Positions 1 to 41,631 of a stretch of 41,631 nt of DNA are shown here, piece by piece. The number at the start of each line of letters is the position of its first letter. Within the stretch, counting starts at the first letter, position 1. The stretch lies in assembly GCA_005798335.1 (NCBI GenBank), contig SYJV01000324.1, positions 1-41,631 of the forward strand, in the 5' to 3' direction. This stretch comes from Planctomycetaceae bacterium. GTDB lineage: Bacteria; Planctomycetota; Planctomycetia; Pirellulales; Pirellulaceae. A program made the translations under genes and the position numbers. The notes under the pieces were generated by a model, which saw nothing but the letters and a program-made list of their open reading frames with translations, ran no database searches and was not told where the DNA came from.

Positions 1-22
1 ATGCAAGTTTGATGTTGCGGTG

Positions 23-152
23 GCAAGATTGTAGAACAGATCGTCCCGAATGTTCATGGGTTGGTGGCACGTTTGAGCAAAGCGTCGGTGCCAACTCGTT
101 TCCCGCTTTCCGGCTCATGAGCACTTGAGGACAAGATGCTCTACAATCTTGC
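23..152. repeat. 13-bp inverted repeat pair
   Basis: A 13-bp sequence at 23-35 recurs as its exact reverse complement at 140-152, enclosing about 104 bp without a recognisable gene. The enclosed DNA contains a further imperfect inversion (gttggtggcac near 60-70 against gtgccaac near 89-96). The layout resembles a very small non-autonomous element, but no target-site duplication is visible and the upstream side is close to the window edge. It lies directly upstream of the VCBS gene, so a regulatory role is also possible. Confidence 0.4.
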
Positions 153-164
153 TGCTTGACCACG

Positions 165-194
165 CTATGTATTCAGCCTCTATGTATTCAGCCT
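165..194. repeat. 15-bp perfect tandem repeat
   Basis: The unit ctatgtattcagcct occurs twice in immediate succession (165-179 and 180-194). It lies just upstream of the ATG chosen for the VCBS gene at 216, in the frame that would be translated if a TTG at 156 were used. Because the unit is a multiple of three it could vary in copy number without shifting that frame. Replication slippage is the likely origin. Confidence 0.8.
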
Positions 195-215
195 CTTGCT
201 CGTGGAGATCATGAG

Positions 216-3050
216 ATGACTTGCGATACCTCGCAAAACACCGTTTGCCAACTGAGTGTCGTTTTGGCCAGCGTGATCGCGATGCTGCTGGGATCTGTTG
301 TGTTGGCGCAGGATCCGCCCAAGTTTATCGACGACAGTTTCGACGACTTTGCGCAAGGAACTTTTGATGATGGCGGACACAATATATATGCGGCACATGA
401 CGGCACGCTGCGGACGATCAATCGGTTTGATCTAAATGACGACGGTCATCTGGATGTTATCTTCAATTGCACTCACAATACTTATCAAATGCTGCCGGCG
501 ACGAGTGGGTCGATGGGCCGCGATCGTCTGGCAAAAAGCATGGATATCGCCGTCGAGGGTTCGCAATATGTGACCCACGGCGACTTAAATCGCGATGGTT
601 TCACCGATCTAGTGTTCTGCCCCAATGGAATTGGCGTGCATCACGATCGTCGCTTCGTATCGATTGCCTGGGGCGGTCCTGACGGCTGGAGTCCGCAGAG
701 AATCAACTCGCCACTGCCGATGAACGGCGCGACGTCCGTGGCGATCGTCGATCTCAATGGCGACCGGTGGCTTGATATCGCCGTGCTAGGTGGCGCGCGG
801 TGGATGCCGGCTCAGCCCGATGGGCGAATCATCCGCGTCTATTGGGGCAGTTCGACTGGCTACTCAGTCGTCGACAAGCATGACCTGGGCGTGCCGTCCG
901 CTCAAGCGATCGCCGAGGGTGACTTTGACCGTGATGGCCATCGCGACTTGGCTGTTCTGGGTTCGGACAAACGCGTCACATTGTATTGGAGCGCGCCTGT
1001 CAATGACGGGCCATGGTCGCCAACGCGGACGGAGATCGCATTGCCATTTGCCGATGGCTCGTGCGTATCGGCGGGGGACATTAACGCGGACGGCTGCGCC
1101 GATTTGGTTATCGGCCGCGCATCCGCAGCGCTCGGCCTCTTGATGGCCAATGCGAGCCGAACGTGGAAAGATCCCGCACAAATTCCGGCATTCTCCGCAA
1201 CGCATGTCAGCCTAGCGGACATCGATCGCGACCAACACACGGATCTCGTATTGACGCAATTCGATCAAACCCGAGCGGCGGGAGGCGAACAGGCGGGAGC
1301 GGGCGGCAAGGCGAAGGATGTTGTGCGCATCCTGTGGGGTGCTGAACAAGGTTACTCGCCGGATCGTGTGACAAACTTGGATGTTCCATTGGCCGTTGCC
1401 ACCGCAATCGAGGACATGGACGGCGATGGTGTCATCGACTTGGTTGTTGCCATTCATCAGGGCGCAAAAACTTTTAATGGCGAATCGTTCGTGTGGTTTG
1501 GCGAAGGACAACGCCAGTTCAAGAAAAGTGCAATTGGGTTTCGCACGTCCGGTACGTTGCACGTTGCCGTCGTGCCGGCCGAGAAGGAGATTCCGGCGAG
1601 AGCCGTATTTTGCAACAGCATCGGTGGAGCGTTGGATGAAGACGTTCCGTTACACGTTTATTGGGGCGGCAAGGCGGGCTTCGATCCCGATCGGATTTGG
1701 AAGCTGCCGTTTCATAGCGGGTATGAAGCGAGCGCCAGTGATCTGAACACAGACGGCTTTGCGGACTTAATCGTACTTAATTCTGGTCACGCAGGCGAGC
1801 ACGCTCATGCCGATCCAACCTTGGGTGCGAATATCTTGTGGGGTGGACCTGACGGATTGGAGCGTTCGACGAACCGTTCCGTATTGCACGAGCACTTCTT
1901 GGGTACGAGCAGCGTTGCGGATCTGAATAAAGACGGCTGGCTGGACTTGGTGCTCGAACCGTTCGGACCCGAGCACGCGGGTGAAAAGGAAAAATTATTC
2001 ATATACTACGGCGGTGCGGACGGATTTACGTCGACTAAAGCAGGGCGCCGGGTGGCTCTTGAAATGGACGGCTATGCACAGGAGCACATGGTGGCCGATT
2101 TCAATCGAGACCAGTGGATCGATATCGCCGTCACGACGCGATCGCTTGATTGCGTCCGCATTCTTTGGGGCGGACCCCAGGGTTACAACACACAACGCGA
2201 ACAGCGTCTCAAGATATCGGGCCCGGTGGGTGTCGATGCAGCCGATTTCAATGGCGATGGCTGGCTCGATTTGCTGGCTGGAAGTTACAGCGATCCTCTA
2301 TCGGGATATCGCGATATGGGCCTGGTCATTTTCTGGGGGGGCAGCGATGGTTACCGACATTCGGAGGCACAATGGCTGCCAGGGTTCTCGCCGCTCGGCC
2401 GGACGGTGGCCGACTTCGACGGAGATGGACATCTCGATCTCGTCTCGCCGCAGCACAGTGGTGAACTGACTCGCGAGGATCTCGCCTGTCACATTTACTG
2501 GGGAAGTCGCACGGGTTTTACAACTCGCGGCAGAACGACGTTTTTTTGTGATTCGGTTAACGACACGATGGCGGGAGATTTCAACGGTGACGGGCGCATC
2601 GACTTGGCGGTCAACGCCCATACACGACACGGTGATCATCGCACGCAATCGCGCATCTTCTACAACGACGGTCGGCGATTCGAAAACCCCACGATCCAAA
2701 AACTTCCCACAAACGGTCCGCATCTAATATGGGCGGAGGATGTCGGCCAAATCTATCATCGACGTTATCGTCAAGCGTTCGAGTCGCGAGTCCTTTCCTG
2801 GAAGAGTCCAGCCACTTCTGGAAAGCTGGCCGACAAAGCATCTCGACCGGACGGAACACGAGTTGTATTTTTTGTTCGGTCGGCTCCAGAAAACGAATCG
2901 CTCTCGAAGCGACCTTGGTCTGAAGTTACCGGAGGTTCCTTCGCGATTCAGCCTGTTGACCGCCAGATGCAGTATCGAGTGGAACTCCACTCCGACAATG
3001 GCGACCGCTATCCGATCCTTGATTCAGTCGACATCTCCCTGCAACCTTGA
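216..3050 (+). CDS. Secreted VCBS/FG-GAP repeat beta-propeller protein
   Basis: A 944-residue exported protein starting with a hydrophobic signal peptide that ends near VVLAQD. I chose ATG 216 because GGAG lies at 204-207 and the signal peptide follows directly; a longer frame from TTG 156 would bury it. At least 13 copies of a D-x-N/D-x-D-x-x-x-D calcium-binding loop (for example DLNRDGFTDLVF, DFNGDGWLDLLAG) alternate with W/Y-G-G-x-x-G-[FYW] turns. These are the hallmarks of FG-GAP/VCBS repeats that fold into about seven-bladed propellers, so two propellers are likely. The last ~110 residues lack repeats. It is the first gene of a set: its TGA at 3048-3050 nearly abuts the flavoprotein gene. 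Such propellers usually mediate extracellular calcium-dependent binding or protein contacts; the partner here is unknown, with the neighbouring flavocytochrome the obvious candidate (inference). Confidence 0.9.
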   Translation: MTCDTSQNTVCQLSVVLASVIAMLLGSVVLAQDPPKFIDDSFDDFAQGTFDDGGHNIYAAHDGTLRTINRFDLNDDGHLDVIFNCTHNTYQMLPATSGSMGRDRLAKSMDIAVEGSQYVTHGDLNRDGFTDLVFCPNGIGVHHDRRFVSIAWGGPDGWSPQRINSPLPMNGATSVAIVDLNGDRWLDIAVLGGARWMPAQPDGRIIRVYWGSSTGYSVVDKHDLGVPSAQAIAEGDFDRDGHRDLAVLGSDKRVTLYWSAPVNDGPWSPTRTEIALPFADGSCVSAGDINADGCADLVIGRASAALGLLMANASRTWKDPAQIPAFSATHVSLADIDRDQHTDLVLTQFDQTRAAGGEQAGAGGKAKDVVRILWGAEQGYSPDRVTNLDVPLAVATAIEDMDGDGVIDLVVAIHQGAKTFNGESFVWFGEGQRQFKKSAIGFRTSGTLHVAVVPAEKEIPARAVFCNSIGGALDEDVPLHVYWGGKAGFDPDRIWKLPFHSGYEASASDLNTDGFADLIVLNSGHAGEHAHADPTLGANILWGGPDGLERSTNRSVLHEHFLGTSSVADLNKDGWLDLVLEPFGPEHAGEKEKLFIYYGGADGFTSTKAGRRVALEMDGYAQEHMVADFNRDQWIDIAVTTRSLDCVRILWGGPQGYNTQREQRLKISGPVGVDAADFNGDGWLDLLAGSYSDPLSGYRDMGLVIFWGGSDGYRHSEAQWLPGFSPLGRTVADFDGDGHLDLVSPQHSGELTREDLACHIYWGSRTGFTTRGRTTFFCDSVNDTMAGDFNGDGRIDLAVNAHTRHGDHRTQSRIFYNDGRRFENPTIQKLPTNGPHLIWAEDVGQIYHRRYRQAFESRVLSWKSPATSGKLADKASRPDGTRVVFFVRSAPENESLSKRPWSEVTGGSFAIQPVDRQMQYRVELHSDNGDRYPILDSVDISLQP

Positions 3051-3062
3051 ATGGAAGTCCAT

Positions 3063-4949
3063 ATGTATAGCATCGTTCGAGAAACTGAGTGGCATAGGCT
3101 TCCAGCCTGTGGTTCAGTGTTAGCTTACTCGGCGCATTTGCCTATTATTGGCTTGCTTGCTCTCGTTTCACAGTTCTCTGGTTGCACGCGCGACGTACCA
3201 ACCAAAGTCACCGTGGGATTGACTCCGGTGCAATTTCAGGAATTGGCGGATTCAAAGGACAGTTCGCAGGCCGGGCCGTCGAGCCAATCAACTGAAGTGA
3301 TCGTTGTTGGGGCTGGAATCTCCGGCTTGTCGGCGGCGCTTGAACTCGGCCGAAGCAGAGCGCGAGTAACGGTCATCGATATGTCTTCGATGTTTGGTGG
3401 ACACGCGGTCATGTCGCAAGGAAGTGTGAGTTTGATCGGAACGCCAGATCAAGAACGGGCGGGCATTCATGATTCCCCCGACCTCGCATTCAAAGATTTT
3501 CATGCCTGGGGCGAAGATCCTGACACCGAATGGGTGCGCTACTATGTCGACAATTCGAAGCGCGAAATCTACGACTGGCTCAACGATCTTGGCGTGCGTT
3601 TCTCAGAGGTGCTGGCCTCATCGGGTAACACAGTCGCTCGCGAACACCAGCCTGTGGGACGCGGAATCGGATTGGTAGCACCCATCTATCGCGCTTGCCT
3701 TGAACTGGAGAATGTCAAGTTCGTTTGGAATTCAAAAGTTGACCAGTTGATATCAGAAGAAGGCCGAGTAATAGGGGTACAAGTCAGCAACACACGCGGG
3801 GACAATCAGCTCGAGTACCGCGGTAAGGCCGTGATTCTTGCCACCGGCGGATTTCAAAGCAATCTAGATATGGTGCGTGAATTTTGGCCAGCCCAGTTTC
3901 GTTTTCCCGAGAAAATCTTGGCTGGGTCAGGTCGCAACTCCGTCGGTTATGGGCACAAAATGGCCAAGTCGGTTGGCGGAGATCTGTTTCATATGGACTA
4001 CCAATGGAATTACTTTACTGGCTTGCCTGACCCGCGTTATCCAGGCACCAACCTTGGCCTGAACTCGACGAATTTGTACGGGATTTTGGTGAACTCCGAG
4101 GGCCGTCGATTTGCGAACTTGCACGGCTGGGCCAAAGTAGTCATGCCCATTTTCCTCAAACAGGATAATGTAACCTGTTGGTGCATTTTTGATGAGCCCA
4201 ACAAGCAGCACTTTTCTGTATCCGGAACCGACTGGGCTGATTTTCAAAAGGTCGAAAAACTGATCTTGCGGAATCCAGCGTTGGTCAAGAAAGCTGAGAC
4301 GATCGAAGAGTTGGCGACACTGGCTGGGCTGCCGGAAAAGAATCTGATGGAAACCGTGAAGCGCTATAACGAATTAGTCGAATTGGGAGAGGACAAGGAC
4401 TTCGGTCGATTTGGTCCGGGCAAGCCGGAGTTCTCAAACCAAGCATCCCCTAAGATTGCGACGCCACCCTTTTACGCCATGCAAACCTATACACTCACAC
4501 GTAAAAGTATGGGTGGAGTGGCGATCGATTTACAGTGCCGAGTACTCGACAAACAGCGACAACCAATACCTGGCCTGTATGCCGTTGGAGAATTGGCGGG
4601 ATTGGCGGGAATCAATGGTAAGTCGGCCTTAGAAGGAACCTTTCTCGGACCTTGCGTCCTAACGGGTCGTGTGGCGGCTCGCTCGGTGGCAAAAGAGATC
4701 CAGGATTCCGTTCAGCTTGAAATCGTTAGCGTGTCCAAATGTACGGAGTGCCACGACATGAAGGTATTGATTTCACAACCTCGCGAAGGCTACTGGCACT
4801 TCGAAAAGGTCCACCGTGTGACCGAAGAAAAAGGATTGGACTGTCGTCATTGTCACGGCGAACTATCTCCCTATCGGGAAGAACATCATCGTATCCACAG
4901 TCAGTCGTTGACTGCAAGTTGCATTTCATGCCATACGGGACGGGAGTAG
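3063..4949 (+). CDS. Lipoprotein FAD-dependent oxidoreductase with C-terminal triheme c domain
   Basis: A 628-residue flavoenzyme of the fumarate reductase/succinate dehydrogenase flavoprotein superfamily. ATG 3063 is preferred over ATG 3051 because GGAAG sits at 3053-3057. The N-terminus is hydrophobic and ends in FSGC, a plausible lipobox (Cys41), so the protein is probably membrane-anchored on the periplasmic side. The dinucleotide motif VVGAGISGLSAALELG gives GAGISG at about 83-88; AVILATGGF and the GLYAVGELAG...LTGR segment are the usual later FAD contacts. The last ~70 residues carry three haem-c motifs, CTECH, CRHCH and CISCH (about 560, 594 and 620), plus extra histidines (HFEKVH, HHRIH) suited as distal ligands. 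Shewanella-type flavocytochrome c carries its haems at the N-terminus, so the order here is reversed. The SMGG loop is preceded by RK where fumarate reductases usually have His, so the substrate may differ. Substrate unknown. Confidence 0.85.
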   Translation: MYSIVRETEWHRLPACGSVLAYSAHLPIIGLLALVSQFSGCTRDVPTKVTVGLTPVQFQELADSKDSSQAGPSSQSTEVIVVGAGISGLSAALELGRSRARVTVIDMSSMFGGHAVMSQGSVSLIGTPDQERAGIHDSPDLAFKDFHAWGEDPDTEWVRYYVDNSKREIYDWLNDLGVRFSEVLASSGNTVAREHQPVGRGIGLVAPIYRACLELENVKFVWNSKVDQLISEEGRVIGVQVSNTRGDNQLEYRGKAVILATGGFQSNLDMVREFWPAQFRFPEKILAGSGRNSVGYGHKMAKSVGGDLFHMDYQWNYFTGLPDPRYPGTNLGLNSTNLYGILVNSEGRRFANLHGWAKVVMPIFLKQDNVTCWCIFDEPNKQHFSVSGTDWADFQKVEKLILRNPALVKKAETIEELATLAGLPEKNLMETVKRYNELVELGEDKDFGRFGPGKPEFSNQASPKIATPPFYAMQTYTLTRKSMGGVAIDLQCRVLDKQRQPIPGLYAVGELAGLAGINGKSALEGTFLGPCVLTGRVAARSVAKEIQDSVQLEIVSVSKCTECHDMKVLISQPREGYWHFEKVHRVTEEKGLDCRHCHGELSPYREEHHRIHSQSLTASCISCHTGRE

Positions 4950-4954
4950 AGCCG

Positions 4955-5854
4955 ATGAACGCCTGGAAGTGCGCATTAGAATTGGATGGCCAGCGAAACC
5001 CGATCGCTGGAAGTACAGCGGATTTGGCAGAAGCCATTGGACGCGCGGCTGACCTTCGGATCTATACAGAGTTCCTGCATAACGAACATATCGACGTCGA
5101 CTCACCCAGCAACGAACGAATCCGCGAAGTTGCCGAGTTCGGTATCACCTACCGAGTCAACCAAAAGTGGGTCGCAGGCATTATGAGCTTACGACAGCCG
5201 ATCGAGCTGCCCAACGGATTTGGTCCACGGTCTTCGATGTCGTTCTTCATGTACAACCAGGACGGCACACAAGCGATTGCGAGACCGTATCTGGACGGCG
5301 GTCCAGTCGAGGCGACGTTTGGCCCATCGCCATCTGTATCACCTACCAACATGCCCAAGTACCATGTGCTCGACAGTTGGGATGCGGGAACGAACGCGCC
5401 TAGCCAGAATTTCATCTATGACTTTGACCGATTCCGTTACTGCGTCAACGACTCGTGGCGCGAAGTGTTCGCTCACTCCGCCGACGGTACGGTTACCTCA
5501 GGATCGCTCGACCAACTGGTCGATGCATTCTCTTCAGGCTGCGCGATCAAGCTTGGCGTCAGCGATCTTTGCGCGGACTTGGGTGGCGATCCGATGAGCG
5601 TCGTGGATCACGAGATCTTCGTGCATGGTGGATCCGCGTATTACTATACGGAACAGAGATTATTCATTATCGGTTCGCACCCGCTAGTGAGAGTCCGTCC
5701 GAACGTACCCATGCGGTACGCGAGCCGCAACTGGGACTTTGGCTGGCTGATGTTGCGCAGCGATGGGCGAGTTGTCTATCGCCGTTGCGATCCCTATTCC
5801 CTCAAGTTCTCCGATCACATTTCGCAGCGCGCGATTCGCTGGTTCGTACGCTAA
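4955..5854 (+). CDS. Conserved-type protein of unknown function, third gene of the flavocytochrome set
   Basis: A 299-residue protein. The start is ATG 4955: GGGAG at 4942-4946 overlaps the end of the preceding gene and is correctly spaced, whereas the longer frame from 4739 lies inside the flavoprotein gene. No signal peptide, membrane segment or cofactor motif is seen, so it is probably cytoplasmic. The composition is mixed alpha/beta with many aromatic residues. A recognisable-looking core runs from LRIYTEFLHNEHID to FGPRSSMSFFMYNQDGTQ; I have seen similar planctomycete sequences as uncharacterised proteins, but cannot name a domain. The C-terminal half contains Cys residues at FRYCVND, SSGCAIK, SDLCADL and RRCDPYS. 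Only 5 bp separate it from the flavoprotein gene, so cotranscription is expected. The function is not inferable. Confidence 0.8.
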   Translation: MNAWKCALELDGQRNPIAGSTADLAEAIGRAADLRIYTEFLHNEHIDVDSPSNERIREVAEFGITYRVNQKWVAGIMSLRQPIELPNGFGPRSSMSFFMYNQDGTQAIARPYLDGGPVEATFGPSPSVSPTNMPKYHVLDSWDAGTNAPSQNFIYDFDRFRYCVNDSWREVFAHSADGTVTSGSLDQLVDAFSSGCAIKLGVSDLCADLGGDPMSVVDHEIFVHGGSAYYYTEQRLFIIGSHPLVRVRPNVPMRYASRNWDFGWLMLRSDGRVVYRRCDPYSLKFSDHISQRAIRWFVR

Positions 5855-5985
5855 ATCAACGTACGTGGGTCTCATTGGCTCATCTCTGCCCTTTGATTTT
5901 TTTGCGTTCTGCTCGATCCATGAGTTTCGGCGCTGGATAACCATTCTTGCGAGTTCGTTCACCTTCTTCTCGTCTCAAGCTGGTG

Positions 5986-6129
5986 TATTCTACGCGGTAG
6001 CTGGTCAACCTCAAGTCATCGACGCTCGTCATTCGCGCAATGGCAAGCGGCGGCACAAAACCAAGGTCCGAACCCGCGAGTTGCTCTCGGCAGCCGATTG
6101 AGTGTTGGCTGACTTAGTTCTCCAAAGTA
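5986..6129 (+). pseudogene. C-terminal fragment of IS200-like/REP-associated transposase (copy 1)
   Basis: These 144 bp match 12685-12828 with about 6 differences (roughly 96% identity). The shared part encodes the last ~37 codons of a transposase-like protein (from FYAVAGQP to RELLSAAD, stop at 6099-6101) plus 28 bp of downstream flank. Nothing of the rest of the gene is present upstream, so this is a truncated fragment. The 131 bp between the previous gene and this fragment show nothing recognisable. Confidence 0.65.
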
Positions 6130-6188
6130 TTCGCTACGAAGCCGCAGAGTCACAGAGAACCTGCAAGAGGCCAAATCATCAACAGAGT

Positions 6189-6351
6189 TGATACGCACTC
6201 GGCTGGTCCAAATTCGATAACAGTTTCAAGAATCAAGCTTCGGGCGCGCTCGCGCCAACTGGTTTGACTGATCGAATTCGTTTTCGCACTCTTAGAAACG
6301 CCCAATTGCCAGTTTGCGAACCTCCAACAAATGCTGCGTCCCCGGTGCCCT
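6189..6351. repeat. 163-bp direct repeat, left copy
   Basis: This segment matches 9906-10068 in the same orientation with about 10 differences in 163 bp (about 94%). Both copies start at tgatacgcactcggctg and end at ccccggtgccct. Flanking DNA differs on both sides, so the repeat is discrete. No intact gene lies within; reverse-strand translations give short basic peptides without recognisable domains. The pair brackets the two propeller genes 6489-7925 and 8020-9570. The following 137 bp up to the next start show no recognisable feature. Confidence 0.85.
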
Positions 6352-6488
6352 GCTGCCCCAATACAACTTTCGTACCCAGTGACGAACGATGGCGCCAAAC
6401 TGCTGTCCAGGTTCAGCCGCGACCTGATTGTGATAAAGTGACTTGAAGATTTTGAGACTTCCTTGAGCAACGTGATGGGATATCGATC

Positions 6489-7925
6489 ATGCGGAATGAA
6501 AATCTTTGGTGCGCTGTCTGTGCACTGGTTCTCGATCTGTCGCTCGCCTGCGGGGCGTTGGTCTTGGCCGAGGACGTGCGACGTATTCCCGTCGGGCAGA
6601 GACAACTGTTCCTGGATGACAACGCGATTCAGCGGATCGAGAATCTCCAGCGGACCTTGCATCAACCACAAAAGCGTGGCGCGGTCATTCGGAGCGCGAA
6701 TTCCGCTCAAACGATTCAGACTCGTGCCGCGCCGGTATGGGATCCCGTTGCGAAACAGGTCAAGTTGTGGGTCATGGGTACCGATGAACCGTTGCGATTG
6801 AGCAATGATGGACTGCATTGGTCGCCTGGTCCCAAGCCCAATCTGAAATTCGACCACGCAGTGTTCGATCCGCGTGATGCCGATCCGGCGCGGCGATTCA
6901 AGGCAGCGCTGATCAACGCAGGCTTCGCGGTATCTGCGGACGGCGTTCAGTGGACGAAGCTGGATGTCCCAGCCATTCAGAGTTCTGATGAGGCTAACCT
7001 GAGCTACGATCCGCAACAGGGCCTGTTTATTCATTCGGTCAAGCGCCGCGGTTCGTTTGGGCGATCGGTGGCGATCGCCACCAGTCGAGATTTTAAGTCT
7101 TGGGACGACTACGGCGTCGTGTTCCACGCCGACGAAATCGATCAGGAATTGGGCCGCAAAAATATCCAAGCGCGCACTGCCGATCCAACGTTGCAGCAGA
7201 CATTCCACAACGCTCCGCAGTCGCAAAATGTCGATGTCTATAACATGGGAGTGTTTTACTATGAAGGCATATACATCGGGATGCCTGCGATGTTCCACGC
7301 GACTGGGCCTGTGCCAAATTATCCAAACACCGACGGATTTCATCTGATCCAATTGGTGTGCAGCCGGGACTTGAAATCATGGGATCGGCTGGGGGACCGC
7401 AAGACGTTTATTGGGCCTTCACGTCTTGCCAGCGGTGCTTACGATCTCACGCAAATCCTGCCGCCATCGGCCCCGGTGCTGATGGATGACGAGCTGTGGT
7501 TCTACTACACGGGACTCAAGTACCGCGCCAATTTCACATACCTGGGAACATATCCTGAGGGCAAGACAGTCCCGATACCTGGAAGGGACCGTGACGTCGG
7601 TGCGATCTGTCTGGCCGTGTTACGCCGCGACGGATTCATCTCGCTCGATGCGGGCGAAGAACCCGGCACACTGCTGACCAAACCGTTTGAACTTGAGGGT
7701 TCGTCGCTACATTTAAATGTGGAAGCCACCTCTGGTTCTGTTGAATTGACGGTTATGGACAGTTTCAACCAGATCGTTGCTGTCGCCGAGACGCTCACTG
7801 AGGACCAACCCAACGCGGCGATCCGCTGGAAGTCTGGCAGTTTGGAGAACCACAAAGGAAAGCTAGTGAGTCTGCGGTTGTCGCTGCGCAACGCGAGCCT
7901 CTATTCCTTCTGGCTTGAAAACTGA
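6489..7925 (+). CDS. Secreted five-bladed-propeller protein, GH32/GH43-like
   Basis: A 478-residue exported protein. A signal peptide covers about residues 1-27 (ending ALVLAED); the start at ATG 6489 has TGGGA eight bases upstream. After the signal comes VGQRQLFLDDNAIQRIENLQRTLHQP, the typical opening of a planctomycete family resembling the N-terminal propeller of glycoside hydrolase families 32/43/68. Later blades show LSYDPQQGLF, VAIATSRDFKSWDD, NMGVFYYEGIYIGM and LWFYYTGLKYR. The C-terminal ~100 residues (from DGFISLDAGEEPGTLLTKPF) look like the small beta-sandwich that follows such propellers. The catalytic acid triad of GH43 cannot be assigned with confidence, so activity on a glycan is inferred only. 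It faces a distant paralogue across a 94-bp gap, and both lie inside direct repeats. Confidence 0.8.
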   Translation: MRNENLWCAVCALVLDLSLACGALVLAEDVRRIPVGQRQLFLDDNAIQRIENLQRTLHQPQKRGAVIRSANSAQTIQTRAAPVWDPVAKQVKLWVMGTDEPLRLSNDGLHWSPGPKPNLKFDHAVFDPRDADPARRFKAALINAGFAVSADGVQWTKLDVPAIQSSDEANLSYDPQQGLFIHSVKRRGSFGRSVAIATSRDFKSWDDYGVVFHADEIDQELGRKNIQARTADPTLQQTFHNAPQSQNVDVYNMGVFYYEGIYIGMPAMFHATGPVPNYPNTDGFHLIQLVCSRDLKSWDRLGDRKTFIGPSRLASGAYDLTQILPPSAPVLMDDELWFYYTGLKYRANFTYLGTYPEGKTVPIPGRDRDVGAICLAVLRRDGFISLDAGEEPGTLLTKPFELEGSSLHLNVEATSGSVELTVMDSFNQIVAVAETLTEDQPNAAIRWKSGSLENHKGKLVSLRLSLRNASLYSFWLEN

Positions 7926-8019
7926 GTTTCCACACCTTCGGCGAATATTTAACTTCGAATTTTCTGTCGTTGTTCCTCAGATTCCATTTAAGTGAACTAC
8001 TGGATTGATAACTGTCCGA

Positions 8020-9570
8020 CTATGTGAACTGAATCGAATAGAGCGCACAGTTGCGCATGGCCAAACGCAATCGCACGGGTTGATTGGCTAGTTCGCCCAG
8101 ACTCCTTCCGTCCCAAGCCATTTCCTGTTTACCACTCTCAAGCAGTGCAGTCGATTTGTCCAAAGAAAAGCCATCGATTGTACCGCCCGATTGGTCAAGA
8201 AGCGCGGCTTTCAACTCGCACTCGTCGAAACTCCGCCGCGTCGTACCGCGGTCTTGTGGGTTCGAGGCATCGATGTCGATGACCAGCTTCGAACCGCTAA
8301 AGATCATCGGCCTGGTCACAATCGTGGCCTGGTCGGGACCGGCTAGCAATCCCAGCCAACGATCTTCGGGCAGCGTTGCCAAGGCGATCGATACTCGTCC
8401 ACGCCCCAAGCGGTTTACTTCGCCATGCGCGCCGCTGAAGGCACCATAAAACAGCCAATGTTTACCGGCGTGGGTGATGGGACCGCTCATGTCCTGGTAG
8501 CCGGCGTCGTACGTACCGATCTCTCCTCGCACCATGAAAGGCGTATGCCTGTCAATCCAATTCCAATGATAATTGTCGCGACTGCTCAGCAAATAGACGC
8601 CCCAAGTTTGTTCGTGCGTTTGATGAACCATCAACAGGCCGACATAAAAATCGCCACATCTGCTGGCAACGAATTGTCCATATTGGAAGTCGACTCGGTC
8701 TTCGTCGTCCGGCGCGAGCATGACCTGCGTCGGTGTCCAATGAATAAAATCGTCGCTCTCCGCGTATCCGATGGTGCGAATGTGGCGGTGAATGCCGACG
8801 CCATTTATCTCGCGAGCCAGCGGATGCCCAGGCCTGGGATAGGCAACATATTTGTTTTTTCGCTCATCCCAACCGAACAGCGTGGGAGCGTCGGCCAGAT
8901 TTGTACCGTGACGGATTACAGGGTTACCGCTGTACAACTCCCAATGCACGCCGTCGGGCGAGAAGGCCACTGCCACACCGCCATTGCGATTGGCAGGCTG
9001 TCCATTTTCCAATTCACCGAAGGCCTTGAACCGTTTCTTGGGATCGGTCTCGTGTGGGTCCTTGATGACGTTGTTAATGGTCAGATCAATGCGGCGATCG
9101 AAGGCGGCCAAGATGTTGTTGCGTTTGGAGCCGTTGTATTCGTAAATACCCAACTCGGGCTTTTCCCAATGGTATCCGTCGCGCGAGATGGCATAACACC
9201 AACCTTGATGATTGTTCTTGAATACCCGCGGCAAATACCACAACTTGAACAGTTGGTCATCTGGATCGTATAGGCTCGATTGCGCGTCGAGTTGAATACC
9301 AGGCAACGCATCGGGCGATTCTAGCTCCCAGGGGCGATCTGCGACCAAGATCGGGTTGTTAACATGCTTCTCTGGTCGCCACACGAATTTGGAAATACGG
9401 CTATGCTCGTGCAGTAGCAGGTCATCAAGAAAGAGCTGCTTTCGATTTCCCACGTCAATAATACCGGGCGTCCCAACTCGCGCCGGTGTAAAAAGTGGTG
9501 GTGCCGCGGAAGCAATTCCGGCTGCCGCTAAATTGCCAGTCATGGACCAAAGGAAATCACGCCGTTGCAT
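8020..9570 (-). CDS. Tat-exported five-bladed-propeller protein, GH32/GH43-like (paralogue)
   Basis: A 516-residue protein with a twin-arginine leader (MQRRDFLW followed by a small-residue hydrophobic stretch), so it is likely exported folded. It shares with the facing gene the opening VGNRKQLFLDD, the propeller motifs SLYDPDDQLFKLWYLP and AVAFSPDGVHWE, a GQFVASRCGDFYVGLL blade and the closing LRLAMRNCALYSIQF, which parallels LRLSLRNASLYSFWLEN. The overall arrangement is propeller plus C-terminal beta-sandwich. The two genes are convergent (stops at 7925 and 8020) and use different export signals (Sec in the + gene, Tat here). A polysaccharide-acting role is inferred from the family only. The start at 9570 is preceded by a purine-rich GGGGTGAGAAG stretch. 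Confidence 0.8.
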   Translation of the reverse strand: MQRRDFLWSMTGNLAAAGIASAAPPLFTPARVGTPGIIDVGNRKQLFLDDLLLHEHSRISKFVWRPEKHVNNPILVADRPWELESPDALPGIQLDAQSSLYDPDDQLFKLWYLPRVFKNNHQGWCYAISRDGYHWEKPELGIYEYNGSKRNNILAAFDRRIDLTINNVIKDPHETDPKKRFKAFGELENGQPANRNGGVAVAFSPDGVHWELYSGNPVIRHGTNLADAPTLFGWDERKNKYVAYPRPGHPLAREINGVGIHRHIRTIGYAESDDFIHWTPTQVMLAPDDEDRVDFQYGQFVASRCGDFYVGLLMVHQTHEQTWGVYLLSSRDNYHWNWIDRHTPFMVRGEIGTYDAGYQDMSGPITHAGKHWLFYGAFSGAHGEVNRLGRGRVSIALATLPEDRWLGLLAGPDQATIVTRPMIFSGSKLVIDIDASNPQDRGTTRRSFDECELKAALLDQSGGTIDGFSLDKSTALLESGKQEMAWDGRSLGELANQPVRLRLAMRNCALYSIQFT

Positions 9571-9823
9571 ATTCTTCTCACCCCAGGCTACTGGTTAAGT
9601 TTTAAATTTAGCTAACGAATAGACAAGAAGCATAAGTGCAGGTAGCGTTGGTATTCTATCCGAGAGTCTACTATCATGCATCGATTCAACAGGTGCAAAC
9701 CGCAAGTGGGATGGCTTGTCACAAGAATACTCCTTTCGATCATGGAGATCTATTATGAAACTTGGCCTTGCGTTTCTAGCGTGCCTATGTTCCTTTCCAT
9801 TAGCTAGATTGAGCGCGGTTCCC

Positions 9824-9905
9824 TTCACCGTAAAGTTCGCTGACCTGCTCGCCCAGCTTGTCTGCTTCTTCGAGCGCACCGGAGGATGCTTCCGGAACGT
9901 CATTC
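9824..9905 (-). pseudogene. Possible TPR-protein fragment
   Basis: On the minus strand this stretch reads NDVPEASSGALEEADKL followed by GEQVSELYGEG, then stops after a few codons. The pattern EEADKLxxQVxELYxEG resembles the first helix pair of planctomycete tetratricopeptide proteins. It ends exactly where the right copy of the 163-bp repeat begins (9906), suggesting a gene cut by the repeat. It is only about 28 residues long, so the call is weak. The neighbouring 9571-9823 holds no supported gene. Confidence 0.25.
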
Positions 9906-10068
9906 TGATACGCACTCGGCTGTGCCAAATTCGACAACAGTTTCAAGAATCAAGCTTCGGGCGCGCTCGCGCCGACTGGTTTGACTGATCAAATTCGTTT
10001 TCGCACTTTTTGAAACGCTCAATTGCCAGTTTGCGAACCTCCAACAAGTGCTGTGTCCCCGGTGCCCT
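9906..10068. repeat. 163-bp direct repeat, right copy
   Basis: Second copy of the sequence at 6189-6351, same orientation, about 10 mismatches. Its left boundary coincides with the end of a possible TPR fragment and its right end is followed by a short duplicated piece (ccccggtgccctccccggtgccacc), suggesting local rearrangement at the junction. No intact coding sequence is seen inside. Confidence 0.85.
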
Positions 10069-10424
10069 CCCCGGTGCCACCTCCCCAACGAGGTGGGCTT
10101 GTTGTACGGACGTTACTCTATGTATCAGGGCTCTTCGCATTGTACGTAGCGTGCAAACCGATCGCAGGCGGCGTGATCAACAGGCATTTCGCGACGACCC
10201 TGCGTGTTGCGGCTGTTCCTGCTTCGATTGGCGGACTAGGAGTTATCCATGGATACATTAGTGTGGCATTTGCGATACTTGCAATTCCTGCAGGAGTTGG
10301 GACCCTTGGAATCCCTCACTTGGTTATTTGGGCTACGTTCTTGGTAGGTGCGACCTTCTCACTGATTGCGGCGACTATCGTTATCGCCATCGAATGTACA
10401 TCTAGGTTGAGGCATTTGGACTAG
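10069..10424 (+). other. Open frame for a small hydrophobic protein, start unresolved
   Basis: An uninterrupted frame ending at 10424 encodes about 115 residues with three or four hydrophobic stretches (around LLYVSGLFALYV, VAAVPASIGGLGVI, ISVAFAILAIPAGVG and WATFLVGATFSLIAATIVIAIE), ending RLRHLD. That would be a small membrane protein. No ATG or GTG start is present in the frame and no Shine-Dalgarno sequence precedes the possible TTG codons (for example 10140). The 163-bp repeat lies directly upstream, so it could be a gene whose 5' end was replaced. It may not be expressed. Confidence 0.3.
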
Positions 10425-10455
10425 GCTTTCTGACTGCGGCGAAGCTTTTTGGACA

Positions 10456-11868
10456 TTAGTCCCTGCTGATCAGCTTCGTATCCGGATGCGCGGCGAACCA
10501 GCCGAACCAGAATGCGCGATGGGCTGGAAGTCGAGGGCATGGGCGTCCAGTTGTCGCGTGGGTCAGGTTATGCTCTGAGATGGTCCAGCGTTCTCCTGAC
10601 GTGTCGATCACCAGACCAGTCTCCATACGAGCGAACTTTACTCCACCTGTCGAATAAGCTCGATTGGCACCTGTGTCGTCAGTGACCACTACAAAATTCT
10701 CATCATTCAATGACTCATGAAACAACTGATGAGACCGGAGAAACTCAAGCGAAATGGCTAACGGTGCCGCGCCAGCCTTTCTGACGATAAACACTTCGTC
10801 CTTGTTCTTCAGTCGCGAGTCGCTCGCGGGGACGTCGAACATCAAATCGTCGGTGGCAAAGTAATCGCTATACGCCACACCCTCGCCGTAATCACGTTGA
10901 TGGCCGGTATTGAGCGACAGCACGCGGGTGTGAGGATGTAGACGTTTCCACTCTCCCCAAGTCGTGGTCACGACATGATAAGGCTGGAGACGAATGCCCT
11001 CACCGACCAACGGACCTACGCAAGGTTCACCTTCCAGTGTTGACCATAACGATTTCGTTCCATGGTCATACATCAGCTTGTTCGATCTATAGAGGAATCC
11101 GCTGGTCCCCAATTCATAATGTGTTCCATCGAATTCGGTCTTGTAGACGATCATCGAGCCGCACAGCGTACAGTAGACTCCGTTCAGCGAGAGCCCGCCG
11201 ATGACATCTTTCACCATTTCGTGCCACGCGAGAATGCGTTTGGGATAAGCACGGGCGTCGCTTCCGACCGCGATGCCGAACACTATATCGGTATCCGCCA
11301 GATACGTTGCCTGCTCAGTTGAAATCATCTCCGGGTTCTTCAGCGGAGGGATACCGTCGCGCTTGACGCCACCCCAGCGAATTTCGTCCAAACGAATTGT
11401 GGCGTTGTCCGCCTGTCGGAAATACTCGGCAAAACGCGAATCGATCTTCGCGTAGAGCTGTGATTTGAAACGGCTGTATTGGGGATGTGGTTGGTACTTC
11501 GCATTCCAGATGTCTCGATCCCACGCGGTTGAATTCTCGCCGTGGTCAACTCCCGCCTTCTCTTTCAAGATGACCAACAAGCGGTTGGCGAGTGGACTGC
11601 CCCATCCCAGTCGGCTGATCTCCATCAACATGGCCGACTGACCGGGATGCCAACGATTCTCGATTTCCGTCAAGCCCTGCTGAATGCGATCCATGTCACC
11701 TGACAGCAAACCGAGAAATGCGTCCACGGAAGCCGGCGAGCCAGCGGGATCGGACGAAGCACTCCGGTCATTGGTACTTTTTGAAAGAGAGCTTGTTGTT
11801 CTAGATGTACAGCCTGAAGTCGTAACGACGATGGCTAGCAGTAACGCGCAATGAACGTGGCTGACCAT
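10456..11868 (-). CDS. DUF3179 domain-containing lipoprotein
   Basis: A 470-residue protein starting at ATG 11868, chosen because GGGGAG lies at 11876-11881 (minus strand), just upstream. Residues 1-20 form a lipoprotein signal ending TTSGC (lipidated Cys20). A Ser/Thr-rich linker is followed by a helical region, then the DUF3179 core: VFGIAVGSDARAYPKRILAWHEMVKDVIGG, a CTLCG motif (Cys at about 233 and 236), LGTSGFLYRSNKLMYD, and TLEGEPCVGPLVGEGIRLQPY. The closing segment TTGRPCPRLPAHRAFWFGWFAAHPDTKL ends the protein. DUF3179 is widespread in bacteria and archaea and is of unknown function; the conserved CxxC suggests metal binding or thiol chemistry. A 90%-identical fragment of its 3' end recurs at 41304-41414. 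The gene is monocistronic here. Confidence 0.9.
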   Translation of the reverse strand: MVSHVHCALLLAIVVTTSGCTSRTTSSLSKSTNDRSASSDPAGSPASVDAFLGLLSGDMDRIQQGLTEIENRWHPGQSAMLMEISRLGWGSPLANRLLVILKEKAGVDHGENSTAWDRDIWNAKYQPHPQYSRFKSQLYAKIDSRFAEYFRQADNATIRLDEIRWGGVKRDGIPPLKNPEMISTEQATYLADTDIVFGIAVGSDARAYPKRILAWHEMVKDVIGGLSLNGVYCTLCGSMIVYKTEFDGTHYELGTSGFLYRSNKLMYDHGTKSLWSTLEGEPCVGPLVGEGIRLQPYHVVTTTWGEWKRLHPHTRVLSLNTGHQRDYGEGVAYSDYFATDDLMFDVPASDSRLKNKDEVFIVRKAGAAPLAISLEFLRSHQLFHESLNDENFVVVTDDTGANRAYSTGGVKFARMETGLVIDTSGERWTISEHNLTHATTGRPCPRLPAHRAFWFGWFAAHPDTKLISRD

Positions 11869-12314
11869 AGGTATTCTCCCCGATTGTATTCGCCACATGC
11901 GGTCGACTTTTTAAGACCGCAAAATGATGTAGACTATTGTCCGCCTGGCCCTGGCGACCCGTCAAGTCCAAGAGCTTCAAGCGCCGGTCGTTGGCAGGCT
12001 GAATTCCAACTGGACATCAGTAGTACCGGCCGAGTCATCGCAAATCTGGCTTCGTAGGCTGGGACATACTGGCCGCTGAGATAGACAAGATGAGGCGGCG
12101 TGTCCAAGTCAAGATTCTATGCGTTTATTTGGAGACCAAATCGAAGTTTTTTTCCAAAGGGAGCAGGGGGCAGAAAGTTGCGTATTTCGGCAAGTTCTAA
12201 GCCGCTGATTATTGACAAACTTGATAGAGAGAGAGTGTGTGTGTGCAGTTTTTATGTTTGAATCTCGTGAGGCCACGTTGAAGTTACACATCGGTTCAGC
12301 GGGGGATCGAGGCG
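11869..12314. other. Gene-free stretch with a short dinucleotide tract
   Basis: No gene is supported in these ~446 bp. The only structure noted is a simple-sequence tract of GA then GT dinucleotides around 12223-12246. The DUF3179 promoter presumably lies next to 11868-11950, but no clear promoter elements can be named. Confidence 0.5.
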
Positions 12315-12800
12315 TTGCAAGCTAGCATGGCCTCGCAGGAACAGCCATCGTCGACTCGCGAGTTTGCAGAATGCCAGGAGCCAGTTGAACCTAGCCAGCA
12401 GAACCCCAGCGAACGACGGGCTCGAGATGCACATTTGGCACCGCTGACGATCGACGAGTTACGGGATGCGATTGGAGCATGTTGTAGTGGGAACGGATGC
12501 CGAGCCAGCGACAAGGGATTCTTGCCGATGCCAGTGGCGTCGTACTTGGAGTTGCTAGACTGGACCGCACGATCCATTCGGGGCGACAAGCGAGGCTCGA
12601 CACCTGCGAGTGCACTTGCGATTTTCGAGCGTCTGGGGATAAGTGGCGAATTTTGGTGCGAATTGGTGCGAGACTTCGGTCGGTTATTCTACGCGGTAGC
12701 TGGTCAACCTCACGTCATCGACGCTCGTCATTCGCGCAATGGCAAGCGGCGGCACAAGACCAAGGTCCGAACCCGCGAGTTGCTCACAGCAGCCGATTGA
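12315..12800 (+). pseudogene. Truncated IS200-like/REP-associated tyrosine transposase (C-terminal part)
   Basis: An open frame of up to 161 codons whose second half, from about DKGFLPMPVASYLELLDWTARSI through ERLGISGEFWCELVRDFGRLF to RTRELLTAAD, resembles the C-terminal extension of planctomycete transposases of the Y1 (HUH, IS200/REP-associated) type. This assignment is from memory of the family. The catalytic HUH motif and tyrosine domain that should precede it are absent, and upstream DNA shows no related frame, so it is a 5'-truncated remnant. Its last 37 codons and 28 bp of flank are duplicated at 5986-6129. A large palindrome typical of REP elements lies about 120 bp downstream, the arrangement expected for this transposase class. 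Confidence 0.6.
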
Positions 12801-12828
12801 GTGTTGGCTGACTTCGTTCTCCGAAGTA
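12685..12828. repeat. 144-bp repeat, second copy (transposase 3' end plus flank)
   Basis: Matches 5986-6129 in the same orientation with about 6 differences. The match continues 28 bp past the stop codon (tgagtgttggctgactt-gttctcc-aagta), so the mobilised or duplicated unit includes non-coding flank, as expected if the transposase terminal region carries an element end. Confidence 0.85.
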
Positions 12829-12920
12829 ACCCGGATTATTCACGATGACTGCGTTGTTTCTCGTAAGTGATTAGTGCGTAACTCTATGCGATGATTCGGC
12901 AAAATGCAGGCTGCGTTTCG

Positions 12921-12977
12921 TAACCCGAAGCGTGAGCGAGGGATCTGCCATGCATCCCTCGCTCACGCTTCGGGTTA
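12921..12977. repeat. Large REP-like hairpin
   Basis: A perfect inverted repeat with 24-bp arms, 12921-12944 and 12954-12977, separated by 9 bases. The arm core is acccgaagcgtgagcgaggga, a motif I recognise from many planctomycete intergenic regions. One further mismatch-interrupted extension (ttcg against tgaa) lengthens the stem. Outside it, gattattca near 12834 and its inverse tgaataatc at 12977 form a second, outer inversion. It lies between the transposase remnant and the DUF1553 operon; 12829-12920 and 12978-13177 hold no gene. Confidence 0.85.
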
Positions 12978-13177
12978 TGAATAATCGTGGCTGACTTTTG
13001 GTCGGCTGTTGTCTGCCGGTTTACGTGAACGGAAGTATCCGCAGTGCCCGTTCATGCTCTCGCGCACGTACGCATTCCCCACAGCCCACATCTCAAGGTA
13101 CAATTGGGGTTTGGTTTTCATGACTGCGAAGATGAGCGACGTCTGTCAGTTCGCGCGGGAGATTGCAGAGAGTAACG

Positions 13178-15793
13178 ATGGCCAACCGACGAGAATCAGT
13201 GTCGTATGAAAAGCATCTGGGCATCTGGTCCTCAGCCTGCCAGCTTTTCGCGATTACATCTCGCCGCTGCCTCTTGCTGTTCGTTTCGATGACGTCGTCG
13301 CTTTCGTTCGGTCAAACGGACTCGGACGATCGAGTTCGATACAACCGTGACGTGTTGCCAATTCTTGCGGACAATTGCTTTGCTTGCCACGGACAGGACC
13401 GGAACAAGCGCGAGGCGGGTTTGAGACTTTATGAGCGATCTGGCGCAACGACGATGCTCGAGTCGGGCGCCCAGCCGATCGTGCCGAGTGATCTCGAGCG
13501 TAGCGAACTGTGGAAACGCGTCTCGACTGAAGATGAGCAGCGGATCATGCCACCAGCGTCGACCGGCAGGCGGCTCAATGCGGCACAGCGAGATACACTT
13601 CGTCGCTGGATCGAGCAAGGCGGGCAGTACGAGCCGCATTGGGCATACATGCCGCCGCAACCGATCGACCCGCCTATCGACGCGGGCATCAGTTCTCCGA
13701 TCGATCACTTTGTTCGTGCTCGGCTGGCCGAGGAAAACATCGTGCCGTCGCGTCCCGCGGATCGTGCGACGCTTGTCCGTCGCTTGACGCTCGATTTGAC
13801 CGGACTGCCGCCAACATTGCTGGAAGTCGACGCATTCGTCAATGACACGCGCGAGGATGCTTATGAACGCGTAGTCGATCGACTGCTCAGGTCCGAACAC
13901 TTTGGCGAGCGCTGGGCGCGTTGGTGGCTCGACTTGGCTCACTATGGCGACAGTGACGGTTACCTACAAGATTTCATTCGGCCAGTCGCGTGGCGATACC
14001 GTCAATGGGTCGTCGATGCGTTCAATCGCGACCTGCCATTCGATCAGTTTACGGTCGAGCAATTGGCTGGCGATTTGCTGCCACGTGCAACTGCCGCCCA
14101 GCGGATGGGAACCGGATTCTTGAGAAATACTTTGAGTAATCGAGAAGGCGGAGCCGATCTGGAAGAGTATCGAGTACGACAGGTGATCGACCGCACAGTG
14201 ACAGTCGGGACGACTTGGCTGGGGCTGACCATCGCTTGCGCGGAATGTCACGACCACAAATTCGACACGATTTCACAGCTCGAGTTCTACCGGCTTTACG
14301 CTTTCTTCAATAACGCGGACGAAGTGAACTTCAACGCTCCGTTGCCTGGCGAATACGAACCTTACGGGTCGGCCAAGTCCGAGTACGATCGCAAGCGTGC
14401 CGAACTGCTCGCACCTGTAGCCCAGCAAATTGCCGAACTGCAAGCCGATTGGGAGCGACGAATGTTGCATACCGAAGCGCATCCAGGTGAGGATTTTTCA
14501 TGGGATCGCACGTTGGAGTTGTTGGGTTTGCAATGGGGTCAGAATCTTGGCGAGGGGCAACTCGAGGGACTGAACATCATCAAGACTCCGCTGGCCGAAA
14601 GGACTCTGGACCAGCGCGACCGGTTGCTCGACTATTTTCTTCGAGCCGCGCCGTCGACGTACAACCAGCGATTCGCCGAGTTGAAAGTGAGTGAACTGAG
14701 AACCAAGCTCGATGCACTCACCAAATTGTTGCCACCGGTGACGCGTGCACCTGGAATGATGAATTCGCCGGTGAAGCGAACGACGAACATTCACGTGCGT
14801 GGCGACTATCGACGAAAAGGAGACGCGATCCAAGCGGATACATTCTCGGTAATGCCACCTCTAAAACATGACGGAGAACCAGACCGCTTGGCGCTGGCAC
14901 GTTGGCTAGTATCGCGGGAACATCCGTTGACGGCCCGAGTAACCGTGAACCGGTTGTGGCAAGAATTGTTCGGGCGTGGATTGGTCGCAACGTCCGACAA
15001 CTTCGGCGTGCGTGGAGATCGACCGTCGCATCCCGAGCTGCTCGACTGGTTGGCGCTTCAATTCCAGCGCGACGGCTGGAGCATCAAATCGATGTTAAAG
15101 CGAATCGTGATGTCGCAATCGTACCAGCAATCGTCGGTCGCTCGGCCTGACCTTGTGACGCGCGATCCGCTGAACCAACTCCTCGCGCGGCAAGTTCGGT
15201 TGCGGTTATCAGCAGAAGCGGTGCGCGATGCGACGCTGGCCGTCAGTGGATTATTGAATCGAAACGTGGGCGGGCCAAGCGTCAAACCGCCTCAACCGGC
15301 CAGTGTTTCCAAGGAAGGCTATCGCAATACGTGGGAAGCCAGCACCGGCGCGGACCGCTATCGCCGCGGCTTGTACACCTTCATTCAGCGCACATCTCCG
15401 TTCGCACAGTTTGTAACATTCGATTTGCCGGACACCAGTCGCAGTTGTACGCGTCGCGAACGATCCAACACACCAATTCAGGCGCTGAACCTGTTGAACG
15501 ACCCGGTATTTCTCGATGCGGCCAAAGCACTGGCCAAGCGCATTCATCGCGAAGCCCGTGCCGACGACAAATCGCGATTGGCGCATGCATACCTGCTTGC
15601 GCTATCTCGTCCGATCCAGCCGGCGGAATCGCAACGGTTGCTCGCTTATATTCATCAACAGCGAACTCTGCTGCATGGCGACGCGACATCGGCCAGTGAA
15701 CTGACGGAAGGACTCGCATCGGGCGTGGATGCCGCGTGGGTTGCGCTGGCCAGCGTGTTACTGAACCTCGACGAATTCATCACACGGGAGTAG
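13178..15793 (+). CDS. DUF1549/DUF1553 planctomycete cytochrome (PSCyt1-PSCyt2-PSD1)
   Basis: An 871-residue exported protein. ATG 13178 is preferred because GAGAG lies at 13168-13172. After a hydrophobic leader (about residues 25-45) comes a PSCyt1 haem domain with CFACHGQ (Cys67, Cys70, His71) and MPPAS as a likely Met ligand. Then PSCyt2/DUF1549 (SPIDHFVRARLAEENI, RRLTLDLTGLPPT, ERWARWWLDLAHYGDSDGY) with a second CAECHDHK motif (Cys354, Cys357, His358), and a C-terminal PSD1/DUF1553 domain (RWLVSREHPLTARVTVNRLWQELFGRGLV, RRGLYTFIQRTSPF, RSNTPIQALNLLNDPVF). Length and order are typical. It is always found with a DUF1501 protein, as here 4 bp downstream. The biochemical function of the family is not established; redox steps in polymer breakdown are often proposed (inference). 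Confidence 0.93.
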   Translation: MANRRESVSYEKHLGIWSSACQLFAITSRRCLLLFVSMTSSLSFGQTDSDDRVRYNRDVLPILADNCFACHGQDRNKREAGLRLYERSGATTMLESGAQPIVPSDLERSELWKRVSTEDEQRIMPPASTGRRLNAAQRDTLRRWIEQGGQYEPHWAYMPPQPIDPPIDAGISSPIDHFVRARLAEENIVPSRPADRATLVRRLTLDLTGLPPTLLEVDAFVNDTREDAYERVVDRLLRSEHFGERWARWWLDLAHYGDSDGYLQDFIRPVAWRYRQWVVDAFNRDLPFDQFTVEQLAGDLLPRATAAQRMGTGFLRNTLSNREGGADLEEYRVRQVIDRTVTVGTTWLGLTIACAECHDHKFDTISQLEFYRLYAFFNNADEVNFNAPLPGEYEPYGSAKSEYDRKRAELLAPVAQQIAELQADWERRMLHTEAHPGEDFSWDRTLELLGLQWGQNLGEGQLEGLNIIKTPLAERTLDQRDRLLDYFLRAAPSTYNQRFAELKVSELRTKLDALTKLLPPVTRAPGMMNSPVKRTTNIHVRGDYRRKGDAIQADTFSVMPPLKHDGEPDRLALARWLVSREHPLTARVTVNRLWQELFGRGLVATSDNFGVRGDRPSHPELLDWLALQFQRDGWSIKSMLKRIVMSQSYQQSSVARPDLVTRDPLNQLLARQVRLRLSAEAVRDATLAVSGLLNRNVGGPSVKPPQPASVSKEGYRNTWEASTGADRYRRGLYTFIQRTSPFAQFVTFDLPDTSRSCTRRERSNTPIQALNLLNDPVFLDAAKALAKRIHREARADDKSRLAHAYLLALSRPIQPAESQRLLAYIHQQRTLLHGDATSASELTEGLASGVDAAWVALASVLLNLDEFITRE

Positions 15794-15797
15794 CGCA

Positions 15798-17201
15798 ATG
15801 CACTACATTCACTCTCGCCGAGAATTTCTTGCTCGCAGTTCGTTTGGATTCGGAGCGATTGCTCTGAGTCACCTGCTGGCCCGCGACGGATTGGCGGCTC
15901 CGTCATCGACGCATTTCGCGCGGCGTGCCAAGAACGTGATCTTCTTGTTCATGATGGGCGGCCAGTCGCACGTCGATCTGTTCGACGAAAAGCCCAAGAT
16001 GGCGGAGCTGCACGGTCAGCCGATGCCATCGAGCCTGGTCGAACCAAAAAAGAGCGCCACCGGCGGCATACTGGAAACTGTGCTGGCAAGTCCGCGCAGG
16101 TTTCAGCCCCGTGGAAACTGTGGCATGGCGCTGTCCGACTTGATGCCACACACTGCTCGAATTGCGGACGACATCTGCTTGGTGCGATCGATGCACTGCG
16201 ACCAGCCTAATCACGACCCGGCTCAGTTGCTGTTGCATTGTGGTACGCCGCTGTTTGGAAATCCGAGCATCGGCGCGTGGGTGAATTACGGATTGGGGAG
16301 CGAGTGTCAGGAAATGCCGGGCTACCTCGTGCTCCTTTCGGACGACGGACACGGTTTGGAGGGCGCCGGCAGTTCGTTGTGGAGCAGCGGCTTCATGCCA
16401 TCGTCGTATCGCGGCGTCTCGTTTCGCAATTCGGGCGATCCGATCCTGCATCTCAGCCGCCCGCGCGGCATCAACGCGTCCACTCAGCGCGCGAGGTTGG
16501 ATGTGCTCCGCGACTTGAACTTGCTTCATCGCGAGCGGACAGGCGATACCGAGATCGAGTCACGCATCGCGGCTTACGAGACTGCTTTTCGGATGCAGAA
16601 CGCCGCTCCCGAGTTGCTGGACTTGCGGCAAGAAACCGCCAAGACACTGGCCAGTTACGGCGTGGATGTGGAACCGACTCGCTCTTTTGGCACGAATTGT
16701 CTGCTGGCGCGGCGCATGGTCGAACGTGGAGTCCGCTTTGTGCATTTGGTACACAGTTCCTGGGACCATCACAGCGAACTGAATCAGCGGCTGGCTCTGA
16801 ATTGCGGCATGACGGATCAACCTGCGGCAGCCTTGGTTCAGGATCTCAAGCAGCGCGGGTTGCTCGACGAAACACTGGTCGTGTGTGCCGGCGAGTTCGG
16901 TCGCACACCGATGGGCGAAGTGCGCCGCGGCAGTACCGCTGGCAAAGAGGGACGCGATCATCACCCCAATGCGTTCAGCATCTGGCTGGCAGGTGGCGGC
17001 GTGAAGCCGGGCTACGTCCACGGGCGTACTGACGACTTTGGGTTCGATGTCGTCGAGCAACCTGTTCACGTGCATGACTTGCAAGCCACCATTTTGCATT
17101 TATTAGGCATCGACCACGAACAACTTACCTATCGCCATACCGGCCGCGATTTTCGCTTGACCGATGTGGCGGGACGAGTCGTTACGGAGATCTTGTCATG
17201 A
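15798..17201 (+). CDS. DUF1501 protein, Tat-exported
   Basis: A 467-residue protein with a twin-arginine leader (HSRREFLARSSFGFGAIAL), so it is exported folded, presumably with a bound cofactor or metal. The DUF1501 domain shows its usual landmarks: NVIFLFMMGGQSHVDLFDEKP, ARRMVERGVRFVHL, WDHHSEL, VCAGEFGRTPMGE, RDHHPNAFSIWLAGGGVKPG and a closing DLQATILHLLGIDHEQLTY. The family is related in fold to alkaline phosphatases/sulfatases, and the conserved D, H and E residues could bind metal (family knowledge); the reaction is unknown. GGGAG overlaps the end of the DUF1553 gene just upstream of its ATG, and its stop codon overlaps the next start in ATGA. Confidence 0.93.
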   Translation: MHYIHSRREFLARSSFGFGAIALSHLLARDGLAAPSSTHFARRAKNVIFLFMMGGQSHVDLFDEKPKMAELHGQPMPSSLVEPKKSATGGILETVLASPRRFQPRGNCGMALSDLMPHTARIADDICLVRSMHCDQPNHDPAQLLLHCGTPLFGNPSIGAWVNYGLGSECQEMPGYLVLLSDDGHGLEGAGSSLWSSGFMPSSYRGVSFRNSGDPILHLSRPRGINASTQRARLDVLRDLNLLHRERTGDTEIESRIAAYETAFRMQNAAPELLDLRQETAKTLASYGVDVEPTRSFGTNCLLARRMVERGVRFVHLVHSSWDHHSELNQRLALNCGMTDQPAAALVQDLKQRGLLDETLVVCAGEFGRTPMGEVRRGSTAGKEGRDHHPNAFSIWLAGGGVKPGYVHGRTDDFGFDVVEQPVHVHDLQATILHLLGIDHEQLTYRHTGRDFRLTDVAGRVVTEILS

Positions 17202-18274
17202 AGCCTGGCGAGCCAGGAACCAGCGCGAACCTGCGCTCAGGTTCAGAACTCCGAACCAGCAAGAGTTCTCACCGACGTTTTTGTCCTGACCATGACTCTA
17301 GTTGTGCGGGTCGCCGATCGTCGCGCCGCGCCTTTCTCGCAACCGCCGCCGCTGTCACGGCGCTACCTGCCGTTTCTGTGGCTGTTGACAAGCCCGCGAG
17401 AAAAATTCGGTACATCGACATTCACACGCACTTGGGCGCGTTTCATTTCGGTCGCGAGTTGACTGCCGAGTTGTTGCTGCGATTCATGGATGAACACGAG
17501 ATTGAGAAGGCGTGTGTACTGCCGCTGATCTCTCCCGAGTCGGCTCCTGTGGCGCAACCCGTCTCGACGGCGATCGCCGCGTACAGACAGTACCCAGAGC
17601 GAATCATTCCGTTCTGCACAGTCGACCCGCGCGCGGTCACCGCTCCGGGCCAACGCGCCGGACATGTGGTCGGCGTGAAGGGCATCATCGACATCCTCAA
17701 GCGATACCAAGATGCCGGCTGTCGAGGTTTGGGCGAGCACAAGACCGGACTGTGGATCGATGCTCCACAGCAGATGATGTTGTACGAAGCTTGCCAGTCG
17801 GTCGATCTGCCGATCTTGTTTCATCTGGACGACATTCGCAATCCCGACGCGCCTGGCCTGCCGCGTTTGGAAAACGTACTCAAGTCGTTTCCAAAGTTGC
17901 CGCTGATTGGCCACGCGGCGGGATTCTGGGCCTCAATCAGCGGCGATGCGACGTTCGAGGACTTTGGCCGCTATCCCGAAGTTCCGAAACCGGTTACGCC
18001 CGGCGGCGCGCTCGACCGACTTATGGCCAAGTATCCCAATCTCTACGGCGATCTCTCGGAACCCGGCGGCGAAAAGGCCATCGCCCGTGACAAAGCCTTC
18101 GGGCGCGAATTCCTGATTCGTCGCGCGGATCAATTGCTGTTCGGCACCGACGTCCTGATGCCCGCCCAGGCGATTCCGCAGTTCGCGCTTTTCGATTCGT
18201 TGAACCTGCCCGAGGACGTTCAGTACAAGATCTTCCGAGGGAACGCCATCAGTCTGCTAAAATTGCAAGGATGA
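17198..18274 (+). CDS. Tat-exported amidohydrolase (amidohydrolase-2 type TIM barrel)
   Basis: A 358-residue protein with a twin-arginine leader unusually far in: SRRAFLATAAAVTALPAVSVA starts at residue 42, after a 41-residue basic, low-complexity extension whose DNA consists largely of small hairpins (17204-17257). No alternative in-frame start was seen after ATG 17198. The catalytic domain is recognised by DIHTHLG (Asp74, His76, His78), CVLPLISPES, ILFHLDDIRNPD, LPLIGHAAGFW and LLFGTDVLMP, which supply the metal-binding His and Asp of amidohydrolase-2/TatD-like hydrolases or decarboxylases. The substrate is unknown. The ATGA overlap with the DUF1501 gene shows translational coupling, so it probably acts on a product of the same periplasmic pathway. 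Confidence 0.88.
   Translation: MKPGEPGTSANLRSGSELRTSKSSHRRFCPDHDSSCAGRRSSRRAFLATAAAVTALPAVSVAVDKPARKIRYIDIHTHLGAFHFGRELTAELLLRFMDEHEIEKACVLPLISPESAPVAQPVSTAIAAYRQYPERIIPFCTVDPRAVTAPGQRAGHVVGVKGIIDILKRYQDAGCRGLGEHKTGLWIDAPQQMMLYEACQSVDLPILFHLDDIRNPDAPGLPRLENVLKSFPKLPLIGHAAGFWASISGDATFEDFGRYPEVPKPVTPGGALDRLMAKYPNLYGDLSEPGGEKAIARDKAFGREFLIRRADQLLFGTDVLMPAQAIPQFALFDSLNLPEDVQYKIFRGNAISLLKLQG
17204..17257. repeat. Three consecutive small hairpins inside the amidohydrolase 5' end
   Basis: Three inverted repeats follow each other: CCTGGC at 17204-17209 with GCCAGG at 17212-17217; GAACCTG at 17227-17233 with CAGGTTC at 17238-17244; and GGTTC at 17240-17244 with GAACC at 17253-17257, sharing an arm with the previous one. 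They are translated as part of the N-terminal extension and sit immediately behind the ATGA coupling site, so they could modulate translation or be an inserted palindromic element. Confidence 0.7.
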
Positions 18275-18328
18275 TGACTTTCGCAGCGATTGCAATGGTC
18301 CCGCAGCTGCGATTAATTCCAACCCAAA

Positions 18329-20353
18329 ATGCCTTCGTCAAAGAACAAAAATCCTAAACAGCCGCGCCACCAATCAGGTAAGAAACCTCTTTCGAATCCA
18401 GTTCTTCAAACTTCGGATGAGCGGCCGAACCGCGATTTTCCCGTTTGGCGGACTACTTCGCCGTGGCGCAGTGTTCAAGCCTATTGGCCGCTCGTGTGTG
18501 TGTGGGTTGTTTCCTTAGCTTACCTTGCGACGCGATCCGATCATGGCTGGATTCCGCACGACGAAGGGCTGCTAGCGCAAACGGCGGAGCGGGTGCTCCA
18601 AGGCCAGTTGCCTCATCGCGATTTCGATGATCCGTACTCCGGTGGACTGGCGATGTTACACGCGCTTGCTTTTGGGGCGTTCGGACGAGACTTGTACTCG
18701 ATGCGAATCATGTTGGCCGGCTTTTCGCTGGCCTCAGTTCCTTTGATGTACTCCATGACCCTGCGCGTCGCGTCGCCGATTGTCGCGGCTGTAGTGACCT
18801 TTGCCACTGTTGTGTGGAGTGTTCCAAACTATTTTGCTTCGCTGCCGTCCTGGTACAACCTCTATTTCGCAGTATTCGGTACCTGGTCGATGATCAGGTT
18901 CATCGAGACAGGCCGCAGGCGATGGTTGATATTGTCTGGAGCAATGGGCGGACTTTCGATCTTGATCAAGGTTTCGGGTATATTCTTTGTAGCCGCCGGT
19001 TTTGTGTACTTGCTTTTTCGTGAGCAAGAACAGGCCAATCGAGACAAGAGTTCGTCCGAGCGTAGGAAGCTGCTCTTTCCGAGTGCGTCGTCAGCGGCTG
19101 CGGGAATATTAGTCGTCGCGGTAATCGTGCTGGTGCGACAGCGGCTGACGACGATGGATATCGCATTGTTTGTAACCCCCGCGTTTGTGCTGGCCGGCGT
19201 GGTATGGTGGAACGAGGTACATGTTCGCCAAAGAGATGATCGCGGTCGATGGTTGCGACTGGTCACACTGTATGTTCAGTTCAGCCTCGGAGTCGCATTA
19301 CCGTTGCTGTGTTTCGCGATTCCTTATGCGGTCACAGCCAGCTTGGATAGCGTCCTGTATGGTAACTTCGTCTTGCCGCAAAGGAGAATGAAGTTCGCAT
19401 CCAATGCGCTACCATCCCCGACGACTTTGATTTCGATGTTACCGCTGAGTTTATGCTTTCTTCCCTTGCGTGGGCAAGTCCGATGGATAGCGCGGTGTCA
19501 CGTGGCCGCGGTTTTAGCTGTGCCTTGCTTAATGGCGATTCTTGCGGGAGGGAGTTTACTCGTCTACAGCGGCTTTTGGAGTTCACTGCGCCCGATGGTC
19601 CCGCTGTTCACATTGATCGGTGCTTGGCGAGTGGCGACGTGGCCAGTTCAGATAGATGAGCACGATCGATGGCGCGAAGTTCTCTTCTGGGTGTTGTCTG
19701 TCACGGCCATGGTCAGCTTGGTTCAATATCCGTTTTCTGCGGGGATCTATTTCTGTTACACCGCACCGATGGTGATACTGGCTGGGTTGTACGTGGCCAA
19801 GAGCGTTACGAGTTCATCCGGTAATCTTCAGCTTTGTTTGTTGTTGACCTACTTGGCGTTCGGCTTCTTCTGGCTGAACAATAACTACATTCAGTCGTTT
19901 GGCAATTTGCCCGTTTTTGTAAACACCAATCATTCATTGGAACTTGAAAAAGCGGGCCTGCGTGTGGCGGGATTCGATGTGCCAGTGTATCGTGGGATCG
20001 TGCGCCGAGTCCAGTTGCAATCGACTCCTGGAGAGCCTATATACGCCTCGACGGACTGTCCGGAGATTTACTTCCTGTGCGACAGGCGCAATCCTACTCG
20101 AACCATTTACGATTTTTTTGATGCAGATTTCGAATCCAATCCGGAAGGACGGGCCGAACGCTTGTTGAAGATGATCGACGAACAGCGGATCAAGGTGGCG
20201 GTGCTGCGTTGGGGAGGAGAATTCTCCGGACCGCCTCACGCGCGGTTGGTACAAGGGCTCCGATCCAGATTCACACAAGCCGAACACTTTCGTTTCTTCC
20301 CAGACGATTCCAATCAGAGTCAACCGGATTTCAGCGTCCTGTGGCGCGATTAG
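18329..20353 (+). CDS. Polytopic glycosyltransferase, GT39/GT83-like
   Basis: A 674-residue integral membrane protein with a basic Pro/Lys-rich N-terminus and about ten to twelve hydrophobic segments (for example VCVWVVSLAYLA, IVAAVVTFATVVW, GIFFVAAGFVYLLF, MVSLVQYPFSAGIYF). The first periplasmic loop has IPHDEGLLAQTAERVLQGQLPHRDFDDPYSG, the acidic loop motif of GT-C enzymes (protein mannosyltransferase, ArnT and RgtA-D-like families) that use polyprenyl-phosphate sugars. The C-terminal ~150 residues are soluble. It heads a four-gene module with a polyprenyl-phosphate-type GT2 downstream, which is the expected producer of its donor. The gap to the upstream operon is 54 bp without a clear terminator, so readthrough is possible. 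No strong Shine-Dalgarno sequence is visible before ATG 18329. Confidence 0.85.
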   Translation: MPSSKNKNPKQPRHQSGKKPLSNPVLQTSDERPNRDFPVWRTTSPWRSVQAYWPLVCVWVVSLAYLATRSDHGWIPHDEGLLAQTAERVLQGQLPHRDFDDPYSGGLAMLHALAFGAFGRDLYSMRIMLAGFSLASVPLMYSMTLRVASPIVAAVVTFATVVWSVPNYFASLPSWYNLYFAVFGTWSMIRFIETGRRRWLILSGAMGGLSILIKVSGIFFVAAGFVYLLFREQEQANRDKSSSERRKLLFPSASSAAAGILVVAVIVLVRQRLTTMDIALFVTPAFVLAGVVWWNEVHVRQRDDRGRWLRLVTLYVQFSLGVALPLLCFAIPYAVTASLDSVLYGNFVLPQRRMKFASNALPSPTTLISMLPLSLCFLPLRGQVRWIARCHVAAVLAVPCLMAILAGGSLLVYSGFWSSLRPMVPLFTLIGAWRVATWPVQIDEHDRWREVLFWVLSVTAMVSLVQYPFSAGIYFCYTAPMVILAGLYVAKSVTSSSGNLQLCLLLTYLAFGFFWLNNNYIQSFGNLPVFVNTNHSLELEKAGLRVAGFDVPVYRGIVRRVQLQSTPGEPIYASTDCPEIYFLCDRRNPTRTIYDFFDADFESNPEGRAERLLKMIDEQRIKVAVLRWGGEFSGPPHARLVQGLRSRFTQAEHFRFFPDDSNQSQPDFSVLWRD

Positions 20354-20357
20354 TTTG

Positions 20358-20963
20358 ATGCTCAAACGACTAAGCGGAATAATGCGGAACACGACGGCCT
20401 ACCGATTGTGGCAGGCTCCTTTCGCGGATGCGAAATTGGCTCCGATATTGCGCCTCAACGATCTGTCGGCGATTCGGCGAGTGTTGGATGTGGGTTGCGG
20501 ACCTGGCACGAATTGCAAGTACTTTGCGAGCTGTGATTACACGGGCTTGGATATCAATCCGCAGTATATTCAATATGCTCGACGAAAGTACGGACGCAAT
20601 TTCATCGTCCAGGATGTTTGCACGTTTCAAGCACCCGCCGAAGATCGCTACGATTTCGTGTTATCGAACAGCTTACTGCATCACTTGGACGACTCAGCCG
20701 TACATCGCATTCTGACGCAACTGGCCCATCTGCTGTTGCCAAGCGGATGCGTGCATATCATCGACCTGGTATTGCCCGATAAAGTCGGCGTACCGAGATG
20801 GTTGGCGGCTAACGATCGCGGCGATTATCCACGCAAGTTGGAAGTGTGGCGCGAAATCTTTGAAGCCCACTTCACCAGCGTTGTGTTCCAACCGTTTCCG
20901 GTCACCTTGCTGGGTCTCGAACTTTGGGCTCTAGTTTATTTCAAAGGAGGACCGAAGCCTTGA
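20358..20963 (+). CDS. Class I SAM-dependent methyltransferase
   Basis: A 201-residue protein with the SAM-binding motif RVLDVGCGPGTN (about 42-52), acidic motif II YTGLDINPQYI, a motif around VQDVCTF and SNSLLHHLDD, as in methyltransferase-11/25 families. No membrane segment is seen, so it is probably cytoplasmic. The start is ATG 20358, five bases after the preceding stop; a TTG three bases earlier is possible. It lies between two glycosyltransferase genes, so the acceptor is likely a sugar or lipid intermediate of envelope glycan assembly (inference). Its stop codon overlaps the TTG start of the GT2 gene. Confidence 0.85.
   Translation: MLKRLSGIMRNTTAYRLWQAPFADAKLAPILRLNDLSAIRRVLDVGCGPGTNCKYFASCDYTGLDINPQYIQYARRKYGRNFIVQDVCTFQAPAEDRYDFVLSNSLLHHLDDSAVHRILTQLAHLLLPSGCVHIIDLVLPDKVGVPRWLAANDRGDYPRKLEVWREIFEAHFTSVVFQPFPVTLLGLELWALVYFKGGPKP
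20943..20950 (+). promoter_or_regulatory. Strong Shine-Dalgarno sequence defining a TTG start
   Basis: AAAGGAGG at 20943-20950 lies nine bases before TTG 20960, which is in frame with the GT2 protein and overlaps the stop TGA of the methyltransferase (TTGA at 20960-20963). It decides the start of the GT2 gene against the earlier TTG at 20924, which has no such signal. Confidence 0.8.
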
Positions 20964-22030
20964 GTGCGAACCCGCGCATCTCGATTGCCACCCCAGTGTA
21001 CAACGAGGAATCGATCGTCGAAGAACTGATTCACCGATGTTTGGCGGTCCTCGATCGCATCGCGGGAGGACCGCACGAAATCGTCTTGGTGGATGACGGC
21101 AGCGACGATCGTACTTGGCAGTTGATTCGAGAGGCATCGGTGCGAGATGCGCGAATCGTGGGCGTTTCGCTGTCGCGCAATTTCGGTCATCAAGCGGCGA
21201 TTGGCGCGGCGCTAGATCATGCTTCAGGGGACTTCGTGGTGGTCATGGACGGCGATTTGCAGGACCCGCCGGAAGCGATCGAACAACTGCTGGCAGAGGC
21301 TCAGCGGGGATTCGATGTCGTTTACGTGGTGCGGATTAAACGCAAGGAGAGCCTTTGGCTGAGATTAAGCTATTCGCTGTTCTATCGCCTGGTGGCGGTG
21401 CTAGCCGATTTGAAATTGCCGGTTGGTGCCGGAGACTTCGCCATCATGTCGCGCCGAGTTGCGGACCTGGTACGTCGATCCCCCGAGCGACAGCGCTATC
21501 TGCGTGGCCTGAGAACGTGGTACGGATTCCGGCAAAAAGGCTTGGAAATCGAACGCGATGCGCGATTTGCGGGCAAACCCAAGTACAACCTGAGACGTCT
21601 GCTTCGCCTGGCATTCGATGGCGTGTTCGCGTTCTCCGTAATGCCCATTCGATTAGCCACAGCTTGTGGTATGCTGGCCGTCTCCTGTTCGGTATTGTTC
21701 GCCATTTACGCGCTGTGCGTCAAGATTTTCTGGGGGCAATCGCCTGTTGGCTTCACCGCGATCATCTTCGCCATCACGTTTCTGTCTGGAGTACAGCTTC
21801 TATTCCTGGGAGTTATTGGCGAATATATTGGCCGCATTTACGAAGAAGTCAAACAGCGACCACATTACGTTGTTCAACAGGTAGTGGGAAGTCGCACCTG
21901 CACGACTGACGCACCCGCCAGTCCACCAAATCAATCGACTTATTCGAATGACGAGCCGTCCGTGAAAACGGACGCGGCTGGCAATTTACTCCAAGTCGCC
22001 GAAGTTGGGAATTCTCAGAATGGAGCGTGA
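20960..22030 (+). CDS. GT2 polyprenyl-phosphate glycosyltransferase (DPM1/GtrB/ArnC-like)
   Basis: A 356-residue enzyme translated from TTG 20960. The N-terminal GT-A domain has ISIATPVYNEESIVEELI, EIVLVDDGSDDRTW (45-50), the metal-binding DGD of VVMDGDLQDPPEA (97-99) and LSRNFGHQAAIGAALDHA, the standard dolichol/undecaprenyl-phosphate sugar synthase pattern. Two C-terminal transmembrane helices follow (LATACGMLAVSCSVLFAIYAL and FTAIIFAITFLSGVQLLFLGVIGEYIGRIYEE), as in GtrB/ArnC. It should transfer a sugar from a nucleotide donor to polyprenyl phosphate, supplying the GT39-like transferase upstream. A ~60-residue hydrophilic tail with Ser/Thr/Pro follows the last helix. It overlaps the next gene by 11 bp. 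Confidence 0.9.
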   Translation: MSANPRISIATPVYNEESIVEELIHRCLAVLDRIAGGPHEIVLVDDGSDDRTWQLIREASVRDARIVGVSLSRNFGHQAAIGAALDHASGDFVVVMDGDLQDPPEAIEQLLAEAQRGFDVVYVVRIKRKESLWLRLSYSLFYRLVAVLADLKLPVGAGDFAIMSRRVADLVRRSPERQRYLRGLRTWYGFRQKGLEIERDARFAGKPKYNLRRLLRLAFDGVFAFSVMPIRLATACGMLAVSCSVLFAIYALCVKIFWGQSPVGFTAIIFAITFLSGVQLLFLGVIGEYIGRIYEEVKQRPHYVVQQVVGSRTCTTDAPASPPNQSTYSNDEPSVKTDAAGNLLQVAEVGNSQNGA

Positions 22031-22808
22031 ATACGGCCAGCTTTACGAGCGACTCTATCGCGAACACTGGTGGTGGCGGGCCAGAGAAGAGTTCTTGATG
22101 AGGCAATTGCGGTCGCTGGACCTGCCACCGCATCCGAGAGTTCTCGATGTGGGTTGCGGTAACGGTTTGTTCTTCGACAAGCTTTCGACGCTTGGCGGAG
22201 AAGTGGAGGGAATCGAGTCGGACGCGGCCCTTGTCTCGTCCGGTGGACCGCGCAACATCCACATTGGCCCGTTCGATCGGACGTTTGCCCCAGACAAGCG
22301 TTACTCGTTGATCCTCATGCTGGACGTTCTCGAGCATTTGTCCGAGCGCGAGGCCGCATTAGAGCACGCTGCCACTTTGTTGGAACCGGGCGGATACTTG
22401 ATTGTTACCGTCCCGGCGTTTCTCTGTTTGTGGACGACTCACGACGACATCAATCATCATTACACGAGGTATACCAAGGCTACGTTTCTCAATGCGGCTG
22501 CCGGTGCCCCAGTATCGATCGTGTGCATGCGGTATTTTTTTCACTTTCTGGCAGCCATCAAGCTGGTCGTACGGATTAAAGAGCGAATGATCTCCACTCG
22601 ACCCCAACCTCCTCGCATACCATCAAAATTCGTCAATAGAACGATGTTAGAACTGTGCCGCATCGAACAGCGCATCGCTTGGCTCTCACTTCCGTTCGGA
22701 AGTTCGCTTCTAGCAGTGACCCGCAAGACAAAACTTTATAGCACCTGGTCCGAATCTACAACGATACCTATAACAACCACGGCGTGGCCGCAGATCGTTG
22801 AAGGCTGA
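22020..22808 (+). CDS. Class I SAM-dependent methyltransferase (second of the glycan module)
   Basis: A 262-residue protein. ATG 22020 is preferred to TTG 22005 and gives MEREYGQLYERLYREHWWWRAREEF, an opening typical of UbiG/methyltransferase-23-like enzymes encoded beside DPM1-like transferases. SAM motif: RVLDVGCGNGLFF (about 40-52); acidic motif VEGIESDAAL; LILMLDVLEHLSERE; LLEPGGYLIVTVPAF, then HHYTRYTKATF. A weakly hydrophobic stretch near YFFHFLAAIKLVV is the only possible membrane contact. Overlap with the GT2 gene indicates coupling. It probably methylates a lipid-linked sugar or polyprenyl intermediate (inference). Confidence 0.85.
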   Translation: MEREYGQLYERLYREHWWWRAREEFLMRQLRSLDLPPHPRVLDVGCGNGLFFDKLSTLGGEVEGIESDAALVSSGGPRNIHIGPFDRTFAPDKRYSLILMLDVLEHLSEREAALEHAATLLEPGGYLIVTVPAFLCLWTTHDDINHHYTRYTKATFLNAAAGAPVSIVCMRYFFHFLAAIKLVVRIKERMISTRPQPPRIPSKFVNRTMLELCRIEQRIAWLSLPFGSSLLAVTRKTKLYSTWSESTTIPITTTAWPQIVEG

Positions 22809-22918
22809 GGTCAGGTGGAGGCGAGCGTAGTGGAAACACGCGAGCCCAGGTCAGTAAGCCATCAACAACCGCTGTGCGTCCGCAGCCATCGACTTGGTCT
22901 GTGTTTCGTGGCACCAAG

Positions 22919-24388
22919 TTAGGTGAGGATATCGTGGATGACCGTTCCGCCGGTATCGGTCAATTGTTTGAATCGGCCGGCGTGATAGAAGGTTAGCTTG
23001 AATTGGTCGAGGCCGAAGAGATGGAGCAACGTCGCGTGAACATCCTTCAGATGATAGGGTTGTTCGATCGCTTTGTCCCCCATTTCATCCGTTGCGCCAA
23101 TGAGCCTGCCGCCACCGACGCCGCCGCCGGCGAACCACATCGTCATGGCACCTGGATTATGGTCCCGGCCAGGTGTGTTCTTCTTGTGATTGTTGGCGTT
23201 GGTGTCGGGCGTGCGACCGAACTCACCGCCCCAGACGAGTAGAGTTTCATCGAGCAGGCCGCGTTGCTTAAGGTCTTGGATGAGTCCGGCAAGGGGAAGG
23301 TCCACCCGCTCGGCTGCGCTGCGATGGCCCTTCAGGATGTTATCGTGCGAATCCCATCCGCCCGACCACACTTGGACGAAGCGCACTCCCCGTTCCACCA
23401 AGCGTCGGGCCAACAAACAGCGCGTGCCAAAATCCTTGGTCTTCTCTTGGTCCAGTCCATAAAGCTTCCGAGTGGCCTCGGTTTCGCCCTCGACGGAGAG
23501 CGTTTCGGGCACCTCGGCTTGCATCCGGAAAGCCAGTTCGTAGCTGGCCATGCGCGCCTCCAAATCCGGATGCGCCGGATTCCGTTGGCTGTGTTGGCGG
23601 TTGAACGCCTGCAATAGGTCGAGGCTCTCGCGTTGTCGCGATCGGCCGACATCTTTGGGTGGTTGCAGGTCGAGAATCGGAACCGCCCCGCTCCGCAGTT
23701 GGGTTCCCTGGTAAGCAGCGGGAAGATAGGCGTTGCTCCAGGCAGCCGCGCCGCCAAACGGACGTCCGTCTCGTAGTACCACGAAGGCCGGAAGGTTTTG
23801 GCTCTCGGTTCCAAGTCCATACACGACCCAGGAGCCGATGGAGGGGCTGCCCTGAAATGCCTGTCCGGTCAGGAATTGGAACAGCGCGGCCGGATGATTA
23901 TCGCTGTCCGCATAGACCGAACGCACGAAGGCCAAGTCATCCACACAGGTCGCAACATTCTGAAACAGCTCGCTGACGTCCCTCCCACACTGGCCGAAGC
24001 GCCGAAACTGAAACGGGGAAGGGGTGAAAAATCGATCTCCTTTATTTTGATTCGACTTCAACTTCTCATTTCTGGTGAACGGTTTTCCGTCCAGTTCCTT
24101 CAGTTTCGGCTTGGGGTCGAAAGTGTCGATGTGGCTAGCCCCGCCTTCCATCATGAGAAAAATGCAGGATCGGGCGCGAGCCGGAAAATGCGGCGCTTTG
24201 GGCAGGAGCGGATTGAGCGCGGGTTTTGCCCCCAAGGACTCGGCGGCGACGGCCTGATCCTGACTCAACAACCAGCTTAGAGCGACCGAGCCGATACCGG
24301 AGCCTAGTTGATAATGGAACCCGCGCCGGTCGATTAGGTTCGACTCGACGATTGGATCGAGAACTTCGGCTCTGTTCATTTTCGCCAT
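22919..24388 (-). CDS. DUF1501 protein, Tat-exported (second copy)
   Basis: A 489-residue protein. ATG 24388 is five bases from a GGAG that lies in the end of the preceding gene; ATG 24391, overlapping the upstream stop as TAATG, is the alternative. A twin-arginine signal, NLIDRRGFHYQLGSGIGSVALSWLL, sits about 20 residues in. DUF1501 landmarks: SCIFLMMEGGASHIDTFDPKP, ARRLVERGVRFVQVWSGGWDSHDNI, LVWGGEFGRTPDTN, GRDHNPGAMTMWFAGGGVGGG, DVHATLLHLFGLDQFKLTF. Clearly homologous to 15798-17201 but not a recent duplicate. Last gene of the minus-strand operon; its stop is 110 bp from the convergent methyltransferase gene, and that gap shows no convincing terminator. Confidence 0.92.
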   Translation of the reverse strand: MAKMNRAEVLDPIVESNLIDRRGFHYQLGSGIGSVALSWLLSQDQAVAAESLGAKPALNPLLPKAPHFPARARSCIFLMMEGGASHIDTFDPKPKLKELDGKPFTRNEKLKSNQNKGDRFFTPSPFQFRRFGQCGRDVSELFQNVATCVDDLAFVRSVYADSDNHPAALFQFLTGQAFQGSPSIGSWVVYGLGTESQNLPAFVVLRDGRPFGGAAAWSNAYLPAAYQGTQLRSGAVPILDLQPPKDVGRSRQRESLDLLQAFNRQHSQRNPAHPDLEARMASYELAFRMQAEVPETLSVEGETEATRKLYGLDQEKTKDFGTRCLLARRLVERGVRFVQVWSGGWDSHDNILKGHRSAAERVDLPLAGLIQDLKQRGLLDETLLVWGGEFGRTPDTNANNHKKNTPGRDHNPGAMTMWFAGGGVGGGRLIGATDEMGDKAIEQPYHLKDVHATLLHLFGLDQFKLTFYHAGRFKQLTDTGGTVIHDILT

Positions 24389-24390
24389 CA

Positions 24391-26622
24391 TTACTCCAAG
24401 TACAAAAACTCATTAGCGTTCAAAGCGACCAAACAAAGATCGGCCAGCGCCTTGGACGGCTCGTCGCCAGCCGCCGATTCAGCACTCGACTGTTTCTCAA
24501 GGTAGCACGTACCCGCCTCCAGCTCGCTCGCAGTTGGTGACCTGCCAAAGGCCAGGCGAAAGATGAATTCCACCTGACTGCGCGGCAGCGAGCCGGCTTG
24601 GCGTTGAACACGACGGGCAAAATGCTGGCTGGTCTCGTGCGCAAACTTGCTGTTGAACAGCGCGAAGACTTGGGGAGTCGTCACCGACGTTCCCCGGCGA
24701 GCGCAAGACGTGGACATGTCGGCGGCATCGAAGGACTCCAGCATGGGAACCACCATGTTGCGGCGCTGAAACGAGTACAGGCTGCGCCGCGCGCGTTGAT
24801 TCTCTTCCGAAGGATCCCATTTGAAGAAGGGGAATTCGCGTCCCATTTCCGCAGGCAGCTCTTCAAAAAATCCAGGGCCGCCGTGGGTTAAATGCAACCT
24901 TCCACTGACCGCCAACATGGCATCGCGGAGGACTTCGCCCTCCAGGCGCCGGAAGTTGGCCCTCCAAAGCAGCCGGTTGTCGGGATCCAGCTCGGCACAG
25001 GCGTCGGTTTGCGGATGCTGGGTAGAAAGTTGATACGTTCTGGATAACAGTAAAAGCCGATGGAGCGGCTTGAGTTGCCATCCACTTTCAATGAAGCGCT
25101 TCGCCAGATAATCGAGCAACTCCGGGTGGCTCGCTCCGGAACCGTTTTTCCCAAAATCATTGGCCGTGGCGACAATCCCGGCGCCAAAATGGTACTGCCA
25201 CAAGCGATTGACGAGCACGCGCGGGGTTAGCGGATTTTCTGGACTGGCAATCCACTGGGCTAGAACTTTTCGCCGACCCGAAGGGGCGGAGTCGACCTGG
25301 GCCAATTCCGCAGAGCATTCCGCGTTCACAGATTGAACTGCGGAAAGAAAACCTGGAGCAACCCGCGGGCCGGGAGAAGTCACGCTTCCGCCTATCAGCA
25401 CGTGTGTAGCCGGGATGGGCTCATCCTGGCCCGGATTGGACACCGCGCAGGCCACGGCGTCGTAACGCGCGGACTCTTTGAATTCAGCAACTGCCTTTTT
25501 CAGTTCTTCGAATTGCTTTTTTTCTTCCGCCGATACGGACGGTTCTTTGACAATGGCCTCATCGAATTCTTTATCGTCCACCTCATAAACGGCCATGCCG
25601 AGACTGGCCGCGATTTTGGGTCTCATGGTCGAACGGAACCTGGCCAGGTCTTCGCGGCGCCGCGTTGCTTCTTGTTCGGCCTTGGCCTTGCGCACTTGGA
25701 ACTCGCCGATCGTTTCCACTTCGAGAAACTCGGCGGTGGGCTGGGTGCGTTTCAACGAGGTGAGGAACGCCTGCAGCTTATAAAAATCGTTGGTGGGAAT
25801 CGGGTCGTATTTGTGATCGTGACAACGGGCGCAGCCCACGGTGAGTCCCAGAAAAGCGGACCCGATCGCGTCGGTGATTTCGTTGAGATAGTCCTGCCGT
25901 TTGTTTTCCGGCACCATGTTGTCGGCCTCCCAAGGTCCAAGTCGATAAAACCCGGTGGCGACAATCCCCTCGCTGCCGGCGTCCATTTCGTCACCGGCGA
26001 GTTGTTCACAGATAAAACGGTCGAAGGGACGGTCCTGATTGAACGCGCGGACGACATAATCCCTGTACCGCCAGAGCGTGGGACGTTCTTCATCAATGGC
26101 AAAACCGTCGGTCTCGGCGTAGCGAACAACATCAAGCCAATGGCGCGCCCATCGCTCGCCATACCCATGCGAAGCGAGCAGACGGTCCACGACCTTCTCG
26201 TAAGCTTGCGGAGAGTTGTCGGTAAGGAATGCTTCCACTTCCTCTGGCGTGGGTGGCAAACCGGTCACATCGAAAGTGACGCGGCGGAGGAGGGCGTGGC
26301 GGGAAACTAGTGGTGCGGGCTCGATCCCTCGTTTGTCCTGCTCGGCGAGGATGAAGGCATCGATGGGCGACCACATTATCCCAGCCTGTTTCACCTTTGG
26401 CACGGCGGGGCTGGCAATTGGCCGAAATGCCCAATCGCTTGCGATCGTTCGGCGCTCAACTTCGGCAGTCTCGCTAGGGTTTTCCGCTAACAATTCGAGA
26501 GGACTGGCCAATAATCCAAGGGCGATCACCACCCACGCCACTCGGGTTGGCGGTATACCGACACTGGGGCCACGAGGTCTTTGCAATGGCTTTGATTCAA
26601 GCATCGTTGTGCATTGACTCAT
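24391..26622 (-). CDS. DUF1549/DUF1553 protein lacking the N-terminal PSCyt1 haem domain
   Basis: A 743-residue exported protein; ATG 26622 has GGGAG at 26631-26635. The leader is long, with the hydrophobic core VAWVVIALGLLASPLELLAE at about 28-47. PSCyt2/DUF1549 follows at once (SPIDAFILAEQDKRGIEPAP, RRVTFDVTGLPPTPEEVEAF, RWARHWLDVVRYAETDGFA), with one haem motif CARCHDHK (Cys264, Cys267, His268), then DUF1553 (RVLVNRLWQYHFGAGIVATANDFG, VTTPQVFALFNSKF). Compared with the homologue at 13178-15793, the whole first cytochrome domain is missing. The upstream gene ends with its own cytochrome domain and may supply it in trans (inference). A 1-bp overlap joins it to the DUF1501 gene. Confidence 0.92.
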   Translation of the reverse strand: MSQCTTMLESKPLQRPRGPSVGIPPTRVAWVVIALGLLASPLELLAENPSETAEVERRTIASDWAFRPIASPAVPKVKQAGIMWSPIDAFILAEQDKRGIEPAPLVSRHALLRRVTFDVTGLPPTPEEVEAFLTDNSPQAYEKVVDRLLASHGYGERWARHWLDVVRYAETDGFAIDEERPTLWRYRDYVVRAFNQDRPFDRFICEQLAGDEMDAGSEGIVATGFYRLGPWEADNMVPENKRQDYLNEITDAIGSAFLGLTVGCARCHDHKYDPIPTNDFYKLQAFLTSLKRTQPTAEFLEVETIGEFQVRKAKAEQEATRRREDLARFRSTMRPKIAASLGMAVYEVDDKEFDEAIVKEPSVSAEEKKQFEELKKAVAEFKESARYDAVACAVSNPGQDEPIPATHVLIGGSVTSPGPRVAPGFLSAVQSVNAECSAELAQVDSAPSGRRKVLAQWIASPENPLTPRVLVNRLWQYHFGAGIVATANDFGKNGSGASHPELLDYLAKRFIESGWQLKPLHRLLLLSRTYQLSTQHPQTDACAELDPDNRLLWRANFRRLEGEVLRDAMLAVSGRLHLTHGGPGFFEELPAEMGREFPFFKWDPSEENQRARRSLYSFQRRNMVVPMLESFDAADMSTSCARRGTSVTTPQVFALFNSKFAHETSQHFARRVQRQAGSLPRSQVEFIFRLAFGRSPTASELEAGTCYLEKQSSAESAAGDEPSKALADLCLVALNANEFLYLE

Positions 26623-26640
26623 TTCGGTTTCTCCCGCGCC

Positions 26641-29600
26641 TCATTTAAGCGTTTTCAAATAGGCGATCAAATCGCGCAGTTCGGGAATTGTAATTACTTT
26701 TTCCAGACCACTTGGCATGATTGAAGTTGCCGAGGCCGACATTTCTTCAATATCGTCGCGAGCGATCCGCTGCTCGGGCTTGCCGGCCATTCGCAGATGG
26801 ATTGCAGTTGCCGACTGTCGACCGATGACACCCACGTGGGTTTGCCCCGACAGGGTGTAAACGTTAAATGTCTGGTAGTTACCGGCAATCGTCGAACTGG
26901 GAAACACGATCGACTCGGTCAAATCGCGCTCATTGCGAATGCGAGCGATTTGCGACAGGTCGGGACCAATGTCGCCTCCGCGGTTCTCCGCACGATGGCA
27001 CGTATGGCACAACGCCCGGTTTCCAAAATAGATCTCGCGGCCGCGGCGTGCATCGCCATCGTCGATCTGCGACATCAGTTCGGCCAAGCGTTCCGCCTGT
27101 TCCCGGCGGTCCGTACCAGCGGCGCGAACCAGCGCTGTGCCCGCTTCGGCGATTTCAGGCGGAAACCGATCTAACAGCTTCTGGATGCGGTCGGGGACCA
27201 GGTTGGTCAGCGCTTGCGATCCACCCAGCCCGGCCACGATACGCTGGCCGAGCGGCACATCGCGCCCGTGTCCCGCTGGCGGAGCGACAATCGTCAGCCC
27301 ATTGAAGACGCCGTGGTTTGCGTCCGTGTCGTCGGTGGAGGCGGACCAGGAAATCTCGATCGTGCCGTTCGACTTCGGCACCACATCTCGAAACAGCGCG
27401 TGGGTTTTACCCTCGGCGTAATCTTTATCGCCAGGTTTAAGTCCATGGATGTTTTCCGTCTTGTGGCCGTTCGCATCTTCGATCGTCACCGAAGCTCCAC
27501 GCGGTGGATCGCTGGGATTTCTGGAACCGTAAAAATACAGCTCGTAGCGCCCGGCGAGCTTGAGGCCGCCCAGTATGAAACGGCTTCTGAATGACTGATG
27601 CTCGCCGCCTCCGCCACTTTGCCCGTTGTAAAAAAAGTCGCCCATGAGATTGTCGAACTGATTCGAAAAATGAGGCAGCAGGCTGGCTCCTTCCATCTTG
27701 CTGAGCCATATACCACTGTACGATCCATCCGAGGTCCGCGGATAGTTGACTCCGGTGCCGGTGGTCGGATCCCATGCGTTCCAGATCGCTAGGCCACCCT
27801 GCGGGTCGTCGGCAAATGCGGCAAGCCCACGGTGCGTTTTTCCGCCGGCCGGCTGAGCATCGACGTTGACCACCACTGCCGCCGCATCGCGCTCGAATCG
27901 CCGCAATAGGACCGGCAGTTCCAGTGACCGAGCGCGGGCCAATAGATCGGCCACAGCCAACGACTGCTGGTGGCTGAGGTTTGCGGCGGCCAGCGCCTCC
28001 GCCGCACGCACGCGATCCACTGGCAATCCATCGTCGTCCAACTGCGCTGCAAGCAGTGCAAAGGCCTCTTGGTCCAACGGCGAGCCGTGCTTGGCCACGG
28101 TGGCCAACGCGGCCAGTCGTAGCGGCTGTGGCCGCGATGCATCGCGGCTGAGCTTCAATAAGAGGTCGTCCATGCGATCGGTTTCCTTGACGGAAATCGT
28201 CGCGATAGCGTGCTCGACAAGGTCCGTGTCCGTGCTGGCGAGCAGTTTGCGCAGCGGGGCGTTCAATGGATCGGGCAGGTCGTCCAGATCACTTTCGGCC
28301 AATGCATCCAGCACCAGCAACCGTGTATCTTTGGGGGTCGACTCGCGAGCCAGCGCGTCGTTCATTTCCGATTGAATCTGACTATTGCCTGCAAACGCCG
28401 CCATCACCGCGCGGGTCAACTTGACGTCTTCGGCGGCAAGTCTTGGTGCGGTCAGCCAACGAGAGACGACTCCGCGAATTTCACCGGCCCAGTCCGCGTG
28501 CCGGCTGATGATCTCCAAAGCCGTAGTACGCAAATCTAGATCGTCGGTACTGACCAGGGGCGTGACGATTTTGTGTGTCAGATGGTTGCCCGGCATCTGG
28601 TCCAGCGCCACCAGCGCGGCTCGCTGGACCCGTGGATTGTCTGCGGCCAGGCCCTTCGCCGTAGCAGCGGACTCGTCGATGCGGATCAAAGCGTAGACAA
28701 AAGCATGCATTAGAAAGTCGTCATTGTCCTCGCGGGCAACCGCATCCAATATCGCGGAAACCGAGGAGACCGAACCGATCTGTCCTAGCGCGGCGGCGGC
28801 TGTGCGACGTTGGAGTGGCGGTCCATGGCGAAGGATCGCGCGCAGTGCTTCGCTGGCACCCGGATCTTTGAGAATGCCGACGCTGAGGATGGCGGCCTGA
28901 CGAACGGTCGCATCCCGGTCGGCAAGCGCCGCGCGGATCGCTTGAAGTGCCGGTGGCGTACCGATTCGCGAAAGCGTCCAGACGGCATTGCGACGGAGCT
29001 CGACGACGTCAGAAGAACAGAGCGCCTTGTCCAGCGCGGGCACGGCGCCGGTACCTCGCCGGACCAGCGTATCGATCGCACGGTCGCGGACTACCGGGCG
29101 AGGGTCGTCCAGCCACGTCACCATTTCGTCACTGGTGGCGTTCCAGTCGAGTTGTCGACCGCGCGGATCCACAACGGGAGTCGCTCCCGCTTTGCGAATC
29201 CGGTAGATCGCGCCGAGCACCATCGGCTTGGCGATCTTCGACGTGGGACAGCCGTAATAGACCCAGCCGCCAGTGTCGATGAGCAGCAGGCTGCCGTCGG
29301 CGTCTTCCAATATATCGGTGGGGTGGAAATCGATCGCGTCGGCCGCCAGGAAATCCACATCGATCGATTGAAAAGTCGATCCGTGCGGTGCGATTTGTGT
29401 CCGTACGACTTTGTGCGTGTTGAACTGGCAAGCGAAGTAGTTGTCGCGATACTCGGCGCCGAACGCCGTGCCGCGATACCGCATCAACCCGGCCGGTGCG
29501 ACTTGTCCCCAGCGGCTCAAGGCCGGTAACCGGTAACCTGTGTCGGGCAGCAGCGGTTTGCCGTAAACGGTATGCGTCAGCGCCCCGTCGATCCAATGGA

Positions 29601-30378
29601 TCAACGCGTCGTGCCGACCGTCCACGCCATCGAAGATCGCGGCGGTGCTTAGCAGCTCACCTTCGGGCGTGAATTCGACGTCGACCGGGTTCACGGGGCC
29701 TTGGCCGAAAACTTCCAGATCGGTTCCATCCGCGCGGCACGAGTAGACACCGGCTGCGGAACCTTGGCCAAGCCGCTTGCCATCCGCGCCCGCCAGGTCA
29801 TAGCCGAACACGCCGCCGGTGAAATAGATACGTCCACACGGTCCCAGGTACGGACCACTTTGATTGGGGTTACCGTTGAAATTAAATTCGCCAACCAGTT
29901 TTTCACGTCGGTCGGCGACTCCGTCGTCGTCGGTATCTTCCAAACGCCACAAGTAGGGCGCCGAAACGACGTACAGCGCGTTGTTGTGCCATAGCGCCCC
30001 TTCGGGCATGACCATCTTATCGGCAAAGATCGTACTTTTGTCGAACTTGCCGTCGTCATCGGTATCCTCAAGCATTCGAATGAAGCGAGATTTTTCCTGT
30101 AGCAGCTCCTCCTTCCTCAGATTGCGACCGTCCGTTTCAGCAATGAATAGTCGGCCACGATGATCGAGACAGGCAAGCATCGGATGCTTGACCAGAGGCG
30201 GGGCCGCGGCCAGTTCCAGCACGAACCCGTCCGGCACCCTGATCGCTGGCGGCGTAAATTCGGCTGCCTCGTTTGCCGTGGCCATCGACCGGAATGCAAC
30301 GACGGCAAGGCAAAGCGAAATGCAAAATCTAGAATTGCACATCGACGGCTCACGAAAATTTTTTGAAAAGCATTTCAC
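26641..30378 (-). CDS. PVC-type membrane-bound dehydrogenase with HEAT repeats, beta-sandwich insert and C-terminal haem domain
   Basis: A 1245-residue exported protein. GTG 30378 is chosen for TCTCC at 30385-30389 (GGAGA on the coding strand); ATG 30342 is an alternative, and the signal peptide ([14 protein letters not shown]) follows either. Residues ~45-400 form the PVC-type PQQ-like propeller ([65 protein letters not shown]). Residues ~420-850 are HEAT repeats. Residues ~860-1060 look like an extra beta-sandwich ([50 protein letters not shown]). The C-terminus has a haem domain with CHTCH (about 1124-1128), GPDLSQIA and MPSGL as Met ligand. It is followed by the DUF1553 gene at 18 bp. Predicted to oxidise a sugar or alcohol in the periplasm (family inference). 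Confidence 0.9.
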
Positions 30379-30422
30379 AGGTGGTCTCCAGGCGAGCGGG
30401 GCGACACGTCAACATCGATTTA

Positions 30423-31745
30423 TTACCCTTGCGGCGTGCGTGGTCTCACATTCGATTTCGGGCGAAAGTGTTTGTCGGCGAAGTCCAGGTAGCGCTGCCA
30501 GTCGTAGTCGGTCACGTCGTGTTTGCCTCTGCGGATATGAAAGCCGATGGTGTTCATCACCGGCTGGTCGACCGCCGGCATCGTCCCCGAGGGGAGGCCT
30601 TCCGCGCCTAACAGGCGATACACATCGCTCGCATGCCAAGCTGCCAGGAATTCGCCGCGAGGGTCGGACCACAGATCTTCTTCAGCGCAGGCTACATAAA
30701 CCGGCCGCGGGGCGACCAGCGCAATCAACATGTGCTGATCGACCGGAAGGGCTTCCGGATGATCGCCATACTTGTTGAAATTGTCGCAAAACCAGTGAGG
30801 AAAAGCCTTGATGATTCGTTTGACCGGTTCGCCGAAGTCGCGGCGACTCAGCGCCGCACCGCCGCGCCCTGAATTGTTGGAGATAACCAGTGCGAACCGC
30901 TGGTCCCGGGCGCCTGCCCACAGCGCGGTCTTACCCAGCCGCGAATGCCCCATGACAGCCACGTGCTGTGCGTCGATATCATGATCCGTCGCAAAATAAT
31001 CCAAACTTCGACTCAATCCCCAGGCCCAGGCCCCGATCGTTCCCCATTGGTCCGCACGCGGCGCGGTTTGTCCAGGCTCGTAAAACAATGGCTGCACACC
31101 GTTTTTGAATCCGTCGTCGAAATCGGGATCCAGGTCCGCGCAGTGGATCGTCGCCAACGCGTAGCCTCGCGCGAGTATCATGTTGATGGCCCACCACATC
31201 GCGTGTCTACCACGCGACTTTTCCGCGGCGGCCGGGTTCTTACCATCGCGCAACGCATATCTCGAAATCGTAATGCCAGGATCGGCATGGACAGTGTGGT
31301 TGCCTTCAAAGTTCAAGCCAATAAAAAGCGGTACTGGCGCCTGCACATCGTTCGGCAGGTAGATCAGGATGTCCATACGCGGGCCGTCTTTTCTCTTGTC
31401 CGTAAAATAGACGGACACCTCGCGCCGTGTGGCCATGCCGTCCAGCGCAGTCTTGTCCTCGGAAGTGACCTCGAAGGCCATATCTTTCGGCGGACCTGGA
31501 CTGCGCCCATACATTTCCGTCTCGAACAGTTTCAGAATTTCCGGACGGCGCTCGGCAACCCACATTTGCGGACTCGTGACCTGCCTGCCGTCGGCCATCA
31601 CCAGCGCATCGGGCAACGTGTACTCGTGAACCTTGGATTCGTCGTAGTTGAAACCCGGTGGTTCGGCAATCGCGCTGGCTGGGAAGGCGAATATCAGCGC
31701 GACGGACATCGATAGGACACGGAACGGTTTCATGTGCAATTTCAT
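30423..31745 (-). CDS. Secreted alpha/beta-hydrolase, CE15 glucuronoyl-esterase-like
   Basis: A 440-residue exported esterase with a signal peptide ([19 protein letters not shown]). The hydrolase fold shows the nucleophile elbow [15 protein letters not shown] (Ser268), preceded by [17 protein letters not shown], and followed by [19 protein letters not shown], a conserved CE15 feature. [19 protein letters not shown] carries the likely catalytic acid (around Glu356/Asp357), and [14 protein letters not shown] the catalytic His409. Family members cleave esters between 4-O-methyl-glucuronate of xylan and lignin alcohols, or related uronate esters; the exact substrate is unproven. The start is not well supported: no clear Shine-Dalgarno sequence before ATG 31745 or ATG 31733. 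It sits 44 bp before the dehydrogenase gene within the operon, suggesting joint action on plant- or algal-type polysaccharide. Confidence 0.85.
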
Positions 31746-31794
31746 TTTTGTTCGCAGAGACGAGAAGTCGGTTTCTGTCGATCAATAGGCATGG

Positions 31795-33102
31795 TTAAAT
31801 CTCCGACAAAACCCCCGAACTGTCAGCAAAACGTTCATCGCGCGCCCCGGTGGCCTGGGCGATGCGCAGGAGTGCATTTGAAAAGGGGGTGTCCTCGGAA
31901 TAACGGTGCAACGCGCCGTGCTTGAGGCCACATGCTTTGCCGCCGGCGATGACGATCGGATAGTTACGGGCAATATGTGTGTGGCTCGTACTGCAACCAT
32001 AGAGGACCGTCGTGCGGTCGAGCAACGAAGAATCGCCTTCGACTGTCGATTTGAGGCGCTGGAGAAAGCAAGCCAATTGTGCGCTCAAGAATTCGTCGTA
32101 ACGCCCCCAATGCTCGAAGCCATTCTCAGTTTCGGTGGAATGCGAAAGACTATGGTGCCCTCCATTAAAACCTAGGATCGAAGGGAACTGGTCACCTATG
32201 CCTTGGCCATCTTCGCGCGAAATCTGATAGGTTGCCACGCGGGTCGAATCAGAACGGAAGGCCAGGAACATCAAATCGTAAATCGTCTTGATGTATTCAC
32301 CAGGATCTGATTGGACGGCTTGGAGGTTGACCTCGTCGGTGGCGACTTTGGGCTTGGCGACATCGAGCCATGCTTCGGTGCGGTGGACTTGCGTCTCCAC
32401 CTCGCGGACAGCAGTCAGGTACTCGTCTAGCTTCGCCCGATCGCCGCGTCCAAGTTGGCGCTGCAATCGTCGGCCGTCTTCGAGCAGGTAATCCAGCAGG
32501 CTACCAGAGTTTCGCAACGCAGCGCGTTGCTGTTCGTCGGTTTGCCCTTCCACGGAACTGAAGAGTCGATTGAAGATACGCCGTGGATCCGCTTCGGCGG
32601 GAATCGGTTGTCCGCTCTTGTTAAAAGACAAGGTACCAGTTCTTGCCGTGTATCCGATGCCGCCATCGCTGGAAAGGACGAGCGAGGGAAATCGCGTATG
32701 CGGGGCTGTCGCGCGCGAAATGATTTGATCGATGGAGATGGAATTGTTGTAGGCACCGCTCACATCCCCGCCGGTTAAGAAAGTGTCAGCGGTGGTGTGC
32801 GCCACGACCATACGACCCCGTGGATGGCTGAGTCCCTGCAGGATGCTGATGTCAGCTCGGTGAGGCTCAAGTGGCGCGAGTGACCTCGTAAGAGCGTAGT
32901 CTTTGCCATCGCCAAATGGAAACCAATGCCAATCTTTATGAGCGGGATGTTCGTGGGGAGGAAGGCTGACACCATTCGGAAAGAAAACGAAACAGGCGCG
33001 TCTGGGGAGCGATTCCGGCAACACGGCCATGCAATCCAAAACTGGTAATGCCAAGCTGCAGCCGATGCCGCGCAGCAATGTTCGTCGATTCAATGACTTC
33101 AT
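31795..33102 (-). CDS. DUF1552 protein, Tat-exported
   Basis: A 435-residue protein with a twin-arginine leader MKSLNRRTLLRGIGCSLALPVLD. The DUF1552 landmarks are ACFVFFPNGVSLPPHEHP, LQGLSHPRGRMVVAHTTADTFLTGG, SISIDQIISRA, FPSLVLSSDGGIGY, RRIFNRLFSS, RQLGRGDRAKLDEYLTAVREVETQ and GCSTSHTHIARNYPIVIAGG. This family is the standing partner of DUF1592-type cytochromes, as DUF1501 is of DUF1553 proteins, and is distantly related to DUF1501 (family knowledge). Function unknown; Tat export suggests it folds in the cytoplasm, perhaps with a metal. It starts 14 bp after the stop of the DUF1592-type gene; the Shine-Dalgarno sequence is weak (AAAAGCTC). Confidence 0.92.
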   Translation of the reverse strand: MKSLNRRTLLRGIGCSLALPVLDCMAVLPESLPRRACFVFFPNGVSLPPHEHPAHKDWHWFPFGDGKDYALTRSLAPLEPHRADISILQGLSHPRGRMVVAHTTADTFLTGGDVSGAYNNSISIDQIISRATAPHTRFPSLVLSSDGGIGYTARTGTLSFNKSGQPIPAEADPRRIFNRLFSSVEGQTDEQQRAALRNSGSLLDYLLEDGRRLQRQLGRGDRAKLDEYLTAVREVETQVHRTEAWLDVAKPKVATDEVNLQAVQSDPGEYIKTIYDLMFLAFRSDSTRVATYQISREDGQGIGDQFPSILGFNGGHHSLSHSTETENGFEHWGRYDEFLSAQLACFLQRLKSTVEGDSSLLDRTTVLYGCSTSHTHIARNYPIVIAGGKACGLKHGALHRYSEDTPFSNALLRIAQATGARDERFADSSGVLSEI

Positions 33103-33116
33103 AAAATGAGCTTTTG

Positions 33117-35567
33117 CTATTTGGTTTGAAAAGTCTCACCAAGGACAATGCACTCAATCAGTTTCCGAATTCGATATTGGCTGGAAACAAACTCTGCAGC
33201 CAGAGCGTCAACTGCCGCGGAATCGCTGAAATCGAGACTTCGTCCAAGAGCGTAAGTCATTAGTTTTTCAGTGAATGCTTTCGCGAATTGATTCTTTCGC
33301 TCGTCGAGCAATCGCCGCTGAATATCGTTCGAGTCAAGTTCCGTATCGAGGCCGCGCCATTTGCCGATCGCGTCGAAATTCTCCAAGGCGAGGCCCCAAT
33401 GATCGATCTTTTGATGGCAGTCGAAGCAGGCCGCGTTATCCCGGTGTTGCTCAAGCCGCTGCGCGATCGTAAGTCGATCCGTGCCGACTTTCGCAGCGCC
33501 GAGCATCGGTACGTTTGGAGGTGGAGGTGGAGGTGGATCGTTCAGCAGGCGCCGCAAGATCCAGGTACCGCGTTTTACTGGATGCGAGTCCACGCCGTTT
33601 GCATTGGCGGTGAGGAAGCTTGCTTGCGAAAGCAATCCACCACGATGCTCAGGAGCTGGCACGGGGCGGAAATTGGATCCAGTAAGGTGTTGCACGCCAT
33701 AATGCTGCGCCATTCGGTCATTGAGCATGACAAAGTCCGATTTCAATAGCTGCGTTGCCGGTAGATCCTGACGCAGGATGTGGTCGAACAACGCGTAGGT
33801 CTCCTCTGCCGAGTCGGCCTTGAGTTCGCTCGTATACTCTGGGAAGTTCTCTGGATTCACGGCAACACGATCTAGGCCACCTAGGTCCAGCCACTGGTAA
33901 ACGAAACTGCGTAGGAATCGGTTGCTCTTCGCATCTGCCAGCATGCGGGCTAACTGCGTCGCCAGACGTGTTCGCAGTTCGCCGGCGTCTGCAATACGCC
34001 GCAGCTCCGCATCGGGCATCGTGTTCCAGAGAAAGTAAGACAACCGACATGCCAGCTCGTGGTCGCTCAAGGCATGTTCTTTGCCCGACACTCTTGGTTC
34101 AGTTCGGTAGAGAAAATTCGCTGAACTCAGCACGGCGGCGAGTGTGTCCCTCAGTGCCGCACTAGCACGCGGGTCACGACCAACATCGACTGGCAGAGCC
34201 ACTTCATTTTGGGATAGCTGCCGATGCAAATCCAACAGCCCCTGGATTTCTTCGTCCGATATAGGCCTTCGCCAGGCTCTCGGAACAAACTTGCGCAAGG
34301 TCGCCTCGGGTGTGTCGTCCAATACCGCATGTTCCGTGGCTTCTGATCTGGGCGAAAAAACAATCTCCACCGAATCGAGGATCAGAGGCGTGGATACCGA
34401 GTCATTGGCGATGGTGATCAATTCGGCGTGAAACTTTTCCTTGCCAGTTAGGAGCACGGGCAAGTTTTCCATTCGGGCGTGGAATTCGAATATCTCATCG
34501 TCTCCAACAATCACCGAACCGATCGGCCGCAGATTGAGTATTGTTTCGGATGATCGATAGCCAAGCGAGACCGTCATCTTTACCATGCCGCCACTACCAG
34601 CCGCGCGCACGCGCACCAGCAGTTCACCTCGCAGCAGCCAGTTAGCCATCCCGTACATTTGCCGGAATCCTGGGCTAACTGGAACACCATCGAACGTCCT
34701 CGAATTCGCAACCCTTTTTTCCGCGTATTGCTCTTTGGATATCGGCTGGATCAACAATCCGCCGTGTGAATTGCCATAGATACGATCCGTCTTGCGGGTA
34801 TGCCCGGTTGGGACCGGCTCGGGCCTGGGATACTTCGGATTTGGTTTTGCCGGCCGCCCGTCCGAAGCTCGCTCGAGATGGGCCTCGTGCTGGGCAGTCC
34901 GTTTTTTCCAAGTTTCGAAATCTGCTTCGCGCTCCGCCTTGGCAGCGACGAAATAGTAAAGCTCTTTATCCGCTGAAACAGTGTCGAAACTAATATCGAG
35001 CGCGCGTCGAGCTACCTCCATATAAGTTTCCACTTGACTTGGAGCCATAAACAGAGTTTGTCCGTTATTTAGGAATCCATCCTTCGAAACAGAGTCGGGT
35101 GGAAGGTCCTTGGAGAATTCGAGCCTAAAGCCCAGCAAATCCTCCATCGTTTGTTGATACTGATCGATTGTGAGGCGTCGCAACTCGACGCGGCCACTTG
35201 AGTTGCGCCGCTGCGTCGCCGCCATTTCGAGACTACTGCGAATCCAAACGGTCAAGCGTTGGCGATCCGCGTCGGGAAGCGCCAGAGCCTCCTTGGGTGG
35301 CATTTCACCGGCGGCAACTTGATTCAGAACTTCCTGCCAATGCTCAGCATCGTTGCCGTTGACGAAATCGCGATCGAGTTCATCCAGCCTCAATTCGGCT
35401 TTCTTGATTTTCGGGCCGTGACATCGCACGCAGTGCCGGCTCAGAACGGCCTCGACTTCTGCTTGATTTCCGATGCTTGGCTCGTCGGCGCTACATGGAC
35501 TGACTGGCAACGCAACTTGGCAGACCATACTGAAAAGTATTGAGAGTGCGAAGCCGACATGTTTCAT
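33117..35567 (-). CDS. Multidomain DUF1587/1595/1592/1588/1585 cytochrome
   Basis: An 816-residue exported protein from ATG 35567, chosen because MKHVGFALSILFSMVCQVALPVSPCSADE is a good signal peptide; an upstream extension to 35690 has no support. A PSCyt1-type haem domain comes first (CVRCHGPK, Cys46, Cys49, His50; GEMPPKEA), then DUF1587 (RRLTIDQYQQTMEDLLGFRLEFSKDLPPDS), a carbohydrate-binding-like middle region, DUF1595 (LRKFVPRAWRRPISDEEIQGLL), DUF1592 (LACRLSYFLWNTMPDAELRRIADAG), DUF1588 (RGGLLSQASFLTANANG, HPVKRGTWILRRLL) with a second haem motif CFDCHQ (Cys714, Cys717, His718), and DUF1585 (YALGRSLDFSDSAAVDALA). A run of seven prolines precedes NVPML. First gene of the minus-strand operon; length and order are standard. 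Function unestablished. Confidence 0.92.
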   Translation of the reverse strand: MKHVGFALSILFSMVCQVALPVSPCSADEPSIGNQAEVEAVLSRHCVRCHGPKIKKAELRLDELDRDFVNGNDAEHWQEVLNQVAAGEMPPKEALALPDADRQRLTVWIRSSLEMAATQRRNSSGRVELRRLTIDQYQQTMEDLLGFRLEFSKDLPPDSVSKDGFLNNGQTLFMAPSQVETYMEVARRALDISFDTVSADKELYYFVAAKAEREADFETWKKRTAQHEAHLERASDGRPAKPNPKYPRPEPVPTGHTRKTDRIYGNSHGGLLIQPISKEQYAEKRVANSRTFDGVPVSPGFRQMYGMANWLLRGELLVRVRAAGSGGMVKMTVSLGYRSSETILNLRPIGSVIVGDDEIFEFHARMENLPVLLTGKEKFHAELITIANDSVSTPLILDSVEIVFSPRSEATEHAVLDDTPEATLRKFVPRAWRRPISDEEIQGLLDLHRQLSQNEVALPVDVGRDPRASAALRDTLAAVLSSANFLYRTEPRVSGKEHALSDHELACRLSYFLWNTMPDAELRRIADAGELRTRLATQLARMLADAKSNRFLRSFVYQWLDLGGLDRVAVNPENFPEYTSELKADSAEETYALFDHILRQDLPATQLLKSDFVMLNDRMAQHYGVQHLTGSNFRPVPAPEHRGGLLSQASFLTANANGVDSHPVKRGTWILRRLLNDPPPPPPPNVPMLGAAKVGTDRLTIAQRLEQHRDNAACFDCHQKIDHWGLALENFDAIGKWRGLDTELDSNDIQRRLLDERKNQFAKAFTEKLMTYALGRSLDFSDSAAVDALAAEFVSSQYRIRKLIECIVLGETFQTK

Positions 35568-35707
35568 CGAGCCATCACCGGCGCGCTGAACGTGATTTCG
35601 AAAGTGCATCGCCTCATCGCGAGTCACAATAACGGTACTCCGCGTGCCAAACCAAGACTTGTCGTTCGCAAAAGTCTGTGACCGCCACAACCATACAATT
35701 TTTGTGA

Positions 35708-35762
35708 GAGGCTATCCGAAAAGGGGTCTAGCAAAGGGTCAGACCCCTTTTCGGAGAGCCTC
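35708..35762. repeat. Long hairpin, possible bidirectional terminator/REP element
   Basis: Inverted repeat with 22-bp arms (35708-35729 and 35741-35762), one mismatch, and an 11-base loop. The arm core is ccgaaaaggggtct. The motif occurs widely in planctomycete intergenic DNA as far as I recall. It lies 17 bp downstream of the small lipoprotein gene's stop (minus strand) and upstream of the DUF1592-type gene, so it could end transcription of the former; there is no flanking U-tract, so a repeat element is the safer description. Confidence 0.8.
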
Positions 35763-35779
35763 TGACTGCACGATTGTTG

Positions 35780-36205
35780 TTAAGAGCTGATTTGGATCTT
35801 GTCGATTTTCGACGCTTTCGAATCCAATTTGAAATCAATCGTATTTGCGCCGGCCTTGACATCCTCCGTTAAGGTCGACTTGGAATTGTAGACTGACGGC
35901 ACCAGTTCGGGGATGCGACCACTATTGTCCGGCAGTACGTCGCCCGTGCGAATGATGACTCGATTTTTACCGACCCAAGCCCCTGCTTCGGTGTCGCTGA
36001 ACATCATGCGATAGCGACCACTGCTGTCGGTTTTTCCGTAGGACGTCGCTCCTCCGGAATCGGGTGTGAACAGGATCGACGCTTCGGGCAAGGCTTTGCC
36101 GTCGAGTGTGACGGTGCCAGTAACTTGCCCGAGATTTGGATTACCGCCGCAGCCAGCGGTAAACAACAACGCCAAGCAGACCACTGCATGGGATTTGGTT
36201 TTCAT
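35780..36205 (-). CDS. Small lipoprotein with carboxypeptidase-regulatory-like fold
   Basis: A 141-residue lipoprotein. The signal peptide ends LLFTAGC (lipidated Cys19), and a strong GAGGAGG (36214-36220, coding on minus) precedes ATG 36205 by eight bases. The mature part begins GQVTGTVTLDGKALPEASILFTPDSGG and continues GKTDSSGRYRMMF, the pattern of the carboxypeptidase regulatory-like/transthyretin-type beta-sandwich that planctomycetes encode in large numbers. No enzymatic residues are expected. It lies downstream of a DUF1559 gene, an association that recurs at 38307-40138 on the other strand. The proteins share the pattern GQV-GT-TLDGK-L--AS--FTP. Confidence 0.88.
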   Translation of the reverse strand: MKTKSHAVVCLALLFTAGCGGNPNLGQVTGTVTLDGKALPEASILFTPDSGGATSYGKTDSSGRYRMMFSDTEAGAWVGKNRVIIRTGDVLPDNSGRIPELVPSVYNSKSTLTEDVKAGANTIDFKLDSKASKIDKIQISS

Positions 36206-36238
36206 TAAAATAGCCTCCTCAGATACAGCTTTCCGATT

Positions 36239-36288
36239 GTCGTCTTTCGCTCCGCGAAAGGACGTCCTTTCGCGGAGCGAAAGATGAC
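36239..36288. repeat. 42-bp perfect palindrome between DUF1559 and lipoprotein genes
   Basis: 36243-36263 is the exact reverse complement of 36264-36284, with no spacer; three of four further pairs extend it to 36239-36288. The arm reads tctttcgctccgcgaaagga and c. It sits in the 107-bp gap between the DUF1559 gene and the lipoprotein gene (both minus). Transcribed, it would make a very stable hairpin that could attenuate or stabilise the downstream message. It differs in sequence from the other hairpins of this window. Confidence 0.9.
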
Positions 36289-36312
36289 ACTTATTCCTTC
36301 CGCCGTCGAGTA

Positions 36313-37302
36313 TTAGAATTCCGCGTTAATCACTCCACCGTCGTTCCTCGCGCACAACAATTGGAACGCGCCCAATCGTGTTCCAGCTCGCCAAGCCGCC
36401 CCACTCACTTCATTGTTTTCGATGCTTTGGCTGATGAAATGTACCGAACCATCGACGAATACAATCTGAGCGCCACCCACGTGTCGGCTGCTGTAGGTCG
36501 AGAGCTTTATGTCGTTGACCGCAGTTGCGGGAGGATTTATGCGAAATTGACCCATGCGCATGAGCGACTGCGGCGCGTCGGCGCGCCCGCCATCGGTCTG
36601 CAGGGCTTTGCCGTACCAAGTGGGATCCCAGAGGAAGGCGCCAGCCCCGGCGTTGGTGCCGATTCCATACCAGATTGCCTCCCCCACACAGATCGTATTG
36701 GAAGTGCCGTCAGTTACGTCTCCAATTCTGACTTTGGATTCTTCCTGGAACATCCCCATTTTCAGATCTTCCGGGTCGGTCCAAAAAATAGAACCAACAA
36801 ACGGTCCCCCGTTGGCGACATAATTGGCACCCGCAATTCCCGGATCGGTGAAAGCGAACGGCTCGCTTCCCGTACCCAATTTGAAATTCAGCGACGGATT
36901 CGCAGCCGTGGGGCAAAGCGCACCGGAAAATACTTGAGACACAATCGCTCGATTGGGAGGCTCCATGATTCGATTCGAGAAAACGATGCCGTTATATGCG
37001 CTGGTCTGTTCGATAAACGGCAGTATCGCGTAGGACCAAGCCCAACCACTGCCTCGATTTGGGCGGGAGCGGTCGGCAAGCGGGTTGGCACCCTTCCATC
37101 GAGCACCAGCCGGAAACGACTTTGTCGACGACTCGTAGTTCAGCATCGCCAGACCAATTTGTTTGAGGTTGTTGCTGCACTGCATGCGGCGAGCCGCCTC
37201 GCGAGCCGCCTGAACAGCCGGGAGCAATAAACCCACTAGAACTCCAATGATCGCAATCACCACCAACAATTCAACCAACGTAAAACCCGCCCGTTTCGAC
37301 AT
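36313..37302 (-). CDS. DUF1559 pseudopilin-like protein
   Basis: A 329-residue protein from ATG 37302, preceded by GGGAG (37311-37315). It begins MSKRAGFTLVELLVVIAIIGVLVGLLLPAVQAAREAARR, a class III (type IV prepilin) signal: prepilin peptidase should cut after Gly6 and methylate Phe7. The N-terminal helix continues with MQCSNNLKQIGLAMLNYE, followed by the DUF1559/SBP_bac_10 domain with ILPFIEQTSAYNG, GDVTDGTSNTICVGE and the terminal GAQIVFVDGSVHFISQSI. The family is massively expanded in planctomycetes and is thought to form surface or periplasmic pseudopili; the precise role is unknown. Followed by a palindrome and the small lipoprotein gene, probably one unit. Confidence 0.92.
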   Translation of the reverse strand: MSKRAGFTLVELLVVIAIIGVLVGLLLPAVQAAREAARRMQCSNNLKQIGLAMLNYESSTKSFPAGARWKGANPLADRSRPNRGSGWAWSYAILPFIEQTSAYNGIVFSNRIMEPPNRAIVSQVFSGALCPTAANPSLNFKLGTGSEPFAFTDPGIAGANYVANGGPFVGSIFWTDPEDLKMGMFQEESKVRIGDVTDGTSNTICVGEAIWYGIGTNAGAGAFLWDPTWYGKALQTDGGRADAPQSLMRMGQFRINPPATAVNDIKLSTYSSRHVGGAQIVFVDGSVHFISQSIENNEVSGAAWRAGTRLGAFQLLCARNDGGVINAEF

Positions 37303-37520
37303 AGCAGTATCTCCCAAAAACGACGATCGGCACAAATCAACAATGGTTAACAAAGGAGCACTTCGAAACTAATATACTTCGACACTAATATAAGGTGATT
37401 GATAGGCTCATTATTACACCCAGTTCTCTATTTTCTGATATTTTTCGAATTATTCGTGCATCTCCATTCCGAGCATAATCGGTCGGTCGAAACTGAGTTG
37501 CGGTAAACGCGGAAGGTCAT

Positions 37521-37811
37521 AGACCCCTTCGAGCTTGCTCGTTGGTGAAACAGCTCAGTCAGCATAGCCGCCGGGCTCGACTCGCCATTGTCAACTCGCT
37601 TTCGCACGCGCACGCAAGCCCAATTGTTCTGAAATGTTGCGACAATTGCTTTGCGAGTTTTTCGCAGGAATTCGCGAAACCGTAGAATGTTTGCTCTATG
37701 AATTACGCGCGACGGGTCGTTGTGTTATGGCGTTGGTTGTTGCGGCAGCGTTGCCCGGACATCCTTAGCTGGCGAAGCTGATTCACCAACGAGCGAGCTC
37801 GAAGGGGGTCT
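37521..37811. mobile_element. MITE-like element with ~30-bp terminal inverted repeats
   Basis: A 29-bp sequence at 37521-37549 (starting agaccccttcgagc) recurs as an inverted copy at 37782-37811, differing by one substitution and one inserted base. The 291-bp unit has no supported gene. Length, long terminal inverted repeats and lack of coding capacity fit a miniature inverted-repeat element. No target-site duplication was recognised, and the parent transposase is not in the window. It lies between two divergent DUF1559 genes; 37303-37520 contains no gene and presumably the promoter of the left one. Confidence 0.6.
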
Positions 37812-37850
37812 GGCTGTGGGGCAGTGTGTGGGTACAAGGAGTTTGCCTGG

Positions 37851-38174
37851 TTAGGATTGGCGCAGCAATTGCCGTCGAAAATCCCGCAGGCTTGTCGGCT
37901 TGTCCGGCGGATCGTTGGGTTTCAAACTAAGCGCTGGCGACTCGACTTCGACGGTGAGTAGTTTGAAGCCTAACGCTCCACCGGAAAAGCCGGTGGGATT
38001 CTCGCTGCGGAAGTTGGCGCTGATGGTGTCCGAGTGGCCGCTTGTCGTTAGTGAAAAACCGAAAGACCCGCTGGACAAGCCTGCGGGATTTCCGACAGTT
38101 ATTCTTGCGCCTATCCCGACAGTGCCATCCCACAGATGAGCCGATTCGTAATTATCGAGAATCTGTTCTTGCAT
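37851..38174 (-). CDS. Doubtful small ORF with internal GNPAGLSSGSFGFSL-type repeats
   Basis: A 107-codon frame with two related segments, GNPAGLSSGSFGFSL and ENPTGFSGGALGFKL, about 30 residues apart. A related peptide (SGGSLGFKLS) is encoded on the opposite strand of the same DNA, because the region contains inverted as well as direct copies of one DNA unit. No signal peptide, domain or Shine-Dalgarno sequence is evident. It may be a remnant of a repeat-containing gene or purely non-coding repeat DNA. Confidence 0.2.
   Translation of the reverse strand: MQEQILDNYESAHLWDGTVGIGARITVGNPAGLSSGSFGFSLTTSGHSDTISANFRSENPTGFSGGALGFKLLTVEVESPALSLKPNDPPDKPTSLRDFRRQLLRQS
37853..38128. repeat. Cluster of three diverged repeat units, one inverted
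   Basis: Three units of ~40-75 bp share the core gaa-cc-aa-g--cc-c-gga-aagcc-g-gggat: unit 1 at about 37853-37928 on the minus strand, unit 2 at 37960-37999 and unit 3 at 38050-38128 on the plus strand. Units 1 and 3 match over the longest stretch (through the gcgcc-atcc end) and form an inverted repeat around unit 2. The starts of units 2 and 3 are 90 bp apart. The rest of 38129-38306 shows no feature apart from the DUF1559 Shine-Dalgarno sequence. Confidence 0.6.
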
Positions 38175-38306
38175 TTACTTTTCCGGATGTTAGCCTATTT
38201 CACTCTGGAATATCATGGTCGTAACAGTTCTTCGTTAGGTTTCTGGTTTTAGTTGCCGGAAACTGCTTTTTCAACTTGTTGTTTCCATTAGTTTTGGGAG
38301 ATTGTC

Positions 38307-39362
38307 ATGAGACCGTTTCGTCTGAAAGCCTTCACGCTTGTGGAATTGTTGGTGGTCATTGCGATTATAGGAGTGTTGGTGGGGTTGCTGTTGCCAGCGG
38401 TGCAAGCTGCCCGTGAAGCGGCTCGCCGCATGCAGTGCAGCAACAATCTCAAACAGATGGGCTTGGCGTTGCACAACTACGAATCGACCTACAAGACTTT
38501 CCCAGCAGGCGGTGTAACTCCAGGCACCTGCTGTGGGACTCCCAGCGCAGGCAACTGGGCGTTGTCAATTCTGCCATTTATTGAGCAGACCAATCTTTAC
38601 AATCAGTACAACTTTGCGTTGTGGAATGACTCGCTTCCTGGCCGAGCACCTACGGCTGCCGTGCGTCCCATCACGGATGTCAATGGACCTGTTGTAGAAT
38701 CCATTGTTGCGACCTACAACTGCCCATCTGACCCAGGTGCGGGAGTGCTAGAGCGACCTGAAAGCGGGGAAGGCTCTAACAAACTGTACCGGACCAGTTC
38801 CTATCGTGCGGTGAGCGGTGCCGGATACCGTGGCCTTGCTTGGATGGACTCGAATCAAACCGACGCTTGGCACACGGCTAATCGCGGCGTATTGTTCACG
38901 GTTGAGGGAACTCATCTCAACCGCATAGCGTCAGGTTATGCACTTCACGGTGCACGTGAAACCAGAATTGGCGGGATTACCGATGGTACCTCAAACACAA
39001 TTGTGCTGGGAGAGTTTCACACGCTTACCGCCCCACGTCGCAGATCGTTCTGGGGTTATACCTACACATCGTACAACCAATCGACAATATCGATTGGCCA
39101 GCCACGTCACTTAATAGCGGACTACAACCGCTGCGTCGCGCTCGGTGGAGCGGGTACTAGCAATCCATGCAAGCGCGGTTGGGGCAGCTTTCACACTGGC
39201 GTTCTGCAGTGGGCCTTTGCTGACGGATCGGTTCGCGCGATCAGTACCACTGTCGATTTGGGAATTCAACCGGCGGCAGATAACATTCGGCCTACAGTAA
39301 TGGGAGTTCTGCCTGCTTTGGCAACTATCAGCAGCGGTGAGGTCGTTGCCAACGCGGAGTAG
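38307..39362 (+). CDS. DUF1559 pseudopilin-like protein (second copy)
   Basis: A 351-residue protein with GGGAG at 38296-38300 before ATG 38307. It begins MRPFRLKAFTLVELLVVIAIIGVLVGLL; the prepilin-like signal has Ala rather than the nearly invariant Gly at the -1 position of FTLVE, so processing could be slow or absent. DUF1559 landmarks: NNLKQMGLALHNYESTYKTFPAGG, SILPFIEQTNLYNQYN, ATYNCPSDPG, RIGGITDGTSNTIVLGEFH and VLQWAFADGSVRAIS. The N-terminal 40 residues are nearly identical to the divergent copy at 36313-37302, the remainder much less so. It is followed by a stem-loop with a T-run, then a lipoprotein gene and an LRR gene. Confidence 0.92.
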   Translation: MRPFRLKAFTLVELLVVIAIIGVLVGLLLPAVQAAREAARRMQCSNNLKQMGLALHNYESTYKTFPAGGVTPGTCCGTPSAGNWALSILPFIEQTNLYNQYNFALWNDSLPGRAPTAAVRPITDVNGPVVESIVATYNCPSDPGAGVLERPESGEGSNKLYRTSSYRAVSGAGYRGLAWMDSNQTDAWHTANRGVLFTVEGTHLNRIASGYALHGARETRIGGITDGTSNTIVLGEFHTLTAPRRRSFWGYTYTSYNQSTISIGQPRHLIADYNRCVALGGAGTSNPCKRGWGSFHTGVLQWAFADGSVRAISTTVDLGIQPAADNIRPTVMGVLPALATISSGEVVANAE

Positions 39363-39394
39363 GCTTATTGACGCCTTCGACAATAGAAAGTTTT

Positions 39395-39433
39395 TTCGCC
39401 GAGCTGCGTCCATTCGTTGCTCGGCGAATTTTT
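39395..39433 (+). terminator. Rho-independent terminator after DUF1559
   Basis: TTCGCCGAGC at 39395-39404 pairs with GCTCGGCGAA at 39419-39428 across a 14-base loop and is followed by five T (39429-39433) and then AATT. It lies 33 bp after the stop of the DUF1559 gene, so the pseudopilin transcript probably ends here, with partial readthrough into the lipoprotein gene. Confidence 0.75.
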
Positions 39434-39450
39434 AATTCGCTAGCTAGTTG

Positions 39451-39554
39451 GACAGCGCTACTTTTTCGTTTAACGGCAAGCCGAAGGCGACTTTTGCCTC
39501 ACTATCCCCAAGCGGTCGCCTTTCGCTTGCCGTTAAACAAAAAGTGGCGCTGTC
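39451..39554. repeat. Long imperfect inverted repeat (~41-bp arms)
   Basis: 39451-39491 (gacagcgctactttttcg through aaggcgac) is inverted at 39515-39554 with few mismatches, separated by 23 bases. The core tttaacggcaagc--aaggcgac is a motif I recognise from other planctomycete intergenic regions. It lies between the terminator and the lipoprotein gene at 39707. The rest of 39555-39706 shows nothing. Confidence 0.85.
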
Positions 39555-39706
39555 GCCAAGTAATTCGCCAGGTCGGTTTCGGACTTCACCCTACAGAGAA
39601 TTGATCACCGCTTGGCGGTTCCAGCCAAGACCCAACAGTCTTCTTAAATCAGATTCTTTCCACATCAATAATCCCACTTCAGAACATAATCAAGAGAGCC
39701 ATTCTT

Positions 39707-40138
39707 ATGAAATCCCGATCAGGATCAAAACTCCGCTTCTGGTTTTTGTCTTGTTTTGTACTGCTTGCCAGCGCGGGTTGTGGCGGAAGTAATCTTGGAC
39801 AAGTTGCGGGAACCATCACACTCGACGGCAAGCCTCTGGCGAACGCCTCCGTGTCATTTACCCCATTGAACACCACTGGTGGCGAATCTCCGGGCTCATC
39901 CGGCGTAACCGATAGCAATGGTAAGTATAGCCTCAGCTTGGTAATCGCGCAGGATTCTGGTGCTGTTGTTGGAAAGCATAAAGTTGTGATTTCGAAGATC
40001 TTTGAAAGCGCGAGTGATGTGGCGACACCCCAGGAATTGGCAAACGCCTCTTTACCATTTCATGACTTTACGTTTGAAGTTAAGTCGGGTTCTAACACGG
40101 CCGATTTTAATCTTGAATCTAAGCAAAAGGGCTCATAA
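39707..40138 (+). CDS. Small lipoprotein with carboxypeptidase-regulatory-like fold (second copy)
   Basis: A 143-residue lipoprotein. The signal peptide ends LLASAGC (Cys25), followed by GGSNLGQVAGTITLDGKPLANASVSFTPLNT and GVTDSNGKYSLSLV, the same pattern as the protein at 35780-36205. The middle contains a Ser/Gly-rich loop. GAGAG at 39693-39697 precedes ATG 39707 by nine bases. A beta-sandwich structural protein anchored in a membrane is expected, with no enzymatic function. It lies two bases before the GTG of the LRR gene, so cotranscription is certain in practice. Confidence 0.88.
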   Translation: MKSRSGSKLRFWFLSCFVLLASAGCGGSNLGQVAGTITLDGKPLANASVSFTPLNTTGGESPGSSGVTDSNGKYSLSLVIAQDSGAVVGKHKVVISKIFESASDVATPQELANASLPFHDFTFEVKSGSNTADFNLESKQKGS

Positions 40139-40140
40139 TA

Positions 40141-41163
40141 GTGTCCGCCACGACGCGTTTTGAGTTGGTTTGTCTGGTTGCTATTTTGACAATTGCTGGA
40201 TGCACAGGAGCGAAACCGGCCGCCGACGTTCGGTTGGAAAAAGATGCTGGTGGGCAATTAACCTCAGTGACTCTGGTTGGTCGAAACGTAACCGATGCAG
40301 ACATTAAGGAAATCGCAAAGAGCGGCCAGCAGTTGACTGAGTTGAGGTTCCAAGAGTGTTCGCGTGTAACCAGCCGAGGGATGCAGGCCTTTCAGGGCGC
40401 CTTTCCTCAATTGAAAGTGCTGGATTTGGTCCGAGTTCCAGTCGATGACGACTCACTGGCAAACTTGGCCAGCTCCACCACCTTGGCCAATGTCACTTTA
40501 GCGCATACCAAAATTGTTGGTACAGGACTTCAACACCTCGCCTCTTGCCCGCTGAAGCGACTCGCCGTCTTCAGTCGCGTTGTTACCGCCGATGGCATGA
40601 AAAATCTGGCCGCATTGCAAAGTCTCGAAGAACTCGAACTGCATTGTCAGGATTTGCCTCTCAAAGAAATCTCAGCGCTGTCGCAGCTCAAGAACCTCAA
40701 GAAACTAGTGGCCTTTCGTACGCCTTTGGGCCCACAGGGGATCGAGGTCTTGAAAGGCATGGCGCAGCTCGAGTACTTGCATCTCAATTCACCTGACATC
40801 AACGATGATTCCATTGCATCGCTTAACACCTTGATCAACTTGGAATGGGCCGAGTTCGATTACGGGACAATAACGAACCAAGGAATCAAGCAACTCCAAC
40901 TTCCCAAACTCAAGCATCTGTCGTTGGACGGTTGCTCGGCAATCACTGACGATGGGTTGGGCAATTTTGCAGGCATGCCAGCTCTTGAATCATTAATGCT
41001 CGGCAGCACTGGAGTGGCCGGTATCGATTTGACTCCGCTTGCCAATCTCCCCAACCTCAAAGTGGTTAGGCTAAAGGGTAATCAATATAAAGGCGGTGAC
41101 AAAGCCATCCAGGAACTCAAGGCGAAATTGCCCAACTGCCAAGTAATTATCATGCAAGGGTAG
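40141..41163 (+). CDS. Leucine-rich-repeat lipoprotein
   Basis: A 340-residue protein translated from GTG 40141, two bases after the preceding stop, with AGGG in the end of the lipoprotein gene as a weak Shine-Dalgarno sequence. The leader ends LTIAGC (lipidated Cys21). About twelve consecutive ~24-residue leucine-rich repeats follow (LTELRFQECSRVTSRGMQAF, LKVLDLVRVPVDDDSLANL, LEYLHLNSPDINDDSIASL, LKHLSLDGCSAITDDGLGNF), of the AMN1/F-box-like type common in planctomycetes. No further domain. It probably mediates protein binding at the cell surface or periplasmic face. Last gene of the DUF1559-lipoprotein-LRR set; the left copy of that set has no LRR gene. 41164-41298 contains nothing recognisable. 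Confidence 0.9.
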   Translation: MSATTRFELVCLVAILTIAGCTGAKPAADVRLEKDAGGQLTSVTLVGRNVTDADIKEIAKSGQQLTELRFQECSRVTSRGMQAFQGAFPQLKVLDLVRVPVDDDSLANLASSTTLANVTLAHTKIVGTGLQHLASCPLKRLAVFSRVVTADGMKNLAALQSLEELELHCQDLPLKEISALSQLKNLKKLVAFRTPLGPQGIEVLKGMAQLEYLHLNSPDINDDSIASLNTLINLEWAEFDYGTITNQGIKQLQLPKLKHLSLDGCSAITDDGLGNFAGMPALESLMLGSTGVAGIDLTPLANLPNLKVVRLKGNQYKGGDKAIQELKAKLPNCQVIIMQG

Positions 41164-41298
41164 TTAATATCGCGATGGACGTTCTGGCTTGCAAATCTGC
41201 CGCTACTGTGGCATATTGATTTAGTAACTTAGCGATTGCAAGCTCTCATTGCTTGTCCTTTTCTTTCCCGAAATATGCCGTCGTCTTCTGCCGTTCGC

Positions 41299-41414
41299 CT
41301 ATTTGATCAGCTTGGTATCTGGATGGGCGGCGATCCAGCCGAACCAGAACTCGCGATGGGCTGGAAGTCGAGGGCATGAGCGTCCAGTTGCCGTGTGGGT
41401 CAGGTCATGCTCCG
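41299..41414 (-). pseudogene. 3' fragment of a DUF3179 gene
   Basis: 41304-41414 matches the 3' end of the DUF3179 gene (10467-10577) with about 11 differences in 111 bp (90%). On the minus strand it encodes EHDLTHTATGRSCPRLPAHREFWFGWIAAHPDTKLIK and a stop at 41299-41301, keeping the reading frame. Upstream of this (beyond 41414) no DUF3179 sequence follows, so the gene is truncated. The substitutions are mostly silent or conservative, suggesting the source was functional until recently. Confidence 0.8.
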
Positions 41415-41631
41415 CACCACGCTGCAATAATCAAGCACCACCTGGCCGCCCGCATCACACAGTGAGGCAGCCTTTTCGGCACTTTTTGCAAGAGAGCTCT
41501 GCGTGCTGAGTTCCACTTTGTCGGCTGGCTGAGCCTCCAGGACTTCGCGCTCCAAAGCCCTCAATCCCCTGATATTTGACCGCATTTTCTTCTTGGCGGT
41601 GCTATCGATGTTGAGCACAGGCTTGGCCAGA
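41400..41631 (-). CDS. Partial ORF at the window edge, truncated by the DUF3179 fragment
   Basis: The minus-strand frame is open from the window end to 41400, with no start needed inside the window: LAKPVLNIDSTAKKKMRSNIR, ALEREVLEAQPADKVEL, AEKAASLCDAGGQVVLDYC, then a stop inside the DUF3179 fragment in another frame. The peptide is hydrophilic and helix-rich. I do not recognise it. The junction to foreign DNA at about 41415 suggests its true C-terminus is lost. Confidence 0.35.
   Translation of the reverse strand, partial: LAKPVLNIDSTAKKKMRSNIRGLRALEREVLEAQPADKVELSTQSSLAKSAEKAASLCDAGGQVVLDYCSVVRSMT

Follow-up and report, generated by a model that had tools for sequence, protein, structure and literature searches.

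A six-gene directon in a Planctomycetaceae bacterium combines two cytochrome gene pairs with genes for a CE15-like esterase and a PVC-type heme protein

Introduction

For the organization of PSCyt and PSD genes in Verrucomicrobia, a role in carbohydrate metabolism has been suggested, and passages of the same paper describe nothing as being known, as of 2017, about the functions of these gene pairs (He et al., 2017, PMC5615132). In R. baltica, the PSD1/PSCyt2 gene RB10051 and the DUF1552 gene RB9955 are named in a study of stress transcription, in passages where CE15 is not mentioned (PMC2754498); both belong to domain families that are also present in the locus described here. In several bacteria, three examined planctomycetes among them, the orientation of CE15 homologues is suggestive of operons, and many such putative operons contain carbohydrate genes (passages of PMC4951047).

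We analyzed a contig of 41,631 nucleotides from a Planctomycetaceae bacterium (SYJV01000324.1, GenBank assembly GCA_005798335.1), hereafter called the window. Compared with the Verrucomicrobia organization as given in passages of PMC5615132, the window carries both gene pairs in one directon, with a CE15 gene and a gene for a PVC-type heme protein between them. Our literature search noticed no paper on this combination, and we claim nothing wider than that.

A compact directon of six genes

The ORF listing of the window places six intact ORFs in a row on one strand (Table 1). The DUF1592-type and DUF1552 genes are separated by 14 bp, the DUF1552 and CE15 genes by 49 bp, the CE15 and PVC-type genes by 44 bp, and the PVC-type and DUF1553 genes by 18 bp, while the DUF1553 and DUF1501 genes overlap by 1 bp at 24391 (a gap of -1). 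The DUF1592-type + DUF1552 pair and the DUF1553 + DUF1501 pair each have both of their domain sets in adjacent, same-strand genes. The six genes form a real directon, and the near-gapless run and the gene identities proposed in a sequence-only reading of this DNA were borne out by the ORF and domain scans.

Table 1. Features of the directon and its upstream region
Feature	Coordinates	Strand	Evidence
DUF1592-type cytochrome, PSCyt1-PSD3-PSD5-PSD4-PSCyt3-PSD2, two CxxCH	33117..35567	-	ORF, domain and motif scans
DUF1552 (HXXSHH) protein, RR (Tat-like) leader	31795..33102	-	Domain and motif scans, conserved columns
CE15 glucuronoyl-esterase-like protein (PF22244), S268/D357/H409 in triad places	30423..31745	-	Domain scan, phmmer, triad comparison
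PVC-type heme protein, TIGR02604/DUF7133 N-terminal + HEAT repeats + TIGR02603 C-terminal heme domain, one CxxCH	26641..30378	-	Domain and motif scans
DUF1549-DUF1553 cytochrome (PSCyt2-PSD1), one CxxCH, without PSCyt1	24391..26622	-	Domain and motif scans
DUF1501 protein, RR leader, predicted sulfatase/alkaline-phosphatase-like fold	22919..24391	-	Domain and motif scans, predicted model
Inverted repeat, 26-nt arms, 92% complementary, 11 nt between	35704..35766		Repeat search

The directon is probably read as one transcript. An inverted repeat lies upstream of the six genes, between the directon and a small gene at 35780-36205. Six promoter-like matches were found in 22700-38400 compared with a mean of 5.6 in shuffles, which is the level expected by chance, and internal promoters are therefore neither indicated nor excluded. 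All six products are probably exported, as judged by eye from their export signals. For the DUF1592-type gene, the longest ORF starts at a TTG at 35690, and the ATG at 35567, which the sequence-only reading had taken as the start, is followed by a plausible signal peptide, again judged by eye. Among the 17 window proteins scanned, which cover positions from 10456 upward, none matched a glycoside hydrolase.

The CE15 esterase and the heme proteins

A phmmer search of PDB sequences with the CE15 protein gave 21 matches at E <= 0.1. The best of these (6gry, E 2.7e-139) spans residues 34-424 of 440, or nearly the full length, and the MZ0003 structure 6ehn matches with E 1.4e-138, placing the protein close to the solved enzymes MZ0003 and OtCE15A. 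The nucleophile motif G-x-S-R-x-G is present as GHSRLG at 266, S268 and D357 fall opposite Ser243 and Asp332 of MZ0003 in the alignment (passages of PMC5722869), and H409 is put in the triad place by the common GKHDVT motif only. Both proteins retain the Ser and Asp triad places and have lost the canonical Glu place, which is occupied by Asn291 in the window protein and by Cys266 in MZ0003 (passages of PMC5722869 and PMC4951047). The gene contexts of the two differ. Judged by these alignments, the protein is CE15 glucuronoyl-esterase-like, with the corresponding activity predicted.

The term 'multiheme' for these proteins does not survive, because only four CxxCH motifs are found across the six of them. 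The DUF1553 protein of the directon lacks PSCyt1, a domain that is present in a second DUF1553 protein encoded in the window (13163-15793). Residues 1110-1245 of the PVC-type protein match the diheme cytochrome Kustd1711 (PDB 7zs0, E 2.5e-15), a likeness that is limited to the C-terminal heme domain: Kustd1711 has 316 residues and two hemes (passages of PMC11791136), whereas the PVC-type protein has 1245 residues and one CxxCH.

The six-gene order in other genomes

The sequence-only reading had proposed a search for the same six-gene order in other genomes. This order occurs in none of the 60 CE15 loci read in other genomes (flanks complete in 43, among the matches listed), and in none of nine loci bearing the closest DUF1552 relatives. 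The DUF1552 search covered 241 genomes of the family, 15 of the genus and 397 of the class. The remaining queries were run against 199 genomes of the family, of which only the best loci were read; a same-order locus made of more distant paralogues may exist elsewhere. For the loci read, these counts speak against a conserved six-gene system and leave the suggestion of a conserved single pathway without support. An order unique to this genome was itself half of what the reading had named as speaking against it.

CE15 is widespread, with matches in at least 175 of the 199 family genomes (own genome included), and the neighbor table, comprising 61 loci minus nine in which a simple ORF caller did not recover CE15, reveals no conserved neighbor set. 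By tblastn, one of the 60 loci (L062) has a same-strand neighbor from the other five proteins within 600 bp of CE15, and here DUF1553, DUF1501 and CE15 are in tandem. A profile search found a DUF1553 gene in four of 61 CE15 loci (the second copy of this genome included, and L057 left out, where the match is a PSCyt1-only protein), and a family-wide CE15/DUF1553 link is rejected on this count. For the three other modules, close relatives sit on different contigs, and the modules appear to occur independently of one another. On the other side, both the PVC-type and the DUF1553 protein have close relatives in four genomes (G016, G033, G061 and G110); these lie on different contigs, some of which are short, so that linkage is not always excluded.

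Within this genome, the three genes whose CE15 match is strong or confirmed by Pfam (C281, C25 and C228) each have a same-strand PSD1 gene 4-6 kb away, those on C25 and C228 also have DUF1553 and DUF1501 genes nearby on the same strand, and two weaker CE15 matches (C330 and C542) have no such PSD1 gene nearby. This proximity hints at a local functional link. Sugar-related genes also adjoin some close relatives of two modules: at L138, a close DUF1553/DUF1501 relative has an acid-sugar dehydratase-like gene immediately upstream, genes of the same cluster are present at L139 and L140, an FGGY sugar kinase lies beside a module relative at L146, and a kinase and a carbohydrate-esterase-like gene do so at L143. 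Together with CE15 itself, these genes lend indirect support to the proposed carbohydrate flavor of the locus.

Such neighborhoods would suit a dedicated pathway, in which an ester is taken off a uronate polysaccharide, the PVC-type protein performs an oxidation, and electrons run through both cytochrome pairs. The very tight spacing, the retained CE15 triad places, the C25 and C228 neighborhoods, the L062 tandem and the operon-suggesting orientations of bacterial CE15 homologues (passages of PMC4951047) are likewise in its favor. However, we consider this pathway unlikely, given that its gene order is absent from the 60 CE15 and nine DUF1552-relative loci, that DUF1553 is so rare in CE15 loci, that CE15 has no conserved neighbors in the table, and that NCBIfam now names the PVC domain 'PVC-type heme-binding CxxCH protein', not dehydrogenase.

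Two gene pairs as probable versions of one module

The statement that the two pairs normally occur separately proved too strong. A same-strand DUF1553 gene lies within 10 kb of six of the 16 DUF1592-type genes in this genome, where about 1.9 would be expected (P about 0.008), and of five of 15 when the window is omitted (1.8 expected, P about 0.025), these expectations ignoring contig ends. Moreover, a DUF1553-DUF1501 pair is present in the stretch read at eight of the nine loci that bear the closest DUF1552 relatives, and at two of them it lies on the same strand and in the same order. Both pairs are stacked on one strand at L089, L090, L092, L093, L241 and L128 as well. Partial linkages include PVC followed by DUF1501 (L130), DUF1592/DUF1552 and PVC on one strand (L142), DUF1553-DUF1501-DUF1552 (L139 and L140), and CE15 followed by DUF1592-DUF1552 (L076). 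As for the DUF1592-type/DUF1552 pair itself, a same-strand DUF1552 gene lies within 3.5 kb of 11 of the 16 PSD4 genes of this genome.

This clustering above expectation, along with five successive gaps of less than 50 bp on one strand, argues against an accident of neighborhood, whereby members of two very large families came to lie beside CE15 and PVC genes by chance and share no function. Two points fit such an accident, namely that the families are abundant (this genome has 110 matches to PSD1 and at least 127 to DUF1501) and that the order was unseen in the other loci read, yet we judge it improbable.

The two pairs appear to be remote versions of a single two-part module, made up of a c-type cytochrome and a protein with a Tat-like leader. 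The DUF1501 and DUF1552 families can be aligned over 369 columns (E 3.5e-14), and by this comparison DUF1552 is a remote homologue of DUF1501. The DUF1553 and DUF1592 families have in common the PSCyt1 region (E 3.7e-10), which is absent from the directon's own DUF1553 protein, and a PSD1/PSD2-like stretch of 70 columns (2.7e-5).

The fold of the DUF1501 protein is predicted to be that of the sulfatase/alkaline-phosphatase superfamily. A Foldseek search with its predicted model (pLDDT 83.9) gave 84 PDB matches at E <= 0.001, and each of the 50 listed belongs to this superfamily, be it a sulfatase, an LTA synthase or another member. With low TM-scores of 0.30-0.39 on the query, the match holds at superfamily level. 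An earlier model from five sequences (pLDDT 41.9) had no PDB match at E <= 0.001. Residues H166, D347, H349, E390, R393, R409 and H411 are identical in 51 of 51 sequences. DUF1501 may already belong to the alkaline-phosphatase clan of Pfam. By phmmer, the DUF1501, DUF1552, DUF1553 and DUF1592 proteins have no PDB match at 0.1, and the DUF1552 profile has only nine weak matches, to designed and other small proteins.

If DUF1501 and DUF1552 proteins were enzymes with a sulfatase fold, and their partner cytochromes coupled the reaction to electron transfer, the pairs would represent a redox-coupled hydrolase system that planctomycetes have reused repeatedly with exchangeable helpers such as CE15. 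In the window, this system would then be fully loaded, with both module forms on one transcript. We regard this idea as a long shot.

Discussion

The explanation that we favor, with some confidence, is that the directon arose in this lineage by the stacking of four widespread, separately found modules, probably into one transcript: the DUF1592-type/DUF1552 pair, the CE15 esterase, the PVC-type heme protein and the DUF1553/DUF1501 pair, the two pairs being remote versions of one module. Outside the cytoplasm, the directon perhaps handles a uronic-acid sugar that bears an ester. Under this scheme, all six products would be exported, CE15 would act on an oligosaccharide and free its esterified uronic acid, the DUF1501 and DUF1552 proteins would be metalloenzymes acting on the sugar, and the cytochromes and PVC-type protein would feed the electrons of an oxidation step into the periplasmic cytochrome pool. 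What endures of the sequence-only reading is its gene identities, its tight directon and, indirectly, its carbohydrate flavor; its separate pairs, conserved pathway and multiheme proteins are not supported.

The exact six-gene order matters little by itself, because it is not found in the other loci read. The pairs, which are strongly expanded in this genome, are of broader relevance: viewed as one module in two versions, with a sulfatase-like protein as partner and in some cases CE15 alongside, they may point to a testable class of substrate.

Architecture of the six-gene run

All six open reading frames of the minus-strand run described by the sequence-only reading are intact, with successive gaps of 14, 49, 44, 18 and -1 bp, as claimed. 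From Pfam and NCBIfam matches, the products are, in transcription order, a DUF1592-type protein (PSCyt1, PSD3, PSD5, PSD4, PSCyt3, PSD2), a DUF1552 protein, a CE15 (glucuronoyl-esterase-like) protein, a PVC-type haem protein (TIGR02604, HEAT repeats, TIGR02603), a PSCyt2-PSD1 protein (the DUF1553 type) and a DUF1501 protein. As judged by eye, all six carry export leaders, and those of the DUF1552 and DUF1501 proteins contain RR motifs. The description of the run's proteins as multihaem misfits, because CxxCH motifs number only 2, 0, 0, 1, 1 and 0 along the six proteins.

Features of the window and of two other-genome loci
Feature	Location	Coordinates	Strand	Remark
Six-gene run	window	22919-35567	minus	
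CE15 gene	window	30423-31745	minus	third gene of the run
26-nt inverted repeat	window	35704-35766		between the six genes and an upstream small gene plus DUF1559 gene
Two DUF1559-plus-small-gene units	window	35780-37353; 38307-40138		divergent
Several long imperfect inverted repeats	window	37524-38116		between the two DUF1559 units
Second DUF1553-DUF1501 pair	window	13163-18274	plus	its DUF1553 has PSCyt1; an amidohydrolase gene follows, overlap 4 bp
291-aa ORF	CE15 locus L057	8171-9046	same as CE15	immediately after CE15; matches the DUF1553 family profile in its PSCyt1 section; N-terminal part hydrophobic
DUF1592, DUF1552, 321-aa protein, DUF1501, FGGY kinase, DUF1553, DUF1501	L128/L146 (one place, genome G135)	126-11803	all on one strand	

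Conservation of the gene order

The CE15 query yields matches at E <= 1e-60 in at least 175 of the 199 family genomes, the source genome included. The six-gene order, which the earlier reading had proposed to seek in other genomes, was found at 0 of 60 CE15 loci read from them, 43 of which had at least 4 kb upstream and at least 7.5 kb downstream. Partial resemblances occur: at one of the 60 (L062), a DUF1501 gene preceded by DUF1553 lies on the same strand, 44 bp from CE15; at L076, a DUF1592-DUF1552 pair lies two genes beyond CE15; and at L065, L074 and L079, PVC-type matches lie near CE15 but on the opposite strand. By family profile, DUF1553 is present at 4 of 61 CE15 loci (the source genome's second copy counted) over about 1.02 Mb, which is below expectation at the source genome's density of one PSD1 match per about 80 kb, with an ORF caller that misses some genes. 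L057 was rejected as a fifth such locus: its protein is PSCyt1-only (45 bits), and the count is therefore 4/61 rather than 5/61.

Close relatives of the three modules other than CE15 occur on different contigs. Six further genomes (G019, G145, G002, G069, G102, G135) have DUF1552 relatives at 64-67% that stand beside DUF1592, and others at 53-55% occur in G035, G092 and G514; at genus level (15 genomes, source included) the best match outside the source genome is 50%. The stretches read around these nine closest relatives contain neither CE15 nor the PVC protein, and eight (all except G514) contain a DUF1553-DUF1501 pair. This pair follows DUF1592/DUF1552 on the same strand at L128 (G135) and at L241 (G092), where a single 521-aa protein intervenes. 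The L128/L146 run is another stacked cluster, with cargo different from that of the window.

Close relatives of the DUF1553-DUF1501 pair occur in G016, G061, G110, G085, G033 and G040, and of the PVC protein in G033, G101, G016, G070, G004, G061 and others. Both are present in G016, G033, G061 and G110, on different contigs, some of them short. Two-module links recur, as PVC then DUF1501 (L130), DUF1592, DUF1552 and PVC on one strand (L142) and DUF1553-DUF1501-DUF1552 (L139, L140). A DUF1592-DUF1552 pair (DUF1552 at 44%) also occurs at L150, whose contig bears the label of an Arenicella MAG; the pair would be non-planctomycete if that label is right. Among IMG/VR viral contigs, 151 DUF1501 relatives were confirmed and 80 kept (L152-L231); these may be carried by phages or lie on host contigs that were misclassified.

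The available text of one paper already describes PSCyt2 and PSCyt3 genes adjoining two unknown families (PMC5615132). Literature searches made for this gene set brought up no noticed instance of precisely these six genes together.

Module association within the source genome

Using PSD1 and PSD4 matches as proxies for DUF1553 and DUF1592-type genes, we counted 110 PSD1 matches (about 107 genes once merged), 16 matches each for PSD4 and DUF1552, and no fewer than 127 for DUF1501, where 127 of 223 candidates were scored. A same-strand DUF1552 gene lies within 3.5 kb of 11 of the 16 PSD4 genes. PSD1 lies within 10 kb on the same strand at 6/16 and on the opposite strand at 0/16; the same-strand figure compares with 1.9 expected (P about 0.008). 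Leaving the window out gives 5/15, where 1.8 would be expected (P about 0.025); neither calculation allows for contig ends. At one of these five further genes (L087; the others are L089, L090, L092 and L093), no DUF1501 was seen adjoining the DUF1553.

At a distance of 4-6 kb from each of the three strong or Pfam-confirmed CE15 genes (contigs C281, C25 and C228) lies a PSD1 gene on the same strand, and the two weak CE15 matches, on C330 and C542, have no such neighbour. This proximity favours the link proposed by the sequence-only reading, in very small numbers. The second CE15 gene (L085, on C25) likewise lies upstream of same-strand DUF1553 and DUF1501 genes; a Uma2-type gene and an unassigned one with a 467-aa product stand among them.

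Relatedness of the two pairs and the predicted DUF1501 fold

Profile comparisons, all with single-comparison E-values, align DUF1501 with DUF1552 over 369 columns, leader included (E 3.5e-14, probability 98%). DUF1553 and DUF1592 have the PSCyt1 region in common (3.7e-10), also align over a 70-column PSD1/PSD2-like segment (2.7e-5, probability 74%), and are only weakly alike at their ends (0.0014, probability 18%). For a predicted DUF1501 model, built from 51 sequences (pLDDT 83.9), a structure search gave 84 PDB chains at E <= 0.001; the best 50 comprise sulfatases and LTA synthases together with an alkaline phosphatase and related proteins. Because the query-based TM-scores are 0.30-0.39, the predicted fold is claimed at the level of the sulfatase/alkaline-phosphatase superfamily only. 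The DUF1501 profile gave 19 matches to PDB sequences at E <= 1 (best 0.027), all of them LTA synthases, sulfatase-type enzymes or ENPP4. Seven residues invariant in 51/51 sequences (His166, Asp347, His349, Glu390, Arg393, Arg409 and His411) are candidate metal or substrate ligands.

The CE15 esterase

Of the 21 PDB sequences matched by the CE15 protein, 6gry ranks first (E 2.7e-139), nearly equalled by MZ0003 (6ehn, 1.4e-138), a bacterial esterase with which planctomycete homologues group, according to the available text of two papers (PMC4951047, PMC5722869). Both proteins lack the canonical Glu (Asn291 here, Cys266 in MZ0003), and Asp357 occupies the position of MZ0003 Asp332, whose change to alanine gives an inactive mutant (PMC5722869). 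His409 was placed through the common GKHDVT motif, since the His number in the published MZ0003 text disagrees with our count. The same partial texts (PMC4951047, PMC5722869) give the natural substrate of MZ0003 as unknown and report apparent operons around CE15 homologues in several bacteria, many with carbohydrate genes.

Proposed role

A carbohydrate role for the stack is supported indirectly by an acid-sugar dehydratase-like gene ahead of a close DUF1553-DUF1501 relative (L138), by the FGGY kinase of L146, by a kinase and a sialate-esterase-like gene near another module relative (L143), and by such a role for PSCyt genes being suggested in the available text of PMC5615132. No sugar-related gene was found among the four neighbours scanned at the closest DUF1553-DUF1501 relative (L136). 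We think that the six-gene stack serves extracytoplasmic use of an ester-bearing uronic-acid oligosaccharide, its putative substrate: CE15 would open the ester, the sugar itself would be the target of the DUF1501 and DUF1552 proteins, and electrons would be carried away by the cytochromes and the PVC protein.
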